Assembly: GCA_001874305.1 (NCBI GenBank)
Contig: MPCU01000007.1
Location: 124,001 to 188,000, forward strand
Origin: Bacteriovorax sp. MedPE-SWde
GTDB taxonomy: Bacteria > Bdellovibrionota > Bacteriovoracia > Bacteriovoracales > Bacteriovoracaceae
Length of the DNA: 64,000 bases
Reading direction: 5' to 3'
Shown here: positions 1-64,000 of the stretch, piece by piece
Layout of the letters: every line of letters begins with the position of its first letter
Numbering within the stretch: the stretch's first letter is position 1
The notes under the pieces: generated by a model
What the model was told of the DNA's origin: nothing
The model's database searches: none
The model's input: the letters and a program-made list of their open reading frames with translations, nothing else
Made by a program: the position numbers and the translations under genes

Positions 1-45
1 ATTAGCTCCCACATGCCACAAACCAATACATGATATAAGAAATTT

Positions 46-1425
46 ATGAAAAATCTTCTTATTGCCCTAGCGCTAATCACCCCTCTAGCAAGTGTTGCAG
101 AGATACTTTCAGGTACTCACCTTAACGCTATACCAAGCTCTCTAAAGACAACAACGTGCTTTAATAAATCATTAATTAAAGAAAGCTTAACTTGTCCAAA
201 GGGAGAAGAGATAAAGGCGCTAGATAACAGGTTTCAAACAGCAGGGATTTTCTTATCTTTTATTCAAGGTGAGAACGAGCAATACCTAACAGAGATGCTA
301 AAGACCTTAAATGGTATTTCATACCGTGGGATTGTAAATATCCTATTTCAAAAAGGTAGCGAGAAAAAATATATAGATTTCATAATAAAGAAAAAAGGTA
401 AGCTAAATATAAATACTCACTCTTATGAGGATACGCCCAAAGTAAGTGTCTTTAAATGGCTGCAGGATGGTTTACAATTTGCTTACAAGGACAATAAACC
501 AGTAGTTATTGCGCTTAATAGTGTCCACGAGTTTTCTCGCGCTTATGATATAGCAGCAGAAGATGAAGAGCTTTTTAAATTCATACTTAATGATGTTCAC
601 AGTCGTTTCTCTGGTCAAATAGCAAGTTCATGTGGACTTGAACTAATCTATAAAGAAGATACACTTCAGGCCGAATCAAGAGATTGGTCTTCAGGAGGAA
701 ACTTCACTCCCCTTCCCGGAAACCACTGGACGACAGCAGCGAATGATTATGACTTTGATGAGTATCCTGGAAGACAAGAGACTCTTTATCCAGATGTAGC
801 GATGGGAGATTTTCCTTACTCTGCAATATTCTTTGAACCAGCACAAATCGCTTTTGTAGATACTGTGGGCGGAGCAAGAAACTCAATTGATATTCCAACC
901 GCCTATTTTGGAATTGGACATATCGACGAATCAATTTCAATCATTCCAACAGTAGCGACAAATAATGATGAGTGTGACTTTGGAATTCTCTATGCTGATC
1001 CAATTGCAGCAGCAAAGATCACGGGTGAAAGTTCACGCTATAGTGAAAATGATGACGATTATTACCTCGAAAGCTTTATTGAACGCTCAGAGTTTCTCAC
1101 GTCCTCTGTAATAGATCTAAAAGATACACTTGAGTCTAGATTAGGATGTAAAATTAAGGCCATTGCTGCGCCCGTAGCGACTAACATAGAACTAACTGAT
1201 TACTTAGATGGAAATCAACTCAATGGTCTTGTTATTCAGGATGGTATTAAGACAAGTTTCTTAACTTCGAAAGTAAAAAATAAGAAGTTAGATGAGTCTT
1301 TTGATAAGTCTCTTAAATCTCTCAATAGAGATTTAGGTATTCATACTATTGATGCATCTTACTATAATTCAGGAACTGGTGGGGTTCATTGCGCTACTGC
1401 TAGTATTAGAGTTTGTAAGAATTGA
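46..1425 (+). CDS. secreted protein-arginine deiminase-like (pentein) enzyme
   Basis: Predicted to convert peptidyl-arginine to citrulline outside the cytoplasm. Residues 1-18 form a signal peptide. The four catalytic landmarks of vertebrate-type PADs are visible in order: WLQDGLQFAY at 138-147 (Asp141, matching the WxQDExEFGY aspartate), GGNF at 217-220, GHIDE at 291-295 (His292 and Asp294) and GGVHCATA near the C-terminus with Cys449. At 459 residues it is shorter than the ~660-residue animal enzymes, as expected if it has mainly the catalytic propeller. Known family: PF03068. Inference: it could citrullinate surface or prey proteins. The left edge of the window hides its neighbour. No strong ribosome site precedes the ATG. 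The family call is fairly firm; the substrate is unknown. Confidence 0.8.
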   Translation: MKNLLIALALITPLASVAEILSGTHLNAIPSSLKTTTCFNKSLIKESLTCPKGEEIKALDNRFQTAGIFLSFIQGENEQYLTEMLKTLNGISYRGIVNILFQKGSEKKYIDFIIKKKGKLNINTHSYEDTPKVSVFKWLQDGLQFAYKDNKPVVIALNSVHEFSRAYDIAAEDEELFKFILNDVHSRFSGQIASSCGLELIYKEDTLQAESRDWSSGGNFTPLPGNHWTTAANDYDFDEYPGRQETLYPDVAMGDFPYSAIFFEPAQIAFVDTVGGARNSIDIPTAYFGIGHIDESISIIPTVATNNDECDFGILYADPIAAAKITGESSRYSENDDDYYLESFIERSEFLTSSVIDLKDTLESRLGCKIKAIAAPVATNIELTDYLDGNQLNGLVIQDGIKTSFLTSKVKNKKLDESFDKSLKSLNRDLGIHTIDASYYNSGTGGVHCATASIRVCKN

Positions 1426-1562
1426 ACTAACTAATTCACATAGAACAGTCACTGGTAATACTCTTAATAGAATAAGTTTTGTATGCACAGATATAAACAT
1501 TACCCGCCCCCTGCACTCAACTATCTAAACTCTTGCACTCATAGCCCTTCGTCATCAAATAT

Positions 1563-1585
1563 AGTATAATTTTAATAATTATACT
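1563..1585 (+). promoter_or_regulatory. perfect 9-bp inverted repeat before the HD-domain gene
   Basis: AGTATAATT, a 5-base loop and AATTATACT form a perfect dyad that ends five bases before the GGGAG ribosome site of the next gene. It overlaps TATAAT-like sequence, so it may be an operator over the -10 region or an mRNA hairpin hiding the ribosome site. No regulator is identified. Confidence 0.4.
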
Positions 1586-1603
1586 TTATGGGAGTTGACA
1601 GAG

Positions 1604-3382
1604 ATGCTTGATCAAGAGCTAGTAGACGACTTTAATCAACAAATAGAAGAGCAGTCTGAAATTGTTAAAAAAGCGCTAGAAACACTAAACGGAGACCTTT
1701 CAAATAGTGAGGCCTTTGTAGAATGTGGACAAGTAGTGGATCGTATTTACGGTGCAATCTCTATGTTTGGCTTTCCCGAACTTTCCGAGTATTTATTAAA
1801 ATTAAAAGAGATGAGCTATAAATGCTCAAACTCTGATCCTGAACACGAAGTACTAAGAACAAAGTGCATGAACCTTATTGAAGTCTATCACACAAGCAGT
1901 GCACTCTTTATAAGCGTTCTCTCAAGCGCCAAAAATGCAGCTCAGATAAACCAAAGTATTGCTCTTGAAACTAAGAAAGTAGATAAGATTCTCATGTCTT
2001 ATCTTCATGGGATTTCTGGAGGAAGTACTGGCTACGATGATACGAGAACTTATATTTATGTATATGATAAATTAGGAATAATTCAAGATCATTACAAAAG
2101 AATGAATAAAGAGCTTTATCCTGCACCAAAGTTTTTTAATGCCTACGCTGGCCTTAAGAAAGCAATTAAAGAAAATCATGAAGAGATCTCAGGAATTATA
2201 TTAGATGTTGAGAGTGACTCTTGGGAACTTGTCCTAAAAGAAATTCGAGAACAGAATCCTATTATTAGTATTTTTGTTACTGCAAAGAATAAACGACTCA
2301 TGAGCTCTATTGATTCGACGAAGCTTAAAGTACAAGGAGTTTTTCTAAACCATATCAAGTATACGAAATTTATTACAGAGTTTGAAAAAATAGAGCAAAG
2401 AGCAAAGACGGCCGAAGCAGAAGCAAATGAAACAACACAAGAGAATACGGCCGATAAGAAATATACAAAAGTTTCAATTGATGTCTTCAAGAGAGGCCTG
2501 CCAAGTCCATTTGATGTCTATCTCAAAATAAACGATGAAAAATACCTGAAGGTAATTAAGAAGGGAGAAGGAGTTGATCCCGAACAAGTAGAAAAGCATA
2601 GTCAAAAAAATATTGAGCAATACTATATTGACCAAACTGACTTTGATGAGTACCACTCCTCTTTAGATGATGAAATAAAGAAAATCCTAGATGACCCGAA
2701 TCTCAATATACGACAAAAGCAAAGAGTTGCTCTGGACTATGCCGACAACGTTACTTATTTACTGGAAACAAAAGGTGTAGACGAAAAGTCTCTCGTTTCA
2801 GCAAAACAATTTGTCGAGATGTCTGAAAAAATAGTTTCAGAAGTTGCACAAAGTAATGACCTAGTTAAAGATTTTTTAAGTGATCTCAGAAATATGGAAA
2901 GAGGCTCGATTCTTGCTATGCTAAGCGGTCTCTTCCTTAACAAAATGAAAGCAAGTCAAGATATTCATCAAGATGTTGCACTAATTTGCTTTCTACACGA
3001 TATTGCCTTAGCAGGGTCTCCAGCTCATGTAAAAGAAGGAAATCTTGAACTAATGAGCGAAGAGGAAAAAGAAGTTTTTATGAGGCACCCCAAAAAGGGC
3101 GCTCAAACTCTTGCAGAAGTCGGCCTAAAGCCTGCTCTACTAGAAGCAGTAATTCAACATCATGTTCGAATAGACAATAGTGGATTCCCTCAATTGCCAA
3201 AAGGTCAAAAGATTAACTCCATTGCTGAACTTATTGGGCTATGTGATGACTTTTCTAAAGTTCTAGAAGAATGTGATGAAACGGGTGAAGATCCTGTCGT
3301 TAAATTTAAGACACAAATGAATGGTCGATTTTCTAAGAAGTTAGTGGATGTATTCTCTCTTACATTTGCTTCTCCAAAATAA
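1604..3382 (+). CDS. degenerate receiver plus HD-GYP-like domain protein
   Basis: Cytosolic multidomain signalling protein. The N-terminal ~130 residues are helical and HPt-like. Residues ~145-265 look like a receiver fold without the usual acidic pocket. A ~70-residue segment (FDVYLKINDEKYLKVI) also occurs in the HD-GYP response regulator encoded at 31432-32793. The C-terminal third is an HD domain (FLHDIALAG, then a conserved HP and HH). The signature HHExxDGxGYP is altered to HHVRIDNSGFP, so cyclic-di-GMP hydrolysis may be weak or absent. An in-frame TTG lies 9 bases upstream, but ATG 1604 is chosen because GGGAG sits 9 bases before it. The 3' end overlaps the convergent bioY gene by 42 bp. 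Confidence 0.72.
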   Translation: MLDQELVDDFNQQIEEQSEIVKKALETLNGDLSNSEAFVECGQVVDRIYGAISMFGFPELSEYLLKLKEMSYKCSNSDPEHEVLRTKCMNLIEVYHTSSALFISVLSSAKNAAQINQSIALETKKVDKILMSYLHGISGGSTGYDDTRTYIYVYDKLGIIQDHYKRMNKELYPAPKFFNAYAGLKKAIKENHEEISGIILDVESDSWELVLKEIREQNPIISIFVTAKNKRLMSSIDSTKLKVQGVFLNHIKYTKFITEFEKIEQRAKTAEAEANETTQENTADKKYTKVSIDVFKRGLPSPFDVYLKINDEKYLKVIKKGEGVDPEQVEKHSQKNIEQYYIDQTDFDEYHSSLDDEIKKILDDPNLNIRQKQRVALDYADNVTYLLETKGVDEKSLVSAKQFVEMSEKIVSEVAQSNDLVKDFLSDLRNMERGSILAMLSGLFLNKMKASQDIHQDVALICFLHDIALAGSPAHVKEGNLELMSEEEKEVFMRHPKKGAQTLAEVGLKPALLEAVIQHHVRIDNSGFPQLPKGQKINSIAELIGLCDDFSKVLEECDETGEDPVVKFKTQMNGRFSKKLVDVFSLTFASPK

Positions 3383-3946
3383 AATATTTACTCCAGAAGC
3401 TGCTATCGTCTTAATCACCATACCTGGAAGAAACGGAAATAGTCCAAGTTGTAAAACATTGCTAAATCCAACGTAGAAGCCAAGCCAGATCAAACCAAAT
3501 ATAAATATAAGTGAATGACCAATTGCAAAAGTAATAAAAGCACTCTTTAGGTTACGGTCGGCCTTCATCTCAGCTAAAAGGCCCATTATAGAAGCTGCAA
3601 CAACAAAGCCTATGAGATAGCCTCCCGTAGGTCCCAAGATCTTAGCAATACCAAAACTGGCCCCTGAAAATACCGGCATCCCCAGCAGTCCAATAGCTAA
3701 ATATGAGACTGTTGTTATCGCCGCTCTTTTAGCACCATATAGGCTACCTATTATGAGAACTGCGAAGCTCTGTCCGGTTATTGGAACAGGGCTAAATGGT
3801 AAAGGGATCGAGACTTGTGCCATAAGAGATAATAGAGTTACACCAATTACTATCAGGGTCATATTGAGCAAGTGAGTATCTCTTAAATAAGTACGAAACC
3901 TAACATCAATATAATTATTACTTCCAAGATAAATTGAACTAAACAT
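3341..3946 (-). CDS. bioY: BioY, substrate-binding subunit of biotin ECF transporter
   Basis: Integral membrane S-component that captures biotin and normally works with EcfT and two ATPases, which are not in this window. About 200 residues with six hydrophobic helices. The family's hallmarks are clear: a PLPFSPVPITGQSFAVL loop near residue 50, GxxYGxKR, and a glycine-rich GPTGGYLIGF segment. The start has GGGAG seven bases upstream. The N-terminal ~28 residues are longer than in many BioY proteins. The gene ends inside the 3' end of the HD-domain gene. A MarR-type regulator is divergently transcribed and may control it; I see no canonical BirA site between them. Confidence 0.9.
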   Translation of the reverse strand: MFSSIYLGSNNYIDVRFRTYLRDTHLLNMTLIVIGVTLLSLMAQVSIPLPFSPVPITGQSFAVLIIGSLYGAKRAAITTVSYLAIGLLGMPVFSGASFGIAKILGPTGGYLIGFVVAASIMGLLAEMKADRNLKSAFITFAIGHSLIFIFGLIWLGFYVGFSNVLQLGLFPFLPGMVIKTIAASGVNILFWRSKCKREYIH

Positions 3947-4036
3947 ATAAACTCTCCCGTTAAAAACACTTGTTCTACGGTGCTAACAATAGTAGAAAAA
4001 TATGGGCTAATCTATTGTAAAATAGGTAGTTTCAAC

Positions 4037-4049
4037 CTAAACAGTTTAG
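4037..4049 (+). promoter_or_regulatory. candidate MarR operator (CTAAAC-A-GTTTAG)
   Basis: A perfect 6-bp dyad with one central base lies just upstream of the MarR-family start codon, in the bioY-marR intergenic space. Half of it (CTAAAC) recurs at 4052-4057, and another dyad (CTATT/AATAG) lies about 20 bp upstream. Position and symmetry suit an autoregulated MarR site. Confidence 0.4.
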
Positions 4050-4060
4050 AGCTAAACAAT

Positions 4061-4486
4061 ATGAAAATAGAAAATTATTTTAATAATAGTCCTGTTTTTT
4101 CCCTTATAGATCTAGGGAGAATGACTCAAAACTATATTAATAGTGACCTTAAAACCTTGGGACTCTCCTATTCCCAGGCGCTCATACTTGTCTCACTCTT
4201 TGTTGAAAATAGAGACAATATAATAGTGAAAGAATTAGTCGAAGTGTTTCCATTCACTAAAGGGGCGATTAGCCAAAATCTCTCAATTCTAGAAGAGAAA
4301 AAATATATAAAGCGACATAGCTCAAACGATAGGCGCAACACACTTTTAAAAGTAACAAGTACAGGAAAGAAGCTGGCCCAAGAAATCATGTCACTCTTAG
4401 AAAGTAGAGAACAAAGTTTTGAAAAGCTACTTGATCAAAACTTAATGAATCATTTAAAGGGTGTTAAAGAAATAATTAAATTTTAA
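4061..4486 (+). CDS. MarR-family transcriptional regulator
   Basis: Cytosolic dimeric winged-helix DNA-binding protein. The core (FPFTKGAISQNLSILEEK, then KRHSSNDRRNTLLKVTSTGKKL) is the recognition helix followed by the wing with the family's DRR motif. The reading frame is open further upstream to 3980, but those extra residues are encoded by the divergent promoter region and do not resemble MarR proteins. ATG 4061 gives a normal ~141-residue protein. It is divergent from bioY and therefore a candidate regulator of biotin uptake. The ligand cannot be told. Confidence 0.8.
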   Translation: MKIENYFNNSPVFSLIDLGRMTQNYINSDLKTLGLSYSQALILVSLFVENRDNIIVKELVEVFPFTKGAISQNLSILEEKKYIKRHSSNDRRNTLLKVTSTGKKLAQEIMSLLESREQSFEKLLDQNLMNHLKGVKEIIKF

Positions 4487-4586
4487 AACCTTTGGACTCG
4501 ATACAAAGAGAAGTGTAGGAAATACAAATAAGAAAAAAAGTTTCATATCTAAGTTCCTACATGTGATATTCTTTAGGTACGATATA

Positions 4587-5690
4587 TTAGTAAGCGTAGG
4601 TAAACTTAAGCGCCAGACCCATTGCAGTCGTTTCAGTTTTATAGAGATTCTCTGAATCTAGATCTGACACCTCTTGCGTCTCACTAGATGAGTAGAATGC
4701 TGAACCACCAAATGATGCTCCCTTACTACTACCAAATGAGAAGTTAATTATATGCTCTAGCCTATCTTGATAACCTGCTAAACCACCATAGATTAGTTTA
4801 TTATAAATTTCTTTTTCAAGGTCTGAAAATCCTTGCATTAAATAAAGTCCTGTATACCCTAGAGCTAAACTACCGAAATGTTTTTCAACAGTAAAACCAA
4901 ATCTTGATGGCGAATAGGTCTTATTCTGTACTGTGACGTCAGCTAATTCTTTTTCGTAGAAAGCCTCAAGATGAAATGTTTTACTACTAATCCCTGTTCC
5001 AAGCCCTACGACATTTTTACTCGTGTCAGTAGTCCCATCTGGTAAATTTGGATCTGCAGGAGTTGTTTTAGACTCTGTTTCATCCATTCGTCTCTCGAAG
5101 TAAGCACCGAGTCCAGACATTCTAAAACCTGCGCGCAATCGCGAAGTTGTTATTGTTGATTCTGTCTTCATGTTAATATTGATTGGACTTCCGCCTCCGC
5201 CAGGAGTTAGAGAAGTTTTAAAAGTATTATCAACTTTTAAAATATTTTGTGCTATTGAAACACCAAAGTGTTCACCAATACCAAAACCTAAACTATAAAG
5301 AGCAGAGTTTGCATCAACATCTGAAGATAATTCAGTCTGTGTAGAGTTTGGTAATTCGGCCTCATAATCCTGAGAACCATTTAGGATATCAACAATTATT
5401 TCAGTAGTAAAAGTACCTCCGCCCTTGCCACCGTAGAATCCATTTATAGTATTAATATTGACTGTTTCTGTAGTATTACTTCCGTCCGTGAAAGTTGATC
5501 CTGTAGATAGGTCTTGCTTCTTTTCCGATTTTACTTTTTGTGCGACAGCAGCGAAAGTTGCAGATTCACGCTTACCAATAACGGCAGGATTTATGGCCCT
5601 CATTTCTGGAAATATTGAAGAGGTAACCATTTGAGAATAAGCACCACTACTATTAAAAATAAGAAAAGAAAAAGCTAAGAACCTAAACAT
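4587..5690 (-). CDS. secreted outer-membrane beta-barrel-like protein
   Basis: Function not recognised. The protein begins with a clear signal peptide (MFRFLAFSFLIFNSSGAYSQ). It continues as alternating hydrophobic/polar strands rich in Gly, Ser and Thr, ending in ALKFTYAY, a typical barrel terminus with a C-terminal aromatic. It mentions INPAVIGKR early, a motif seen in several outer-membrane families. A longer reading frame starts at 5720, but GGGAG eight bases before the ATG at 5690 and the signal peptide favour the shorter start. It is transcribed toward the MarR gene, with no obvious terminator between. Confidence 0.6.
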   Translation of the reverse strand: MFRFLAFSFLIFNSSGAYSQMVTSSIFPEMRAINPAVIGKRESATFAAVAQKVKSEKKQDLSTGSTFTDGSNTTETVNINTINGFYGGKGGGTFTTEIIVDILNGSQDYEAELPNSTQTELSSDVDANSALYSLGFGIGEHFGVSIAQNILKVDNTFKTSLTPGGGGSPININMKTESTITTSRLRAGFRMSGLGAYFERRMDETESKTTPADPNLPDGTTDTSKNVVGLGTGISSKTFHLEAFYEKELADVTVQNKTYSPSRFGFTVEKHFGSLALGYTGLYLMQGFSDLEKEIYNKLIYGGLAGYQDRLEHIINFSFGSSKGASFGGSAFYSSSETQEVSDLDSENLYKTETTAMGLALKFTYAY

Positions 5691-5804
5691 TAAATGTCTC
5701 CCAATAAATAAAACTGTCAATATATTTTAATATATAAATAGCTTGAATGGAATTGGTCCAGATATTCCCTTTTACGATAATATTGATTGAATTAAAATTA
5801 TTTT

Positions 5805-5836
5805 AAGGGGAAGAGGTTGCTTTTTGGATAGTGGAC
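5805..5836 (+). repeat. possible decayed copy (E) of the structured repeat, 3' core only
   Basis: GGGAAGAGGTTGCTTTTTGGATAGTGGA resembles the best-conserved 3' core (GAAGAGATTGCTGTTTTGG then ATGGTGGA) of the repeats at 9.1, 13.6, 15.9 and 18.7 kb. The paired segments of the intact copies are not recognisable here, so it is only a possible relic. Confidence 0.35.
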
Positions 5837-5880
5837 AAGAAGATCAAATATTTATGTTTACGCGCTTACTTTATAAAATA

Positions 5881-6657
5881 CTAATCAAAACAAAAGTTAA
5901 ACATCTCTTGATTTTCGGGCATATTAAGTTGATCTACAATACGTTCTTGAACTTTATTCTTCTTTCCATAGCGAAGACTTCCCGAACTTGTCATAACTCC
6001 ATCATCACCATATGTAAGAACTGACCAATAGTAATGGCGAGTACTGATTCCTTGCTTTAACGGTTGATCCGGAAACAGCCTTCCGATAATTCCAGGATAC
6101 TTTCCTCTATTTCCACTAAGTTGATTATTCATAATTTGAACACCACACTGAAGATTATTTAAAGGATCTAATAGCCAAGGTTGGGATTGTGAATTGTGAC
6201 AGCCATTACCATGCCAACTGTCCTTAGACGATAATTGAAGAAGTCCCAATGGTAGTTCATTTTTTGCGGCCCTCGCTCTGTCTGCTGCATTTCGAGGAAC
6301 CATTTGAATATTTCTATAACCAGATTCAAATTTTGCCATTGAAGCAAAGACAACCACCCAGAATTGTTTCTTCTGAGTGTCATTTGCTTTATTAAATCCT
6401 AAGCAATCAACTGCCCTTAGGTCTTTATCTGCAATTGTTATATTTAGAAGATTCGAACCATAGCGCTCAATAGACTTTTCTAAGTGCTGAGACCACTCAT
6501 TTTCCCAAACAATATCTCCAGCATCATATATTTCTGGCTGACCTTGAATAGTTAAACTCGCCTTTAAGTTCGAAAATCCATTTGCATCATCACCAGATCC
6601 ACATGACACTAATGTCATTGAAAATAGAGAAATAATAATGAGCTTTAAGCCTTTCAT
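5881..6657 (-). CDS. lipoprotein with lysozyme-like (transglycosylase) fold
   Basis: Predicted peptidoglycan-cleaving or binding lipoprotein. The signal peptide ends in a lipobox (LVSC, Cys19). The central region has the lytic-transglycosylase pattern: MAKFESGYRN with the likely catalytic Glu111, then PLGLLQLSS, then a helix containing CGVQIMNNQLS, corresponding to the ES, GLMQ and N-A-G helices of SLT domains. Several cysteines suggest periplasmic disulfides. Total 258 residues. It stands alone on this strand, with a strong small hairpin upstream. Activity on peptidoglycan is inferred from the motifs. Confidence 0.65.
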   Translation of the reverse strand: MKGLKLIIISLFSMTLVSCGSGDDANGFSNLKASLTIQGQPEIYDAGDIVWENEWSQHLEKSIERYGSNLLNITIADKDLRAVDCLGFNKANDTQKKQFWVVVFASMAKFESGYRNIQMVPRNAADRARAAKNELPLGLLQLSSKDSWHGNGCHNSQSQPWLLDPLNNLQCGVQIMNNQLSGNRGKYPGIIGRLFPDQPLKQGISTRHYYWSVLTYGDDGVMTSSGSLRYGKKNKVQERIVDQLNMPENQEMFNFCFD

Positions 6658-6697
6658 CCTGGTCCTTATAGAAACGATTTTTCTTCTTTATATCATT

Positions 6698-6717
6698 AAC
6701 TCTGTAGAGACAGAGTT
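6698..6717. promoter_or_regulatory. 8-bp inverted repeat upstream of the lysozyme-like lipoprotein
   Basis: AACTCTGT-AGAG-ACAGAGTT is a perfect hairpin or operator 40 bp before the lipoprotein start. No T-run follows on either strand, so it is not a standard terminator. Confidence 0.35.
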
Positions 6718-6724
6718 ACTCTAT

Positions 6725-6743
6725 AAAAAAGACAGGGCCTGTC
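6725..6743 (-). terminator. Rho-independent terminator after yqhD
   Basis: Read on the minus strand, GACAGG-C-CCTGTC is followed by six T. It lies ~105 bp beyond the yqhD stop and would end that transcript. Confidence 0.65.
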
Positions 6744-6826
6744 AAAAACGTAAGCACTTGAAGAGTGCATAATTCTGAGTATTTAAACTATGTCCTATCA
6801 ATAACTTACGTTCTTGCTGCCCTATT
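6744..6826 (-). ncRNA. structured 3' UTR or small RNA candidate downstream of yqhD
   Basis: Between the yqhD stop and its terminator lies a nested fold. AACGTAAG (6747-6754) is exactly complementary to CTTACGTT (6805-6812), with an inner GCACT/AGTGC hairpin at 6754-6768. GCCCT just outside (6819-6823) could also pair with AGGGC in the terminator. This could be a structured 3' UTR, a processed sRNA or a small inserted palindromic element. No homologue is recognised. Confidence 0.3.
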
Positions 6827-6847
6827 GAACCAATGAAGACATTAAAA

Positions 6848-8005
6848 TTACTTAGCACTAATCAGTATTTTTTTAACTATATCAAGCCCTAGGTCCTGAG
6901 TTTCAGATAAAGCTGTAAGGCCCATTTTCTCCATATTCCCTACAATTTGATCAATTCCTTTATCATCAATTCCATAGTGAGTAAGGTTTGTAACGATATC
7001 TAAAGAATTGAAAAACTCCTCTGTCTTGTCGATTGCTTTATCAATTTTCTCATCAACAGTTCCCTCTTTAAGATTCCACACTCGTTCGGCATATTGTAGT
7101 AGCTTCTCACGCTTCTTATCTTTTCTCTCTCTTAATAAATAAGGCAAAATAATAGCGAGTGTTCTTCCATGGGCGATCCCATAAGAGGCAGTCATTTCAT
7201 GACCTATCATATGAGTTGCCCAATCATGCGCAACACCAACACCGATGAATCCATTTAAGGCGGTAGTTGCAGACCACATAAAATTCTTTCTTGCTTCGAT
7301 ATCTTCATTATCGTTATAAGTCACAGGTCCTACTTCTAACAATGTTTGTAAGATACCTTCAGACATTCTATCTTGTACTTTAGCGTTTATTGGTAGAGTA
7401 ATATACTGTTCAACAACATGGACAAAAGCATCGGCAACGCCATTAGCAACCTGCTCTTTAGGAAGTGTCTTTGTAAAATCAGGATCTAAGAATGAAAACT
7501 TAGGAAATGTTAAAGCTGACATTACCGGGTACTTTTGTTCATTAAAAGTTATAACTGCTCCCATATTTGATTCTGAACCAGTGGCCGGAAGTGTAACGAC
7601 ACAACCAAGATCTGTTGCCTTTGTAGCTGGGACACCACCAAATCCGTGCATAAGAATATCCTGTGCGTCTTTCTCGTAGTGCATAGCAAGTGCGATGAAT
7701 TTAGTTCCATCCATCACTGATCCACCACCAACGGCCAAAAGGAAATCAACTTTTTCAGACTTGGCCAAGTCAGTTGCCTTTACTAGAGTTTCAAACTGAG
7801 GGTTAGCTTCAACTCCACCAAACTCAACGACCTCTCTCTTTCCAAGCCCTTCAACAACCTTAGCGATTGTTCCAAACCTCTTTGCGCTTCCACCACCATA
7901 GACAATCATGACTTTTGCATCTTGAGGTATTAACTGGTCTAGTTCATTGAGTCTATTTTGCCCAAAGACAATCTGTGTTGGGTTATAAAAATTAAAATCT
8001 AACAT
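6848..8005 (-). CDS. yqhD: YqhD-type NADPH-dependent alcohol/aldehyde dehydrogenase
   Basis: Cytosolic iron-type alcohol dehydrogenase (group III) that reduces short-chain and reactive aldehydes with NADPH. Its 385 residues match E. coli YqhD (387) along the whole length. The cofactor segments are YGGGSAKRFG and VGGGSVMDG. The metal ligands Asp192, His196, His265 and His279 sit in ADAFVH and HDWATHMIGHEMTASYGIAHG with the family's 14-residue spacing. A GGAG-type ribosome site precedes the ATG. It is divergent from an AraC-family gene of the YqhC type, the same arrangement as in enterobacteria, so aldehyde-induced control is likely. Confidence 0.93.
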   Translation of the reverse strand: MLDFNFYNPTQIVFGQNRLNELDQLIPQDAKVMIVYGGGSAKRFGTIAKVVEGLGKREVVEFGGVEANPQFETLVKATDLAKSEKVDFLLAVGGGSVMDGTKFIALAMHYEKDAQDILMHGFGGVPATKATDLGCVVTLPATGSESNMGAVITFNEQKYPVMSALTFPKFSFLDPDFTKTLPKEQVANGVADAFVHVVEQYITLPINAKVQDRMSEGILQTLLEVGPVTYNDNEDIEARKNFMWSATTALNGFIGVGVAHDWATHMIGHEMTASYGIAHGRTLAIILPYLLRERKDKKREKLLQYAERVWNLKEGTVDEKIDKAIDKTEEFFNSLDIVTNLTHYGIDDKGIDQIVGNMEKMGLTALSETQDLGLDIVKKILISAK

Positions 8006-8090
8006 GATATTTCTCCTTTAGAATTTGCCCAAATTTATAAATAGACTTTAATGGAAATTTGGATTTTTCAAAATACATAGACCTACTTAC

Positions 8091-8131
8091 ATTATGCCTA
8101 AAACTACAAATCTTAGAGAACTAGGCATAAT
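8091..8131. promoter_or_regulatory. 10-bp inverted repeat in the yqhD-yqhC intergenic region
   Basis: ATTATGCCTA (8091-8100) and its exact complement TAGGCATAAT (8122-8131) are 31 bp apart start to start, about three helical turns. This suits a dimeric AraC-family activator and is the best candidate YqhC site. Confidence 0.45.
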
Positions 8132-8181
8132 CAGTAATTTAATATGCTATAGTAAACAAAGAGAAGAGATAAGGGATAAAT

Positions 8182-9048
8182 ATGGAAAAGCACATAGAAC
8201 AGGCGAGTAAACTACTAAAATCAGAAGGAATTAATTCAACATACCTTCCACAAGTATCTATATTCACTGCAAAAAGCAGTACCGAGAGAGCCCCCTTAGT
8301 TTACAACCAGGGTGTCATATTCATGCTTCAAGGAGAGAAATGTATACACACAGAAAGTGATACATTCACTTATAATAGAGAAAACCTTCTCGTGATTACT
8401 GTACCAATGCCACTAGAGTGCCAAGGCATTGTAAAAGATAATAAGCCGATGATAGCTGTTGTTATGGATATTGAAATATCACTTCTCAATCAACTTATAA
8501 ATATGATGGAAGGCACTAGCACTATTTCAAAAGTTGATAAGGGAGATAGAGATAAAGGACTCTTTGTTTCTAAGTTAAATGAAAGTATTAAAGATGCGCT
8601 ACTTAGATTGCTCATCTGCCTTCAAGATCCCTTCGAGGCCAGCGTTCTTGGAAATAATATTATTAAAGAGTTAATATTCTATATACTTAAGCAAAGAGAA
8701 GCAGCTCCTTTATTCGCATTAGCAATGAAGAATACAAACCTATCTAAAATTGAAATTGCACTAAAAGATGTTCAAAGCAACTACTCAAAGCAATTCAATG
8801 TAGATGCCTTAGCGAAGTCAGTTAACATGAGTGTATCATCATTTCATCACACATTTAAAAATGTTACTTCTTCGTCTCCTATTCAGTACTTAAAAAAAAT
8901 ACGTCTTAACAAGGCAAAAGACTTCCTTACCAATGAAAAGTACTCGGTAGGAGAAGCTGCGACAAATGTTGGTTACGAAAGTGTTAGTCAGTTTAATAGA
9001 GAGTTTAAACGGTACTTTGGTGTAACTCCGGGCTCACTTAACAAGTAG
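8182..9048 (+). CDS. yqhC: YqhC-like AraC-family regulator
   Basis: Transcription activator, probably of the divergent yqhD. The N-terminal ~180 residues form the AraC_N cupin-like sensor (GVIFMLQGEKCIHT, then VITVPMPLECQG). The C-terminal ~100 residues hold two helix-turn-helix motifs (FNVDALAKSVNMSVSSFHHTFK and VGEAATNVGYESVSQFNREFKRYFG). Its 288 residues are normal for the family. AAGGG ahead of the ATG is a usable ribosome site. In E. coli the orthologous pair responds to glyoxal and other aldehydes; the same role is inferred here. Confidence 0.85.
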   Translation: MEKHIEQASKLLKSEGINSTYLPQVSIFTAKSSTERAPLVYNQGVIFMLQGEKCIHTESDTFTYNRENLLVITVPMPLECQGIVKDNKPMIAVVMDIEISLLNQLINMMEGTSTISKVDKGDRDKGLFVSKLNESIKDALLRLLICLQDPFEASVLGNNIIKELIFYILKQREAAPLFALAMKNTNLSKIEIALKDVQSNYSKQFNVDALAKSVNMSVSSFHHTFKNVTSSSPIQYLKKIRLNKAKDFLTNEKYSVGEAATNVGYESVSQFNREFKRYFGVTPGSLNK

Positions 9049-9097
9049 TACTTAGCAACTATTGGACTATTTTCGTCATAGCAAACATCCACTTATT

Positions 9098-9238
9098 AAA
9101 GGACAGGACGAATTAGACACTATTCCCCCCTCCCCCTGTTAAGTAGAAAAAACTTTATGATACAACTATAGACACGTTTATAGTTTATTTCTCAGATGGA
9201 AGAGATTGCTGTTTTGGATGGTGGATTTTCTTAGTTAG
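9098..9238 (+). repeat. structured interspersed repeat, copy A (full)
   Basis: Full-length member of a family also found at 13607, 15930 and 18677. Paired segments: P1 GACAGG (9102-9107) with CCTGTT (9135-9140); P2 hairpin AACTATAGA (9164-9172), loop CACG, TTTATAGTT (9177-9185); P3 GGATGGT (9216-9222) with a degenerate CCCTCC just before CCTGTT. P1 differs from copies B and C by a compensatory T-A to C-G change. The 3' CTTAGTTAG (9230-9238) is matched by CTAACTAAG at 9293-9301. Its left border touches a possible 12-codon minus-strand gene end (9059-9097); an IS3 start lies downstream. Confidence 0.75.
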
Positions 9239-9310
9239 TAATATCTTCAATCAAGATTTTGTTTACAACCCCCATTTCGAGTTGACGCTTTTCTAACTAA
9301 GGAAAAGTAC

Positions 9311-9379
9311 ATGAGAAGAAAGCGTAGAACTTTCACGAAAGAACAAAGAATGATGATTATTTACTCCAAGATCATATAA
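9311..9379 (+). mobile_element. IS3-family transposase OrfA remnant (N-terminus only)
   Basis: ATG at 9311 opens a 22-codon frame, MRRKRRTFTKEQRMMIIYSK..., which is the typical start of IS3-family OrfA proteins (KRRTFTKE). It stops at once and no DDE region follows, so only a scrap of an insertion sequence remains. It sits 72 bp past repeat copy A, which raises the question whether the repeat derives from an IS end. Confidence 0.5.
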
Positions 9380-9402
9380 AAATGCCACGTATTAAACGTG
9401 GC
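9378..9402 (-). terminator. terminator of the nitroreductase gene
   Basis: On the minus strand GCCACGT-TTAAT-ACGTGGC is followed by ATTTTTAT, ten bases after the nitroreductase stop codon. The stem is perfect over 7 bp. Confidence 0.75.
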
Positions 9403-9411
9403 CTTAAAACA

Positions 9412-10185
9412 TTATAGAAAACCCTGATTTTTTAGATAAGATAATAGATTCTGACTATATAGAATATGTGACTCTTCAGTATATTTTAACTGTGTATATA
9501 CTTGAGCAAGATTCGTAATTTCCTTTTCACTTAAAATCTTTCTTAATTTTTTGTCATCTAAGTACCTCTTCATCCCCTCAGTGTTCTTATCCTCATGAGT
9601 TTTCAAAACTTCATAATCTGAATCAACTCTATATTTCTCATAATGAATGATACTTTTAAGAGGTAGTCTTTTTCGAATTCCTACTTCCTCATCGGGATAA
9701 CCAAGAGCAAAGCCAACAATAGGAACAACATTCTCAGGTAACTCTAAAACACGGCCAATTTCACTAGCTGAAGCAAGAGTTGTTCCCATATAGCATAACC
9801 CTATGCCTAGACTTTCAGCGGCGAGAGCGGCATTCTGACTAGCAAGGGTGGCATCAATAGAGGCAATCATAAAGCTCATAAAGTTATCGAAATTATTTGC
9901 AGCATCACTTAACTCTCCCCACCTTCTCATGCGATTAAAATCAGCACAAAAGGTGAGAAAGACAGGTGATTCTAAAAGCATAGGTTGTTTAAAATGCGCC
10001 TCATCCATAAGTTTTTTAACATCATGATCTTTTGATACAATTATTGAATAAGTTTGCATATTTCCAGAACTAGAGGCCATTGTTGCAGCTTCTAATATTT
10101 TCATGAGTATATCTTCTTCAATGTCTCGTTTTTTGAACTTTCTTATAGAGCGATGTGATAAGATTTGATTAATAACGGCATTCAT
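9412..10185 (-). CDS. NfsA/NfrA-type nitroreductase (FMN flavoprotein)
   Basis: FMN-dependent NAD(P)H oxidoreductase of the nitroreductase superfamily, cytosolic, probably a dimer. The FMN phosphate motif HRSIRKFK lies at the start. ASSSGNMQTY and the later MIASIDATLASQNAALAAESLGIGLCYMG helix match the NfsA subgroup, as does GFALGYPDE. The frame is open to 10230, but homology begins at MNAVINQIL. GAGG lies five bases before the ATG at 10185 and two bases before another at 10188. The start overlaps the upstream secreted-protein gene by 17 bp, implying translational coupling. The physiological substrate (nitro compound, quinone, flavin) cannot be told. Confidence 0.85.
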   Translation of the reverse strand: MNAVINQILSHRSIRKFKKRDIEEDILMKILEAATMASSSGNMQTYSIIVSKDHDVKKLMDEAHFKQPMLLESPVFLTFCADFNRMRRWGELSDAANNFDNFMSFMIASIDATLASQNAALAAESLGIGLCYMGTTLASASEIGRVLELPENVVPIVGFALGYPDEEVGIRKRLPLKSIIHYEKYRVDSDYEVLKTHEDKNTEGMKRYLDDKKLRKILSEKEITNLAQVYTQLKYTEESHILYSQNLLSYLKNQGFL

Positions 10186-10549
10186 CATCGCCTCTCTTCT
10201 TTCCTGTAAAACGGGCGAATGTCGAATCATTCTGCTTTAGAACACCTTTCACAGAACAATAACTATCGAACTCACCAACAAGTTCTACTAAAAACTCTTC
10301 TCCCCTTTCTTTGGCCATAAAAGAGCCTGAGAGATGACTCTTCACAAGCTTTCCACTGAAATCTGATTTAAAGACATTATTGACTTCAAATTTCCCAGAG
10401 ACCTCTCCACTTACATTTATCGTACTAATATATAGAATATCGACGAATGAATTATTATTAATTTTCACATCTAAATCATAGATACCTACAAAGTTAGACG
10501 CACCAATGCTATTGCTCATAAATAAGAGCATTAATATACACTTCTTCAT
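10169..10549 (-). CDS. small secreted protein, function unknown
   Basis: 126 residues with a signal peptide (cleavage near SIGAS). The mature part is a run of short strands (VGIYDLDVKI, VDILYISTINVSGEVSGKF, FSGKLVKSHLSGSFMAKE), resembling a small beta-barrel or lipocalin-like fold but without a family I can name. Two cysteines occur in the mature part (CSVK and DECRY). It precedes and overlaps the nitroreductase gene, so both are probably one transcript. Confidence 0.6.
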   Translation of the reverse strand: MKKCILMLLFMSNSIGASNFVGIYDLDVKINNNSFVDILYISTINVSGEVSGKFEVNNVFKSDFSGKLVKSHLSGSFMAKERGEEFLVELVGEFDSYCSVKGVLKQNDSTFARFTGKKRGDDECRY

Positions 10550-10744
10550 TATTTCTCCAAAAGAAAATAAGTTTTAAATTTAAATTTTAGGTATAAAAAT
10601 AGATTAAATGGCCTTACGCCACCAGAGGATTGCAATAGAAATAGCATATCGACAGAGTCTACAATTCATTCGATTAAAATATAAATTATACACTCATGAG
10701 TAAATTACTATTTTATTACATATTCTAACAGTTGAAAGATAACA

Positions 10745-10803
10745 TTAAAAAAGAACCCCAATAGTATAACCAAGTGTTCCAACTGTAGTGTCTTCTGCCT
10801 TTC
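10745..10803 (-). pseudogene. C-terminal fragment of an outer-membrane barrel protein
   Basis: The minus-strand frame ends KAEDTTVGTLGYTIGVLF and stop, a classical barrel terminus with C-terminal Phe. No upstream part exists: the sequence passes directly into the solute-binding-protein fragment on the other strand at ~10805. It is one of several gene scraps in this region. Confidence 0.5.
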
Positions 10804-10804
10804 T

Positions 10805-11009
10805 TATCGATTAATGGTAAGAAAAAGAAGGGCCGACTGTTTTCCTCGATCTACTTTTGGAGTTAGATGGAGAGGTTAAGAATAGGAAACTATCTTACTC
10901 AATACTAGTGGAGAATAGTTTCGCCATTCAGTAGGATACTCCGATGTACTTCTTTGTTAGAAAAGATAATATAAAACTTCATGGAGAAATAGAGAGATTT
11001 ATACAATAA
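10805..11009 (+). pseudogene. decayed paralogue of the solute-binding protein at 19285-20085
   Basis: RKRRADCFPRS, then after a one-base shift LELDGEVKNRKLSYSI, an in-frame stop after FAIQ, and DTPMYFFVRKDNIKLHGEIER matches the C-terminal half of the protein encoded on the minus strand at 19285-20085 almost residue by residue. A frameshift, a stop and loss of the N-terminal half show it is dead. It suggests duplication of that gene followed by decay. The ~155 bp downstream, to the next start, hold nothing recognisable. Confidence 0.8.
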
Positions 11010-11165
11010 ATTAAAGCAAAGGTTGAGAGTAAATTGGCCATAATCTATACACCTCTAAATAATAATACAATACTGATCCATAACTATATGTAATGACATT
11101 CAATATATGGCCTTGTTCTTGCTTTAAATATGTAAACATACTTAAAATTGAAACCAGGATCATTT

Positions 11166-12416
11166 ATGAAGAGATACTTAAAAATAGTTCTTAGCTTACT
11201 TCTATGTGCAAACTTAGCTGCTAGTGACCATATTGATGGACCGGCAACTACAAAGCATAAGGTTGGAGATTTAACAGATTTATTTGCATTTCCTAGCCCT
11301 ATGAAGTCTGGTCATATGAGTTTAATTCTAAATATGTATCCAGTCTTAGGTAAGACAGGTCACTTCTCTAAGAAGATTGATTATAGGTTAATAATTAAGA
11401 AAGTTAATATTGAAAATGGTGAATTTTCTTTGGGTGAGCAAAGAGTAATAACATGTAAATTTAAGTTACCTCCAGTAAGAAGAAGAGCTCATCAACATAC
11501 TCATCATTCACATACTCATGGCCATATTGAACACACTAAACCTCGCGCAACTTGTACAACAAGCAATGGTCTTATTGCGAAGAACATCAATAATGTCATT
11601 AATAATCAGGATGAATCAGATGACTTTAAGTTATTTGTCGGAAGAAGGTCTGACCCATTCTTTTTTAATGCAGGATGGGCCGCAAAAACTAGTACCAAAG
11701 GTATAATAGCCGAAGCCAAAGATAGCAATGTTATGAAGAATATAAACGTATTAAGTATTTCAATTGAAATTGATATGAATAAACTCTTCGATGGTAGTGA
11801 AACATCTCTTTATGCAATTTCTGCGGAATCTTTTACTCAAGATAATAGAGTGTCTCCAGAAAGAATACTAGACCGTGTTGGAAGACCAGAGGTTACAAAT
11901 GTTAGTATGGTTAAGCAAGAAGGAGATGATGAACTTCGAGACCTCTTTAATGGAGAGAGATCTTTTGAGATTGAAAGTTCAAACGCTAAGCTCTATCAAG
12001 AAAGACTTGACAATAATATCTCATACTTTGATGGCCTTGATGGTAAAACTAATTGGGATCAAAAAGAAAAAGAAAAGCTTGTTGATATTTTAGTTGATGA
12101 CTTTCTTGTTGTTGATATTTCAAAGAAGTGTAATGGTGATAATTTTTTAGACATTGAAAAATCGTTGATAAGAAATACTGACCACACAAGTTGTGGAGGA
12201 AGAAAACTTACTGATGATATAATGGATACTCTTTTTACTTATTACATAAATTCTGACAAGGGAGAGAGAATCAAAGATGGTGTCTCAACTCCTGGAAAGA
12301 TGCCTTTGAATGAATTTCCTTATATTGCTGGACCTTATAAAGGTTTTGCAGCTTGGAGTAAAACTCAACTATCAAAAGTCGCTTTGTTTTTAGGGTCTTT
12401 ATTTAACGTTCTATAA
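11166..12416 (+). CDS. DUF4331-family secreted protein with histidine-rich insert
   Basis: A signal peptide of ~20 residues is followed by SDHIDGP and VGDLTDLFAFPSP, the hallmark start of DUF4331 (PF14224), whose members normally read SSHREAP...DVYAF. Function is not established for the family. A histidine-rich insert, HQHTHHSHTHGHIEH, near residue 112 could bind metal. The C-terminal part (CGGRKLTDDIMDTLFTYYI, PLNEFPYIAGP) also matches the family. AGGA seven bases upstream selects ATG 11166 over an ATG six codons earlier. Single gene with its own terminator. Confidence 0.78.
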   Translation: MKRYLKIVLSLLLCANLAASDHIDGPATTKHKVGDLTDLFAFPSPMKSGHMSLILNMYPVLGKTGHFSKKIDYRLIIKKVNIENGEFSLGEQRVITCKFKLPPVRRRAHQHTHHSHTHGHIEHTKPRATCTTSNGLIAKNINNVINNQDESDDFKLFVGRRSDPFFFNAGWAAKTSTKGIIAEAKDSNVMKNINVLSISIEIDMNKLFDGSETSLYAISAESFTQDNRVSPERILDRVGRPEVTNVSMVKQEGDDELRDLFNGERSFEIESSNAKLYQERLDNNISYFDGLDGKTNWDQKEKEKLVDILVDDFLVVDISKKCNGDNFLDIEKSLIRNTDHTSCGGRKLTDDIMDTLFTYYINSDKGERIKDGVSTPGKMPLNEFPYIAGPYKGFAAWSKTQLSKVALFLGSLFNVL

Positions 12417-12475
12417 TATGAACCACTTGTTAAATGTTGTTTATATCATATAAAAAGCTATATATTGAAATCTGT

Positions 12476-12510
12476 TGGCGCTAGGCTATTAAGTTTGCTA
12501 GCGCCATTTT
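12476..12510 (+). terminator. terminator after the DUF4331 gene
   Basis: TGGCGCTAG, a 13-base loop and CTAGCGCCA make a perfect 9-bp stem followed by TTTT, about 60 bp past the stop codon. Confidence 0.7.
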
Positions 12511-12513
12511 AAG

Positions 12514-12589
12514 CTATCCATAATCCTTTAATACAGTTTTCTTTGCAACAACATTCAATGTCACTTTCGGAAGAAAAGAACCAAAATCA
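12514..12589 (-). pseudogene. C-terminal gene fragment fused to repeat copy F
   Basis: The minus-strand frame reads DDFGSFLPKVTLNVVAKK then TVLKDYG and stop, ordinary protein-like sequence with no beginning. Its upstream border is exactly where repeat copy F breaks off. The parent family is not recognised. Confidence 0.45.
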
Positions 12590-12660
12590 TCTATAGTTGT
12601 ATTACAAAGCTTCTTGGAATTAATAGGGGGTCGTTTGAAAAGAGTGCCTAATTCTCCCTA
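12590..12660 (-). repeat. structured repeat, copy F (5' half, minus strand)
   Basis: Read on the minus strand, GAATTAGGCACTCTTTTCAA, CCCCTATTAATT, then CTTTGTAATACAACTATAGA follow the family consensus. The similarity stops in the first arm of the P2 hairpin, where a gene fragment begins. The 3' half, including the most conserved core, is missing. It is the only copy in this orientation. The ~115 bp between it and the next gene hold nothing recognisable. Confidence 0.7.
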
Positions 12661-12775
12661 CACTTTGTCTAAACTTTAGACATATAGAAACTATCACAAT
12701 TTAAAGCTTTATCGCAATGAAGTCTCGATATGTTATATACTCCTGTTAATTTGTAATGGTTTTATAGGAGAAAAA

Positions 12776-13510
12776 ATGAAGAAACTTTTTTTTATCGCTG
12801 CTTTATTAAGTAGTACCCTTTCTAACGCAAACTTATTAGTAGATGAGTATATTCAGAAAATCGATAGTGTTGAATGTAAGGTAGAAAAAGTTGAAAATGA
12901 ACTTAAAGAAAATCTAAGAGAAGAGTTTAATACAATTAATACAATCAATGGAAATAAGACAGTTCTAAAAGGAATGAAAGGACTACTTGATGATGCTACT
13001 TTAGTAGCACAGATTCAAACAGCACTTCAAATTGGGCCCCTAGTAGGACTTGGTATTCACGGTGCTGTTATGTACTCATTCTATCCAAGCTATTTTTCTT
13101 TATCTTACTTAGTCGAAGCTTCTTTCATGGCAGATAAGGGAGCTCGAATTGGTGCCCAGGTATTTATGGCAGCAGGAGTTCTTCCCACTTTCTTTAAGTC
13201 TGATGATATCATTCTTAGTGGCGTTAACCTTGACGACGAAAAGTACGATGATGCAAAAGTTTACCTAAATGAAGGTTTAGTTATTGAAGATATTAATAAA
13301 AGACTTGAAGACCTACGCGAAAGCCAACCAGAAATCAAAGTAACTGAAGATGGTGCTATCGCGAACTTCCTTGAAGAAAAAATGTACTGGAAGAAAGCTC
13401 TAAGATATGAAGACATTATCGAGAATTTAATTGAGCAGCAACGACTTCTTACAGCTAAGACGAAGTCACTTAAGTACCAAAAGGATATTTTAGAAAAGAT
13501 TTGTGAATAA
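12776..13510 (+). CDS. secreted protein with coiled-coil ends, function unknown
   Basis: 244 residues with a signal peptide (cleavage near SNANL). A short N-terminal coiled coil (VECKVEKVENELKENLREEF) and a C-terminal helical stretch ending DILEKICE flank a hydrophobic centre (residues ~75-135). That centre is rich in Gly and Ala and might be membrane-associated (IQTALQIGPLVGLGIHGAV). Two cysteines, one near each end, could pair. TAGGAG precedes the ATG. Monocistronic, with an excellent terminator. No family recognised. Confidence 0.6.
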   Translation: MKKLFFIAALLSSTLSNANLLVDEYIQKIDSVECKVEKVENELKENLREEFNTINTINGNKTVLKGMKGLLDDATLVAQIQTALQIGPLVGLGIHGAVMYSFYPSYFSLSYLVEASFMADKGARIGAQVFMAAGVLPTFFKSDDIILSGVNLDDEKYDDAKVYLNEGLVIEDINKRLEDLRESQPEIKVTEDGAIANFLEEKMYWKKALRYEDIIENLIEQQRLLTAKTKSLKYQKDILEKICE

Positions 13511-13513
13511 TAT

Positions 13514-13543
13514 AAAAAAGGAGCTGATCAGCTCCTTTTTTTA
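13514..13543 (+). terminator. strong Rho-independent terminator
   Basis: AAAA, the palindrome GGAGCTGATCAGCTCC and then seven T lie three bases after the stop codon of the secreted protein gene. Confidence 0.9.
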
Positions 13544-13606
13544 TCTTTTTTCTAATTCATCTCTAACTTCAACACATTTGATCGCTTGAGGGCACATATA
13601 GTCCTT
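13541..13606 (-). pseudogene. C-terminal gene fragment abutting repeat copy B
   Basis: The minus-strand frame reads KDYMCPQAIKCVEVRDELEK, Arg and stop, and begins where repeat copy B begins. A stop in the same frame lies inside the repeat. It looks like the tail of a protein cut by the repeat. Parent not recognised. Confidence 0.4.
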
Positions 13607-13725
13607 AAAGGATAGGACGAATTAGTTACTCATTTCAAACCATCCCCTATTAATTATAAATTCGTTTATAATTAATTTCTTAGATGGAAGAGACTGCTGT
13701 TTTGGACGGTAGATCATCTTAGTTA
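13607..13725 (+). repeat. structured interspersed repeat, copy B (shorter form)
   Basis: P1 GATAGG (13611-13616) pairs with CCTATT (13646-13651). P2 is a perfect 11-bp hairpin with a TTCG loop (13650-13675). P3 ACCATCC (13639-13645) pairs with GGACGGT (13704-13710) with one mismatch. This copy lacks the ~25-base insert (AAACTTTATG...) that A, C and D carry before P2. The 3' core and the terminal CTTAGTTAG are kept. Confidence 0.78.
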
Positions 13726-13748
13726 GATCAATGTAATCTTTTAACTTT

Positions 13749-14669
13749 TTATTTCGATATAAATATCTGATTCTCAACAAACCAATCATTAAGAATCTTT
13801 TTAAATGTACGCTGTTTCTTGTTTACATAACTCTGTTTAGGATAAACCATATAGATAGTATTGCCAGTAATACTAAATTTAGGAAATAGTTGAATAAGCT
13901 TCTTTTCTTTTAACTCTCTGTGAACCATAAAGAGTGGGATTCTACCGATACCATGACCATCCAAACAAAGGGTTCTTACTGATTCAAACGTAGAACTAGA
14001 AATTGGTCCTGAAACTGGAACAACATATTCTTTCTTCCCTTTATAGAAAACCCAACTATTATGACCTTTGATACAGCTGTTAATAATACATGGGAGCTCT
14101 GTTAGTTCATCTGGACATATATCGGCTATATTTAACTTCTTTAGAAGTTTAGGTGATATACAAATGGCCTCTTTCCATTTACCCATATATTTAGCGATCA
14201 GATCGGGTTCAGTAACTGAATTAATTCTCAGAGCAAAGTGCACTTCACCTTTATTGAAGTCTCTATATTGTTGAGAGAAATCCATTTGCAAATGTGTATT
14301 AGGAAATTCTTCTTTAAAGGCATTAGCAATATCTGAAGCTATGAAATTCCCTAAACTAGGAGCAGTGGAGAACTTGAGATCACCATGATCATCTTCAACG
14401 AGACCTTTTAATTCATTAGAAGCGTTATTTGTTAAGTTCACTAATTGTTTTGTGTAGCTTAAAAGTGATTCGCCTTCTTGAGTTAAGTTGAAATGCCTTG
14501 TTGTGCGATTAATAAGTTGTGCACCAAGAAGAGACTCTATTTGCTTAACATGTTTACTAACTTGAGACTTTGAAAGGCCAAGCTCTTCTGAACCCTTTGT
14601 AAAACTTAGGTGTTCTGCAACATAGTGAAAGCTAATTAGTTCAGAGTGATATTTATTGAGTGTTTCCAT
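13749..14669 (-). CDS. LysR-family transcriptional regulator
   Basis: The N-terminal winged helix-turn-helix is typical (FHYVAEHLSFTKGSEELGLS then KSQVSKHVKQIE, LLGAQLINRTTR). Residues ~95-300 form the periplasmic-binding-like effector domain, with FSTAPSLGNFIASDI at its start. Normal length of 306 residues. It is divergent, 94 bp away, from a metallo-beta-lactamase-fold lipoprotein, the usual LysR layout, so that gene is its likely target. Effector unknown. Confidence 0.88.
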   Translation of the reverse strand: METLNKYHSELISFHYVAEHLSFTKGSEELGLSKSQVSKHVKQIESLLGAQLINRTTRHFNLTQEGESLLSYTKQLVNLTNNASNELKGLVEDDHGDLKFSTAPSLGNFIASDIANAFKEEFPNTHLQMDFSQQYRDFNKGEVHFALRINSVTEPDLIAKYMGKWKEAICISPKLLKKLNIADICPDELTELPCIINSCIKGHNSWVFYKGKKEYVVPVSGPISSSTFESVRTLCLDGHGIGRIPLFMVHRELKEKKLIQLFPKFSITGNTIYMVYPKQSYVNKKQRTFKKILNDWFVENQIFISK

Positions 14670-14763
14670 ACAGAAACAGTATGTTCTTGATTGTGTCTTT
14701 AATCAACCAAAAAATAAGCTATTCTTTTAATCAATTCGGAAACAAATTAATTTTGGAGATAAA
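14670..14763. promoter_or_regulatory. divergent LysR / lactonase-like intergenic region
   Basis: This 94-bp AT-rich space must hold both promoters and any LysR site. TTTAATCAA and TTTTAATCAATT repeat about 34 bp apart and may be recognition elements. GGAG lies five bases before the lipoprotein start. Confidence 0.4.
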
Positions 14764-15603
14764 ATGAAACGAATCGCACTTTTTAGCACTTTTTTAACAA
14801 TATTGTTGGCCAGTTGTGGGTCACTAACTACGACAAAACAAAAAATTAAGCTCTATGTATTTGATTGTGGGAATATAGACGTTTCTGATATCTCAGTGTT
14901 CTCACCTGGACACGATAAGGGACAAAAGAAAACTCTTAAAAACACATGCTATTTAATAGATCACCCAAAAGGAAAACTTATATGGGATACAGGACTTCCT
15001 GATGGACTTATTTCTAAGAAGAATGGTTTAACGAATGGTGTTTTTCATCTAACTGTAAAAAAGACTCTTGAAGAACAATTAAGAGATGTAAATGTTGACC
15101 CAAAGACTATTGATTACATTGCACTATCTCATTTTCATTTCGACCATTCAGGAAATACAAATCTATTTGAAAATTCGAGGCTTCTTATTCAAAAAGAAGA
15201 ATTCGATGCGATTTATAGTAAAGATGCTAAAAAGTATCACTTTGACCCTCAATCTTACTCAAAGCTCTCTAAAGAAAATGCAATCGTCTTAGATGGAAGA
15301 TATCAAGTATTTGGAGACGATTTAGTAACTATTATCAAGACTGTTGGTCACACACCAGGACATCAATCTCTAATGCTTAGGTTAGAAGATGAAGGGAATG
15401 TCGTTCTTTCTGGTGACTTGTACCATTTTGAAAAAAATAGAAAACACAAGAGAGTCCCAAGCTTTAATTATGATAAAAAGACAACAAAAGAGTCTATGAG
15501 ACAGGTTGATGAACTACTAAAAAAGGAGAATGCTACTCTATGGATACAGCACGACCCTGTACAATACACGAAGTTCAAGTTTTCACCTAAGTACTATCAA
15601 TAG
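14764..15603 (+). CDS. lipoprotein of the N-acyl homoserine lactonase-like metallo-beta-lactamase family
   Basis: Predicted binuclear metal hydrolase anchored in the envelope by a lipobox (LLASC, Cys18). The metal signature SHFHFDHSG gives His123, His125, Asp127 and His128. Further ligands are seen in VGHTPGH, LSGDLYH and IQHDPVQY. The overall pattern, including NTCYLIDHPKGKLIWDTGLP near residue 60, is that of AiiA/AttM-type lactonases. Those are usually cytosolic, so lipid anchoring is a little unusual. It might quench acyl-homoserine lactones or hydrolyse another lactone. Divergent from the LysR gene and followed by a terminator. Confidence 0.8.
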   Translation: MKRIALFSTFLTILLASCGSLTTTKQKIKLYVFDCGNIDVSDISVFSPGHDKGQKKTLKNTCYLIDHPKGKLIWDTGLPDGLISKKNGLTNGVFHLTVKKTLEEQLRDVNVDPKTIDYIALSHFHFDHSGNTNLFENSRLLIQKEEFDAIYSKDAKKYHFDPQSYSKLSKENAIVLDGRYQVFGDDLVTIIKTVGHTPGHQSLMLRLEDEGNVVLSGDLYHFEKNRKHKRVPSFNYDKKTTKESMRQVDELLKKENATLWIQHDPVQYTKFKFSPKYYQ

Positions 15604-15615
15604 ACTAAAGTTTTC

Positions 15616-15637
15616 AGAGGGGCTTTGCTCCTCTTTT
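15616..15637 (+). terminator. terminator of the lactonase-like gene
   Basis: AGAGGGGC, a TTT loop and GCTCCTCT (one G-T pair) followed by TTT, twelve bases after the stop codon. Confidence 0.75.
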
Positions 15638-15700
15638 CGTTGTTATACAATATCCCTCGTTTCTTTGCTGTTTTTTTGTAAAGTAACAGTAGAGGCATTT

Positions 15701-15907
15701 ATGGCTGAGACAAGCTTTTTAATGAAAGATAGTATTAATTCAAGAGTGGTTAAAGAGCTTAGTAGTTGAATAAAGAAAAAATATAAAAGCTTTGATGTAG
15801 AGGGGTTCTGCTCTGCTATAAATAAGGAATTCAAGAAGCTAGAGTTGAAAGAGCGTATTTATCTTGTGTCTCATTGTTTAAACGAATATCTTCCTAAAAA
15901 TTTTTGA
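15701..15907 (+). pseudogene. N-terminal fragment of an AlkC-like DNA glycosylase gene
   Basis: The frame begins MAETSFLMKDSINSRVVKEL with AGAGG upstream. It has an in-frame TGA at 15767, then continues YKSFDVEGFCSAINKEF and LELKERIYLVSHCLNEYLP before ending. This pattern (F-NxxxVxxL, FDxxxFxxA, LELKxRxxH) matches the start of AlkC-type HEAT-like alkylation-repair glycosylases, which run to over 200 residues. Only ~68 codons remain, stopping 22 bp before repeat copy C. Confidence 0.55.
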
Positions 15908-15929
15908 AAGAGCAGTTAAGATTTTAATT

Positions 15930-16072
15930 AAAGGATAGGACGAATTAGACACTCTTTTCAATCCATCCCCTATTAATTATAAAAAACTTTATGGTACAAC
16001 TATAGACTCGTTTATAGTTTATTTCTTAGATGGAAGAGATTGCTGTTTTGGATGGTGCATTTTCTTAGTTAA
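15930..16072 (+). repeat. structured interspersed repeat, copy C (full)
   Basis: P1 GATAGG (15934-15939) with CCTATT (15969-15974). P2 AACTATAGA (15998-16006), loop CTCG, TTTATAGTT (16011-16019). P3 CCATCC (15963-15968) with GGATGG (16050-16055). The CCATCC and CCTATT strands are directly adjacent, so P1 and P3 would form a pseudoknot. The core GAAGAGATTGCTGTTTTGG and the end TTCTTAGTTA are identical to copies A and D. Confidence 0.8.
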
Positions 16073-16119
16073 CCGATTATACAAAATTCTGAGAAGAAGA
16101 CACTCTCCCCTTCTTTAAG

Positions 16120-16242
16120 CTAAAAACTTGCTGTATAGACTTTTACATCTTTTCGCTCTGGATATTGAGCTTTGAGGGTAACTGTCTTTGCAGAAAGGTT
16201 TAAAGAAAATAGTATAGATATTACGAATAGATAAGTTTTCAT
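16120..16242 (-). pseudogene. short secreted ORF, probably a truncated gene
   Basis: A 40-codon frame starts with a convincing signal peptide (MKTYLFVISILFSLNLSAKT) and ends KDVKVYTASF. Past the stop the same frame continues protein-like (LKEGESVFFSEF) up to the border of repeat copy C, so a point stop and truncation are likely. It could instead be a genuine small secreted peptide. Confidence 0.4.
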
Positions 16243-16312
16243 ATGTACTTCTAGCTCAACACTATCGTGAGTAAAAGTCTAAATGTAACTTGTTCATGCT
16301 TCAATAGCTAAT

Positions 16313-16353
16313 TTTGGGATAAACACTCCAAAGGTTAGCGTGTTTATCCCAAA
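16313..16353. other. perfect 14-bp inverted repeat
   Basis: TTTGGGATAAACAC, a 13-base loop and GTGTTTATCCCAAA. It lies ~80 bp past the stop of the minus-strand membrane-protein gene, so it may end that operon, but there is no T-run. It could also be a recombination or binding site. Nothing else is recognised between 16243 and 16430. Confidence 0.55.
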
Positions 16354-16430
16354 CTTCATCAGTCATATCGAAGTTTTTTGTAAGGTTTTCATATTTAAAC
16401 CTTAGCAAAGTCTCACGAGGTTTCAATTAA

Positions 16431-17093
16431 TTAGCAATTACAACTAATAATATCACCAGACTTTAAAAAAGAGTGTGCCATTGGAAAATAGCCTATTAGT
16501 ATTAAAACTGAGGCGAAAAGAGATATAAGATCAATGTCTGGATTAAAAAATAATAAAGCACCAAGAATAATAGTAATACCTTGCCATTTTTTCACCATAT
16601 TATTTCGATATAAAGTTATCCCAGATATTAAAAATGAAATCGGTATAAATACGTACAACATTGCAATCCACATGGCTCCTTTATAGTTTATCATTGCTGT
16701 AAACCCAGGGATTAACATCTGATACTCACTTTCACTTAAAGTATCAAAAGCTGAAGGAACAAGTGCAAATGCTCCTTTATCTACTCCAAGCATGAAGCTG
16801 CCAAAGAACCCTAAAACAAAAATTATAAATGCAATCCATGGCCTTCGATCTTTTAAGATTTGGTTTATACCGCTAAACATTCCCATAAAGAACAAAGATG
16901 AGAAAAGTACAGCGATATGCCCTAACTCTAATAGAAAGTTATTTCTATACTCTGAAGCAAACTCTTCTCCAGTTGTCATGACTTCTAATGAAGTTAGATT
17001 AGGATGTGTTATTAATCCAAATATTAATAATAATGGCGCAACTAAAAATGATAATCCAATATATGATTGTTTTAATCTTTCTATTTTATTCAT
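16431..17093 (-). CDS. integral membrane protein in metal-efflux operon, function unknown
   Basis: About 220 residues with six or so hydrophobic helices (SFLVAPLLLIFGLI, IAVLFSSLFFMGMF, IAFIIFVLGFFGSFMLG, AMLYVFIPISFLISG, ITIILGALLFF, ASVLILIGYFPM). It is conserved-hypothetical in appearance, with no transporter motif I recognise. The frame is open to 17171, inside the preceding CDF gene, but GGGAG nine bases before the ATG at 17093 fixes the start. It follows the CDF gene by 25 bp, so it is probably co-transcribed from the ZntR-type promoter. Confidence 0.65.
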   Translation of the reverse strand: MNKIERLKQSYIGLSFLVAPLLLIFGLITHPNLTSLEVMTTGEEFASEYRNNFLLELGHIAVLFSSLFFMGMFSGINQILKDRRPWIAFIIFVLGFFGSFMLGVDKGAFALVPSAFDTLSESEYQMLIPGFTAMINYKGAMWIAMLYVFIPISFLISGITLYRNNMVKKWQGITIILGALLFFNPDIDLISLFASVLILIGYFPMAHSFLKSGDIISCNC

Positions 17094-17118
17094 AATTGAT
17101 TTCTCCCAATTTATTTTG

Positions 17119-18018
17119 TTATATACAAATCTCAGACCCAAATTCCATTTCCAATGTTGCATATTGAACATTAAACTTTTCCTTTAAATCTTTTTTTATT
17201 TTTTTCTTTAACTGGCTTACTTTTATTTGTTCAATATTTTCAGAAATGTTGACATGTGCTTGAAGAATATTTTGATTATCTTTTATTTCCCATACGTGAA
17301 TGTCATGAATGTTATTTACTAAATCATTTTTTTCAATTTCATTTTTAAGCACTTCAATGTCTAAATCCTCAGGGGTTAATTGCATTATAATTCGAACTGT
17401 TCTCCTTAGAAGCTTAAAGCTTGAGAAGATTAAATATACTGCGATTGCTAAAGTAAGAGCAGAATCTATCCAAGTTATTTTAAAATAAATCATGCATAGG
17501 CCACCAACGACAACTCCCAATGATGTCACCATATCTGATAACAAATGAAGATAAGCTGACTTCATATTCAAACTATTTTCTGTACCAGGCGTAATTATCC
17601 ACATGCTTAAGGCATTTAACACAACACTAGCTGTCCCCAGAACAATTAAGTAGGTTCCATTGATTGGAACAGGATTGTAAAACTTTTCAAAAGCCTCACT
17701 AATTAAATACAGAGCTATTATTATGAGAGTCGCACTATTTATAAAGGCCGCTAAAATTTCAGCTCGTTTGTATCCATACTTACTATTTGATGTTGTTTTT
17801 TTATTGCTAAATATATTGGCCATCCACGATAAGACAAGCGCCATAACATCGCTAAAGTTATGAAATGCATCTGCTAGTAATGCCGAACTACCTGAAATCA
17901 AGCCTCCAACAACTTGAATGACAGTTATAGCAATATTCATTAATATTGCCGCTAACAACCTCTTCCCACTACTAGGTAACTCATGATGGTGGTGGTGATG
18001 GTGATGATTGGCACCCAT
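17119..18018 (-). CDS. CDF-family zinc/cadmium exporter (CzcD/ZitB-like)
   Basis: Proton-coupled cation diffusion facilitator in the inner membrane. Six helices, with the metal-site pairs in LLADAFHNFSD (helix 2) and HLLSDMVTS (helix 5), and a cytosolic C-terminal domain (DIHVWEIKDNQNILQAHVNI). Residues 5-12 are eight consecutive histidines, a natural metal-binding tail; CzcD relatives have looser His-rich ends. GGGAG lies six bases before the ATG. The upstream promoter has the MerR-family geometry of the E. coli zntA promoter, which points to Zn/Cd/Pb as substrates. Confidence 0.92.
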   Translation of the reverse strand: MGANHHHHHHHHELPSSGKRLLAAILMNIAITVIQVVGGLISGSSALLADAFHNFSDVMALVLSWMANIFSNKKTTSNSKYGYKRAEILAAFINSATLIIIALYLISEAFEKFYNPVPINGTYLIVLGTASVVLNALSMWIITPGTENSLNMKSAYLHLLSDMVTSLGVVVGGLCMIYFKITWIDSALTLAIAVYLIFSSFKLLRRTVRIIMQLTPEDLDIEVLKNEIEKNDLVNNIHDIHVWEIKDNQNILQAHVNISENIEQIKVSQLKKKIKKDLKEKFNVQYATLEMEFGSEICI

Positions 18019-18060
18019 ACGCTTCTCCCTTGAAAGACTTTACTTCATTCTTTAATAGGG

Positions 18061-18092
18061 ATTCTAACCTCTGAAGTCGACTTCAGGGTCAA
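18061..18092 (-). promoter_or_regulatory. ZntR-type promoter with operator
   Basis: On the minus strand: -35 TTGACC (18087-18092), a 20-bp spacer, -10 TAGAAT (18061-18066). The palindrome CTGAAGTCGACTTCAG (18071-18086) fills the spacer. From memory, the E. coli zntA promoter has the same 20-bp spacing and CTGGAGTCGACTCCAG. The overlong spacer means activation by a metal-bound MerR protein that underwinds DNA. Confidence 0.85.
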
Positions 18093-18129
18093 GCAAGAAT
18101 ATAGCCAATAGAATCAAATGGTTAGATAT

Positions 18130-18534
18130 CTAATTAGAAAGTATTTTAATGATTGAACAATTTATAGCTGAGTCATCACCACCGCAACATGCCTTAGATA
18201 TTTTTTTGAGAGCTTTATTTAATTTCTTTAAACAATCAATCTTTGTGTTTATTTCTTCTATTTTCAAGTCAGCAATTTCTTTAACGTCTCGACAAGCTGC
18301 CTTTCTCTTTGGTGCTTTCAAATTTAATAAGTCTTTTAACTCATTTAATGTAAAACCAAGTTTTTTTCCTCTTTGAATAAATTCAAGAGTATTAAGAGTA
18401 TTATCATTATATATTCGATAACCAGATGAGTTTCGAGAGGGCTCTTCAATAAGATTTAGTTTCTCATAGTACCTAATCGCCTCTACTGTTAAGCCTGTCT
18501 TTTTAGATAACTCACCTATTTTAAAAATTTTCAT
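18130..18534 (-). CDS. ZntR-like MerR-family metal-responsive regulator
   Basis: Winged-helix dimeric activator (FKIGELSKKTGLTVEAIRYY, then SGYRIYNDNTLNTLEFI). The metal loop CCGGDDSAINCSI gives Cys116, Cys117 and Cys126, with a further Cys81 in KAACRD, numbered from the ATG used here. These match ZntR Cys114, Cys115, Cys124 and Cys79 in spacing. An in-frame TTG three codons upstream is less likely than the ATG at 18534. It lies just before the promoter of the CDF exporter on the same strand and almost certainly controls it. Confidence 0.88.
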   Translation of the reverse strand: MKIFKIGELSKKTGLTVEAIRYYEKLNLIEEPSRNSSGYRIYNDNTLNTLEFIQRGKKLGFTLNELKDLLNLKAPKRKAACRDVKEIADLKIEEINTKIDCLKKLNKALKKISKACCGGDDSAINCSIIKILSN

Positions 18535-18569
18535 TATACGCAAAACCTTTAGTTATTTTTTTTCAAATA

Positions 18570-18676
18570 TTATTTAACTAAAGTTTTATCCCATTCATCA
18601 GGTAATTCAAATAAAAATACTTCTCGATTAGCTAAGTTTCCACCCCAGTTACTTGTGACATATATTCTATTACCAA
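18570..18676 (-). pseudogene. C-terminal gene fragment abutting repeat copy D
   Basis: The minus-strand frame reads FGNRIYVTSNWGGNLANREV, then FLFELPDEWDKTLVK and stop. The N-terminal part is gone: the frame enters repeat copy D. NRIYVTSNWG is reminiscent of beta-propeller proteins but is too short to assign. Confidence 0.5.
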
Positions 18677-18820
18677 AAAGGATAGTAAGAATTTGATACT
18701 CTTTTCAAAACCATCCCCTATTAAATACAAATAAACTTTATGATATAATTATAGATGAATTTGAGCTTTTTATTTTTGATGGAAGAGATTGCTGTTTTGG
18801 ATGGTGAATTTTCTTAGTTA
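18677..18820 (+). repeat. structured interspersed repeat, copy D (full, P2 weakened)
   Basis: P1 GATAG (18681-18685) against CCTATT (18717-18722) is one pair shorter than in copies B and C. P3 ACCATCC (18710-18716) pairs perfectly with GGATGGT (18799-18805). The P2 arms (AATTATAGA and TTTGAGCTT) pair only partly. The 3' core is identical to A and C, ending TTCTTAGTTA. It lies between two truncated genes. Confidence 0.75.
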
Positions 18821-18825
18821 ATGAG

Positions 18826-19218
18826 TTGGCGATAACAAATAGTAAACCAATACCTGGTGATAAATTAATTCTCGTTGGGTTTGGAAACGGAAGAGCATCA
18901 ACGACAAAATATGATGTTTATGTTTCTAATGATGACGATTGTGTTTACCTATCTGGAAATAAGAACGTAAAAATAGGCAAAGATATTACTAAGAATACGT
19001 TCTTTATTGGATGCGATACTGTTCAGGGAGATTCCGGATCTGCAGTAATAAATAGAGTTACAGGCGAATTAATTGGACTCTACTTTGGTATGGCAAACCC
19101 GGACATGAAGAACCCTCTAACTTCAGAGGAGATTTATCAAAACCTAGGAACAGACTTCCTTGAGTTTGAAACAAATTCTTCTTGGGCAATAGACATTCGT
19201 ACTATTCCCTTAAACTAA
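18826..19218 (+). pseudogene. 5'-truncated trypsin-like serine protease
   Basis: Only the C-terminal half of a chymotrypsin-fold protease is present: VQGDSGSAVINRVTGELIGLYFG with the catalytic serine (residue 70 of the remaining frame). The His and Asp of the triad and the signal peptide are missing. The frame opens with TTG six bases after repeat copy D, with no ribosome site, so the repeat marks the breakpoint. Compare the intact proteases at 51709-53106 and 59309-60025. Confidence 0.7.
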
Positions 19219-19284
19219 CAATCATTAATATATCTCTTTCAAAAGTTTTTTTACGAGATGCCTGTTGTACTTGGCCAAAAGATA

Positions 19285-20085
19285 TTAATCTATTTTATAA
19301 ATTCTCCTATTCTTATGATTATATTTCTTTAGGCTATCTTTATAGTATCTGTTAAATAACTTATCAAACTTTCCATTCTCGATTATCTTCTTTAGAGATC
19401 GCTCTATTTCTGCGTGAAGTTTAGTATTGTTTTTTCTGACAAAGAAGTACATCGGAGTATTATATTGGATGGCAAAGGTATCTTCTGCTATTATTGAATA
19501 TGATAACTTCTTGTTCTTTATCTCTCCATCTAGTTCTAATATAGAGCGAGGAAAACAGTCGGCCCTTCTCTTTCTCAGCATACTAAACAAGTTTTTATAC
19601 TCACCTTCTACAACATCTAGATTGGCCGCCCTTAAATGTCTTACGTCTGGCCACCCTCTTCCTTGAACATATCTCAATGATTTATATGATTTTTCTTTTA
19701 GTTTCTTATAAAATGAACTCTTATGTTTTTCTAAAATTAAGCAAACCCTTAGCCCTATTAAGTTTTTCATAATTGGAATCTTTATTGCCTTCAGTTTTTT
19801 CTCTCTATCTTCACTATTCATTGACCACAAAATATCAATATAACCAGATTCGAGTTTATTCATAATCCTTAGAGAATTCATGCGTTTTCGTGTCTTCTTT
19901 AACTTAAACATATTGTCCACGGACTTTGATAAGTTTATGTCATCTATTATAAGATTCATAAGATCATAGAAATAGTTTAGCCTTTCATCATTTTTTGAAT
20001 TGGGGGATGGGACGGTTATATCTTTTGAATGAGAGCTGAGCGAGATGAACAAACACATTAATATAGTGATAATTTTTATTTTCAT
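19285..20085 (-). CDS. periplasmic solute-binding protein (SBP_bac_3-like)
   Basis: 266 residues with a signal peptide ending near SHSKD. The layout matches family-3 amino-acid-type binding proteins that lack an ABC transporter nearby: an early lobe with RIMNKLESGYIDILWSM, a middle segment VQGRGWPDVRHLRAANLDVVEG, and the late pattern YNTPMYFFVRKNNTKLHAEIE then FDKLFNRYYKD. The protein is Lys/Arg-rich. It may be a stand-alone sensor rather than a transporter part. A decayed partial copy lies at 10805-11009. Confidence 0.72.
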   Translation of the reverse strand: MKIKIITILMCLFISLSSHSKDITVPSPNSKNDERLNYFYDLMNLIIDDINLSKSVDNMFKLKKTRKRMNSLRIMNKLESGYIDILWSMNSEDREKKLKAIKIPIMKNLIGLRVCLILEKHKSSFYKKLKEKSYKSLRYVQGRGWPDVRHLRAANLDVVEGEYKNLFSMLRKRRADCFPRSILELDGEIKNKKLSYSIIAEDTFAIQYNTPMYFFVRKNNTKLHAEIERSLKKIIENGKFDKLFNRYYKDSLKKYNHKNRRIYKID

Positions 20086-20236
20086 TTTTAAATTTTACAT
20101 GAAATCAATGAAAGCTAAAAGTTTTTAAATAGAATATTACCTAGACACAAATAGGAATCCTTATAGAGTAAGCGGGAGCAATTTCTTGAGAAGAATATAC
20201 ATTTTTAGAGATTAGTGGTTTTATCCATATAAGAAC

Positions 20237-20257
20237 AAGGCGCCTTTTCGGCACCTT
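20237..20257 (-). terminator. terminator-like hairpin after the WD40-type gene
   Basis: On the minus strand AAGGTGCC-GAAAA-GGCGCCTT (one G-T pair) follows the stop codon directly. The T-rich tail is imperfect (GTTCTTAT). Confidence 0.55.
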
Positions 20258-20260
20258 ATA

Positions 20261-22594
20261 TCAATTTACCATAAAACTATAATTTGGAAGACTTACATCC
20301 TCTATCCTTATTCCATTACACTTTACTCTTGGAGCGAGAACAACTTTTTTTACTTTTGAAGGTGGACTGAAGTGAACATAACCTTCAGATTTACTAGATT
20401 TATAGCTTGATGTAGAAACTAGTTTATATTTTCCAAAAGATTTCTTATACATTCTCACTTCATATTCATAAGTAAGACATCCTTTATGAGGAAGAGTAGG
20501 ATAAAAGAGGAGGCTTTTACTTGCCTTAGTCCATTCTATGTATTTTTGATCATAAAAACCAAGAGAAGCATAAAGCTTAAATACCTTATCACTTGTAGTT
20601 AACAAAGCAGATTGCATAAAGTCTTTTTTTGTATTTCTTATGCTTCCTTCTAAGTCATAACCTAACTCCATCATAATCCTCAAGCTTTCATACTCTTCAT
20701 CTGAATTTTTAAAGTGATTACATGAAGTAGTCGATTGGCAGCGAAATGGATTGTACTTTTTAAAATCACGATCGTAATACCTTCTAATCAGTTTTTTATA
20801 GAGGTTATAACTCACCTGATTTCCTGAATGATAATTCTTATGTATACGAAAAGCATGAAGTAGATCTGCCGGCCTACTGTAATCATAAACACGATCAGTA
20901 AAGAACATATACTTATGCTTAATCAAATACTCCACGATTTCAAACTTACCATGCTTCCAGGCTTTTAATATTGGTGATGTATGAATCTTAGGCTCAATAT
21001 ACAAGTCACTAAATGTAGATATCTCATGTTTAAAGAAAAGTTTAATAAGTTCTAAATCCCAAGATGGTAGTAACTTTTCAAATAACGAAACCTTAAACCT
21101 TTCACCATATTTCATTCTATCCATACTTTGATAAGAAACTTTTTTACTTAAAGCATAGTCAATAAGGTCGTAATTTCTTGTTAGAATTGCTCTGATTTGA
21201 TTCGCTTCTTTTTTATATACAAATCCAAATTCAATCATCTTATCTACTAATTGCATTCTTTGACTTACCGGTAAAGACTCATCGTAAAGAACTTGCTCAG
21301 TATATAACTCAACATCTCCTGTAGACTTGTATTTCCAATCAATTCCATATCTATCCTGCTTATACTTGTTAGCAAGGGCCATATGACCATTATCGTATGC
21401 AATCTTTACCAAACTTGCCCCATGAATATCCCTTACTTCATAGTTTAAATTTGAGCAATTACCTTCTAACTCACTTAACTCTTTTAAAGAGTTATTTTTA
21501 ACAAGTTTAGGAAGAAGAGAACTTTCACATTTTAATGTATATCTTTCAAAAATATTAATATTACCTTTAACGTCAGCATAATAAAGCCTATCTCCAGTAA
21601 TACCTACTCGTTTGATTTGAGTAAGTTCTTTGAATGTTCTATATTTCTTACTTGAGTTTGGGTTCGTAATTTTTACGGTTCTATCTCGAGATCCGCTGAT
21701 TAGCATAAAATCTTTATCTGATTTATCTAACTGAACAATGTCTAATCCATTTACATTAGAGTCATGCGGATGAAGCTCACTTCTTTTTCTACCTGTAATT
21801 AGATCGTAAACATCTACAAAGTGACTTCCAACAGGATTGTGAACATTTGATCTTGCAACAGCTAAAAGATCCCCACTTGTCTCCATCGCCGTAATCGAAA
21901 CTTTTCCAGCTTCACCACTTCTTCTCAAATTAAATATCATTTGCGGTGAAAAGTTATCAAAAACATCATACACAGATACTGTATGACAGTTATCTGCAAC
22001 TGCGATGGTTGTATTATCCGAAGCTATACCTATAAAACTAGTTATACAATTAGTACCTTCACCATTTGCACTAAAACTTGCCATCTCTGATAAATCGTCA
22101 GTGTAGTAGACTGTCGCTTTTCCCCTTTCATGAACTACGCCAATCATATCATCTTCAGGGAAGAATTTTATTTTTCTAGCATTGTCCATATTTGAACCAT
22201 ATGTCGCACCTGTTACAAAATCAATAACGTGAAAACCGTTTGATGGATTATCCTCAGTTCCTCCACTACTCTCAAAGGGCTCTTTCATTTGAGCTGACTT
22301 ATTAAGTGAAATGGCCACAAGGTTTGTTGTATTAGCAAAGGCTAAAGACTTAATAACGTTTTTAGGATATTTCCTTTCAAAGATCTTTTTATTAGAATCT
22401 ATATCCCAAATAATAACTCTTCCATCACGAGTACCAACAACAAGCTTCTTTCCATCGTTAGAGATGGACGAGTCGATTAGTGTTCTCATTCCGTTTAAAG
22501 ATAGTTTTGAGTCAAACCTAAGAAGGTCAGCATCCCCTGCACTCACGAATGAAGTACAAAGAATCATTACTAAAAGTAATACGTTCTTCATCAT
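20261..22594 (-). CDS. large secreted protein with WD40-like propeller and ankyrin-like C-terminal part
   Basis: 777 residues with a signal peptide (cleavage near SAGDA). Residues ~30-350 show WD40-type blades (LVVGTRDGRVIIWDIDSNKK, FMLISGSRDRTVKITNPNSS). The second half has short helical units: MALANKYKQDRYGIDWKY, SILKAWKHGKFEIVEYLIKH (ankyrin-like) and LRIMMELGYDLEGSIRN. The last ~90 residues are beta-rich with Lys/Ser. This is probably a periplasmic or surface scaffold; the partner is unknown. AAGGTG lies five bases before the first of two adjacent ATG codons. Confidence 0.6.
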   Translation of the reverse strand: MMKNVLLLVMILCTSFVSAGDADLLRFDSKLSLNGMRTLIDSSISNDGKKLVVGTRDGRVIIWDIDSNKKIFERKYPKNVIKSLAFANTTNLVAISLNKSAQMKEPFESSGGTEDNPSNGFHVIDFVTGATYGSNMDNARKIKFFPEDDMIGVVHERGKATVYYTDDLSEMASFSANGEGTNCITSFIGIASDNTTIAVADNCHTVSVYDVFDNFSPQMIFNLRRSGEAGKVSITAMETSGDLLAVARSNVHNPVGSHFVDVYDLITGRKRSELHPHDSNVNGLDIVQLDKSDKDFMLISGSRDRTVKITNPNSSKKYRTFKELTQIKRVGITGDRLYYADVKGNINIFERYTLKCESSLLPKLVKNNSLKELSELEGNCSNLNYEVRDIHGASLVKIAYDNGHMALANKYKQDRYGIDWKYKSTGDVELYTEQVLYDESLPVSQRMQLVDKMIEFGFVYKKEANQIRAILTRNYDLIDYALSKKVSYQSMDRMKYGERFKVSLFEKLLPSWDLELIKLFFKHEISTFSDLYIEPKIHTSPILKAWKHGKFEIVEYLIKHKYMFFTDRVYDYSRPADLLHAFRIHKNYHSGNQVSYNLYKKLIRRYYDRDFKKYNPFRCQSTTSCNHFKNSDEEYESLRIMMELGYDLEGSIRNTKKDFMQSALLTTSDKVFKLYASLGFYDQKYIEWTKASKSLLFYPTLPHKGCLTYEYEVRMYKKSFGKYKLVSTSSYKSSKSEGYVHFSPPSKVKKVVLAPRVKCNGIRIEDVSLPNYSFMVN

Positions 22595-23011
22595 TTTTTC
22601 ACCTTGATAATAACTATTGATTATTGACGTGTTATAGCGAAGAAGAGCAGTAGTCTCAACAATATATCCTTATGATCAAGAAATCTTAATCCAAGGATAG
22701 AAATCTTTATGAATAGTATGTAATTCCTATATGCATTATAAAGAGCGGAATAACTAAGGGTTAGAAACAAAGAGATGATATTAGTTTGCTATACATTTAA
22801 AATACTTATTTCAACTCGAAGCACAAATATAGATGAAGCTCAGCGGTACGCAGCAATTTATCAAAGCTATAACTTTGACTAAACATCAAAACAAGCCTAT
22901 TTTATCCCGTAAATATACCTTACTTCTTAATTATTCCGTATAAAAACAGCAATAAAAACGGTAAATTGGGAAGCAAAGAATATTCTATATAGAAGAATTA
23001 AGGAAAATATA
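22595..23011. other. 417-bp intergenic region between the WD40-type gene and prfC
   Basis: AT-rich, without a protein-like frame or a copy of the local repeat. It must contain both divergent promoters. AAGGA seven bases before the prfC ATG is visible. Nothing else is recognised. Confidence 0.6.
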
Positions 23012-24607
23012 ATGGACACAACAAGACGATGCGCATTCGCCATAATTAGTCACCCGGATGCGGGTAAGACAACAATGACAGAGAAACTACTTTGGTTTGG
23101 GCAAGTTGTACGCGAAGTCGGAATGGTTAAGTCCAAAAAAGGGAATTTTGCGAAATCTGACTGGATGGAAATGGAAAAAGAAAGAGGTATCTCGATTACT
23201 TCTTCTGTTATGTCATTTCCGTATAATGAAAGAGCAATGCACCTTCTTGATACTCCAGGGCACAAGGACTTCTCTGAAGATACATATAGAACTCTTACTG
23301 CGGTAGAAAGTGTTCTTATGATGATTGACTCGGCCAAGGGTGTTGAGGAACAAACGAAGAAACTCATGGAAGTATGTCGTATGAGAGATACTCCTATTGT
23401 TACATTTATGAATAAGTTTGACCGTGACTCTTTAGATGCTTTTGAGCTTATAGACAACGTAGAACAAAATTGTTCAATTTCATGTGCGCCAATGACTTGG
23501 CCTATTGGAAGTGGTGTTGATTTTAAAGGTGTCTATGACTTTAGGACAAAGCAGATTGTAAGTTTTGAAGACGCAGAAAACCCACTTGAGCCACGAATTA
23601 TTAATGCCAGTGATTTAGATTCTCCAGAGATTCTTGAATACGTTGGTGAAGCTCTACTAGATAAGCTTAAAGAAGATTTAGAAATGGTTGAAGGCTGCAT
23701 GCCAGAATTCGATGAAGAAGAATTCCTAGCAGGGATTCAAACACCGGTATTCTTTGGTTCGGCCCTTAATAACTTTGGTGTAAAAGAGATTCTTGATATG
23801 GTTTCTGCACACGCACCAGGACCTCAATCTCGAGAAGTAAAATTATTTCCATATGATGATACAAGTGAACTAAGAGAAGTATCTCCAGAAGAAAAGAAGT
23901 TTTCAGGTTTCATCTTTAAGATTCAGGCCAACATGGATAAGAAGCACAGAGATAGAGTTGCTTTCATGCGTGTTTGTTCAGGTGTCTTTAGAAGAGGTCA
24001 AAAGATATTTCATACAAGAACAGAGAAAGAAGTAAAAGTTGCAACTCCTCTAATCTTTCAAGCACAAGATAGAGAGATAACAGAATACGCTCTACCAGGT
24101 GATATTATCGGTCTACATGATTCTGGAAAGTATCAGATTGGTGATACATTCTCAGAGGGTGAGAAAATCACATTCACTGGTATTCCTAATTTTGCTCCGG
24201 AAATTTTTCAACGTGTACTCTTAAAAGATCCTTTAAAAGGTAAGCAACTTGATAAAGGCCTTCAGCAGTTGTCTGAAGAAGGGACAGTTCAGCTCTTCAG
24301 AAGACACTCATCAAGTGACAAGATCCTTGGTGCCGTTGGTGTTCTTCAATTTGAAGTAGTTAAGAGAAGACTTGAAGACGAATATAATGTTCGTGGTGAA
24401 TATGAATCATTCCCTTTTAATGGTGTGAGATGGCTAAAATTCACTGATGAAAAAGAAAAAGATCTCTTCATTACAAAAAACTCAATAAATATCGCTTACG
24501 ACAATAAAAATAGGCCATGTTTCATCGTGAGAAGTGAATGGGACCTCAAACTTGTGGCGGAAAAATTTCCCGATGTCGAGTTCTACAAAAACAGTGATTT
24601 CAGATAG
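23012..24607 (+). CDS. prfC: peptide chain release factor 3 (RF3)
   Basis: Translational GTPase that recycles RF1/RF2 from the ribosome after termination. G1 SHPDAGKTTMTEK, switch II DTPGHKDFSEDTYRTL (the DFSEDTYR signature separates RF3 from EF-G) and G4 NKFDRD are intact. G2 lies in MEMEKERGISITSSVM. The C-terminal domains include LQFEVVKRRLEDEY. Its 531 residues are standard. AAGGA precedes the ATG. It is followed after 99 bp by a single-domain receiver gene, with no terminator seen between, so they may be co-transcribed. Confidence 0.96.
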   Translation: MDTTRRCAFAIISHPDAGKTTMTEKLLWFGQVVREVGMVKSKKGNFAKSDWMEMEKERGISITSSVMSFPYNERAMHLLDTPGHKDFSEDTYRTLTAVESVLMMIDSAKGVEEQTKKLMEVCRMRDTPIVTFMNKFDRDSLDAFELIDNVEQNCSISCAPMTWPIGSGVDFKGVYDFRTKQIVSFEDAENPLEPRIINASDLDSPEILEYVGEALLDKLKEDLEMVEGCMPEFDEEEFLAGIQTPVFFGSALNNFGVKEILDMVSAHAPGPQSREVKLFPYDDTSELREVSPEEKKFSGFIFKIQANMDKKHRDRVAFMRVCSGVFRRGQKIFHTRTEKEVKVATPLIFQAQDREITEYALPGDIIGLHDSGKYQIGDTFSEGEKITFTGIPNFAPEIFQRVLLKDPLKGKQLDKGLQQLSEEGTVQLFRRHSSSDKILGAVGVLQFEVVKRRLEDEYNVRGEYESFPFNGVRWLKFTDEKEKDLFITKNSINIAYDNKNRPCFIVRSEWDLKLVAEKFPDVEFYKNSDFR

Positions 24608-24706
24608 TTAGCTATAAATACCAAATATTTTAACGCTAACAGTTAATCTTATTGTTAATTCGTGTATAATTAATTTAATTAATAATACCTGGAATAGGAC
24701 ATTAGG

Positions 24707-25072
24707 ATGAACTTTCTATTTGTAGAAGATGAAGCAGAACTACTTGAATTATATCAAATCTTACTTGAAGATCTTGATATTAACTTCAAGCTTGCATGTA
24801 ACGGTGAAGAAGCACTTAAGCTTCTAGAAACTGAAGAATATGATTATGTATTTTCAGACATCAGAATGCCAAAGATGGACGGTTTCGAGCTACTAGATAA
24901 TATTGTTGGTAAGAATTTAAATATAAAGAGATTTGTATTTATCACTGCTCACGTTGATATATCTAAAGAAGATGTAGAAGAGAAAGGTGCACAAGATATC
25001 CTATATAAGCCTCTTGGACACAAACATCTCAAAACATATATTCAAGACATACTACAAGCTACAACAGCTTAA
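24707..25072 (+). CDS. single-domain response regulator (CheY-like receiver)
   Basis: 121 residues covering just a receiver. The acidic pair is in FVEDEAE, the phospho-acceptor Asp in DYVFSDIRMPKMDG, the switch Thr in FITAH and the Lys in LYKPLG. There is no output domain, so it acts through protein contact or as a phosphate sink. The partner kinase is not in the window. AGGA lies upstream of the ATG, and a strong terminator follows. Confidence 0.9.
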   Translation: MNFLFVEDEAELLELYQILLEDLDINFKLACNGEEALKLLETEEYDYVFSDIRMPKMDGFELLDNIVGKNLNIKRFVFITAHVDISKEDVEEKGAQDILYKPLGHKHLKTYIQDILQATTA

Positions 25073-25080
25073 AAAATATA

Positions 25081-25107
25081 AAGGACTCATCAGAGTCCTT
25101 TTTTTTT
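25081..25107 (+). terminator. terminator after the receiver gene
   Basis: AAGGACTC-ATCA-GAGTCCTT followed by T to 25107. Confidence 0.9.
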
Positions 25108-25122
25108 GCTCAAAATTTGACG

Positions 25123-25149
25123 AAAAAAAAGGAGGACATAGTCCCCCTT
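25123..25149 (-). terminator. terminator of the amidoligase-like gene
   Basis: On the minus strand AAGGGGGAC-TAT-GTCCTCCTT (one mismatch) runs into eight T. It faces the plus-strand terminator 15 bp away. Confidence 0.85.
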
Positions 25150-25171
25150 AATTTTATTCTATTTTAATCTC

Positions 25172-28100
25172 TTATAAAATTGCATCAATCAATTCAGCAC
25201 AACTCTCAGTTCTAACAAATTGTCCTGGTAGCTCACGAGCTGGAACAATATTTTGTCTCATCTGCTGTGCTTCTCTTGCGGCCTGAACACGATGAGCATT
25301 TGTCATTGTGTTAAGTTCATCAACAGGACCTTTTACCCATTCACGACCTTCAGAGTTTAATGCATTCTCAGCACTTCTCGCCTCAACAGCTTTACCCCAA
25401 CCTCTTTGTGGTGGATTATTAGCGAGACGCTCTTCGATAGGCATAAAGAACTTAGATCTAGAGGCCTTTTCTGACTCAGCAAGACCTTCGTAAACAGCTG
25501 GTCTATATTCATTAATATCAAGACCAAGATCCTTACACATGCTTGCAAGATCACTAGCGGCCTTTTTAGGCTCTGCTACATAATCTAAGTGTCCATTCTC
25601 TGAAACTTTACCAGATAGAGTTCCTTCTTCATTTAGTGCTTTATTTAGCATGGCACGAACAAGCTTAACTTGAAGTGCTGATTCCATTGCATCCCTTGGA
25701 GCATTGAACATTCTAAATTCGGCCTTTCTAATTCTTGGATCAACTCTAAATGTTCTTCTCCAGTCTGTTGTTGGATTAGAAATATCAAAGTCGTCTGTTA
25801 CAAAGTTCTCTGGAATAACATCTTGGTAGTACGCCGAAACATCTAATTGTACATATCTCGTCTTTCTACCAAACTTAGTATTGAAGTATCTCTCATTATA
25901 AAGAAGTGTCTTAAGCTCTGTCTCTGTTCCGTTAAAGTTCTTAAGCTGCTTAACTAAGTTCTCACTTAAGTCTAGAGGTTCAGAAGTATGAGTTCTCTTA
26001 ACATGTTGGAACATTAGAGACGTAACACCTCTGTGCTCATGAAAGATTGTTAAGAACCTTGCAAGTTGCTTAGGTTTACCTTCGAAGGCAGCTAAGTCAA
26101 TATTTACGTGTCCACCACCAGATAGTAACTGAGGTAGAACATTATTCTTTTCAAATGCACGGTAGACTGCATTCATTTCATTAAGCTCAGGAGTGAACTT
26201 AGGAGTAACTAGCTCAATCGATCCACCACGTGGAGAATCAGCAATGATCTCACCTTCTGGTGTATATGAACGACCGATACCATCCCACTCAACAATCCAC
26301 TTTCTGTTCTTACTATCACGAATTGTATAAGACACATCAAGACCGTGACCATGGCCATCAGTATCCATTTTAGTTGGACCTTCTACACCATTTAGTTCGG
26401 ATTTTAAGTCATTAGCAACAGACTTAATGATCGCTTCTCTTTCATCAGTTGTAAGGTCTACCTTAGTTTGAATCCAAGCTTTCTTTCCGTCACCTAGGCG
26501 ATCTTTAGAAAAATCACCTCTAACAGCAACTGGAAATTTACCAGAATACTCAATACCAAGGTCGATCTTATTAACGTCGACGGCATTGGTAACATAGTTT
26601 CTACCAGGAACTGGCTTATACTTTAGAACATCATCATTATAAGCAAAGTTTCTCTTTGGTCTCATGTAATGTTCGAGGTCTTGAGAAATTCTAGTTGCAA
26701 TGGCCCACTCTTTTCCAAGATTTCTAACCTGAGACTTAACCTCAGATGGGTGCGCTACTGACTCGCTTAAAGATGCAACCTGAATGATGTAATCTTTAGT
26801 TAAAGATCTTAGTAGTTTTCTCTTACCACTTTTTACAAATGGTACTTTCTTTCCAGACCAATCCCAAAGTTGAATTTGGTATAGATCTTTAATTCCAACG
26901 TCAGCTAATACTTTCTTAGCATTGACTGCTGTCTCAAGAGGAACACCAAATCTTTCTGAGATTCTTTGTGCTGTTAGTTTACTTGGATTACTTAAATTAT
27001 AGTCTCCAATATTGGCCATACCAGAGAAGTCATTAGAAGCGATTCTTGCAGCAAGAGCTGTCTGATAAAACCTTGCAGTATCTAAATCTTTTGTACCTGC
27101 TCTAAATTCAACACCTAGAGTTCCACTTCCCCAACGGTCACCTTCTACTCGAATAACACCACGATCATAGCGTTTATCAAGGGTAGCAATTGCAGCGTCA
27201 TCTTGAATTTTCTTATAATTAGCAAACTCAATTCCTGTTTTACCTTGAAGGCCTTTAACAACAATATAAGTTTGAATCATTCTATACATTTCTGCTAGTT
27301 TTGCTTCTGGTAAATTTGGGTGTCTATTAAAGACCATTCTCTGGTGACCAGGAGCTTGAAAGAGCTTAACTTTCTTTTCAAGTGTTGCAGGATCTTTTAC
27401 AACCTGCTTTAGCTCTGTTCTAAACCATGAAACCATTTCCTCAAACTCTCCATAAGTATCAAGAGGCTTAAAGTTGATTTCCCAACCTCCACCTTGACCA
27501 CCGTGGTGAGCATGAGCACTTACAATGTATTTTTCGGAAGCACCGTAGTTAGGAGTCCACGTTGTATAGTCAGGTGACTTACGTCCTCTCCATCCAGTTT
27601 CAGCTGCAAATAAATTACCAGACAACCCCGGAAGGCGACCATTAAACATTTTCATTCTGATAGATGGCTTAATGAAAGTCATCGGTTTATCACCAGTTTG
27701 TGATAGGAACTTATCAAAGCCAGCAGTTAACTCCTGTAGAGTTGCTGTCTCAAAGTTGATTGCCTTTATTTCCGTAAGATCAATTACCCTTGTCGTTCCA
27801 TCAGGAGATACAACATCTGAAGCAAGGTCAACCTTCACGCCATTATCATCTACATATGTTCTATAACCATTTGCGTTTTTAACATAACCGCTTAAGAAAT
27901 CTTTTAGGAACTCTTGCCTCTTTGATTCATCTAAAGCATTAACTTGCGCCTTGAATGTTGAAGATGGTGGCCCCATAATTCTTGTTAATAAACTAGATGA
28001 AGCTTCTTTTTCAGCTCCATAAGTAATACCAGAGTTAGTTCCTGGAACCTTAACACCTTCTTCAACAAATAATGCGTTTGCAGCATAACTTGTGGCCGAG

Positions 28101-28255
28101 TGATTCAGTACACCCCATGCTTCATATGCTGTTTGAGGTCTATATCCCCCATCATCAGCAATAAATCTATCGAGTCCTGGAATAGAAGAACAGTTATAAA
28201 GTAAACCAGTCAAAGAAAGGTATGCTCCTAATTTAGTCCAATTTCGTTTTTTCAT
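25172..28255 (-). CDS. giant lipoprotein with two amidoligase-like (GCS-fold) domains
   Basis: 1027 residues anchored by a lipobox (LLYNC, Cys22). Two regions look like the COOH-NH2 ligase/amidoligase fold. The C-terminal one is clearer: GIEYSG at ~567, SIELVTPKF at 679-687, GGGHVNIDL at 713-721 and KAEFRMFNAPRD at 844-855, mirroring the xElvSP, GxHVHid and EfR elements of PF12224. The N-terminal one has a weaker set: GWEINFKPLD at 257, PGHQRMVF at 302 and LGVEFRAGT at 380. Amidoligases normally act in the cytosol with ATP; a lipid-anchored tandem form is odd. The next gene upstream is 29 bp away, likely the same operon. Enzyme activity is inferred from motifs only. Confidence 0.55.
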   Translation of the reverse strand: MKKRNWTKLGAYLSLTGLLYNCSSIPGLDRFIADDGGYRPQTAYEAWGVLNHSATSYAANALFVEEGVKVPGTNSGITYGAEKEASSSLLTRIMGPPSSTFKAQVNALDESKRQEFLKDFLSGYVKNANGYRTYVDDNGVKVDLASDVVSPDGTTRVIDLTEIKAINFETATLQELTAGFDKFLSQTGDKPMTFIKPSIRMKMFNGRLPGLSGNLFAAETGWRGRKSPDYTTWTPNYGASEKYIVSAHAHHGGQGGGWEINFKPLDTYGEFEEMVSWFRTELKQVVKDPATLEKKVKLFQAPGHQRMVFNRHPNLPEAKLAEMYRMIQTYIVVKGLQGKTGIEFANYKKIQDDAAIATLDKRYDRGVIRVEGDRWGSGTLGVEFRAGTKDLDTARFYQTALAARIASNDFSGMANIGDYNLSNPSKLTAQRISERFGVPLETAVNAKKVLADVGIKDLYQIQLWDWSGKKVPFVKSGKRKLLRSLTKDYIIQVASLSESVAHPSEVKSQVRNLGKEWAIATRISQDLEHYMRPKRNFAYNDDVLKYKPVPGRNYVTNAVDVNKIDLGIEYSGKFPVAVRGDFSKDRLGDGKKAWIQTKVDLTTDEREAIIKSVANDLKSELNGVEGPTKMDTDGHGHGLDVSYTIRDSKNRKWIVEWDGIGRSYTPEGEIIADSPRGGSIELVTPKFTPELNEMNAVYRAFEKNNVLPQLLSGGGHVNIDLAAFEGKPKQLARFLTIFHEHRGVTSLMFQHVKRTHTSEPLDLSENLVKQLKNFNGTETELKTLLYNERYFNTKFGRKTRYVQLDVSAYYQDVIPENFVTDDFDISNPTTDWRRTFRVDPRIRKAEFRMFNAPRDAMESALQVKLVRAMLNKALNEEGTLSGKVSENGHLDYVAEPKKAASDLASMCKDLGLDINEYRPAVYEGLAESEKASRSKFFMPIEERLANNPPQRGWGKAVEARSAENALNSEGREWVKGPVDELNTMTNAHRVQAAREAQQMRQNIVPARELPGQFVRTESCAELIDAIL

Positions 28256-28284
28256 AATATATCCCTTATCTTTTTTATTTTTTC

Positions 28285-29208
28285 TTAATTAAAGAAACAA
28301 TTATTTGCTCTCATCTTTCTTACTTTCTCTGTTTTTACAGAGTCACCTTTTGTTTCCTTTAAAAGGTTATCGTAGAAGGAGCTAATTCTCTTTCTGTCAC
28401 TCTTTTGTTCAAGAGAGCTAGAAATCACACGTGCCCATTTTTCAGCTTTCTCATCGCTAATTTTGTAACCAACAAGTTTCCAAAGAGAACTTGGTGCATC
28501 AGGGCCAGCAAGATGTACCTTGCCTTTCTTAGTGTTGAATTTAATAATAGATTTTGTAAGTTTCTTATATTTAGCATCACCTCGTGAAGCTAACTCAAGA
28601 AATAGAGCTAAGGTCTTAGCATCTTCTTCACCAACATATTTCAAATTACTATTTGCAATACCTAGTGACTTAAGTCTTCTTGAATTAAACGCATATAGTT
28701 TTCTAGGAGAAGAAGGAATTCTCTTTAGAGCATGTTTAATTTTCTTATTACCAACATTTCTGATTGATGTTTTAAAACCAAGAGCACTCAATTGATCAGA
28801 AACACAAACTGAACAAGATAATGTTGTCACAGCATTTTGTCCGTATCTATCGGCCAAGAAAATAATATCATTCACGGCCTTAACAAACTCATTGCTTTTT
28901 ACTGACGAAGATCTCTTCTTTAGTAATCTTAGAAGTCTTTGTTTCTTCTTAATGTCACTTCCACTAACAGGTAGTGATTTAACAACTTGATAAAGTCCCT
29001 TATCACTATCTTGTACTAGAGAATTAACGCTAGTCTGAACAAAGCTCTTAAGTCTGTTAACACTTGCGCCATTTACACCCACTGATACAATGTGTGATTT
29101 AAGCTCTACACTTCTTACTAAAACATCAGCTAATTTTAATACACTTGCATTTGTTGAAGTAATAAATGCTAAGACTAATAAAACTCGCCCGAGTCTTTTT
29201 AAACTCAT
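28285..29208 (-). CDS. secreted basic helical protein, partner of the amidoligase-like lipoprotein
   Basis: 307 residues. The start at 29208 gives a clean signal peptide (MSLKRLGRVLLVLAFITSTN) with AAGGAG five bases upstream; the longer frame to 29253 does not. The mature protein is mostly helical and rich in Lys/Ser (KKKQRLLRLLKKRSSSVKS). It has one CSVC pair near the middle and a C-terminal NNCFFN. It lies 29 bp before the large lipoprotein gene. No family is recognised; proximity suggests a shared task. Confidence 0.6.
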   Translation of the reverse strand: MSLKRLGRVLLVLAFITSTNASVLKLADVLVRSVELKSHIVSVGVNGASVNRLKSFVQTSVNSLVQDSDKGLYQVVKSLPVSGSDIKKKQRLLRLLKKRSSSVKSNEFVKAVNDIIFLADRYGQNAVTTLSCSVCVSDQLSALGFKTSIRNVGNKKIKHALKRIPSSPRKLYAFNSRRLKSLGIANSNLKYVGEEDAKTLALFLELASRGDAKYKKLTKSIIKFNTKKGKVHLAGPDAPSSLWKLVGYKISDEKAEKWARVISSSLEQKSDRKRISSFYDNLLKETKGDSVKTEKVRKMRANNCFFN

Positions 29209-29377
29209 GGTCTCTCCTTCTTTTCTTTCCGTTATAGAATATCTGACAACCAATTTTCGGCAGCTTTCCTCAATTTCTTTAGCGAAATTTTGACATAATT
29301 ACTCAATTAAGAGACTATAATTACTCGACAAATCACAGTTCATAACTATCTAGAATTACTTAATAAAGGGGCACTAT

Positions 29378-30511
29378 TTGAAGATTTCTATCCTTTCTCT
29401 ATGTTTTTTATTGCTTAGCACAACAATATTTGCTGAAACATCTCTAATGAGATCAAGTGACGTAAAGAGAAGTGCAATTCTTGAAGTAAACAACCTTGAA
29501 AATAGATATAATAAAGAATTAGGTGTTGAGAATCCTCTGGCGGGTGGTTTTAACGACCTAATCCCATATATCATGCCCACTCCATATCAAGAGAATGCTG
29601 GCTCATGTCTTTATATGTCCCACACTGGGATTGTAGAATGGTGGATGAATAAGCTTAATGATCTACAGGGTGAAGATCGTATCGATTTATCTGAAAGATA
29701 TTTCATGGCGCTTAAAACAGAGAGAGCTGGTCAGGATACTATTGGTAACTGGAGAACAGATAATATCTATAGATTAAACGCTGAAAGTAAGATCGCTCTT
29801 AATGACGACTATAGATATACAAAAGGCCACTACAAGAAAGTAGATGGTGTAAGAGTAGCTTCAACAGAAGACGATAAAGCAGCAAAGTATGGAACAAGAT
29901 ATAACTGGATTAGCTTTAAAGACGAAATCTCTAAAGATAAGCTCCTTGATACTCCAAAGTTTAAAAGAAATGTTCTTCTTGTAGATAAAGAAGAAAACCA
30001 ATGGAATGTTGCTCAAGCTCCATTAAATATAGTTGATAAAGTAAAAGAAGCATTAGTTACTAATAAGGCGCCTGTACTTGTTATTTACAACCACCAAGGA
30101 TTTTGGCATGCCAATATCGTCTTTGGATTTAATGATAATGTTAAGAATGAGTGCCCATTTGTTTCTTCGTTTAAGCCATATATGGATGAAAGATCTGTTG
30201 CTCTAATTGAAAAAGCAAATAGTACAAAAAGCCCTAAGAAGAAAGAGAAGTACTTAAGAAAGGCCAAGAGATTCACGGAGCGTGGAGATAAGGTACAGAG
30301 CAGATTTGAAGAGATCGGTGGCTGTTCTGGAAAAGGTGCTTTCTACGTAAGAGACTCAATTTTTCCAAATGAAGATATGCCAATTTATGACTACGATCTC
30401 AATAAAGAAGGCGAAGAAAAGAACTTAAACTCAACACTTATACTAAGAGAATATGAGTGGTTAACAACAACTGCTAACCATATCATCCAAATCCTACCTG
30501 CCAATGAATAA
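29378..30511 (+). CDS. secreted papain-like cysteine peptidase
   Basis: Predicted C1A-fold peptidase. A signal peptide of ~19 residues is followed by PTPYQENAGSCLYMSHTGIV, with the oxyanion Gln71 and nucleophile Cys77 in the papain QxxxGSC arrangement. FWHANIVFGFND supplies His244. GAFYVRDSIFP near residue 325 takes the place of the papain NSWG segment, with Asp or Asn as third residue. The start is TTG with AAAGGGG six bases before it; no better start exists. It ends overlapping the methyltransferase gene by 8 bp. Substrate unknown. Confidence 0.72.
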   Translation: MKISILSLCFLLLSTTIFAETSLMRSSDVKRSAILEVNNLENRYNKELGVENPLAGGFNDLIPYIMPTPYQENAGSCLYMSHTGIVEWWMNKLNDLQGEDRIDLSERYFMALKTERAGQDTIGNWRTDNIYRLNAESKIALNDDYRYTKGHYKKVDGVRVASTEDDKAAKYGTRYNWISFKDEISKDKLLDTPKFKRNVLLVDKEENQWNVAQAPLNIVDKVKEALVTNKAPVLVIYNHQGFWHANIVFGFNDNVKNECPFVSSFKPYMDERSVALIEKANSTKSPKKKEKYLRKAKRFTERGDKVQSRFEEIGGCSGKGAFYVRDSIFPNEDMPIYDYDLNKEGEEKNLNSTLILREYEWLTTTANHIIQILPANE

Positions 30512-31427
30512 TCCAATAATCGGAAGATTAAAAAAACTATATAAACACAAAGCAAAATGGGCCAGAAAGAATAACTTTCAGGCCTATAGATTATATGACA
30601 AGGATATTCCAGATTTTCCTTACGTTGTTGATATCTACAAGAATAAATGTCTAATTCACTTTCGTGGAAATCAAGAAATTGATGCTAAGAAGAATCACTA
30701 CCCTATCTTAGAAGAATCTATTATTGAGGTTACAGGAATATCAAAAACAGATATTCACTATCTCGAGAGATCTGTTCAGACTGATGTTTCAAGCTATATG
30801 AAGTCACAATCTGGAGAAGTTAACTTTAACATAGAAGAAGGTGATCTTAGTTTTCAAATCAAATTTAATACATCTGTAGATACGGGTATATTTATTGATC
30901 ATAGACCACTAAGACAGAAGTTAAGAAAAGAGCTTAATGAAGAAACTAAAGTTCTAAATCTCTTTTCTCACACTGGATGTTTCTCAGTTGCATGTGCTAA
31001 GGCAGGAGCAACAGTTACAAGTGTTGATCTCTCTAATACGTATCTTGCATGGTCTAAAGAGAACTTTGCTCTAAATGCAATTGAAGAGTCTCTTCACCGT
31101 TTTATTAAGGCCGACGTTCTTCAATATGTTGAGACATCTACAGAAAATGGATTATTCGATATCGTGATACTAGATCCTCCTACTTACTCGCAATCAAAGA
31201 GTATGGAGAAGTCCTTAGATATTCAAAGAGACCATAGAGAGTTAGTTAAAGGTGCTTTAAAATTAGTGAAGCCTCTTGGAAAAGTTTATCTTTCTACATA
31301 CCTTAGAGACTTTAAACTACATCAAGAAATTGTAGATTATTGTAAAGTTAAAGATCTTACGAAATGGAGTATCCCAGAAGACTTTAGGGATGCAAAAATT
31401 CATAAGTTGTTTGAGATAATGAAGTAA
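30504..31427 (+). CDS. rlmK: RlmK-type 23S rRNA methyltransferase (stand-alone)
   Basis: SAM-dependent methyltransferase matching the C-terminal half of E. coli RlmKL, which makes m7G2069 in 23S rRNA. Start: GRLKKLYKHKAKWARKNN and YRLYDKDIP. SAM site: VLNLFSHTGCFSVACAKAGA. DLSNTYLAWSKENFALN follows, with catalytic-loop DPPTYSQSKSM and QRDH. At 307 residues it lacks the RlmL half and THUMP domain, as in other bacteria where the two are separate. It overlaps the peptidase gene by 8 bp, so it is translated from the same mRNA despite an unrelated role. Confidence 0.85.
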   Translation: MNNPIIGRLKKLYKHKAKWARKNNFQAYRLYDKDIPDFPYVVDIYKNKCLIHFRGNQEIDAKKNHYPILEESIIEVTGISKTDIHYLERSVQTDVSSYMKSQSGEVNFNIEEGDLSFQIKFNTSVDTGIFIDHRPLRQKLRKELNEETKVLNLFSHTGCFSVACAKAGATVTSVDLSNTYLAWSKENFALNAIEESLHRFIKADVLQYVETSTENGLFDIVILDPPTYSQSKSMEKSLDIQRDHRELVKGALKLVKPLGKVYLSTYLRDFKLHQEIVDYCKVKDLTKWSIPEDFRDAKIHKLFEIMK

Positions 31428-31431
31428 ATTT

Positions 31432-32793
31432 TTAGTTTTCTTCAAATGCTATATTCAAAGATAACGTATGATAAAGAGCATCGAGGATATCTTTAAAGTT
31501 TCCTGTATTATATGAATTAAATAATACCGTTAATATATCTTTATGTGAATTCTCATCAAAGTCATGATTATATAACTGTCTCACAAATTCATGAGCAATA
31601 ATAAAAACACAACTTACAGGTCTTATACTACTACCATCTAATCCACGAGGAAAACCTGTACCATCACCGTTCTCATGATGATTTAAAATTATATATTCAA
31701 CATCCTGTGAGAATGCTTTTTCATTTGCTAATAATGTACACGCATCCTTTGGGTGAGACGATAGTTTAGCAAGTTCTTCTTTAGAGAACTTTCTCATTTC
31801 AGAGCTATTAAGGTCATGTATCATCGCAATTTCAGGATCGGTAATTGTTATATCGTGAAAGAGCGAAGCATAACAAAGCTTTTGAATAACTTCTGTCGTT
31901 GACCAAGACATTTTCTTTACAATAAAAGTCGCCATACATGCAGTCATGTAACTATGATCATAAATATAATCTCTTCTTTGTCTTAATTTAAATAACATAT
32001 CACTAAGTTTTTGATCACTCTGTGTTAAAGTCAAAACAGAATTCATATAAGATTCGGCCAGTCCAACAACGTGCTTATCAACCCCTGCTGACTCTACAAG
32101 GTCTTTAAGTACAGCATGAATTCTTACCAAGGACTCTTCAGGGTCATCATCATTAAGGTCACTAACAAATTCTAAGAACGGTGTTTGTCTAAGACCGTCT
32201 GCAAAGCCTTCAAAGTCATCCTTGCTTAGATAGAGATATTTTTGATCTTTTTCGATATATTTATCAATGTCTGATTTTTTATAAAACTCTCCACCATTGA
32301 TAATCTTAACGAACTTCTCTTTTCCAAGTTTTATATAAATATCACATAAGGCCTTATTACTTCTTAAAAAGTAACTTATCCTAACTTTACTAAAATCAAC
32401 ATTATTTGGTTTCTCACCAGAAAGATTTCTTATAATAGAAGTTAATTCGGCCATCTTAACAGGCTTTTGCGCATATTTTCTATTTTCACTAGCATCTACA
32501 AATTTCTTAACGATTGGCACATCATCTAAGAAGTTTGATGTATGAAAGAGGTATGGTTTATTCCAGTTTACTGATTCTAAATAATCAACCAGAACATCCC
32601 CATTTCCACCTGGCATATCAAAGTCGCTAATAATAAAATCTATATCATTATTCTTCTTTAATATATCAATGGCATCATAGGAATTAATACACTCTACAAT
32701 TGAGCACTCTTGAAAGTTATTTTCTAAAACTAGAGTACAGAACTGCCTAATGATAGGTCCATCCTCAACTAATAAAAACTTCATACTATTCAC
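31432..32793 (-). CDS. response regulator with HD-GYP phosphodiesterase domain
   Basis: 453-residue cytosolic protein. The N-terminal receiver has FLLVEDGP, phospho-acceptor FIISDFDMPGGNG and KPVK. A middle domain (IYIKLGKEKFVKIINGGEFY) is shared with the protein encoded at 1604-3382. The C-terminal HD-GYP has SLFHDITITD, a later HP, and HHENGDGTGFP, close to the full HHExxDGxGYP, so cyclic-di-GMP hydrolysis is expected. The upstream region carries a sigma-28-like promoter, suggesting it is made with the motility genes. Confidence 0.88.
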   Translation of the reverse strand: MNSMKFLLVEDGPIIRQFCTLVLENNFQECSIVECINSYDAIDILKKNNDIDFIISDFDMPGGNGDVLVDYLESVNWNKPYLFHTSNFLDDVPIVKKFVDASENRKYAQKPVKMAELTSIIRNLSGEKPNNVDFSKVRISYFLRSNKALCDIYIKLGKEKFVKIINGGEFYKKSDIDKYIEKDQKYLYLSKDDFEGFADGLRQTPFLEFVSDLNDDDPEESLVRIHAVLKDLVESAGVDKHVVGLAESYMNSVLTLTQSDQKLSDMLFKLRQRRDYIYDHSYMTACMATFIVKKMSWSTTEVIQKLCYASLFHDITITDPEIAMIHDLNSSEMRKFSKEELAKLSSHPKDACTLLANEKAFSQDVEYIILNHHENGDGTGFPRGLDGSSIRPVSCVFIIAHEFVRQLYNHDFDENSHKDILTVLFNSYNTGNFKDILDALYHTLSLNIAFEEN

Positions 32794-32803
32794 CTTTTCT
32801 GAC

Positions 32804-32830
32804 CTATCGGTAAAGTACTACAAACTTTTA
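32804..32830 (-). promoter_or_regulatory. sigma-28 (FliA)-like promoter of the HD-GYP regulator
   Basis: On the minus strand TAAA (32827-32830), 15 bases, then ACCGATAG (32804-32811), close to the FliA consensus TAAA-N15-GCCGATAA. The spacing is exact and it lies 11 bp before the start codon. Confidence 0.55.
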
Positions 32831-32900
32831 CTTAAATATTTGCTATCTTATTAATATTAAAAGTTTCTTTTCGAACTTAACTTCTTTATAATTACTAATA

Positions 32901-33662
32901 ATGATGAAATTAAAGTACCTGACTATTTCACTACTAATTTGCTTTAACACTACAAGTTTTGCAAAAAAAGTAATTATTGATCCTGGCCATGGCGGACAAG
33001 ACTGCGGTGCAAAAGCAAAGATCTGGAAAAAGAAAAAGCTCAAAGTTCTCTGCGAAAAAGATCTCACACTTAAAATAGCCCTACTTCTTAAAAAGTTTAT
33101 AGATCAATCTAAAAGGCATTCTGCATTCCTAACAAGAATTACTGACAAATCCCTATCCTTAGATAAGAGAAGTAAAATGGCCGATCATATAAAGGCCGAC
33201 GTCTTTATATCAGTCCACTTGAATGCCACAACAAATAAAAACGCCTCTGGCTTTGAGACTTACTACCTAGACAATCATGATGATGTTGCAATTCAAAAAG
33301 TAGAGAAGGTCGAAAATAAAGATATCTCAGGAGAGCAAAAAGTTATCAACTCAATCCTTGCCGACTTGGTGGTTGAACGTGTTGCTCCACAATCTAAAAT
33401 ACTAGGAAATGATGTCCACAACGCGATAAAATACAAACTAACAAAACGCTACAAATTAAAAGACAGAGGTTTAAAGCCAGGACTCTTCTATGTTCTAGCG
33501 CTTTCTAAAAGACCTTCAATTTTATTAGAGGCCGGATTTCTAACTAATAAAGCTGAGGCCGGGCTTATGAATGATCATTGGTTTCAAAGGGTCTACGCGA
33601 AAAATGTAGCAAAAGGCATCATTAAATACCTCGACAGAAACTCAAATCCGAACCTATTTTAA
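32901..33662 (+). CDS. N-acetylmuramoyl-L-alanine amidase (Amidase_3)
   Basis: Zinc amidase cutting the bond between N-acetylmuramic acid and the stem peptide. A short signal peptide (LTISLLICFNTTSFA) sends it to the periplasm. The fold signature is complete: VIIDPGHGGQDCGA (zinc His), KDLTLKIALLLKK carrying the second ligand region, ISVHLNATTNKNASGFETYY (zinc His) and LLEAGFLTN with the catalytic Glu. No SPOR or AMIN domain is present at 253 residues. In a predator it may reshape its own or prey peptidoglycan; that is inference. Confidence 0.92.
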   Translation: MMKLKYLTISLLICFNTTSFAKKVIIDPGHGGQDCGAKAKIWKKKKLKVLCEKDLTLKIALLLKKFIDQSKRHSAFLTRITDKSLSLDKRSKMADHIKADVFISVHLNATTNKNASGFETYYLDNHDDVAIQKVEKVENKDISGEQKVINSILADLVVERVAPQSKILGNDVHNAIKYKLTKRYKLKDRGLKPGLFYVLALSKRPSILLEAGFLTNKAEAGLMNDHWFQRVYAKNVAKGIIKYLDRNSNPNLF

Positions 33663-33767
33663 ACAAAAACATCCTATTTTCTCTAAAGTTTAACTTTAGG
33701 TTGGCAACACTCAAGTCCTTGAATAAAAGATCTTTCATTTTTTCAGTAACAAAAAACCATATATAAC

Positions 33768-33794
33768 TAATGGAAATTATAGAAGAACCGATAA
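33768..33794 (+). promoter_or_regulatory. sigma-28 (FliA)-like promoter of the Cache/chemoreceptor operon
   Basis: TAAT (33768-33771), 15 bases, ACCGATAA (33787-33794). Only one base of each box departs from TAAA and GCCGATAA. It lies 75 bp before the first gene of a chemotaxis operon, the expected sigma-28 target class. Confidence 0.6.
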
Positions 33795-33869
33795 ATATAC
33801 ATGGTTTTTAATAATTTTATTTGTAAGTAGTCATACAATATTTATTACAAATAAATAAGGGAGAGAGAG

Positions 33870-34310
33870 ATGAAGAAAATTTCATTATTTATTACATTCG
33901 CATTACTATCAAGTGCTACATTTGCAGAATGCTCAAAAGAACAGGCCAAGGCCAGTGTAGAAAAAATATGTTCAATTATTGCAGCTAAAGGTGATGGTGC
34001 AAAAGATGAAATTAAAAAGTTTCGTTACTGTGGAACAAACTATGTTTGGGTACAAGACAGTGATGTAAAAATGGTTGTTCACCCTATTAAAGGGCGTCTA
34101 AACGGAAAAGACCTTAAAAGAAATAAAGACAAAAAAGGAAAGCACCTTTTTGTAGAATTCGACAAGAAAGCAAAAGCTGAAAAAGCAGGTGGTTGGGTTG
34201 AATACTATTGGGTAAAGCCAGGTGAAGAGCAATCAACTCCAAAAGTTTCATTCGTTAAACTATGTGGTGGTGATAAGAAATGGATCGCTGGTTCAGGCGT
34301 TTGGAAATAG
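33870..34310 (+). CDS. periplasmic single-Cache-domain protein
   Basis: 146 residues with a signal peptide (cleavage near TFAEC). The remainder is one small sensing fold: an N-terminal helix, then YVWVQDSDVKMVVHPIKGRL and WVEYYWVKPGEEQSTPKVSF, which is the sCache_2 pattern (YxWVxD...MxxHP...G...W). It has no transmembrane anchor or output domain. It is followed three bases later by a chemoreceptor gene, so it probably captures a small ligand for that receptor. GGGAGAGAG precedes the ATG. Confidence 0.82.
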   Translation: MKKISLFITFALLSSATFAECSKEQAKASVEKICSIIAAKGDGAKDEIKKFRYCGTNYVWVQDSDVKMVVHPIKGRLNGKDLKRNKDKKGKHLFVEFDKKAKAEKAGGWVEYYWVKPGEEQSTPKVSFVKLCGGDKKWIAGSGVWK

Positions 34311-34313
34311 AAC

Positions 34314-36395
34314 ATGTTTAAGCTAGGACTTAAAGGAAGGCTAATCCTACTGATCGCACTCGTATGTGCGGTCTGTATCCTTTCTATTTCATTTATCAGT
34401 ACGACTAAGTCTAAGACTGCCCTTCTTTCATTATCGAAGGACCAACTTCAAGCGTCATCTACTTTAATGAAGAATGAAGTTGAAGAGTATATTAGAACAA
34501 GTACTTCTTTTACGGATAGAATCAGTAAAGACCGATTAATTGAAGGTCTCTTTATTGCTTATGAAGGCGCATTCTATGGTGGTGCCTTTAGTACTGATAA
34601 AGATCAAAAGATTATTACTAATACGTACAAGAGTAATGACAAACTATACGGGAAAAGAGTTAAGACACTTGCAAAAGACTTTGGTCTATCAAATATTCTT
34701 CTTACATCTGTAAACGGTCAAGTAGTAATGAGTGCCGCCAATGATAGCAAGTACAATTTCCTAGGAAGAAGCCTAACTAAAGGTCTATTAAAAAGTAGTG
34801 CACTAGCAACTTGCTTTAACAAGGCCCTTAAAAGTAAAGGTAAGGAAATCTTTTTTGCAGACTTTCAAATATATCCGTCATCAAATAATGTTCACAGCTT
34901 TCTTTGTGAAAAAGCATTTGCTGAATTTGATCATGAAGATGATGGTATCTACAAAGGTGATACTCTTGGCGTAATTATAGCAGAGCTTAGTACAGAAAAG
35001 ATTTTAAGTATTACTCAACAAAGATCAGGGATGGGCGAAACAGGCCAGACCTATCTAATAGGCCCTGACAAGCTACTTAGATCTGATTTTTCAATCAACT
35101 CTTCTAAATTCAATTTAAAAAACTCAATACAGAAGAAGATTAAAATTGAAACTAATGCAGTCAAGCTTGCATTACAAGGAAAGTCAGGAAACCTTGAAGA
35201 CCAAGGTCCAAATGGAACAGATGTTTTAACAATTTATACTCCATTAAAAGTGTACGGAAGTAATTGGGCATTTATAGCGGAAAAAGACTTAAAGGAAATT
35301 ACAGCACCGATTAGATCAATGATACTATTTATTACAGTAGCATCATTAGTAATCTTTGCCGTTATACTTTTCGTGGGTCTTATAGTTGCTCGAGTTATTT
35401 CTCAACCAATTATAAGCGCTAATGATAATTTAACAATTGTATCAACTGATGTATCTGAAAACTCTGAAAAAGTTAAAAACTACTCCTCTAGTCTCAACGA
35501 CTTCTCAGGAGAGCTTTCTAGCTCTATTCAAGAGACAGTAACAACAATGGATGAATTAACTCAAATGGTTAATAAAAACCTAGACAATGTTGAACAGTCC
35601 TCAAAGATGTCACAAAAGAGTCAGGAGATTGCGACACAAGGAATTCAAACAGTTAAATCAATGTTATCTGCGATGAATGACATTAATGATTCCAATGATA
35701 GTATCGCCAACGAGATGGACGAAGTGAATTCTAAAATGGTTGAAATTATTTCAGTTATTGAAGAAATAGCAAGTAAGACAACTGTTATTAACGACATTGT
35801 TTTCCAAACAAAACTACTTTCTTTTAACGCTTCTGTCGAAGCTGCGAGAGCTGGTGAACATGGAAAAGGTTTCTCAGTCGTTGCAGAAGAAGTTGGAAAC
35901 CTTGCAACTGCAAGTGGAAAAGCATCAACTGAAATATCTGAAATGCTTACTGGATCTGTCGCCAAGGTTCAAGAGATCATCGATACTACAAAAGTTAAGA
36001 TGGCCACAGCAACAAAAGGTGGTAGAGAGAAAGTCGAAACTGGTCAAGAGGTCGCTAAAGAATGTGGAACTAAACTAGAAGAAATTTTAAATAATGTTAA
36101 TCTAGTAAATAGTACAGTATCAGAGGTAAAGCTCGCTTCTAATGAGCAGGCATCTGGTATTCAAGAAGTATCTAAAGCGATGCAAAGACTAGATCAAGTA
36201 TGTGCAGACACACAGCAAATATCATCAGATATTTTAGGTGTATCAAACGTACTAGAAGGTGGATCAGAAAAGCTCTATGGTATTGTAGAAGATCTTGGAA
36301 TTCTAATTTCAGGAGAAGCTCCTATTCATGAGGATACGCAGACACAATCAAAAGATATAGAAAACACAATAAGTACTCAAAAAAAGGCATCTTAG
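34314..36395 (+). CDS. methyl-accepting chemotaxis protein
   Basis: 693-residue transmembrane chemoreceptor. Helix 1 is at ~9-30, a ~300-residue periplasmic sensor (dCache-like, with [11 protein letters not shown] and [20 protein letters not shown]) follows, helix 2 is at ~340-362, and the rest is cytoplasmic coiled coil. The hairpin tip reads [20 protein letters not shown] then [11 protein letters not shown]. The HAMP region is short and poorly recognisable. It starts three bases after the Cache gene stop and shares its sigma-28-like promoter. No CheB/CheR pentapeptide ends the protein. Confidence 0.93.
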
Positions 36396-36404
36396 ACATA
36401 GTCT

Positions 36405-36421
36405 AAGGTGCCACACCTTTT
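36405..36421 (+). terminator. terminator-like hairpin after the chemoreceptor gene
   Basis: AAGGTG-CCA-CACCTT then TT. It competes with the overlapping hairpin CTTAGAC-ATA-GTCTAAG (36391-36407), since both need the AAG at 36405-36407. Confidence 0.5.
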
Positions 36422-36486
36422 CACTCAAGTAATCCATAAAAATTACCGATATGTCTTAAGTTAAAGCTTGAGAATAGAGGAAGTTA

Positions 36487-39400
36487 GTGAGGCATAATGC
36501 CATAAAAACATTTATATTACTCTTAACTATTGTAATACCAATAGGGATAACTAATGCGAGTTATTATAGTTTAGATACAGTGACTCTCAAAGAGGCACGA
36601 GGACAAACCAATGGCCTCTATGGTTGTAATGTCTTTTCTAGTTCAGGCAGAGGCCTAAAGGAAGAAAGTAAAGGAAAGCTATGCTCTGCAACTCTCCTGT
36701 CACAAACACAAGTCGTCTTTACTCCAGGCTGTAGACGAAGAATCTCGAGATCAAGAACTGGTAGATCTCTTAAATTAATATGTATGTCAGGTGCCGTAGA
36801 AGTCAACCTACCACCAACAGAAAGAACAAATTATATTAAGGCGTTAAACTATATAAAATTAAGAAGGCCTCTTCCCATTCATTCACCTAAGCTTCAATTA
36901 GATAAAAAGAAGATTTCTGATTACAAAAGTTGTGAATTAATAACACCAATACGAAAAATTAAACTTAATAGACCGATCTCTATAAGACTTCATAAGTTGA
37001 AAACAAGTGAAATTGGCTCTCATATAAACTGTGACGGAATTATTATTGGTATTGCTGATAGTAAAAAATCATTTACTCTATTAAGCTCTCATCCATCTCT
37101 AAAAGATACGATTGATAGAAATATTTATATAAGTGAAGACAGAGATGAAGAAAATATTGAGCAAACTTGTAGTAAAACTGAAAACTGTATTAAGGCACTA
37201 GATAGTAAAGTAGAAGATCTAACAAGTGACATGCTCCTAATATTAGAAAAGCTAAACGAAGACTTTAAAGATCTTTCAAAAACAAAAGTAACGACACAAG
37301 AGGCCCTAACAGAGTTAAAGAGTGACTTTACTGATATAAAATATACATGCCAGAAAATCGACAATCAAAGTAAACAGTTAAAAGATGACCAAATAGATAC
37401 TGATTGGAAAGATAGTGTTATGGGATCAGTTGAAAGTGGAGCTATCTCTACAATGGACACTATTTCAAGCGCCCTCAAGCTGGCATCAAGCAAGAGTGAC
37501 TATAACTTCCTTTTAAATCAATTCAAAGACGTAGATATATTAAAAGAGAATCTCTCTGATAAGGAGTTCAAGGATCTTTACAAGAAAGTTGAAAGGTTAA
37601 ACCCGGATATATCAAACTTAGATAGAATAAAAAAACTTACACAGACATATGCAGATGGTGCTATTCAAAATATTGCAAAAGACTTCGACCTTCAAAGAAA
37701 TAGTGATCAAAGTTATAATGAATTAACTAAAGATCTAATGAAAGAATTTAACAAATGCCTTACGAAGTCCAAGAGTAAATCTAATGTTATGACATGTGCT
37801 GACAAATTATCACTATCATCAGCAGTTAAGATATCTTCAATAGAACTAGAAAATCAATTAAAAGAAAACTTCATCTCCCGTTTTACAGACCAAGAGTATT
37901 TGGACATTAAAAGAGAAGTTGATAAAACCTATGTTAATTGCATAAACCAATACTTTTATAATGAAGAAAGAAATAAAGATATAAACTCTTCAGACAAGGC
38001 CAAGGCCTGTGTATATGAAGCAGTACTTGTTGCCTATGAGTTTACTAAAGAAAAAGAACTTAACGAAGTCTTAGATTCTATGTTCTCAAAGAGTGAAAAA
38101 GAAGTCATCTTAAAAGAGGTTCATAAGGAATCAAGAAATTGCAATCTAGGGAGTGTAATAAATTCAGCTAACAAGCTTAAGAATCAAGACTATAGAACGC
38201 TAGCTCTCCTACCAGTAAACGATTTCAAAACAAGTCTCTTTTCTTGCGTAGAAAAACTATCAGTAAAAGCTGGTGAATATGTTGTAGAAAAGTCGATTGT
38301 ACAAAACCCTCAAGTTGTAGAAAACATAAAAGATCCACTTCTTATATCACTCATGGCCAAAAAAGCTGTGGTAAGAGACTATAAAGACTGTCTTGATGCA
38401 CAACCAGAAGGTGCTAATAAAGACCCAGAAAGCTGTAGAGACCTTATCACTACAATGACTACTCTCGATGTTGCTGCAGAAGTAATGAAGGATAATATTG
38501 CAGAGATTTATACAACATCTAAAGAGTCGAACAAGAAAGATCAGACTATTCAAAAAACTAATAAAGTTATAAATGAATGTAAAAATCAGATAAGGGAAAA
38601 AGCACTAGAGAATTTAAGAAGTGGAAATTCGTCAAAATCAACAGAAAAAGAAACAGTTAACTGTTTATCCACCGCTGTATTAGAGATTGTCGATAGTACA
38701 ACTCAAGATAAAATTATAGAGTCTCTTAAAGAAAATGAAATAGCGTCAAAGTATCTAAACGAAGTTTTAGAGTTAGAAGAGATTAAAGCACTTAAGAAAG
38801 AGACAAAACAATGTTTTAAGAAGAAGTTAATGCAAATTAGTACGGTAGAAGAATTTACTTCTTCAACAGATAAAATACAAAAGCAATGTATATTTGAAAC
38901 TGAAAGGCTCGCAACTTCAGCAATTTCTCTTTTGGCGATTGATAAAGAATTACAAGCACATTTACCTAATAAAAAGGAAAGGCAAGCACTAGTATCAAAC
39001 TATAATCTAGGACCGAAAGGTCTATACCAAAGAATATCACAAGCAAAAACAAAGAAAGAATTAGATTCTATCGTATCTAAGATACAACCGGAACTAACGA
39101 TAAAGGTTGCCTCAAAACTAATTCCGAATCTTGTAAAAGAATATCTTGAGGAATATAGCAGGAAAGAACAAAACGAAACTTCAAACTATTTAATTGGAAC
39201 CTTAAGAAAGTGCATTACAAGAATGCAAAAGAAATATCCAAGTACAAAGTATGAAACAGAACTAACAAAATGTACAAACGAAACAACTGGCCATGGGTAT
39301 AGTGAAATAGCTAAGAAAATTATTGATCAGAATATTGATAGTACTCTTTCAGGTTTTCCTAAAGCTGCACAAAGAGTTAAGAAACAATCTGCAGCACGTG

Positions 39401-40710
39401 TAAAGAACTGCTTAAACCTCATTCCAACAACTCTCACGGACAAGAAATTTAAGCAAAGATCTGAAAGGTGCTTATCTAACGAAATATTTAACTTGTCTTA
39501 CTCACTACCACGAGAGGCATTAGGTCAATATCGTATATTAACTGGAGACAAACTTGGAGCAAGGGAACTAGAATCTAGCCTACGTAGTGTTGAAAAATAT
39601 TTCTTACTAGAAGGGAAATATCCAAAGGGTATAAATTCTCCCTCTGTTAAAATTCACATGTCTACAATGAAATGTTTAACATCAAAGAAGAGAGCTCTAC
39701 TTAAGACAGGCAAATACAATATTGATAATGCTCAAAAAGAATTTACAAAATGTACTGATCTCATTGAAAGTAAGGTTAAGAATCAAGTCGCTACAAATTT
39801 TTCGGATCATTTTTCAGCTGGAGACAGAGAGCACGATACAATGAAGAAGCTAGGCTTTGTACTCACGAACCTAACAGGGACCAATAATACAGAAGATAGT
39901 GACACAAATATTGGAGATACTGCAAGACTCCTCTACACTGTTGGAGATAAAGTAAAAACAACATGTAATTACAACTTTGGCGGATGCAAGAAAGCTATTA
40001 ACGAATCAAAAGCCTTAATAGATAAATATAAGAAGAAAAATCCAAATGCAACAAGTAAAGAACTTGCAAATAAGTTCATCGATTCCCCTATAATGACTAA
40101 TGTAATAAAGGCGGAACTTGCACTTACTTTAAGAGTAGAACTTACTAATGGCTTAAGTGAGCATAGTGATAAACAGGGGATCATGGCCAAGGTTCTAAAA
40201 GATATTACTTCATCAGAAATGATTGATACATTAATGAGAACACCACATGGAAAAAAAGTTTTAGATATCGTTAGAGATGAGATAAAGAACGATAGAATTG
40301 GTGCTATAGCAGAAAACCCTGAACTAAAAAAGGAACTGGCCAAGGCCATTGTCTATGATATCGGCAATAATAGTTTTGTAGATAAGCTTATGTACGGATT
40401 GGTACAGCCAACACTTAATCAAGAAAAGAAATCAAGTAACGGGATTTTTGGAATATTCAAGAACTTTAAAGTATCGATGGGTAGGGCCCTAAGAATTGTA
40501 AAAGGAAGGCACTTTAAATGGGACAAAATAAGAAACACTAAAGAAGGAAAACGTGCTAGAGAAATCTTTGCCAAGAACCTATTCTCACCTATTATACAGG
40601 GTGAAGACTTAGAGAAAAAACCATCTACACATAAGAAAAGTAAGAACTATCTAGAGCAACAGTCTACCCAGATTGAAGAGCTCATTATTAAAGGTCTCAA
40701 GGCACTTTAG
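36487..40710 (+). CDS. 1407-residue secreted protein: dead trypsin head plus paired-cysteine helical repeats
   Basis: No known family fits the whole protein. A signal peptide (~24 residues) precedes a ~200-residue region resembling a trypsin fold whose catalytic His is lost: KLCSATLLSQTQVVFTPGC, where active relatives have CxGTLxx...TAAHC. Residues ~230-400 form a coiled coil. From ~420 to ~1090 at least nine helical units follow, each with two cysteines: 424/437, 485/508, 552/587, 635/650, 698/726, 776/801, 909/929, 975/995 and 1063/1089. The usual period is ~60-90 residues. Start is GTG with GAGG six bases upstream. The end overlaps the convergent gene by 4 bp. A periplasmic or surface fibre is plausible. 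Confidence 0.6.
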   Translation: MRHNAIKTFILLLTIVIPIGITNASYYSLDTVTLKEARGQTNGLYGCNVFSSSGRGLKEESKGKLCSATLLSQTQVVFTPGCRRRISRSRTGRSLKLICMSGAVEVNLPPTERTNYIKALNYIKLRRPLPIHSPKLQLDKKKISDYKSCELITPIRKIKLNRPISIRLHKLKTSEIGSHINCDGIIIGIADSKKSFTLLSSHPSLKDTIDRNIYISEDRDEENIEQTCSKTENCIKALDSKVEDLTSDMLLILEKLNEDFKDLSKTKVTTQEALTELKSDFTDIKYTCQKIDNQSKQLKDDQIDTDWKDSVMGSVESGAISTMDTISSALKLASSKSDYNFLLNQFKDVDILKENLSDKEFKDLYKKVERLNPDISNLDRIKKLTQTYADGAIQNIAKDFDLQRNSDQSYNELTKDLMKEFNKCLTKSKSKSNVMTCADKLSLSSAVKISSIELENQLKENFISRFTDQEYLDIKREVDKTYVNCINQYFYNEERNKDINSSDKAKACVYEAVLVAYEFTKEKELNEVLDSMFSKSEKEVILKEVHKESRNCNLGSVINSANKLKNQDYRTLALLPVNDFKTSLFSCVEKLSVKAGEYVVEKSIVQNPQVVENIKDPLLISLMAKKAVVRDYKDCLDAQPEGANKDPESCRDLITTMTTLDVAAEVMKDNIAEIYTTSKESNKKDQTIQKTNKVINECKNQIREKALENLRSGNSSKSTEKETVNCLSTAVLEIVDSTTQDKIIESLKENEIASKYLNEVLELEEIKALKKETKQCFKKKLMQISTVEEFTSSTDKIQKQCIFETERLATSAISLLAIDKELQAHLPNKKERQALVSNYNLGPKGLYQRISQAKTKKELDSIVSKIQPELTIKVASKLIPNLVKEYLEEYSRKEQNETSNYLIGTLRKCITRMQKKYPSTKYETELTKCTNETTGHGYSEIAKKIIDQNIDSTLSGFPKAAQRVKKQSAARVKNCLNLIPTTLTDKKFKQRSERCLSNEIFNLSYSLPREALGQYRILTGDKLGARELESSLRSVEKYFLLEGKYPKGINSPSVKIHMSTMKCLTSKKRALLKTGKYNIDNAQKEFTKCTDLIESKVKNQVATNFSDHFSAGDREHDTMKKLGFVLTNLTGTNNTEDSDTNIGDTARLLYTVGDKVKTTCNYNFGGCKKAINESKALIDKYKKKNPNATSKELANKFIDSPIMTNVIKAELALTLRVELTNGLSEHSDKQGIMAKVLKDITSSEMIDTLMRTPHGKKVLDIVRDEIKNDRIGAIAENPELKKELAKAIVYDIGNNSFVDKLMYGLVQPTLNQEKKSSNGIFGIFKNFKVSMGRALRIVKGRHFKWDKIRNTKEGKRAREIFAKNLFSPIIQGEDLEKKPSTHKKSKNYLEQQSTQIEELIIKGLKAL

Positions 40711-41099
40711 CGTACAAGGGAGTTCAAGTAATTTGCTTCAAAGAAATGGTTTTTATAAATACAACGAGCAGATTTAACAGACTTACTTCCCTCTTTAACA
40801 GATATTATTTGTCCTATACCACCAATCTCTTTGCACAATTTAAATTCAACTGTCCCAAACTTGGATAAAACTTCTTTCGATTTTATTCTATAGTTATACT
40901 TTAATTCTTTACGAAGAGATTTACCAATACACTCTCCTGCTTTACAATTATTAGAGAAATAGTAATCACCATATTTACAAAAAATATCAGATGATTTTTT
41001 GATTCCTGTCTTTGTTTGAAAAACAAAATCCTTCTTCTTGCATACAGGATAAGCTGATATAGACAGAATACTAATTAAGAAAAAATAATAGACGCGCAT
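40707..41099 (-). CDS. small secreted cysteine-rich protein
   Basis: 130 residues with a signal peptide (ISILSISAYPVC). Seven cysteines in the mature part (CKKKDF, FCKYGDYYFSNNCKAGECIG, KLCKEIGG, ARCIYK) point to disulfides outside the cytoplasm. Family not recognised. It is the last gene of an operon with the papain-like peptidase, whose end it overlaps by 29 bp. Confidence 0.55.
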   Translation of the reverse strand: MRVYYFFLISILSISAYPVCKKKDFVFQTKTGIKKSSDIFCKYGDYYFSNNCKAGECIGKSLRKELKYNYRIKSKEVLSKFGTVEFKLCKEIGGIGQIISVKEGSKSVKSARCIYKNHFFEANYLNSLVR

Positions 41100-42480
41100 T
41101 TGCTGCTAACTCTCTTGCTGAAATCCAAAAATGGCCATCCTTTGATTTGTGCTCAAAGAACTTGGCCTGCTCTCCCAATGTCCCTCTTATTTTAAATTGA
41201 CACTGTCCTTTATCATCTCTACTCATACCCACAATTGAAGAAGCATGCCATGCCCCCTTCTTATCGTCTTCAAGATAGTTACTTGAAAACATCATCTTAT
41301 ATGGATGTTCAAATCCTGCAATACCACCACTACTTAGTTGCTCTACTACTTTCTTGAGAATATTCTTCTTGTCTTTTATATTATGAGAGCGCACATTGCT
41401 TCCAATAGCATTTACCCGCGCATTTTCCAAACCATTGTTCTTTCTCTTGCATGCCTTATCTCTGAGCTTAGTAAAATAAGTGTCACTAGATTTATCACCA
41501 ATGGATTTTACAATTTCAGCAAGAGGAATACCAGGAAAGAGAGATTGAATAGTATCACCGTTACATGTGACAATATCACTAGATTTAGATAAACCCTTTA
41601 AATCAATTAGCTCTTCTAATTTAGAAGCTATAGTCACATCTCCATTTTGAGAAAATACTTCACTTGGTAAAGATTTCTCCAAGCAATAACCAGACTTAAC
41701 AGTTTTAAATAGAGCAATATGCGACCCCGCCATTCTCTCTCGATTACGCCCCGTCTTCTCTATTATATTTGAAGTCTCTAAATGTTTTTGGTATCCAAGG
41801 GAAATATCCATTGCAGAAACCTCCTCACCTACTTTGTGAGACACGAGATCCGCAGTAACAAATGCATCACACCAACCCGTCCCATCCTGATGTCTCACTG
41901 GACCCATATCAGAACTATGGTCAACATCATCACATTTTAATTCAGTGAGGTATTTACTAAATTCATCTTCTTTTTTTCTGTTCTTAGTAATACTTTGTTT
42001 TATTATTTTGTAAGCGATATCAAATTCTTCATCATCCTTAGAAAGATACTTTATGGCCTTCATATCTTCGCCTAAGCTCTTGTCTCCATAAACAACTTGT
42101 TCGATCTCTTTTGAGTTCTGAATTTCAATCAGCAGCGGCCTAAGCCCCTTAAGAAGATCTTGGAATCCTTCTTTTGTAACATTGTAATCAGAAAACTTTG
42201 TGCAACCCCTATCAACTAAGGATTTAAGACTATAGGCAGTCTCAATTCTATATCGTGGAGTCTGATTTAAATTACCTTCTAAAACACCTTTTACAGTTAA
42301 GTCTTTATACTCAAATAAGTAATTATCGCGAGCATCACGAAGATCTTCTTTACAACCAGCAAATACTGGGTAGCTAAATAAGAGTATGTAAATAGTAGAA
42401 AATATTATGGTCACACTATGTTTTTCGGATAATGTGAATGTTACTTTATGAATCAATGAGGCCAGAGAAACTGACCTCAA
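41071..42480 (-). CDS. secreted papain-like cysteine peptidase, second type
   Basis: Predicted C1-fold peptidase of ~445-469 residues. DMGPVRHQDGTGWCDAFVTA holds Gln198 and Cys204. GAWHASSIVGMSRDD gives His412, followed by FKIRGTLGE, which stands where papain has the asparagine-containing NSWG. The signal segment IIFSTIYILLFSYPVFA begins ~20 residues in. The listed start is TTG ten bases after the stop of the upstream small gene; a GTG at 42414 would give a cleaner signal peptide, so the start is uncertain. It differs clearly from the peptidase at 29378-30511. Confidence 0.68.
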   Translation of the reverse strand: MRSVSLASLIHKVTFTLSEKHSVTIIFSTIYILLFSYPVFAGCKEDLRDARDNYLFEYKDLTVKGVLEGNLNQTPRYRIETAYSLKSLVDRGCTKFSDYNVTKEGFQDLLKGLRPLLIEIQNSKEIEQVVYGDKSLGEDMKAIKYLSKDDEEFDIAYKIIKQSITKNRKKEDEFSKYLTELKCDDVDHSSDMGPVRHQDGTGWCDAFVTADLVSHKVGEEVSAMDISLGYQKHLETSNIIEKTGRNRERMAGSHIALFKTVKSGYCLEKSLPSEVFSQNGDVTIASKLEELIDLKGLSKSSDIVTCNGDTIQSLFPGIPLAEIVKSIGDKSSDTYFTKLRDKACKRKNNGLENARVNAIGSNVRSHNIKDKKNILKKVVEQLSSGGIAGFEHPYKMMFSSNYLEDDKKGAWHASSIVGMSRDDKGQCQFKIRGTLGEQAKFFEHKSKDGHFWISARELAANARLLFFLN

Positions 42481-42490
42481 AAGGCGGAAA

Positions 42491-42694
42491 TTATTTCTTA
42501 GCGACTAGGTCTTTAACTATATCTAATAATTCTTTACAACCTTGCTCATCAAGGCCCTTAAGCATATGACTGTTGCTAAGCTCTTTAGCATCCTCACCCT
42601 TGTCTTTAAAACTCATTAGTCTGTTATTTAGGTTATTTCTAAGAGTTCTTAGCTTCTTTGGTGTCCAGTCTGCAATATTTGAAAAATCTTTCAT
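42491..42694 (-). CDS. small cytosolic helical protein, function unknown
   Basis: 67 residues, highly charged and helical (WTPKKLRTLRNNLNNRLMSF), with a single Cys in QGCKELLDIV. AAGGAG eight bases before the ATG makes it a real gene. It lies ten bases upstream of the papain-like peptidase gene. It could be a cytosolic partner or merely share the promoter. Confidence 0.6.
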   Translation of the reverse strand: MKDFSNIADWTPKKLRTLRNNLNNRLMSFKDKGEDAKELSNSHMLKGLDEQGCKELLDIVKDLVAKK

Positions 42695-42899
42695 TTGTAA
42701 ATCTCCTTATAATGAGCTGTTTTACTTTAGAAATCCAATATATTCAATACCTTCCTTTAGGTTATCTTAGGCCATATTGATTTGCACTTTTCCATCACTG
42801 ATTTGGAATAAATATTACACAATTTAGGGTACTTGGAACTTATTTATCTATTTGTAGCGCTCGACTTATAATGAAATATATACAAACAGTGGGGTAATT

Positions 42900-43604
42900 A
42901 TGAAAGTCAGCTTATTAACACCAAATATTGAGAGACGTCTTAATACGTTGATCAACATAAACGACAGAAAAGGGATGCATACAGAACTTAAAAGCCCAAC
43001 GATAACAATCTCAAGAGAGTATGGTTGTGAGGCCTACCCCCTAGCAAATGCTCTTAAAGTAAAGCTTGATAAGGCAACAGGTAATGACTGGCAAATCTTT
43101 GATAAAGAACTTATCAAGAAAATAAGCTCAGACAAGCATCTTTCAGAAAACTTCCTCTCTCATATCGGAGATTCAAGCCGCTTCATGGACTTTATGGCAA
43201 GTTTTTCAAAGGGTGGTAGAACACACTCTGAAGCATATCAGATGATGACAGAATATATAATGAAAGTTGCCATGCAAGGAAATGCAATCATTGTAGGTAG
43301 AGGTGCAGCGCTCTCAACTCAAGAGTTAGAAAATTGCCATCACTTTAGGATCGAAGCTCCCTTTACTGCAAGAGTTGAATCAATTGCAAAGCGATTGAAC
43401 CTTAGTTATGACGAGGCCAAAGACAAAGTCGTCAACTCTCAAACCGAAAGAGAAAAATTCATTAAAGATTTCTATGGAAAAGATATCGGAGATATTAAAT
43501 ACTACAATGCTATTTTCAACGGTGAAAAAATGGATGTTGAAATGATGGCAGATATCATATGTACATTAATAGAGAATAAGAAAGAGCTGGCACTTGCAGC
43601 TTAA
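42900..43604 (+). CDS. cytidylate kinase-like family protein
   Basis: 234 residues of the PF13189 cytidylate-kinase-like family. The nucleotide-binding start is SPTITISREYGCEAYPLANAL, a P-loop variant in which S-R-E-x-G-C replaces GxxGxGKS. DWQIFDKELIKKI, NAIIVGRGAAL, RIEAPFTARVESIAKR and the lid TEREKFIKDFYGKDIGDIKYY follow. True CMP kinases (Cmk) differ, so the substrate is uncertain. Its stop overlaps the convergent mscS gene by 4 bp. Confidence 0.82.
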   Translation: MKVSLLTPNIERRLNTLININDRKGMHTELKSPTITISREYGCEAYPLANALKVKLDKATGNDWQIFDKELIKKISSDKHLSENFLSHIGDSSRFMDFMASFSKGGRTHSEAYQMMTEYIMKVAMQGNAIIVGRGAALSTQELENCHHFRIEAPFTARVESIAKRLNLSYDEAKDKVVNSQTEREKFIKDFYGKDIGDIKYYNAIFNGEKMDVEMMADIICTLIENKKELALAA

Positions 43605-44428
43605 CCTACATAGAACTCTCTTAAAAAGTCTTTCACAATCTTCTGCTCAATGCGACCTTTCATGGCCGCAGGAGCAGTTATTCGCACAATCAACTCGAGA
43701 GTCTCTTTATCAAGAATATTGATATGTATTCTCGGCTTTAAGATAGGAACTTCGAGGTGAGATTTCATATGTAGCTTATTTAAGTAGGCCTGAGCAGCTT
43801 CAAAGAACTCACTACAATAATAGTGACATCTCTCAAGAAGAATCTCTTCGGCCCTTTCCCATTCTTTATTATTAGCAATACTAATTTTAAAACTATGTAG
43901 AACAAAGTTTTTTAGATAAGACTCGTTGATAACTGTTTTAGATAAAAACATACTATTAGGAATTACAACAGATCGACCTGTCAGCTGATGGGTTTTAGTT
44001 CCTGGACCTATTTCCATTAAAGTAGTAGTTAAGAAAGTTCTATCAATTACATCCCCTCTTATACCTTCAACCTCTATCCTATCACCGACGTGAAAGGAGT
44101 TTTGAGTCATTTTAAAAACACCCCCAAAGAAATTACTAGATAACTCCTTCGTTGCAATGACAAGAGCTACTAATAGCGCCGTTAACGATATAACCAGGGA
44201 GCGTAATTCATCCGTCCACACAATAAAGATTGAGCAAAAGAAAATGAATGAGAGAACAGAGTTCAAGTTAACAAGATAACGTCTCTTCTTGTCCATACTC
44301 ATATTTCGAGACTTCTTTAAGGCCCCACCAATAACCAGGCGAAGAAAGCTCAAAATAACAACCACTACAAGCATTATGATTAACTTGTTCATAATAACAC
44401 TATTAAATAATTCTTGATTTATTTGCAT
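43601..44428 (-). CDS. MscS-family mechanosensitive channel
   Basis: Inner-membrane channel releasing solutes on osmotic downshock. Three or four hydrophobic helices (LIIMLVVVVILSFLRLVIG, VLSFIFFCSIFIVW, LRSLVISLTALLVALVIATK) lead into the MscS beta-domain (FHVGDRIEVEGIRGDVIDR). The inner pore helix is followed by ELSSNFFGGVFKM. About 275 residues, close to E. coli MscS. ATG 44428 with GGAG eight bases upstream is preferred to an in-frame TTG two codons earlier. Confidence 0.88.
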   Translation of the reverse strand: MQINQELFNSVIMNKLIIMLVVVVILSFLRLVIGGALKKSRNMSMDKKRRYLVNLNSVLSFIFFCSIFIVWTDELRSLVISLTALLVALVIATKELSSNFFGGVFKMTQNSFHVGDRIEVEGIRGDVIDRTFLTTTLMEIGPGTKTHQLTGRSVVIPNSMFLSKTVINESYLKNFVLHSFKISIANNKEWERAEEILLERCHYYCSEFFEAAQAYLNKLHMKSHLEVPILKPRIHINILDKETLELIVRITAPAAMKGRIEQKIVKDFLREFYVG

Positions 44429-44562
44429 AGACAAAACTCCTATCTAAATTGTAGGCGAATGAATGAAAACTTCAAGCATAATAAATATTCTCTATCACCT
44501 CATCACTACAAACAAATGGAGCAAAACAGATAAATGACAGATAATGTATCTAAGGAGTTAAA

Positions 44563-44850
44563 ATGAAGAAAGTTGTTAAATTTACCAAATCAGCATGCCC
44601 ACACTGTCGTATATTTGACCCAATATTTAAGTCAATTATAGAGGAATTTAAGGGCAAAGTGGAGTTCTACGAATTAAGTCTTGATGACTGCCCGGCGATG
44701 GCAGACGTTTTCAAAATAAGAGGTGTACCTGCTGTATATACATTTGAATCTGAAGACTTTAAGGATTTTGCTAAAATTGAGCAGTTAGTAATCGGTCATA
44801 GTCATGAAGGTTATTCTAATACACATAAATCAATAGAAGATCTCATTTAA
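44563..44850 (+). CDS. thioredoxin-fold protein with CPHC active site
   Basis: 95-residue cytosolic thioredoxin-like protein: the first strand VVKFTKSACPHC places the redox pair at Cys12/Cys15. DCPAMADVFKIRGVPAVYTF gives the conserved cis-Pro (GVPA). The CPHC motif is the one of DsbA rather than thioredoxin (CGPC), implying a more oxidising couple, but there is no signal peptide. AAGGAG precedes the ATG. Confidence 0.82.
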   Translation: MKKVVKFTKSACPHCRIFDPIFKSIIEEFKGKVEFYELSLDDCPAMADVFKIRGVPAVYTFESEDFKDFAKIEQLVIGHSHEGYSNTHKSIEDLI

Positions 44851-44869
44851 GACCCTCCATTGGTCTTAA
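44847..44869. terminator. bidirectional terminator-like hairpin
   Basis: TTAAGACC, a 7-base loop and GGTCTTAA form a perfect 8-bp stem. It overlaps the stop of the thioredoxin-like gene, with the next convergent gene ending 17 bp further. Only short A/T flanks, so termination strength is uncertain. Confidence 0.5.
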
Positions 44870-44886
44870 AAGAGATGAGTTTAGTG

Positions 44887-45174
44887 TTAGGCAACCATTG
44901 CTAACTCATACCCACTTAGCATATCTTCACTCTTATAAAGGACGTTACTTCTGTCTTGAGAATGTCTTAGAACAGACATTGCAATCAAGGCAGTACTACA
45001 TGTTTTCACCTGTATGCCATTTAGTATAAAGCTTAAACCTCCATCGTTTAGTCTTGTTATTCTTCCTTCTGTTAGGCAAAGAACCATTTCATCAAGAGAT
45101 ACGTGATGAACACTTGCTTGATCTAAACATTCTTTTGAAAATGTAATATTTAAAAATCTCATAAAGTTGTTCAT
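44887..45174 (-). CDS. small cytosolic protein, function unknown
   Basis: 95 residues without signal peptide or membrane segment. VSLDEMVLCLTEGRITRLND, then GGLSFILNGIQVKTC and a helix, suggest a small alpha/beta domain. GGGAG six bases before the ATG supports it. It is divergent from a ribbon-helix-helix gene across 247 bp. No family recognised; convergent with the thioredoxin-like gene. Confidence 0.55.
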   Translation of the reverse strand: MNNFMRFLNITFSKECLDQASVHHVSLDEMVLCLTEGRITRLNDGGLSFILNGIQVKTCSTALIAMSVLRHSQDRSNVLYKSEDMLSGYELAMVA

Positions 45175-45373
45175 TCATATCTCCCGTTGTTGGCCTTTTA
45201 AACATACTAATTGATTTGCTGACAAAGTGTGTATCTTTTTACATTTTATACATACTAGTGAGTATTTTTAACTATTTATGCTCATTAACAAGTCAAACAA
45301 TAAAATAAAATAAATTAGAAAATCGCCTAACAATCTTGGCAACTCACAATATTTCGGACAGTTATATGAATCT

Positions 45374-45400
45374 TAATATTCTCATACACACTTCCGATAA
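45374..45400 (+). promoter_or_regulatory. sigma-28 (FliA)-like promoter of the RHH gene
   Basis: TAAT (45374-45377), 15 bases, TCCGATAA (45393-45400), 21 bp before the start codon. It has the same -35 variant and spacing as the promoter at 33768. Confidence 0.5.
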
Positions 45401-45421
45401 GTTTATACACACGGAGTAAGT

Positions 45422-45730
45422 ATGAAAGATGAAATGAAGAGAGTAAATGTGATCATCCCACAAAGATATCACGATGAGATCATGAAACGAGGGCTAAAAT
45501 TAAGCGGCGTTGTAAGAGAGGCACTTGAAGATCAGCTAAACCCAGAAACAATCACTCTCTCAGTATCAAGCTCTACGCATGATCTTTATATGGAGCTTCT
45601 TAATGGACAAGGTTGTAGCGATAAAGAATTTGAGCCATTTTTAAGAAAAGCACTTTCGCAATATGTGGAATATATAATTGAACAAAGACAAACTTCCCTT
45701 CACAAGATTAAAGAGAAGCTAGAAAAGTAA
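45422..45730 (+). CDS. ribbon-helix-helix (CopG-like) small protein
   Basis: 102 residues. The first 40 show the RHH pattern: a strand (KRVNVIIPQRYHDEIMKRG) and two short helices (LSGVVREALEDQL), typical of antitoxins and small repressors. The rest is helical and charged (FEPFLRKALSQYVEYIIEQR). No toxin gene is adjacent. GGAG lies upstream of the ATG. The sigma-28-like promoter suggests a role in motile cells. It ends one base before the convergent mltF gene. Confidence 0.6.
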   Translation: MKDEMKRVNVIIPQRYHDEIMKRGLKLSGVVREALEDQLNPETITLSVSSSTHDLYMELLNGQGCSDKEFEPFLRKALSQYVEYIIEQRQTSLHKIKEKLEK

Positions 45731-45731
45731 T

Positions 45732-47057
45732 TTACTTGAACTCATTTTTTAAAATATCATAATATCTACGAATTCTTTCGACATAGAGAACAGGCTCATT
45801 ACCACGAGCATACCCATATGGTAGTTTTCTAAAGTATTTCTTCTTTGAGAGATATGGAAGTGATCTCTTCACGTCCTTCCAAAAGTTCGGATTTAACTCC
45901 TTCCATATAGCGATGCTTCTTGCATCCCTAAGATGATAATAGCCAACATTATATGATGCCAGGGCCATCCAAATCCTATCTTCTTTAGCGATATAAGCAG
46001 GAACTCTGCGAAGAAGTTTTGCAAGGTACTTTGCTCCACCAAAAATACTTTCAGCGACATTAAGTCTGTTTCTCACTTTCATTTCTTTTGCAGTATTGCG
46101 AGTAAGCATCATCATACCGCGAACACCAGTTGGACTCTTTGCTTTTGGATTCCAGTGACTCTCCTGGTATGAAACTGCTGCTAATAGTCTCCAATCCACA
46201 CCATATAGTTTTCCGGCCTTCTTAAATAGCTTCTTGTACTTTTTCAAACGCTTATTAATTCTCTTCTTAAATACTTTATAATCGTAATAGTCGAAATTTT
46301 CGATATGTCCGTAGTACTTGTGTTCAAACTTATCGAGGTCACCTGTTTTTTGTAGCCTCTTTATGAGCTTATTTGAAATATCAACGATAGTATCCTTTCC
46401 CTTTGGAAAGATCATTGAAAGTCCCTCGTAGGCAAAAGATTTTTGAATTTTCAACTCAGGATATGTACGAAGAAATACCGAAACGATATTTGAATCGGCT
46501 AAAGTGCAATCGACCTTGTCTTCCCATATACGTCCAAGAATGTCTTCCGTGTTCAAAGTAGTACTAGTCGCGTAATTAACATCAATCTTCTTCTTTTTGA
46601 GTGTTTCGAGTGTCTGTACATAACTAGAGTCCTTTGAAACAAGAATTTCTACTCTAGAAATACGAGAGAGTTTCTTAATTATAAACTTCTTATTACATAC
46701 TAATTGCTGTCTAATACTTTGATATTTATTTGAGAAGAGGAACTCACTTTCTCTTTGCTTTGTTCTTGTAAGTCCCGCAATCGCAACATCACCTTCACCA
46801 CCTCTTAAAGACGTTAATATATCTGATATTGTGTCTTTAACTAGAAATTTTGGAATAACTTGAAGTGACTTCGCGAGTTCAACACCGACTTCATAGTCCA
46901 TTCCTGCAGGCTCACCATCCCTGTCTAAGTAATAAGTTGTAGGAGCGTTCCTTGTTAGGATATAAAGAACCCGACTTTTCTTAATCTCTTCAATTGAGCG
47001 AGAAAACGAAGATTGAGCGGTAATAACCAGTACAGTTAAAATAAGAAATTTGATCAT
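45732..47057 (-). CDS. mltF: membrane-bound lytic murein transglycosylase F-like
   Basis: 441 residues combining a family-3 solute-binding domain (residues ~25-250) with a C-terminal SLT transglycosylase, the MltF layout. The sensor part reads VLYILTRNAPTTYYLDRDGE and GDVAIAGLTRTKQRE. The catalytic part is LLAAVSYQESHWNPKAKSPT with Glu299, then GVRGMMMLTRNTA and LASYNVGYYHLRDAR. It cleaves glycan strands with 1,6-anhydro formation. An N-terminal signal peptide (cleavage near SFSRS) is present and no lipobox is seen. Binding of muropeptides by the sensor domain is known for MltF. Confidence 0.92.
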   Translation of the reverse strand: MIKFLILTVLVITAQSSFSRSIEEIKKSRVLYILTRNAPTTYYLDRDGEPAGMDYEVGVELAKSLQVIPKFLVKDTISDILTSLRGGEGDVAIAGLTRTKQRESEFLFSNKYQSIRQQLVCNKKFIIKKLSRISRVEILVSKDSSYVQTLETLKKKKIDVNYATSTTLNTEDILGRIWEDKVDCTLADSNIVSVFLRTYPELKIQKSFAYEGLSMIFPKGKDTIVDISNKLIKRLQKTGDLDKFEHKYYGHIENFDYYDYKVFKKRINKRLKKYKKLFKKAGKLYGVDWRLLAAVSYQESHWNPKAKSPTGVRGMMMLTRNTAKEMKVRNRLNVAESIFGGAKYLAKLLRRVPAYIAKEDRIWMALASYNVGYYHLRDARSIAIWKELNPNFWKDVKRSLPYLSKKKYFRKLPYGYARGNEPVLYVERIRRYYDILKNEFK

Positions 47058-47119
47058 ATTACCCTATCGGAAAGATAAATTATTCTTACACTATTATAGT
47101 GTGGATTCTTGGAAAAATT

Positions 47120-47470
47120 ATGAAAAAGATTGTCTTTTATTTACTTATATTAGTTTCATCACTCTCTAAGAACTTTAAAAAAGAACTTATAAGTATGCTC
47201 GTTAAAGTAAAGAACATGCTTAAAACTGAAACTAGAGAGTCTAAGAGGATGTTAGAGATTTATTTTAACTATGCGAATGGGAAATATAATAAGAATCACA
47301 AAGAAGATATCGTTTGGGCCAATAACCAATTAAAAGATGTTTTTAAGACTTTTGGCGTAGGGGCACTTTTGCTACTCCCATTCGCTCCAATTACATTACC
47401 ATTCTTAGTTAAACTTGCAGACAAATTGGGAGTCTCGATTCTACCTGACTCCTATAATGATGATCTATAG
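47120..47470 (+). CDS. LETM1-like small protein
   Basis: About 116 residues. The C-terminal half (WANNQLKDVFKTFGVGALLL then LPFAPITLPFLVKLADKLGV) matches the LETM1-type segment of bacterial small homologues, which combine one hydrophobic helix with a ribosome-binding-like tail. The N-terminus has a second hydrophobic stretch. ATG 47120 is chosen over an in-frame GTG at 47099, as the latter has no ribosome site. Role in bacteria not established. Convergent, with a 6-bp overlap, with the next gene. Confidence 0.55.
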   Translation: MKKIVFYLLILVSSLSKNFKKELISMLVKVKNMLKTETRESKRMLEIYFNYANGKYNKNHKEDIVWANNQLKDVFKTFGVGALLLLPFAPITLPFLVKLADKLGVSILPDSYNDDL

Positions 47471-47821
47471 ATTACCGTACAGTGCTGAGATTAAAATAAT
47501 ACAAAGTCCACAGACACCAAAGATATAATCACGAGTAGTTGCAACTTCATCCAGTCTTTTTACAATATCATTAGTAGAAGGCACTCTTCCCATCTCAGAA
47601 ATGAGCGCTTCACGAACTGACTTCTTAACTTTTTCCATATGTTCATTTCCTTTAAAGAAGCTAAATCTTAGTCCAACAAGAAAGGTTAAGAAGAAGTAAT
47701 ACGACTTATCAAACTCATCAGGCAAGAATTGATAAACAGCGACTAACGGAAGTACTGTCACGAAGAAAAGAAATAAGAATAATTTATATTGTAGTTTAAA
47801 AATTAGTAAGATGTAGTTCAC
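47465..47821 (-). CDS. small inner-membrane protein, function unknown
   Basis: 118 residues with two N-terminal hydrophobic helices (YKLFLFLFFVTVLPLVAVY and SYYFFLTFLVGLRFSFF). A cytosolic helical loop follows (EHMEKVKKSVREALISEMG), and a C-terminal helix (FGVCGLCIILISALY). No family recognised. Its 3' end overlaps the LETM1-like gene by 6 bp. Confidence 0.55.
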   Translation of the reverse strand: MNYILLIFKLQYKLFLFLFFVTVLPLVAVYQFLPDEFDKSYYFFLTFLVGLRFSFFKGNEHMEKVKKSVREALISEMGRVPSTNDIVKRLDEVATTRDYIFGVCGLCIILISALYGNL

Positions 47822-47936
47822 TGTAGCTCCATTAAGGAATTATTCAATATTCACTCCTAAACCCAGGAGATTACACATTGATTAACTTATTTTTTACTCT
47901 ATGTTATATGATCTCTTTCTATTGTAAAATACATTT

Positions 47937-48629
47937 ATGTCAAAAAGAATTAAAGAGGTCCTCATAATAGATGACGATCCGATTTCAAGTAAATTAGTAA
48001 ATCGGTTTCTTCCCACTGATGAATTTCATGCAGTAGAAGTAAGTTGTATTTCTGAGGCAGTTGAGTACTTATTAGAAAATACACCTCATATTATCTTCTT
48101 AGATATAATGCTGCCAGAAATGTCAGGACTCGAGTTTCAACAAGAATGTAAGGACCTCATTCCAAAAGAATCTATTCTCATAATGCTAAGTTCTCGTACA
48201 GAAAAAAAAGTCATTCACAAAGCAATGCAAAATGGTGCTGCCGATTACATTATTAAACCAGCGACAAGAAATACCGTAATGACAGCCGTCAAGAAACACC
48301 TAAAAGGCCAAAGTGTTTTCTCAAAAGATTTTCTTCCAAATGAGATGCTTGACTGCACAATGACTGTTCAGGCCGAACTAAAGGCACTAGGGGAAACTGA
48401 TCTGCTCATACACTCTCCGATTAAATTTGAAAGTGAGGAAAAGATACGTATTACAGGAAAAGTTTTAAGTGACATTGGCTTTAGTGAAGATCAATTTATA
48501 GTTAATAGTAAATATCTTAATAAAGTTTCTTCAGCAAAGTACACTGGAGTAACTTTTAGAGGTGCTAGTAATAAAGTAATTAAAAATATCAGAGGAATGA
48601 TTATTCGTTGGAATAAATTATTTGATTAG
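47937..48629 (+). CDS. response regulator with PilZ-like C-terminal domain (first of a tandem pair)
   Basis: 230 residues. Receiver: VLIIDDDPISS, phospho-acceptor in IIFLDIMLPEMSG, LSSRTEKK and IIKPATR. The C-terminal ~95 residues are beta-strand rich (DLLIHSPIKFESEEKIRITG, KYTGVTFRG) like a PilZ fold, but the RxxxR and D/NxSxxG binding motifs are not seen, so cyclic-di-GMP binding is uncertain. Seven bases separate it from a paralogous regulator gene, forming a two-gene operon. Confidence 0.75.
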   Translation: MSKRIKEVLIIDDDPISSKLVNRFLPTDEFHAVEVSCISEAVEYLLENTPHIIFLDIMLPEMSGLEFQQECKDLIPKESILIMLSSRTEKKVIHKAMQNGAADYIIKPATRNTVMTAVKKHLKGQSVFSKDFLPNEMLDCTMTVQAELKALGETDLLIHSPIKFESEEKIRITGKVLSDIGFSEDQFIVNSKYLNKVSSAKYTGVTFRGASNKVIKNIRGMIIRWNKLFD

Positions 48630-48636
48630 GAATTAG

Positions 48637-49320
48637 ATGAAGAAGATACAGCTCGTTGATGACGGTCCAATTATAAGAAAACTTTTAAAGAAGACTCTTG
48701 AAAAGAGTAACTATGAAGTTATGGATAACTCTACGACTAAAGAATTCCTAGAGAATTTTTCTGAATTTGAACCAGACCTCTGCCTAATTGATATTAATAT
48801 AGATGATATAGGTGATGGGCTCGTTCTTATAAAGGCCATTAGAAATAAAATTGGAAACACATTGCCAATAATCGTAATCTCATCACATGAAGATACCCGT
48901 GATATCAACCTGGCCTTGAATGCAGGGGCCAATGATTATATTTGTAAGCCAGTGGACTCTATGATTCTACTGGCAAAGGTGGCAAGCTTCCTTAACGGTG
49001 TAAATGAAAGTAGCCTTCCTATTTTTAATCTACCAAGTGGATCAGATAATACGATCTATATTTCACAAGACTTACAAATTAAAACAATTAATGAATATGG
49101 AGTTGAATTTATTTGTCCTGATTATATTTATCAAAATACCTATATTAATATTAGTGGCTATATTTTAAAACTTCTTGGACTTGATAGAGATGATATTCGA
49201 TTAAAAGTAATCTCAACAGAAATAAACAAAGAGACAGATCAAATAATTAGTTATGCTCAATTTCAGGAAGACGACGAGGAATTACTTAATAAGGTCAGAG
49301 ACTATATTGTTAACTCGTAA
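48637..49320 (+). CDS. response regulator with PilZ-like C-terminal domain (second of a tandem pair)
   Basis: 227 residues with the same architecture as its upstream neighbour but a divergent sequence. Receiver: IQLVDDGPIIRK, acceptor in LCLIDINIDDIGDG, VISSHEDTRD and ICKPVDS. The C-terminal domain (IKTINEYGVEFICPDYIYQN then TYINISGYI) is again strand-rich without a clear cyclic-di-GMP motif. VDDGP also starts the receiver of the HD-GYP regulator at 31432-32793. GGA precedes the ATG. Confidence 0.75.
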   Translation: MKKIQLVDDGPIIRKLLKKTLEKSNYEVMDNSTTKEFLENFSEFEPDLCLIDINIDDIGDGLVLIKAIRNKIGNTLPIIVISSHEDTRDINLALNAGANDYICKPVDSMILLAKVASFLNGVNESSLPIFNLPSGSDNTIYISQDLQIKTINEYGVEFICPDYIYQNTYINISGYILKLLGLDRDDIRLKVISTEINKETDQIISYAQFQEDDEELLNKVRDYIVNS

Positions 49321-49327
49321 ATTAGGC

Positions 49328-49355
49328 AAAAAAAAGAGCGACTAAAAAGTCGCTC
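49328..49355 (-). terminator. terminator of the cold-shock gene
   Basis: On the minus strand GAGCGACT-TTTT-AGTCGCTC is followed by eight T. It may also act weakly for the plus-strand regulators that end just before it. Confidence 0.9.
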
Positions 49356-49379
49356 CCTTCACTTGAGTATATAGCGTAA

Positions 49380-49574
49380 TTAGATTCTTTTTACGTCTAC
49401 TGCACAAGGACCTTTACGTCCTTCACCTACTTCGTACTCAACTTCGTCACCTTCAGCGATTGTTCCGCCTGCAAGTCCTGTTACGTGTACGAAAATATCA
49501 GCGTCACCGTTTGATGGTGTAATAAATCCGAAACCCTTCTCTTCATTAAAAAATTTTACTTTTCCTGTTTCCAA
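49380..49574 (-). CDS. CspA-family cold-shock protein
   Basis: 64-residue nucleic-acid-binding OB-fold protein. TGKVKFFNEEKGFGFITPS carries RNP1 and DIFVHVTGL carries RNP2. The reading frame is open to a GTG at 49598, but the family starts METGKVK. Here LETGKVK is encoded with TTG at 49574, preceded at the right distance by AAGGAG. Initiation at TTG is therefore likely and unusual for such a highly expressed gene. Confidence 0.9.
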   Translation of the reverse strand: METGKVKFFNEEKGFGFITPSNGDADIFVHVTGLAGGTIAEGDEVEYEVGEGRKGPCAVDVKRI

Positions 49575-49620
49575 AATATGCTCCTTAAAAAAATCCACGA
49601 GTACTTATTTGGTCGTACTC

Positions 49621-49647
49621 AAAAAAAAACTAAGTGTATTTACTTAG
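49621..49647 (-). terminator. terminator-like hairpin ahead of the cold-shock gene
   Basis: On the minus strand CTAAGT-AAATAC-ACTTAG followed by nine T. It could end the thioesterase transcript ~90 bp upstream. If the cold-shock transcript starts earlier, it could instead attenuate it. Confidence 0.65.
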
Positions 49648-49737
49648 CTCATATACTAAATAACTTATTATCATATATCTAGTCTATTTTTATTGTTTTC
49701 ACAAAAAACCAATAAAAAATACCTGATATACGAAATT

Positions 49738-50160
49738 TCAGTGTAACTTACCAAATCCTATCGGTATTTTCACCATTTTTTTAACGCTATAATCAAAAAA
49801 CACTATTCCTGTCTTTGCTCTGGCCAGTTCTTTACCTGTAGTTTTGTTAATTAGATGATAAATGAGGTCAAATCCATAATCAGAAATATCATCAATATAG
49901 AGCTTAAGCTCAATCAGATCCCCTCTGTGACCTTCTGACTTGTATATGATTAATGAGTCGACTTGGATGATTCCAGGACCAAATAGGTCTAATTCAGACT
50001 GTCCTAAGGACTCAAGGTAGCGGATTCGTGCCTCGTGACAGAGGGTAAGAACAGAATCATTACCCATATGCCCACCATAATTAATAAAATTTACGAGTAA
50101 TGGAATCTCTGTAGTATAAACTTCTTCTTTATCTGGAATATTAAGCCTTAATCTGGCCAT
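49738..50160 (-). CDS. hotdog-fold acyl-CoA thioesterase-like protein
   Basis: 140 residues in a single hotdog domain. FINYGGHMGNDSVLTLCHEA then RIRYLESLG corresponds to the long central helix with the YxxHxxN/D-type motif of 4HBT thioesterases. VDSLIIYKSEGHRGDLIELK and GKELARAKTGIVFFDY are the later strands. It hydrolyses an acyl thioester, perhaps acyl-CoA; the chain length is unknown. GGGGGAG precedes the ATG closely. Thirty bases separate it from the upstream lipoprotein gene. Confidence 0.82.
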   Translation of the reverse strand: MARLRLNIPDKEEVYTTEIPLLVNFINYGGHMGNDSVLTLCHEARIRYLESLGQSELDLFGPGIIQVDSLIIYKSEGHRGDLIELKLYIDDISDYGFDLIYHLINKTTGKELARAKTGIVFFDYSVKKMVKIPIGFGKLH

Positions 50161-50189
50161 TGCTCCCCCTAGGAAAAATATCTTAGAGG

Positions 50190-51527
50190 TTACCTTATAC
50201 TACAAGGATATGTACTTCTAGCAGTAATTTCACATGCTGTTTTCATAAAGCCACCAACTTTTCTACAGGCCTCAAGCGCGAGCCTTCTTTGTAGACAACT
50301 ATTTGATCTTGAGTTTGATTTTACGTTACGTCTATAACGTGTACTAGCAGGTCTTCTTTTTTGTGTCTGACTTTTACTAATCAGTTTTTGGATTTGTTTC
50401 ATCATTTCTTTATTTTGAGTGATGAGTTTCACTTGATTGTCATGATTAGCTGTTACTTTGAGCATGGCCTCTACAATAGAGTCATTAAGGCCTGCCTTTT
50501 TCAAATACAATATTTCATCTATTTCAAAATTCTTATAGCGTTTATTAGTTGCCATGACCTTTGCTGAAATTATTGAAGGAGAGAGCCCGCTCTTTTTTAG
50601 CTTAATTATTTTTGCCACATTAAACTCAACAGGACCAACTGTAGAAAGCTTTAAATGATACTGAACTGATTTTGGTAGTTTATTAATGGCACTACTATCA
50701 AGTTCAACCAGTTTTTGATAATTAGCCATTCTACTATTTTTCTTACTCTTTTTTATTAATTTAATAATATTAGTTATCGCCTCATCACGATATATAGAGT
50801 TTGGAAAGGAGTCTATATAATCTAAATGTTCAGAGATCATATTAGACTTTTTTACTTTTTCAAAATCTAATCTTTCTTTGTTTTCAATATTTACAATGGC
50901 CTCTCTCGCAACTTCAACATTTGGAGAAGTAGGATACTTTAATAAAAAGTCATTATATGCAACTTTAGAATTAGAGTTTAAAGTCCTCTCCCAGGCAACA
51001 CTCTCCTTTACTGAGTTATGATTAGTTTCAATAGTATCGCGAAGTGTTTTAATCATTGATCTCTTTAATACGTAAGGATTAACTATTGAAGGCTTATCAT
51101 AGACAATAAGATAAGGGCGATTCATCTTATGAGATTTCTTATATTTCCATCGATAAAAAACAGAATGTTTAGCACCAGATTTTGCAGTCATCGTTATATT
51201 TTTAAAACTATCATAGTATTTATTAAACCATTTATTAGATGCTCTTCCATTGAAGTAGCAAAGAACCTTATGCTTACCTGCTGGAACATTTAATTTAATT
51301 ATATGATGATAATTAACCTTACCTATTTCAATTTTATTAACATAGAGAGTACAGCTTCCAGACCTATTATATTGAGAAAAGTACAGAATAGACCTGCCTG
51401 GAGTAACAGAATCATTCAAGGAGTTATTTCGTTTTAATGTAGAATGAGTTGGACCTATATTTGTCCTCGCACTAGAACATCCAATCAGAAGGAATATTAA
51501 AACTAAAAAGATAGTATTTCCGGCCAT
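50190..51527 (-). CDS. lipoprotein with DUF2846-like N-terminal domain
   Basis: 445 residues with a lipobox (LLIGC, Cys17). Residues ~45-110 (ILYFSQYNRSGSCTLYVNKI, LNVPAGKHKVLCYF) resemble the DUF2846 beta domain of other lipoproteins. A helical middle contains TPR-like units (AYNDFLLKYPTSPNVEVARE, HLDYIDSFPNSIYRDEAI). Two related segments follow (VAKIIKLKKSGLSPSIISAK, IDEILYLKKAGLNDSIVEAM). The C-terminus is basic with four cysteines (NSCLQRRLALEACRKVG). GGGAG precedes the ATG. Function unknown; probably an envelope scaffold. Confidence 0.6.
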   Translation of the reverse strand: MAGNTIFLVLIFLLIGCSSARTNIGPTHSTLKRNNSLNDSVTPGRSILYFSQYNRSGSCTLYVNKIEIGKVNYHHIIKLNVPAGKHKVLCYFNGRASNKWFNKYYDSFKNITMTAKSGAKHSVFYRWKYKKSHKMNRPYLIVYDKPSIVNPYVLKRSMIKTLRDTIETNHNSVKESVAWERTLNSNSKVAYNDFLLKYPTSPNVEVAREAIVNIENKERLDFEKVKKSNMISEHLDYIDSFPNSIYRDEAITNIIKLIKKSKKNSRMANYQKLVELDSSAINKLPKSVQYHLKLSTVGPVEFNVAKIIKLKKSGLSPSIISAKVMATNKRYKNFEIDEILYLKKAGLNDSIVEAMLKVTANHDNQVKLITQNKEMMKQIQKLISKSQTQKRRPASTRYRRNVKSNSRSNSCLQRRLALEACRKVGGFMKTACEITARSTYPCSIR

Positions 51528-51708
51528 TCGAATCTCCCGTTCATAATATTATACAAGTAACATTTCTCTCAACCTAGACATAAATCGTTTCGTATATATA
51601 CGGCCGTACAGAGATTTATTCTAAGAGAGAAATATAAACACCTTAAATCACGATCACTTTTAGGCATAAGAATTGCAATATTTTCAGTGAACAACAATAG
51701 GATAGATC

Positions 51709-53106
51709 ATGCAAAAATCGAAAATCATTGGATTATTCATTTCTTTACTTCTTCTCGTATCTTGTGGAGATGATAATGAACCAGCAGGTGTCTACTATTA
51801 TGATATGGAGCAATTAACAGTTAATAATCTTGATGATTTTTCAAGTAGAGTCGCTCAAGCATCTATATCAACTGATGCTCCTAGTGGCCTAGCGTTAGTA
51901 ATTAAAAAAGATAAAATTGGTGTAAGTGCAAAGTTATCGACTTGTACAAGCTTTCTAATTTCAAAAAATCAAATCATGACGAATTCTCATTGTATACCTA
52001 ATCAAATTAAAGCGGATAAGAACGTAGATTGTTCTAAGCATATGGCCTTTATCATTAAGACTGACAATGGAATAACAAAATCGAGATGTAACAAAGTCAT
52101 TCAATATTCAAAATTAACAAATGGAAAAACAGATGCACCTGATTATGCGATTGTCGAAATAAAGAATAATATTGATGAAAGAAATATATTTGAAATATCA
52201 AGACAAGGAATCAAAAGTAAAGAAGCGACGGTAATCCATTCTTTTGATACATATTACAATGGATCAATTTTTGGAAACTACCGTATGAGCAAATGTGTTT
52301 CCTATGACAAGTCAGTGATTGGATCATTCTTTAATAAGAGATCTTCTATAGTTCCACTTTTTAGAAATGATTACTATTATAGCTCATGTAAAATAATTCC
52401 AGGCAACTCAGGTTCTCCAGTTATAAAGAATAGTTCAAGAAGTGCAATAGGCGTTGTCTACGCGTCACAAGACAAGACTTATTCTAAACTTAATAATAAA
52501 GATATAGATTTAAGTAAAATTAATAGATTTGGTGTAATGACAAACTTTGCTTGCCAGTCCATTAAAGGCTTTAATGAAGATCGTAAAATCGCTTGTAAGG
52601 AGTTTTTAAGAAAGGAAGACGAGTTAAAGAAAGAATTTCACGATGGTTTACTGGCCGAAGCAGGTGAAAGAATTAAAGAAAAAGTAACACAGAAACTGAG
52701 AATGCTACCTCAGTCTTTTAGATTTGAGAATATATCAAAGACAGATAAGATGACATTAAACCTCAGTCCTCTTTGTATGGTGCCTCTTGATAAGTGGCCT
52801 CAACAAGAGACTGATAAAATAAAAGAGGAAGGCTTCATCTTTATGAAGAAGAAGACCTATACTGCAATTATACCTTCATACAGAGTAAACTTTGAAATGG
52901 AAGTAAATGAATATGGTGTATTTGGAACATCTTTAAAAATTGAAGATATTATGGATAAGAAGTTACAAGTAGATGATCTTGAAGAAGTATCTGAAGTAGA
53001 AAAAGATTTGGCAACAATGACGATGAGAATGTCTACGCTAGGCCAAGATATCGTTCTTCCTCTTAAGTTAAGACTTTGTACTCAAGAGGAAGTAGATACG
53101 AATTAA
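51709..53106 (+). CDS. trypsin-like serine protease lipoprotein
   Basis: 465 residues, lipobox LLVSC (Cys19). The catalytic triad of the chymotrypsin fold is complete: His94 in MTNSHC, Asp145 in APDYAIVEI and Ser234 in PGNSGSPVI. A further ~200-residue C-terminal extension (KLRMLPQSFRFENISKTDKM, DIVLPLKLRLCTQEEV) is not part of the protease fold and may direct it to a target. GNSGSP rather than GDSGG places it nearer the V8/glutamyl-endopeptidase-like bacterial group. Anchored in the envelope. Confidence 0.85.
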   Translation: MQKSKIIGLFISLLLLVSCGDDNEPAGVYYYDMEQLTVNNLDDFSSRVAQASISTDAPSGLALVIKKDKIGVSAKLSTCTSFLISKNQIMTNSHCIPNQIKADKNVDCSKHMAFIIKTDNGITKSRCNKVIQYSKLTNGKTDAPDYAIVEIKNNIDERNIFEISRQGIKSKEATVIHSFDTYYNGSIFGNYRMSKCVSYDKSVIGSFFNKRSSIVPLFRNDYYYSSCKIIPGNSGSPVIKNSSRSAIGVVYASQDKTYSKLNNKDIDLSKINRFGVMTNFACQSIKGFNEDRKIACKEFLRKEDELKKEFHDGLLAEAGERIKEKVTQKLRMLPQSFRFENISKTDKMTLNLSPLCMVPLDKWPQQETDKIKEEGFIFMKKKTYTAIIPSYRVNFEMEVNEYGVFGTSLKIEDIMDKKLQVDDLEEVSEVEKDLATMTMRMSTLGQDIVLPLKLRLCTQEEVDTN

Positions 53107-53532
53107 TTATTCGCAGTGGCTTCTGTTAAACATGATTTCATCAAGGTTATCTTCAGTCACTGGAACATCTTTTAGATCAAATACTTTATGGCCCCAATCA
53201 AACATATAGAGTTTAAGATCAACATCTTCAGAAACAGAAACACCGATTGCGGCCATCGACTCTAGAAAGTGCTCAGCAAGCATACACTTATATTTCTTAC
53301 CATAAAGGGCCTTCGTATCTTTTATAATATCTTTGTAGTCCCTACCGTTAACTTCAATTAGAAAATGTCTCTTATCTTCATCAAAGAGTTCAGGGTTTTT
53401 AACCTCAATATAGTCCCCACGACCTAACATCCATCCATACTTGATATCTGTAAAAGGTGATTTTTCAGCTAAAACTGAAGCTCCAGCAAGGTTGAAAAGC
53501 ATAACTAATAGAATAAGAGTAAATGATTTCAT
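53107..53532 (-). CDS. small secreted protein, function unknown
   Basis: 141 residues with a signal peptide (LLVMLFNLAGASVLAEK). The mature part holds YGWMLGRGDYIEVKNPELF and LAEHFLESMAAIGVSVSEDV, with a C-terminal NRSHCE. It is acidic, with two cysteines (CMLAE and the last turn). It abuts the protease gene tail to tail with no gap. Family not recognised. Confidence 0.55.
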   Translation of the reverse strand: MKSFTLILLVMLFNLAGASVLAEKSPFTDIKYGWMLGRGDYIEVKNPELFDEDKRHFLIEVNGRDYKDIIKDTKALYGKKYKCMLAEHFLESMAAIGVSVSEDVDLKLYMFDWGHKVFDLKDVPVTEDNLDEIMFNRSHCE

Positions 53533-53605
53533 CGATAATCCTTTAAAACACTATGTTTTTTTCAATAATGTGTACGCTTAATGTTTTAAATGATATAAGT
53601 TTTAT

Positions 53606-55645
53606 ATGTCAAACTTTTGTTTTTTTCACAGAGACACACTGAATAAAGTACAGAGTATTCTGCTACTTGCTGTTGTATTCTCAGTGAACTCATATGCATT
53701 TACATCTGATACTACTTACTCTTCGAATGAAGAGACTATTTATGTATATAGAGAAGAGGATGATAAAACAGGGCTCATTGATGCCGCGGTTAAAACAGAA
53801 GTCATATCATCACAAGATATAGAGCAAGGCCACTACCTAGATCTCTCACAGGCCTTATCTGAGATTCCAGGCGTATCAAGTAATTCAGTTGAAAGAAGAT
53901 CTGGAGCAAAGACTGCTTTGATTCAAGGCTTTGGTGAAAATAGCGTCCTAATCATGATAGATGGAACTCCAGTATCCCAGAACTCATCGTTTGGTTTTGA
54001 TCTGGGACAAATCTCTACAGAAAATATAGAAAAGGTAGAAGTTATAAAAGGTGGAGCATCAGCGCTCTATGGAAGCCAGGCAATTGGTGGCGTCATCAAT
54101 ATTGTAACGAAGAGACCAGAGAATAAGAAAGAACTATTCTTAGATATCTCTTCCGGTATGGGTGCATCAGAGAGTATAGCTACAACAAAGAATGCCAAGC
54201 TTCTCTACTCTGCTAGAGACTTTGGAATAGGTCATAAGGTATCATTCTCTATCAGAGAACAAGAAGGATATGATCTAGATAACGATTCGCTTGTTGAAGA
54301 TGGTGTTGCTTTTGAAAAAATTAATTCATCTCTATATTTAGATAAGAAATTTGGGAATAATCTCGTTTCAATCAACTACCTCTTCTTTAAAGATACTATT
54401 GAGTCACACACATCAAGACCATTTGGTTCAAGTGCATTTGGAAAACTAGATAATAACACTAATACTACAACTCATAACCTTAAGCTTACTAATATTAGAA
54501 AGCTTAATAATGGAAGTTTGAAGTATTCAGTAAATGCAGAAATAATTTCAGATGACCTGAACTTAAATGATAACCCAAAAACAGTCTTTAAAGAAACTTA
54601 CAAACAAACAGACTACTCAGCCTATAGGGCAGAATTAACATATGATCCCATTATTAATGAAGAACATGCTCTAACAATGGGGCTTCTGTATAAATCAGAT
54701 GTCGTTGATCAAAGAACTACGATTCAGCAAACTGATGAAGTTATCGTTGAAAATAATGATATTGAAAATAAGCGAGTTTGGGCAGCAGAGGCATTTATCC
54801 AAGACAACTTCTCATATGGTAATTTTGAAATATCTCCTGGAGCAAGACTTCAGTATGACAGCAGCTATGGAACTCACATATCTCCAAAAATAAATATTTC
54901 TCACTTCAATGATATTTCAAATTCAGTAAAACTAAAATCGTGGCTAACGGTTGGAACGGGGTTTCGCGCCCCATCTATTAAGGAGAGATTCTTCACTCTA
55001 GATCATTCTTCAGTTGCTAATTACATTGTTAAAGGAAATGACTTTCTGACTCCAGAGAAATCATTAAGCCTTCAACTTGGAGAAGAGGTACAATTTGGCA
55101 AAGACCATTCAGTACATGCAAATATATTCTATAATCAAATAAGTAACTTAATCGAATCGGTAGAGAAAGATAGTGATACTAGTACTCGTATTTTTACATA
55201 TGAGAATCTAGAAGAAGTCACAGCACATGGAATAGAGCTGGGGTCTAAGACTCAACTACATAATAAGATTACTCTCGGTATGAATTACAGCTATACAGAG
55301 ACTGTGAATAAATCGACAGGCCTAATGCTAACGAATAGACCTCTATATCAGGCAAATACTAAGCTAACCTACTCACCGATTGAAAAACTACAACTAACGG
55401 CCAAGGCGAATTTTACGGGTAAGAAATATACTAGCGAAGACAATACAGAAATTAATAAGTCTTATACAACAATGGACTTTAAAGTTAACTACAACTTCAC
55501 AAAGAAGCTCAATATCTATCTTGGTATTAATAACTTTCTCAATGTTACCAAAGATCCAGCACAAGACAGCGTAGTTTCACTAACGGATGACAGACCATCT
55601 CTAGGCCAATTTATATACACTGGTCTAAAAGTGAGAGGTTTTTAA
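53606..55645 (+). CDS. TonB-dependent outer-membrane receptor (haem/HmuR-like)
   Basis: 679 residues. The signal peptide lies ~15 residues in (SILLLAVVFSVNSYAF). The plug domain is standard: TEVISSQDIEQGHYLDLSQA, IPGVSSNSVERRSG, VLIMIDGTPV and VEVIKGGASALYGSQAIGGV. The 22-strand barrel ends with LGQFIYTGLKVRGF, with terminal Phe. The next gene overlaps its stop codon by one base and encodes a HmuY-type lipoprotein, so a haem/haemoprotein receptor of the HmuR kind is likely; BtuB-like cobalamin uptake is the alternative. No Fur box was identified upstream. Confidence 0.85.
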   Translation: MSNFCFFHRDTLNKVQSILLLAVVFSVNSYAFTSDTTYSSNEETIYVYREEDDKTGLIDAAVKTEVISSQDIEQGHYLDLSQALSEIPGVSSNSVERRSGAKTALIQGFGENSVLIMIDGTPVSQNSSFGFDLGQISTENIEKVEVIKGGASALYGSQAIGGVINIVTKRPENKKELFLDISSGMGASESIATTKNAKLLYSARDFGIGHKVSFSIREQEGYDLDNDSLVEDGVAFEKINSSLYLDKKFGNNLVSINYLFFKDTIESHTSRPFGSSAFGKLDNNTNTTTHNLKLTNIRKLNNGSLKYSVNAEIISDDLNLNDNPKTVFKETYKQTDYSAYRAELTYDPIINEEHALTMGLLYKSDVVDQRTTIQQTDEVIVENNDIENKRVWAAEAFIQDNFSYGNFEISPGARLQYDSSYGTHISPKINISHFNDISNSVKLKSWLTVGTGFRAPSIKERFFTLDHSSVANYIVKGNDFLTPEKSLSLQLGEEVQFGKDHSVHANIFYNQISNLIESVEKDSDTSTRIFTYENLEEVTAHGIELGSKTQLHNKITLGMNYSYTETVNKSTGLMLTNRPLYQANTKLTYSPIEKLQLTAKANFTGKKYTSEDNTEINKSYTTMDFKVNYNFTKKLNIYLGINNFLNVTKDPAQDSVVSLTDDRPSLGQFIYTGLKVRGF

Positions 55646-56817
55646 TGAAGATTATTCTAGCAATTATTATATCTCTAACGCTTCTATCTTGTGCAAAGGT
55701 TAAGCCTCTTGATAAGGCCACTATAGTTGAAAACTTTGATCAATTCATTGCAAAGCAATCACAATACGTAAAAGACAGTAGTACTGATGTTTTCGAAGAA
55801 AGTCCTTGGTATTCATACGATGAGCCTAACCATATTATCTGGCCAACTTTTAGTGTTTACAGCATTAGATCAAACGGAAATTATTATAAAGTTCAAATGA
55901 TCAACTACTATGATACACAAGCAAACCCTGGAGTATTCACTCTCAGAGTTGCAAAAGATGGACAGTCTTCAAAAGTATATTCATTTGAAGCGCAAGGTTG
56001 TGGAAACGTTTATACAAACCCTAACTTTGAAAGCTGTCTCCTAAATCCAGAGACAAATATATACACATATTTAAATTTATCAAATGGTAATACATTTAAA
56101 ACTACTGATGCTCAGGCAAAGAAAAGAAGTGACTGGGATGTTGCTTTTAATGGAACAACTATTAGAACAAATGCTGGTAAATATGGAAGCAAAGGTACGC
56201 GTGCAGCAAATGTCTTTATCTATAGAAGCTTCTTTCCAAGAGGAATTGTTGATTACCAAAGAATAGCAGAAGTCTCTTTTTCAGATAAAGGAGAAAGATT
56301 CTTTAACTTAGACATGGATATAAGAAATATCCCATTTGCGCTTCCTCCAGGGGTTAATAGAGTAATTAATGAGCCTGATTGGTTCAAGAATAGCTCTACA
56401 ACAGATGGTCTCTTTGAAGCTGTTAATAAGAATTGGTGGATAGTCAGATCAGCTGAAAGCAATAGTTATACAAAACTAAATATCGATAAAATCGTAGAGA
56501 CAATTGATTTAGACAATAAGATTGATACCGATATACATTTTAAGACCTACCATCAATCAATAACAGATGACGCCTTTGATACGACAGAAATGTCTTGGAA
56601 ACTAGATACTATAAACTCATCTAAGCGTCTTATAAAGATATGTATCGATCTCGACAAGAGGGCCAAGGTTTCATGTAATAGTTCTATAAAAACTTGGGAT
56701 ATTAAGCTCACAATCCTTAATCGAAAGAAAAGACGCTGGAAAATCGATACGGCAAATGGTGCGATAGGACCCCTGCTACTTGAGGATATTCTTAAGAGAA
56801 CAAGCGGCAGAGAATAA
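55645..56817 (+). CDS. hmuY: HmuY-family (haem-binding) lipoprotein
   Basis: 390 residues, lipobox LLSC (Cys16). The HmuY signature is present: YTYLNLSNGNTF, then SDWDVAFNGTTIRTNAGKYG and TRAANVFIYRS, as in Porphyromonas HmuY (W-D-I-A-F, then TNGG). It is longer than HmuY (~216 residues) by a C-terminal ~150-residue domain (MSWKLDTINSSKRLIKICID, WDIKLTILNRKKRRWKI). The start overlaps the receptor stop codon by one base (TAATG), so the two are translationally coupled. It probably strips or presents haem to the receptor; the iron ligands are not identified. Confidence 0.75.
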   Translation: MKIILAIIISLTLLSCAKVKPLDKATIVENFDQFIAKQSQYVKDSSTDVFEESPWYSYDEPNHIIWPTFSVYSIRSNGNYYKVQMINYYDTQANPGVFTLRVAKDGQSSKVYSFEAQGCGNVYTNPNFESCLLNPETNIYTYLNLSNGNTFKTTDAQAKKRSDWDVAFNGTTIRTNAGKYGSKGTRAANVFIYRSFFPRGIVDYQRIAEVSFSDKGERFFNLDMDIRNIPFALPPGVNRVINEPDWFKNSSTTDGLFEAVNKNWWIVRSAESNSYTKLNIDKIVETIDLDNKIDTDIHFKTYHQSITDDAFDTTEMSWKLDTINSSKRLIKICIDLDKRAKVSCNSSIKTWDIKLTILNRKKRRWKIDTANGAIGPLLLEDILKRTSGRE

Positions 56818-56838
56818 TTCTATTTTTAAAAGTTCGCA

Positions 56839-57948
56839 TTATGGACAGCTGAGAATATTAGTATTTGATCCATTTTGAGTTGTCGCAGCACTAAAGGTTC
56901 CTTGAATAGAACCTCCACTCTGAATGACCTGTGAAAATACAGAAGAGATAGTTCCCGTAGCAGACGCTGTTTTGCATACGAGATTTCCAGCAGCAGATGA
57001 GTCATCATTAATAACGATTGGGCCATTACCTTGAATTACCGCCTGTACACCACACGCTGTGCCCATGCCCGAGCCGTCGCCATTATATCTAATAGTATTA
57101 TCAGAGATATCACCCGTAACTGTAGCGTTAGCTTGGCTCCCTAAGAAGATTCCACATCCACTAGTTGTTATGGTGTTGCCTGATAAAGAGTATGTATTAA
57201 CCCCGGCATTACTTTGTTGAAATATTTGAACACCTTCCTCTAAAGCTGTAACAGTAGAGTTTTTTACTGTCATAGTAACAGAGTTTGATTGAGAAAAAGA
57301 GCTTATGCCTATTCTTCCACTTGTAGTACAAGAAGAAGAATCTACAGTCGTTGTAGTTTCGTAACTATCTATACAACCTGTATCCATAGTACTTGCCAAG
57401 TTATTTACAATGCTTGTGCCAGTAATTGTATGACTTGCACTAGTATGCCCCAACACAACCGCTGCTTCCATTCCACCAACCGTTTTTTCTATATTTGCAT
57501 CTTTAATTATAGAACTACCACCGCCGTTTACCCTTAGTGCGTGAGTTGTCAAACCAGATATTGAGCCAACAATTGTAATATTATAAACAGAGACCATATT
57601 TGTTGTATCAGTATTATAAAAACTTAATCCATGTATTTTAGAAGTCGTAGCAGAATAACCTGCAACCTGTACAAACTTGTTGTTAATTTCAACATGGTCT
57701 GACCCGCCGGAGTTTACTTCAACACCTTCATTTAGGCAGATAGTAAATAAATCAGTAGATGAAGTACCATCTTGTAAAAGAGCTTCAAATTCCGCCTTTG
57801 TTTTATCTGACGCAATTGTTGTATCACAATCTAAAACGATCCTTTGAGTTGCTGTAACCAAGTCGGGAGAAACTCCATTGGTTTGACCACATGAAGAAAC
57901 CAGTGAGACAAAGACGAAAAATATGATTATCTTGATATTATATTGCAT
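56839..57948 (-). CDS. lipoprotein with right-handed beta-helix
   Basis: 369 residues, lipobox LVSSC (Cys20). The body is a series of short rungs (VYNITIVGSISGLTTHALRV, SIIKDANIEKTVGGMEAAVV, VTMTVKNSTVTALEEGVQIF, NTYSLSGNTITTSGCGIFLG), the pattern of parallel beta-helix proteins such as pectate-lyase-like and surface proteins. No catalytic motif is obvious. Cysteines are spaced through the rungs. It is 12 bp downstream of a small barrel gene, forming one operon. Confidence 0.7.
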   Translation of the reverse strand: MQYNIKIIIFFVFVSLVSSCGQTNGVSPDLVTATQRIVLDCDTTIASDKTKAEFEALLQDGTSSTDLFTICLNEGVEVNSGGSDHVEINNKFVQVAGYSATTSKIHGLSFYNTDTTNMVSVYNITIVGSISGLTTHALRVNGGGSSIIKDANIEKTVGGMEAAVVLGHTSASHTITGTSIVNNLASTMDTGCIDSYETTTTVDSSSCTTSGRIGISSFSQSNSVTMTVKNSTVTALEEGVQIFQQSNAGVNTYSLSGNTITTSGCGIFLGSQANATVTGDISDNTIRYNGDGSGMGTACGVQAVIQGNGPIVINDDSSAAGNLVCKTASATGTISSVFSQVIQSGGSIQGTFSAATTQNGSNTNILSCP

Positions 57949-57960
57949 CTATTTACCTTA

Positions 57961-58626
57961 TTAAAAATTTAATCCGTAACCAATGAAATATGAATTGAAC
58001 TTTAAAGCTTCACTATCACTTAATACTTGTTCACCACTACCAGTCTCTCCTTTTGAATATGTCATAGTCATATACTCAAAATTGATTGATGTATTCAGTG
58101 AAAGTTTATAATTAATTACAATTGAATAACTCGATTCAGGGGAATTATATGAGTTGTTTTGCCCTGATGAAGACGCAAAGTCGAAAGTGTAGTCAGACAT
58201 ATAATGATATTTATAAAGAAGACTCCAATAAACAAAGTCCAATCCAGCATAAATACTTACAGTACTCATCGTACCTTGAACGTTGAAATTTTCGACTTCG
58301 ACAGGATCAGTAAATTGTTTCCACTTTAAATAAGAATAAGAACCACCTAGTGTAAGTAAGCTAAGTCTATATCCCAGACCCACTTCTCCACCAAATCCGT
58401 TCATTGAGATACTAGGTATAGAACTTCCGTCCTTAGACATAGCACTGCCATAGAATGTTTTTACATCTAATAAGAGTTTAAACTCTCCTGACCTTCTTGC
58501 TCCTAAAACAAATAAATTAGCAGGAAAGTTTAAAGAACTATTTCCTACTGAAAACCTTTTTGCTTCAGTACTAGGTCTTATGATAAATAAATGAAATACG
58601 ACAATTACGATTTTAAAGATTCTCAC
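57961..58626 (-). CDS. small outer-membrane beta-barrel protein
   Basis: 221 residues with a signal peptide (MRIFKIVIVVFHLFIIRP...). Amphipathic strands alternate with turns (GEVGLGYRLSLLTLGGSYSY, YAGLDFVYWSLLYKYHY, SYSIVINYKLSLNTSINFEY). It ends FNSYFIGYGLNF, a barrel signature with C-terminal Phe. Likely an eight- or ten-stranded barrel of unknown role, co-transcribed with the beta-helix lipoprotein. Confidence 0.68.
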   Translation of the reverse strand: MRIFKIVIVVFHLFIIRPSTEAKRFSVGNSSLNFPANLFVLGARRSGEFKLLLDVKTFYGSAMSKDGSSIPSISMNGFGGEVGLGYRLSLLTLGGSYSYLKWKQFTDPVEVENFNVQGTMSTVSIYAGLDFVYWSLLYKYHYMSDYTFDFASSSGQNNSYNSPESSYSIVINYKLSLNTSINFEYMTMTYSKGETGSGEQVLSDSEALKFNSYFIGYGLNF

Positions 58627-58706
58627 ATAACAATATTAACAAAACATCACAATTGATAATATTTAGCAAGTTTTACCAGTAAATAAATTAAGTCTACACA
58701 TCGCTA

Positions 58707-59213
58707 TTACTTCTTAATGATTAAAGGAGTTCCAGCTGGAATCAAGTCAAAAAGGACTTCCATATCGCTATTTGAAAGAGCAACACATCCGTTCGTCCAA
58801 TTTGCACTCTTTAAAAAGTTATAGATCTTCTTCGGATCAGTCATATTGAAGACTTTCTTTGGCACACCATGGATAAAGATATTATTGCCAGGATCGTCGA
58901 TTCCGTTTTCTCTGGCATATTGGCGATCTTTAGCATTTGGATAATTTACGTGCATTGACAGATAGAAGCGACTATTTGGATTATGCCAGTCAATTATATA
59001 CTCGCCTTCAGGAGTCTTACGATCCCCCTGAACTCTTTTTGGACCACTATTGCTACCTAGCATAACGGGAAATGAATGTGTCACCTCACCATTATCATAA
59101 ACATAGAGAACTCTCTTATCCTTATGAACAACCACTTTATCAATAGCAGCATGAACATATTGTGCTAGTACAACTAGTAAAAATAACTTGGATATTAGTA
59201 GAGTTCTTTTCAT
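58707..59213 (-). CDS. L,D-transpeptidase (YkuD domain)
   Basis: 168 residues, signal peptide of ~22, then a single YkuD domain. GDRKTPEGEYIIDWHNPN, IFIHGVPK with His115, and ANWTNGCVALSNSDM with catalytic Cys143 (SxGC variant TNGC). It forms 3-3 peptidoglycan cross-links or attaches proteins; some YkuD proteins of this size act as carboxypeptidases. Bdellovibrio uses such enzymes to strengthen prey wall, so a predatory role is possible but not shown here. Confidence 0.92.
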   Translation of the reverse strand: MKRTLLISKLFLLVVLAQYVHAAIDKVVVHKDKRVLYVYDNGEVTHSFPVMLGSNSGPKRVQGDRKTPEGEYIIDWHNPNSRFYLSMHVNYPNAKDRQYARENGIDDPGNNIFIHGVPKKVFNMTDPKKIYNFLKSANWTNGCVALSNSDMEVLFDLIPAGTPLIIKK

Positions 59214-59308
59214 GACGTCACTATGCCATTCTCAGTAAAAATAGCAATAATCCCAGCAAATATTACAATTTCACACCTATAAATCCTCTCCTGGTATATA
59301 TTCGCCAC

Positions 59309-60025
59309 ATGATTAAAGCATTAGCACTTATATTACTAAGTACCTCTACGTATGCCCTTATTGGCGGAGTCGTTGCTCAAGATAATGACTACCCTTCTCA
59401 GGTAAGATTTGCAGATATATGCTCAGGAACATTAGTTGCTAAGAAGTATATAGTTACCGCGGCCCATTGCTTCTATGATGCCAAAGGCACAAGAATAAGA
59501 GACCTCAAGGTTAGAAAGAAGATAAAAGTAAGAAGTTACCATCTCAATAAATCTAAGAGAGTGAGAATTAAGAAAATTACTATTCATCATGAATATGCCA
59601 AGCATATTAAAGAAGGAAAGAATAGAGTTCTTGCGACTAAGTACTCTCACGATATAGCTGTCCTAGAGATTTCACCAATAAGAGGTGTCCCATCGCCAAA
59701 AATATCTTTTCATAAGATTGCAGACGGTACAGAACTTACAATGACAGGCTCGGGCTGTACGACAAAGAAGAAACGCGGTCCATTTAAATATGGAAGCGTT
59801 ACCTCAACAAATACAACTATAAACACAAGAGGCAATAATATTCTATCAACGAGCTCTCCGACAACAAGAGCATGCCTAGGTGATTCAGGTGGCGCAATAT
59901 ATGAAGGTCAAACAATTATTGGTATTAATACGGCCTTTGTCGAAACTTCAAATAATGAATATAATCTACACTTAAGAATGTCTGAAGTTGAGCAATGGTT
60001 AAGAGATCTTATAAAGGAAATATAG
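59309..60025 (+). CDS. secreted trypsin-like serine protease
   Basis: 238 residues: signal peptide, short propeptide-like start ALIGGVVAQDNDYPSQV (activation site before IGG), then a compact chymotrypsin fold. Triad His53 (VTAAHC), Asp115 (HDIAVLEI) and Ser193 (CLGDSGGAIY). No anchor follows, so it is probably released. It is smaller and closer to classical trypsin than the protease at 51709-53106. Very basic middle loop (RKKIKVRSYHLNKSKRVRIK). Confidence 0.93.
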   Translation: MIKALALILLSTSTYALIGGVVAQDNDYPSQVRFADICSGTLVAKKYIVTAAHCFYDAKGTRIRDLKVRKKIKVRSYHLNKSKRVRIKKITIHHEYAKHIKEGKNRVLATKYSHDIAVLEISPIRGVPSPKISFHKIADGTELTMTGSGCTTKKKRGPFKYGSVTSTNTTINTRGNNILSTSSPTTRACLGDSGGAIYEGQTIIGINTAFVETSNNEYNLHLRMSEVEQWLRDLIKEI

Positions 60026-60027
60026 AA

Positions 60028-61071
60028 TTAGCTTTCTTTACTCTTGATATGATTACTTAGATAGAGAGCATCTTTTTTTACACCACCAAGAGTCGCAGAC
60101 CCTCTAGTATGTAGCCATGGTAGTCCAATATAGTAAATCCCCTCAGTACTAGAGATCCCTCGATAATTCTTTGGATAACACATTTCATCTAACTCGACAT
60201 CCTCAATCCAATTGAAGTTCGGTCTAAAACCAGTTGCCCATATTATATTTTTAATTGTTGAGACTCTATCTTTTTCAAAAACTATTTCTTCTTGATTAGC
60301 ATCAACAGTTCTTCCAACACAGTGAACATTCTTTCTACGAAATAAGGCCTTAACGTCTGTACCAATTATTGGCTGAGTTCCATTAATTAACTTCTTTCCA
60401 AGCCAAGAATATTTACTTGCAGATAAGACACCTGTTTTACTAAACCACCACCAAAGTGTTTTTCCTAGGAATTCCTGAGGAAGCGTTCCAACTGAAGTAC
60501 AACCAGAGAAGTAAACATTACGTCCACACTCAGAGACTTCTTTTAATATTTGAACTCCTGAGTCCCCAGCACCAACAACTAAAGTGTCACCATCTTTAAG
60601 CTGAGTAGGATTCTTATAGTGTTCACTATGAATTTGGCGAATATTGGAATCAACTTTTTGACTGCAACATGGAGTGTACGGAGTATGAAAAGGACCTGTA
60701 GCAATAACTACATTTAAGGCCTCGTATTGTTGATCTTCAGTTTTAAGATTAAAGATGCCATCAGTCTTTTTAAGAGAGGTAACTTTTTGATTTAGATGAA
60801 CAGGTATTTCAAACTTTTGAACATAGCTCTTTAAATAGTCAGCAATCTCGTACTTGTCAGCATAGTGGCCCTTCTTATGTGGAAATTTGAGGCCTGGTAG
60901 ATTGTTAAATTCCGACGGAGTAAATAACTTTAGAGAATCCCAGCGCTTAAGCCAAGGAGCACCGACTTCTGAATTAGCATCGAGAATGATGTAATCCTTG
61001 TTAAGTGCTTTTAAATGATAGGCCATAGCAAGACCAGCTTGCCCAGCTCCTATTATAATGTAATCTCTCAT
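60028..61071 (-). CDS. flavin-containing monooxygenase-like / CzcO-type FAD oxidoreductase
   Basis: 347 residues with two Rossmann nucleotide sites: FAD (YIIIGAGQAGLAMAYHLKAL) and NAD(P)H (DTLVVGAGDSGVQILKEV). The family's IIWATGFRPNFNWI motif lies near the C-terminus. GAPWLKRWDSLKLFTPSEFN near residue 40 is typical of the CzcO/YUCCA-like group. It probably oxygenates or reduces a small molecule; the substrate is unknown. It faces the protease gene tail to tail with two bases between. Confidence 0.85.
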   Translation of the reverse strand: MRDYIIIGAGQAGLAMAYHLKALNKDYIILDANSEVGAPWLKRWDSLKLFTPSEFNNLPGLKFPHKKGHYADKYEIADYLKSYVQKFEIPVHLNQKVTSLKKTDGIFNLKTEDQQYEALNVVIATGPFHTPYTPCCSQKVDSNIRQIHSEHYKNPTQLKDGDTLVVGAGDSGVQILKEVSECGRNVYFSGCTSVGTLPQEFLGKTLWWWFSKTGVLSASKYSWLGKKLINGTQPIIGTDVKALFRRKNVHCVGRTVDANQEEIVFEKDRVSTIKNIIWATGFRPNFNWIEDVELDEMCYPKNYRGISSTEGIYYIGLPWLHTRGSATLGGVKKDALYLSNHIKSKES

Positions 61072-61241
61072 GTCTGGAAGTTACCTAAGATTAGACAATT
61101 AAGCTATAACTATCTGAAATATTGTATTATTTCACTAATATAAGTCACTAGAATCCCAAAACCCTAAACTCTCTCAAACATTATATATTTACTCACCATT
61201 CAAAGTCGATACAGGTTTATAATGATAACTGGAGGTAGTAT

Positions 61242-61694
61242 ATGAATTCAAAACTACAGAACTTCCTAATTGAAGAGCGTATAAACTATATCTCTCTTCC
61301 ACATTCAGTAGCTATTCCTGCCCAAAAAGTTGCCCAAGTCGCACATATATCGGGAAATAGTATGGCCAAGACTGTCATCGTCTCGGCAGATGGTGTAATA
61401 ACCATGTCCATACTTCCAGCATCAACAAGGCTTGACCTTGATGACTTAAAGAAAACTATGGGTGCCAAGAAGGTAAGACTAGCAAAGGAATATGAATTTC
61501 GAGATCTTTTTCCAGACTGTGAGGTTGGAGCAATGCCACCTTTTGGAAACTTGTATGAAATGAATGTTTTTGTATCTAAGAAATTAGCATCAGAAGAACA
61601 TATCTACTTCAACGCCGGTAACCATTCAGAGATTGTAAGACTCAGCTACACAGATTTTGACAACGCTGTTCATCCAGTTCTTGCCGACATCTAG
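61242..61694 (+). CDS. YbaK/EbsC-type aminoacyl-tRNA deacylase-like protein
   Basis: 150-residue single domain of the bacterial trans-editing family that hydrolyses mischarged tRNA. AQKVAQVAHISGNSMAKTVI has the conserved Lys43, and later segments MSILPASTRLDLDDLKKTMG, GAMPPFGNLY and FNAGNHSEIVRLSYTDF follow the YbaK/ProX order. Subtype (Cys-tRNA-Pro, Ala-tRNA-Pro or other) cannot be decided. GGAGG precedes the ATG. Confidence 0.85.
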   Translation: MNSKLQNFLIEERINYISLPHSVAIPAQKVAQVAHISGNSMAKTVIVSADGVITMSILPASTRLDLDDLKKTMGAKKVRLAKEYEFRDLFPDCEVGAMPPFGNLYEMNVFVSKKLASEEHIYFNAGNHSEIVRLSYTDFDNAVHPVLADI

Positions 61695-61701
61695 AAATCA
61701 A

Positions 61702-61728
61702 ATATGGGGTCTAATATAGGCCCCATAT
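61702..61728 (+). terminator. terminator-like hairpin after the YbaK-type gene
   Basis: ATATGGGGTCTA, a 3-base loop and TAGGCCCCATAT (one G-T pair) make a 12-bp stem eight bases past the stop. It is followed by GGTTTCTT, a weak T-run. It can also serve the convergent glutamate-synthase-like gene. Confidence 0.65.
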
Positions 61729-61734
61729 GGTTTC

Positions 61735-64000
61735 TTATAAACTCTTCTTCCCTAGCATGTAGAATTCAATTTCACTCTTAGTCATAATTGGTGAGAGTAA
61801 TTCATAAATATATTTCTCATAGTATGACTTTAGAAATATTTGTTCTCCATCTTGATCTCTCTTTTTTACTCTCTGAAGAACTTCTGGAGCCGTTTGACTT
61901 AGACCATGAGTAGATCTGACCTTTCTCCAATCTTTTACTCCCATCTCACCTATCTTCTCGACATAGAAGTTATGCCATGCTGTTGCAGCGTTAATAGCTT
62001 TATGTGATCTCGCTTCAGGATCTAGCCCTTTTGCAAAAATCGAATTCTTGGCGGCAATCCCGTATGGACATGAACCATTAGCACATTGTTGAACTCTCCC
62101 ACATCCTAGAGCTGATCCCATCCAAAATCTAGCACTAGAAACATCATCAGCACCAAGGGCCATCATCTCAATTGCATCTTGTGGATACATGACACTCCCA
62201 CTTGCCTCAATATGGACAAGATCTCTAACACCTAACTTCTTTAAAATACCATCCATTGAAATTACGGCCATTTGTGTAGTCATACTTACACCTGCGCCTT
62301 CAGGAGCATTTCCAGACCCACCACTAAAGTGAGTCCCATGCCCATCAACCTGGATATGATCAGGTAGTGCATTGTGATCTCTTAGGTATTTCATTCTCTG
62401 GAGTTGAAAATTCAAATCTCCTGGTGCAATTTTCAAAGAGACAGGCTTCTTCGTTACCATCTTTGTCGCAGTAATTAGCTTTGCTAATTCTGCATTGGTA
62501 TATTCATTTATAGATTTAGGTGATTTTACACCTGATGATTTATCAATTTTTCGCATTGCTGCCGTAATAGCATCAACTTTATTCATATCGACTTTTGATC
62601 CACGCTTTGCTGACTGATCAAGTTTAAATTGAACCATCGCCACATTAGGATGTTCTCCAACTTCTTTAAGCTTATCAAAATCAACTTCAAAACCATTCTT
62701 TGAACGTATACCATTAAGAGCTGTCCCAAATTGCGCAACGATCTTAGATGACTTTGTATCTTCTGCATTAAGAACCTTATTTCTAAGTTTCATAATTTCA
62801 TCAATTCTTACTTGAACTTCAAAGAAATCGAGAGTACCTGGTTTAAAATCTCCTGTTTGAAGACCCCAATAAATGACTTCCTCTCTAAGCTTTTTAACAT
62901 CACCATCAAGTAGAGCAAGATGAAACATTGGTCCACCTTCTCCGGTATTAACTGTCATCTGAATACCCTTGTCTCTTGTTAGTTTTGCCTGTGTCGCCAA
63001 GAGGGTAATATGTGACTCAGCTGAGAGTTGAGGAAAACTCATTCCAGATATATTCATCATTGCTGATGCCTTCATTGGCTTTACTTTAATGACTTCACCA
63101 TCAGGAAGAATGACATCCCTTCCGACTTGTTTATAGTCTTTATGTATTTTTGTTATCGTTTTCTCATCAACTCCAGAACCACCTAATACATCAACCCAGC
63201 CCTTATAGAAGTAGTGTCCAAATGATCCACCTATTTTTCCAGTTTCATGTAGCTTTTCAACAAATGTCCATCTCTGCATTTCGCGCTCTGGAGCTTGCTT
63301 AGAAAGATACTTTCTATAGAATGTTCCACCATGTTCAAGAAATGATCTAAAGAGATCCAAACTAGGTCTATATACTTTTTTTGCAAAGAGATGATTTGAT
63401 TTATACTTTGCCTTCACATAGATGTGTTTAACATCCATATTTAGAGCAGCACCAATATAGTTCATGGCCGCACGTATATTTCCAGTCTTAGCAAATGTCT
63501 CTGCTGCCTTATCAACAACGTCTTGTCCATTAGGCGTACTTAAAAGCTTTGCTTCTAGTTCCGCAAGATCACTTGAGTGGAGACTTTTAGATTGCTTATT
63601 TATTTTACTAAGAGCATCTGCAGTATTTCCCTTAAGCTCATTTTTAAATTTATTACTAGTAAATAGAGCATCGTTTTCTTTTGAAATTCTATCTAGAACT
63701 TGTGGTGAAAGATATTCGTATAGCTCATCCTTTCTAATAATTTGACTGTCTCTAACTAAATCAAGAATAGTTTTAACATCCCCGGCATTAGAAAATGTCC
63801 TAAGAGCTTCTTCAATTTCTTTCATCTTCTTTTCGAGTGGAGCTTTCGTGACCTTATCAGGAATCGTGATAAAATCAGAAACAAGATCTGCATATTCTCT
63901 ATTTAAATTATTCTTGAAGTATATATTGTATGTTAGCTCATCAGTGATTAGCTTTCTTATCTCACCTGAAACAATATCATTACCATTAAGCTCATCGATC
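61735..64000 (-). CDS. glutamate synthase FMN-domain protein (partial, 5' end outside window)
   Basis: The frame is open to the window edge beyond the in-frame ATG at 63825, so the 5' end is missing. Residues after ~250 (counted from that Met) form the GltS FMN domain: NISGMSFPQLSAES, VNTGEGGPMF, PVSLKIAPGDLN, QVDGHGTHFSGGSGNAPEGAG and the cluster LGCGRVQQCANGSCPYGIA with three Cys for a 3Fe-4S centre. The glutaminase domain is absent in the visible part, whose N-terminal ~250 residues are instead helical and unfamiliar. It may be an archaeal-type or specialised GltS-like oxidoreductase. It ends near a shared hairpin. Confidence 0.8.
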   Translation of the reverse strand, partial: IDELNGNDIVSGEIRKLITDELTYNIYFKNNLNREYADLVSDFITIPDKVTKAPLEKKMKEIEEALRTFSNAGDVKTILDLVRDSQIIRKDELYEYLSPQVLDRISKENDALFTSNKFKNELKGNTADALSKINKQSKSLHSSDLAELEAKLLSTPNGQDVVDKAAETFAKTGNIRAAMNYIGAALNMDVKHIYVKAKYKSNHLFAKKVYRPSLDLFRSFLEHGGTFYRKYLSKQAPEREMQRWTFVEKLHETGKIGGSFGHYFYKGWVDVLGGSGVDEKTITKIHKDYKQVGRDVILPDGEVIKVKPMKASAMMNISGMSFPQLSAESHITLLATQAKLTRDKGIQMTVNTGEGGPMFHLALLDGDVKKLREEVIYWGLQTGDFKPGTLDFFEVQVRIDEIMKLRNKVLNAEDTKSSKIVAQFGTALNGIRSKNGFEVDFDKLKEVGEHPNVAMVQFKLDQSAKRGSKVDMNKVDAITAAMRKIDKSSGVKSPKSINEYTNAELAKLITATKMVTKKPVSLKIAPGDLNFQLQRMKYLRDHNALPDHIQVDGHGTHFSGGSGNAPEGAGVSMTTQMAVISMDGILKKLGVRDLVHIEASGSVMYPQDAIEMMALGADDVSSARFWMGSALGCGRVQQCANGSCPYGIAAKNSIFAKGLDPEARSHKAINAATAWHNFYVEKIGEMGVKDWRKVRSTHGLSQTAPEVLQRVKKRDQDGEQIFLKSYYEKYIYELLSPIMTKSEIEFYMLGKKSL

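Follow-up and report, generated by a model that had tools for sequence, protein, structure and literature searches.

The PAD gene and its surroundings

The window analysed, a 64,000-nucleotide stretch of Bacteriovorax sp. MedPE-SWde (contig MPCU01000007.1, positions 124,001 to 188,000), carries near its start an intact ORF of 459 codons with an ATG start, which encodes a homologue of the PAD-type arginine deiminases (Table 1). By inspection and a hydropathy scan, the N-terminus, MKNLLIALALITPLASVA followed by E, was recognised as a standard Sec signal peptide, from which we infer that the protein is exported out of the cytoplasm.

Table 1. Coordinates of the PAD-type gene, its predicted functional sites and the surrounding segment (window positions)
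Feature	Position	Strand	Basis
Gene for single-domain PAD-type (PAD_C) deiminase homologue, predicted to be exported (459 aa)	46..1425	+	ORF, homology, model
Predicted Sec signal peptide, residues 1-18 (MKNLLIALALITPLASVA)	46..99	+	Sequence inspection, hydropathy scan
Region superposing on the PAD4 catalytic domain (residues 54-459 on PAD4 294-655)	205..1422	+	VIA-align
D141 codon (PAD4 D350)	466..468	+	Translation, alignments
Q144 codon, at the position of PAD4 calcium-1 ligand E353	475..477	+	Alignment with PAD4
GGNFT (217-221); N219 invariant, T221 at the position of PAD4 calcium-1 ligand E411	694..708	+	Alignments
H292, I293 and D294 codons (PAD4 H471, D473)	919..927	+	Translation, alignments
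N393 codon (PAD4 N588), invariant	1222..1224	+	Alignments
C449 codon, nucleophile candidate (PAD4 C645)	1390..1392	+	Translation, alignments
Window part of the ~23-kb segment between gcvP and prfC, absent there in G049, G050 and G052	1..23011	.	Congener comparison

The gene lies 288 bases after gcvP, with an HD-domain gene next downstream, and no obvious operon partner was found among its neighbours. In the congeners G049 and G050, prfC directly follows gcvP, and in G052 a single small ORF lies between the two. As gcvP and prfC are adjacent or nearly so in these congeners, the ~23 kb that includes the PAD gene separates both genes here, prfC starting at window position 23012. Besides the PAD and HD genes, the segment encodes BioY, MarR, Fe-ADH, AraC, nitroreductase, DUF4331, LysR, MBL-fold, cation efflux and WD40-repeat proteins. 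No integrase or transposase domain was found among the proteins scanned in the segment, no shared repeat of at least 10 bases was found at its two ends, and no tRNA lies within the window. Beyond prfC, G049 and G050 carry a CheY-like gene and then a gene for a protein of 1023-1031 aa, similar in size and position to the amidoligase-type protein of the window (25172-28255). Two proteins of the window were also recorded: a 777-aa protein with WD40-type repeats (20261-22594, minus strand), and the product of a 1407-aa ORF (36487-40710, plus strand), for which Pfam gave nothing at E 0.001.

A candidate structured RNA of ~130 nt was also observed between gcvP and the PAD gene (L055:9766-9900, spanning ~235 to 100 bases ahead of the first window position). 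A long stem, ACGTAGATAAGATTAGG...CCTAATCTTATCTACG, encloses a nearly invariant loop, GGGAATCACAACACGAA...GGGGAACAAAGAACAAACACAACAAC, and compensatory changes were seen in 9 of the 25 predicted pairs. Four of the genus's genomes carry the element, and in three of them it lies near the end of gcvP with prfC next. It had no Rfam match, and its 26-base core, with up to 2 mismatches allowed, was found in no other of the 369 phylum genomes.

Sequence relationships of the protein

When compared alone with the Pfam profile PF03068 (PAD), the protein scored 15.9 bits (E 0.0067) against a cut-off of 25, a suggestive score when taken by itself. This gathering score, which is a curation threshold and not a biological trait, was reached by its relatives. 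A PF03068 profile search of the protein's own genome gave no match at E 0.001, indicating strong divergence of this PAD member. Within the taxonomic family, a protein search produced matches in 19 of 129 genomes, its own counted. Two alignments were used: A1, consisting of the protein and 17 relatives (18 rows, without animal sequences), and A3, with 36 rows from Bdellovibrionota, Myxococcota, Actinomycetota, Cyanobacteriota, Campylobacterota, Bacillota and Pseudomonadota, the named relatives being taken from GTDB genomes. All members of both alignments matched PF03068 (best 3.1e-22 in A1 and 4e-116 in A3), the PAD-type protein itself weakly.

A leave-one-out profile built from the 17 relatives recovered the protein at E 2.2e-43 (148.9 bits) and reported none of 200 shuffles, so the match is above chance. 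The A1 profile also reached the human PAD3 and PAD4 chains at ~3e-28. Together with the structure match and the invariant tetrad described below, these results identify the protein as a PAD-type (PAD_C) homologue; its homology and fold are near certain.

The arginine deiminase (ADI) family PF02274 gave a weak match to the C-terminal part only (15.7 bits against a cut-off of 22.8, E 0.008). For the Pfam family of PPAD and AgDI, no match was listed with E up to 10, a list from which weak matches may have been filtered. NCBIfam, PHROGs and PADLOC returned no meaningful match, which leaves both an origin in phages and a recognised function in defence unsupported.

Predicted structure and active site

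An AlphaFold2 model was built with A3 as input (pLDDT 79.1, pTM 0.83), the core being of high confidence. The top VIA-align match was PAD4 (Z 32.7, rmsd 2.8, 313 aligned residues, 19% identity), with model residues 54-459 superposing on PAD4 294-655. The first 46 entries were all PADs (Z 26.6-32.7), placing PAD catalytic domains as the best structural matches, and were followed by the Porphyromonas PPAD (Z 26.4) and by 1xkn (Z 26.3), a putative agmatine-deiminase-type peptidyl-arginine deiminase. Foldseek TM-scores, by query length, were a modest 0.44-0.52 because the whole chain was aligned, with high rmsd, and the VIA-align comparison was preferred. Since everything past the first ~53 residues, signal peptide counted, corresponds to the PAD catalytic domain, there is no room for the PAD_N or PAD_M domain of a classical PADI.

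The Asp-His-Asp-Cys tetrad of PAD_C was found in its WxQD, GHxDE and HC motifs, as WLQD141, GH292-I-D294-E and VHC449. Twelve residues were invariant across A3: D141, G218, N219, P224, H292, D294, E295, P376, N393, G445, H448 and C449. In the alignment with PAD4, the residues kept were W347, Q349, D350, G408, N409, P414, H471, D473, E474, N588, Y636, H644 and C645. The superposition and this conservation suggest that D141, H292, D294 and C449 would lie in one pocket.

These data confirm the observation made in the initial annotation and bear out its interpretation in part. The PAD-type identity agrees with the leave-one-out profile, the PAD4 match and the full tetrad, and the export it claimed is consistent with the predicted signal peptide. 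Its tetrad positions were exact and align with the animal PAD active site as it stated. The PAD4 overlay it had suggested places the protein on the PAD catalytic domain, and the lower Z for PPAD fits its view that the Porphyromonas enzyme belongs to a different branch.

The calcium-1 site was compared by sequence only. Its side-chain ligands in PAD4 are Q349, E353 and E411. The first is retained as Q140, and the other two are replaced by Q144 and T221, so that the ligand set of a classical calcium-dependent PADI is incomplete. Both glutamates are retained in 24 of 40 Bdellovibrionota relatives and both are gone in a few, and the tetrad persists in other Bdellovibrionota members despite this variation. 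In L058, the calcium-1 residues Q, E and E are all retained. T221 for E411 is one of three departures at positions that nearly all relatives conserve, the others being N441 for H637 and A452 for N648. PAD4 R639, a substrate-side residue, corresponds to G443, and an arginine is likewise absent there in most bacterial PADs. The R374 region was placed ambiguously, with N182 at this position in the PAD4 alignment and R187 in A3; R372 falls in the same variable stretch, on which the two alignments disagree.

These positions bear on a different reading, in which a PAD-fold deiminase or related guanidino-group enzyme acts on small guanidino compounds such as arginine or agmatine, or on C-terminal arginine alone, as agmatine deiminase and PPAD do, and not on protein-internal arginine. 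The glycine at R639, the ambiguous R374 region, the weak PF02274 match and a fold common to PPAD and 1xkn would all be compatible with such a substrate. We nevertheless consider this rather unlikely: the closest relatives in both sequence and structure are PAD_C proteins, with Z values ~6 above those of PPAD and AgDI; R639 is missing from most bacterial PADs too; and export makes a role in free-arginine metabolism less natural.

Distribution and phylogeny

The A1 profile detected copies in 76 of 369 Bdellovibrionota genomes (21%), in 57 of the 235 good-quality genomes and in 51 of the 182 genera; with PF03068 alone, 61 genomes of the phylum were positive. In a UniProt survey, 0.76% of bacterial species had a PADI (PMC8826395). 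The methods behind the two figures differ, yet their comparison suggests that the family is unusually frequent in this phylum. The description of such enzymes in the initial annotation as uncommon in bacteria is thus upheld across all bacteria and fails within Bdellovibrionota. By a crude rule, an export-like hydrophobic N-terminal segment was present in 32 of 42 Bdellovibrionota PADs versus 11 of 33 others.

Among the congeners examined, no PAD was detected in G048-G050, and the PAD genes of G051 and G052 belong to other subfamilies and lie at other sites; no ortholog of the present gene was detected in any of them. In G060, of the same taxonomic family, at least four distinct genes of the PAD family occur (L008, L020, L021 and L025), a possible expansion.

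In a quick maximum-likelihood tree with SH-aLRT support, the animal, cyanobacterial, actinobacterial, myxobacterial and other non-Bdellovibrionota PADs formed one group (SH-aLRT 100). The protein grouped with other exported Bdellovibrionota PADs (SH-aLRT 93, not starred), its exact place being unsure. As judged from sequence and tree, it is a member of a diverse, mostly exported, single-domain Bdellovibrionota PAD group that lies outside the animal, cyanobacterial, actinobacterial and myxobacterial group.

The branch leading to the protein is long (2.8 changes per column) which, together with the three departures noted above, suggests that specificity or activity may have changed. The same branch length, the changed calcium-1 positions and other departures, and the lack of a detected copy in three congeners would also fit a pseudoenzyme or decaying copy, comparable to PADI6, with fold and tetrad retained and catalysis abolished by the changes at the calcium and substrate sites. 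This appears improbable. All catalytic residues have been retained despite great divergence, the ORF is intact with its signal peptide, the model core is of high confidence, and the tetrad is kept in other members of the phylum whose calcium-1 positions vary. The catalytic cysteine, lost in PADI6 (PMC9174705), is present here.

Proposed activity

Taking these results together, we favour, with moderate confidence, a single-domain arginine deiminase of PAD type that is exported, performs PAD4-type hydrolysis on extracytoplasmic peptide or protein arginine and lacks the calcium switch of animal PADs. The catalytic domain would be preceded only by a signal peptide and a short N-terminal extension. 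Deiminase activity is likely. In a mechanism carried over from PAD4, D141 and D294 would bind the guanidinium group, C449 would attack it with H292 as general acid/base, and hydrolysis would release citrulline and ammonia. The substrate is most likely arginine in peptides or proteins, and the site of action may be the periplasm, the cell surface, the medium or prey. Given the missing PAD_M and the two changed calcium-1 side-chain positions, we hypothesise that the enzyme is probably not switched by calcium as animal PADs are.

With regard to the site of action, Bdellovibrionota is a phylum known for predators. One sub-case of the favoured reading is delivery of the enzyme to the prey surface or periplasm, where it would neutralise arginine charges of prey proteins. 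Predicted export and the occurrence of the family in 21% of the phylum genomes are in keeping with this role. No secretion-system or effector gene adjoins the PAD gene, however, and no copy was detected in the other 79% of phylum genomes, so this is not a core predation gene; overall, a predation role is judged unlikely.

Comparison with known systems

The literature describes three-domain and two-domain PAD types (PMC8826395, PMC9174705), and the catalytic-domain-only exported group would be a further variant with respect to the open-access literature. In the mostly open-access literature searched, no description of the exported Bdellovibrionota PAD_C proteins as a group was found, nor any paper on PADs in Bdellovibrio or predatory bacteria, nor activity measurements for a PAD of this phylum, which is weak evidence of absence. 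We tentatively raise the possibility, itself rather doubtful, of a third PAD architecture in Bdellovibrionota that is exported, catalytic-domain-only and in places calcium-independent, modifies arginine in envelope or prey proteins and falls outside the two known PADI types. If true, predatory bacteria would citrullinate proteins extracellularly, and the group would provide a candidate minimal PAD. The functions of bacterial PADs have been called completely unknown in a review (PMC9174705). A group that keeps the tetrad and includes members lacking the calcium-1 glutamates offers a natural test of whether PAD catalysis needs calcium or the middle domain, and of whether extracellular proteins are a target of citrullination by predatory bacteria.

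With the animal PADIs (PAD1-4 and PAD6; three-domain, PF03068), the protein shares the fold of the catalytic domain and the complete tetrad. It differs from these in lacking PAD_N and PAD_M, in having a signal peptide and in carrying Q144 and T221 for E353 and E411, with ~19% identity over the aligned residues. With these differences and a tree placement outside the animal group, it is not a classical or animal-like PADI. With the two-domain bacterial and fungal PADIs (Streptomyces, Myxococcus; PMC8826395), it has the PAD_C family and the invariant residues in common; those proteins have ~190-290 residues before PAD_C, compared to ~53 here (signal peptide counted), and form a separate supported group in the tree (SH-aLRT 100). 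The Porphyromonas gingivalis PPAD shares the guanidine-deiminase fold and export, but its sequence family is different, and pPAD has been placed outside the PADI clade (PMC8826395). The protein also resembles the exported Bdellovibrionota PAD_C proteins (L058-L066, L002-L013 and others), which share the single domain, the GGN motif, the tetrad, a Cys-containing N-terminal segment and, mostly, an export-like N-terminus. The close members of this group are mostly 515-650 aa long and carry an insert ahead of their last third, compared to 459 aa for the protein described here.

Follow-up and report, generated by a model that had tools for sequence, protein, structure and literature searches.

A repeat of about 140 bases in a Bacteriovorax genome is probably a leftover end of an IS91-type rolling-circle transposon, not a derivative of its IS3 neighbour

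IS91-type miniatures and the repeat family of the window genome

In the model described for IS91, the right end of the element serves as the origin and the left end as the terminator, and one-ended events yield either right-end fragments or flanking DNA that is carried along (PMC3189936; similarly PMC9330008 and PMC13393415, as far as the available parts of these sources go). For IS801 of P. syringae, a trap assay recovered right-end miniatures of 229, 360 and 679 nt as well as longer insertions with adjacent DNA, and the targets were tetranucleotides of the CAAG/GAAC type (available part of PMC3189936). We compared with these systems a repeat family found in a 64,000-nt stretch of Bacteriovorax DNA (the window). 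We conclude, with a probability of roughly 0.85, that the repeat, about 140 bases long, is a leftover end of an IS91-type (rolling-circle) jumping gene, and that its parent was not the IS3 element next to one of its copies. The copies in the window are as follows.

9102-9237, plus strand: repeat copy A, 136 nt, profile E 4e-19; its left end is taken to be the IS91-type origin end
12569-12660, minus strand: copy E, a partial, degenerate origin-end half in opposite orientation, profile E 9e-4
13611-13725, plus strand: repeat copy B, 115 nt, internally deleted; AAAG before the left end
15934-16071, plus strand: repeat copy C, 138 nt; AAAG before the left end
18681-18820, plus strand: repeat copy D, 140 nt, left end diverged; AAAG before the left end

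Copy A likewise has AAAG on its left (9098-9101), presumably the tetranucleotide that served as target. The genome as a whole gave eight repeat matches with E values from 7e-71 to 8e-14, far beyond chance: copies A-D and the partial, inverted copy E on the window contig, two copies on contig C2 that lie 690 bp apart, and one on contig C10; a doubtful ninth copy on contig C14 is weak and partial (profile E 0.5). The right border TTAGTTA, which the original prediction had described as common to the copies, was indeed present in all four of copies A-D, and three more full copies elsewhere in the genome have TTAGTTA, TTAGCCA and TTAGATA at this border. The IS91 transposase (Y2_Tnp) was absent from the window genome by family search and by protein search, so that mobility of the copies there cannot be tied to an enzyme, and with no such transposase detectable the eight diverged copies are probably immobile relics.

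Several observations concern the surroundings of these copies. Copy D (flanks at 18579-19218) has on one side, on the minus strand, what looks like the C-terminal fragment of a gene and, on its right side, a trypsin-domain ORF that lacks the N-terminal part; such a setting between two apparently truncated genes would be expected from a joining of random fragments at this place. A 185-nt stretch at 10814-11003 also recurs, inverted and with 80% identity, at 19393-19581, and so a fragment of the gene at 19285-20085 sits between copies A and B.

The copy on C10 raised the question of whether the repeat is a REPIN-like palindromic repeat moved by one of the genome's two Y1 (RAYT/IS200-like) transposases, as one of the two Y1_Tnp genes lies about 1.1 kb from that copy, the other being on contig C6. 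We consider this highly improbable and rejected it, since the flanks of the C10 Y1 gene carry other motifs and the repeat, at 115-140 nt, has no convincing palindrome and folds mostly like shuffled sequence. Read by eye, an inverted motif of its own (GTGCCATGC...TTTGGTTTCGC), unrelated to the repeat, lies on both sides of the C10 gene; at the two Y1 loci that we inspected, with flanking motifs read at C10, no repeat copies were seen as Y1 element ends, and the terminus of the repeat matches IS91-type elements instead. The same REP-like motif, GTGCCATGC...TTTGGTTTCGC, also adjoins the repeat copy of this contig on its right side (region L011 6480-8230).

The IS3 relic beside copy A

Because an IS3-type OrfA start follows copy A, the original prediction had proposed that the repeat is either a MITE-like derivative of an IS left end or a structured leader that controls a transposase. 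The OrfA start proved genuine (ORF MRRKRRTFTKEQRMMIIYSKII, closed by a stop codon, at 9311-9379), and its leader was matched in IS3 elements of related genomes, which places the following feature beside the repeat.

9260-9379, plus strand: IS3-family left-end relic, with the end TGTTTACAACCCCC at 9260 and an OrfA start (9311-9379) broken after 22 codons

A gap of 22 nt separates the end of copy A (9237) from the start of the relic (9260). The IS3 stretch was matched in 8/129 family genomes at E <= 0.01, the window's own genome counted: 9253-9354 matched genome G048 at 82% identity, 9250-9341 matched G015 at 76% and 9260-9314 matched G026 at 81%, and the other four matches spanned just 19-32 nt. 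Downstream of the leader, G048 and G026 encode OrfA (PF01527) and OrfB (rve domains), while no OrfA/OrfB pair was seen in the ORF list of G015. The window's own genome contains no PF01527 match and one rve match, in a single 404-aa ORF at C9:490558.

The idea that the repeat derives from, or acts as a leader of, this IS3-family element draws on the true left-end relic 22 nt past copy A, on the pairing of CTTAGTTAG with CTAACTAAG, and on a slight likeness, seen by eye, between the IS3 end (AGTAGACACTTTTC) and the left part of the repeat (TTAGACACTCTTTTC). The same-leader IS3 elements of G048 and G026, however, start with TGTTYRTAACCCCC and have right ends that match weakly (16-19 of 30), and the borders of the repeat do not match these ends. 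The repeat profile reached a best E of only 2.1 against these elements, compared with 8e-21 for copy A in the same search, and a single motif match with 2 mismatches at locus L189 was not confirmed by the repeat profile. As IS3 elements with the same leader carry nothing like the repeat alongside, we conclude that the repeat is not IS3-derived; with PF01527 missing from the window genome, an IS3 origin seems to us most improbable. The IS3 relic is separate from the repeat and unrelated to copy A. As the case against an IS3 origin, the original prediction had named full-length IS3 elements that have unrelated ends and lack this leader. The elements found agree with this in part: their ends are unlike the repeat, yet they do have the leader, because it belongs to the IS3 element itself.

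The complementarity between CTTAGTTAG (9230-9238) and CTAACTAAG (9293-9301), from which the proposal had started, is exact as described. At least one 9-nt inverted repeat was also present in 18.75% of 2000 first-order Markov shuffles of 9098-9379 and in 98/452 real windows of 282 nt, and CTAACTAAG, which lies within 150 nt past copy A, is missing from the corresponding position of copies B, C and D. The 9-nt pairing is thus no better than chance and is unique to copy A, and CTAACTAAG or a diverged form of it is part of the IS3 leader, not of the repeat. Other signs of a structured element were scarce: there was no Rfam match in the window at gathering scores, seven of the eight RNA folds of copies A-D (both strands) fell within 1.4 s.d. 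of shuffles, with copy B on the plus strand as the sole outlier (z -2.4), and a promoter scan at copy A returned one promoter-like site against 1.5 expected by chance, together with a terminator-like site on the minus strand (9402-9384), outside the repeat. With pairing at chance level and confined to copy A, folds that are mostly shuffle-like and a null promoter scan, the structured transposase leader was unsupported. The more general suggestion of a non-autonomous derivative of an IS end held up as the most likely reading, but neither the IS3 parent nor the choice of end did, as the end concerned belongs to an IS91-family element and is its 3' (origin) end, on the side away from the transposase.

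A probable IS91-type parent element

The left 30 nt of the repeat recur in related genomes. A pattern search matched 15/129 family genomes at <= 1 mismatch, with clusters in some; since a reversed control pattern also gave single matches in several genomes, single pattern matches mean little. Both exact borders occurred together in Halobacteriovorax marinus 36_234_T64 (G124), in Bacteriovorax sp. DB6_IX (G004), which belongs to the genus of the window genome, and in a Guaymas MAG labelled Epsilonproteobacteria (G011), in a paired-border scan that accepts exact borders only and might not cover the genome of the window itself. Viral contigs gave no exact border-pattern match.

Read in reverse complement, the left end of the repeat (AAGGATAGGACRAATTAG) equals the 3' terminus of the phylum's IS91-family (HUH, Y2_Tnp) transposons. 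In G124, the whole repeat lies 36 nt behind a transposase gene, as follows, and this copy is identical to four others of the same array.

L057 7941-9359: G124 transposase (Y2_Tnp and Zn_Tnp_IS91)
L057 9395-9532: repeat

The layout is the same in genome G044, where a gene with Y2_Tnp and Zn_Tnp_IS91 lies directly upstream of that genome's own version of the repeat. The repeat profile matches the first ~22 nt alone of this version (E 0.04), the remainder being different sequence, and a second copy is cut by the contig end.

The IS91-type transposase protein had matches in 69/368 genomes of the phylum. We fetched 30 transposase loci, of which 24 had at least 250 nt downstream and six were too short. 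The motif TAATTYGTCCTATMCTT was found downstream of the transposase in 15 of these 24 (<= 4 mismatches, shuffle frequency <= 0.05), with 0 mismatches in G124 and G044, and was not significant in the other nine; upstream of the transposase, the best matches had 5-8 mismatches and never fewer than 5. At one locus (L117) the significant match lies 117 nt past the stop and is not obviously at the terminus. G169 and G111 each have a copy of one element, and the two show no difference as far as GGCTATACTT, beyond which they diverge; this places the 3' end of the element there. The left end of the repeat is identical to the G124 terminus and near-identical to termini of other elements. Judged by sequence, the left end of the repeat is thus an IS91-type 3' terminus, because the motif lies downstream of the transposases and because divergence begins exactly past it. 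The aligned transposases share an HxH motif and a conserved RY in 8/8; they have one conserved tyrosine in the region and no obvious YxxxY pair.

No 5' (ter) end matching the right end of the miniature was found, and the sole mapped 5' end, that of G169/G111, differs from it. By eye, an origin-like motif (GCCTAATTTCGGTCTTAA) is located downstream of several transposase genes, and the G044 miniature starts right behind it; our guess is that this motif acts as a terminator. The repeat is also present where there is no transposase, and its left and right ends are then each fixed. Of the 40 copies with a readable flank, 35 have NAAG immediately before the left end (CAAG in six). This fits targets of the CAAG/GAAC type, although NAAG could instead be part of the element; no miniature yielded an empty site.

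We consider it very probable that the repeat is a non-autonomous miniature of an IS91-family HUH rolling-circle transposon, derived from its 3' end (the origin, oriIS). By analogy with the known biology of IS91 and IS801, the transposase would nick at the origin end, and rolling-circle synthesis would run inward from there. A stop at a pseudo-terminator just behind the transposase gene would produce a miniature, and a stop further on in neighbouring DNA would produce captured genes plus a miniature; the product would then insert beside an NAAG/CTTN tetranucleotide. In the least certain step, later units could insert between the retained tetranucleotide and the old origin end, in the same orientation each time.

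One-way arrays upstream of prfC and comparison with known systems

A long array of the repeat lies in G124. A profile made from 32 copies, of which G124 itself supplied 11, gave 25 matches at E < 0.001 within the 61 kb from 1360.6 to 1421.6 kb, all 25 in one direction, and no matches at E < 0.001 in the reversed sequence. The array lies upstream of prfC, as do five of the eight copies in the window genome.

23012-24607, plus strand: prfC (release factor RF3), a conserved locus marker that is not part of the element

Repeats were found upstream of prfC in three genomes (the window genome, G124 and G126), in the same direction relative to prfC. The window genome has four full copies in one direction and a partial copy opposed to them at this locus, G126 has two full copies in one direction and one partial copy opposed, and in G011 the copies share one orientation within each of four contigs. 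In 12 further genomes there was no profile match at E <= 1 in the stretch fetched upstream of prfC (~6 kb in G004, 15-19 kb in the other 11), so that the prfC location is common to three of the 15 genomes looked at and not to the whole family. No window ORF of at least 100 aa in the region before prfC had a counterpart in these 12 stretches at E <= 1e-8, so that the place is variable.

Other features of the G124 array deserve mention. About 340 nt that include the prfC promoter region and first codons recur inside the array (L056 16839-17177 and L058 4257-4596, 96% identical), with a weaker prfC 5' piece at L057 5526-5721 (83%); the second stretch suggests that prfC-adjacent DNA was captured or that an element was once inserted in the 5' end of prfC. 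The contents of the array (L057 6219-6722, 6955-7585 and 10255-11572) include a zeta-toxin-like kinase (PF06414). They also include an HTH_3 protein beside a 98-aa ORF with no Pfam match, an arrangement that resembles a toxin-antitoxin pair, and ORFs without a Pfam match that carry what we take to be an Rhs-core motif. In G044, two copies of its own version bracket ~2.26 kb with a truncated flgE, plus flgD and fliK, at a GC content of 51%, compared with 41% for the rest of the contig. Foreign capture of this flagellar piece is likely, with a chimeric contig in the draft genome as a possible alternative.

Such arrays resemble those of integrons, whose attC sites have the consensus core boxes RYYYAAC and GTTRRRY. 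We therefore weighed the explanation that the repeats are attC-type sites between which a tyrosine recombinase (IntI) shuffles gene cassettes. The single orientation of all 25 H. marinus copies (E < 0.001) over 61 kb, the uniform orientation within each of the four G011 contigs, and the exact tandem duplication of a 982-bp unit (cassette plus repeat) in G124 all agree with this explanation. Unequal crossing-over between repeats, however, explains the tandem copy equally well; the integron integrase model TIGR02249 was over its cut-off in none of eight genomes; the borders of the repeat, read by eye, are AGGATAGG...TTAGGTA and not RYYYAAC...GTTRRRY; and the left end of the repeat is a HUH transposon terminus. 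An integron origin is thus very unlikely. Tyrosine recombinases were present in all nine genomes searched, and the sole one reported within the G124 array is a fragment. This fragment (L057 9529-9717, beside an array repeat) and another in the window genome (L067 10973-11171, on C14) share 79% DNA identity. Also on C14 (L067 6925-10123), the weak partial repeat copy is flanked by a HipA-domain gene, which is accompanied by a small HTH-like ORF, and by a phage-type integrase of 378 aa.

Returning to the IS91-type origin end, the tetranucleotide next to each such end would stay available, so that one-way arrays would build up; we infer that the arrays grow in this way, by tetranucleotide reuse at the origin end. 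More tentatively, and with the odds in our view well against it, a HUH (IS91-type) transposase might use its own origin-end miniatures as cassette borders in Halobacteriovorax and relatives, moving one or more genes plus an origin end as a unit and stacking such units one way at a favoured chromosomal place upstream of prfC, as a rolling-circle counterpart of the integron that forms large arrays with no tyrosine recombinase.

For the window itself the result is modest, as it holds degenerate copies and probably no enzyme. Movement of IS91 origin-end miniatures was shown in one plant pathogen, and here they form a many-copy family in predatory bacteria. The 25 one-way copies over 61 kb in H. 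marinus suggest that rolling-circle transposition can assemble integron-like arrays; if this is true, some arrays set aside as integron-like although they lack an integrase could have arisen in a different manner, and one way in which predatory bacteria acquire foreign DNA becomes open to testing. We found no report of arrays of this kind, or of IS91 elements in Halobacteriovorax, in the open-licence PMC literature, a partial record that gives no proof of absence.

The repeat shares with the right-end miniatures of IS801 its nature as a short origin-end fragment with no transposase, its presumed position next to target tetranucleotides related to CAAG/GAAC, and parents that can carry neighbouring DNA. 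It differs in being 115-140 nt long, diverged and multicopy, in having a constant inner border, and in its occurrence in marine predatory bacteria. The IS801 miniatures were seen to move, whereas the repeat is known from its sequence alone; and the available part of the IS801 source reports no one-way arrays like that of 25 copies found here (all comparisons with the available part of PMC3189936). The HUH transposase, the oriIS and terIS ends, the rolling-circle model and the co-mobilisation of adjacent genes are common to ISCR elements, as far as the available parts of PMC13393415 and PMC9330008 describe them; unlike ISCR, however, the repeated unit here is the origin end only, not a whole ISCR, and an outward promoter was unsupported at copy A. 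With integron cassette arrays the arrays share same-direction repeats, one to a few genes apart, at a fixed chromosomal place, but no integron integrase was over the cut-off in eight genomes, the borders are transposon ends, and the DNA bracketed in G044 is part of a flagellar gene cluster, in truncated form. The miniature itself is thus of a known sort, an IS91 origin end, and it is the one-way array organisation in the relatives that is unusual.
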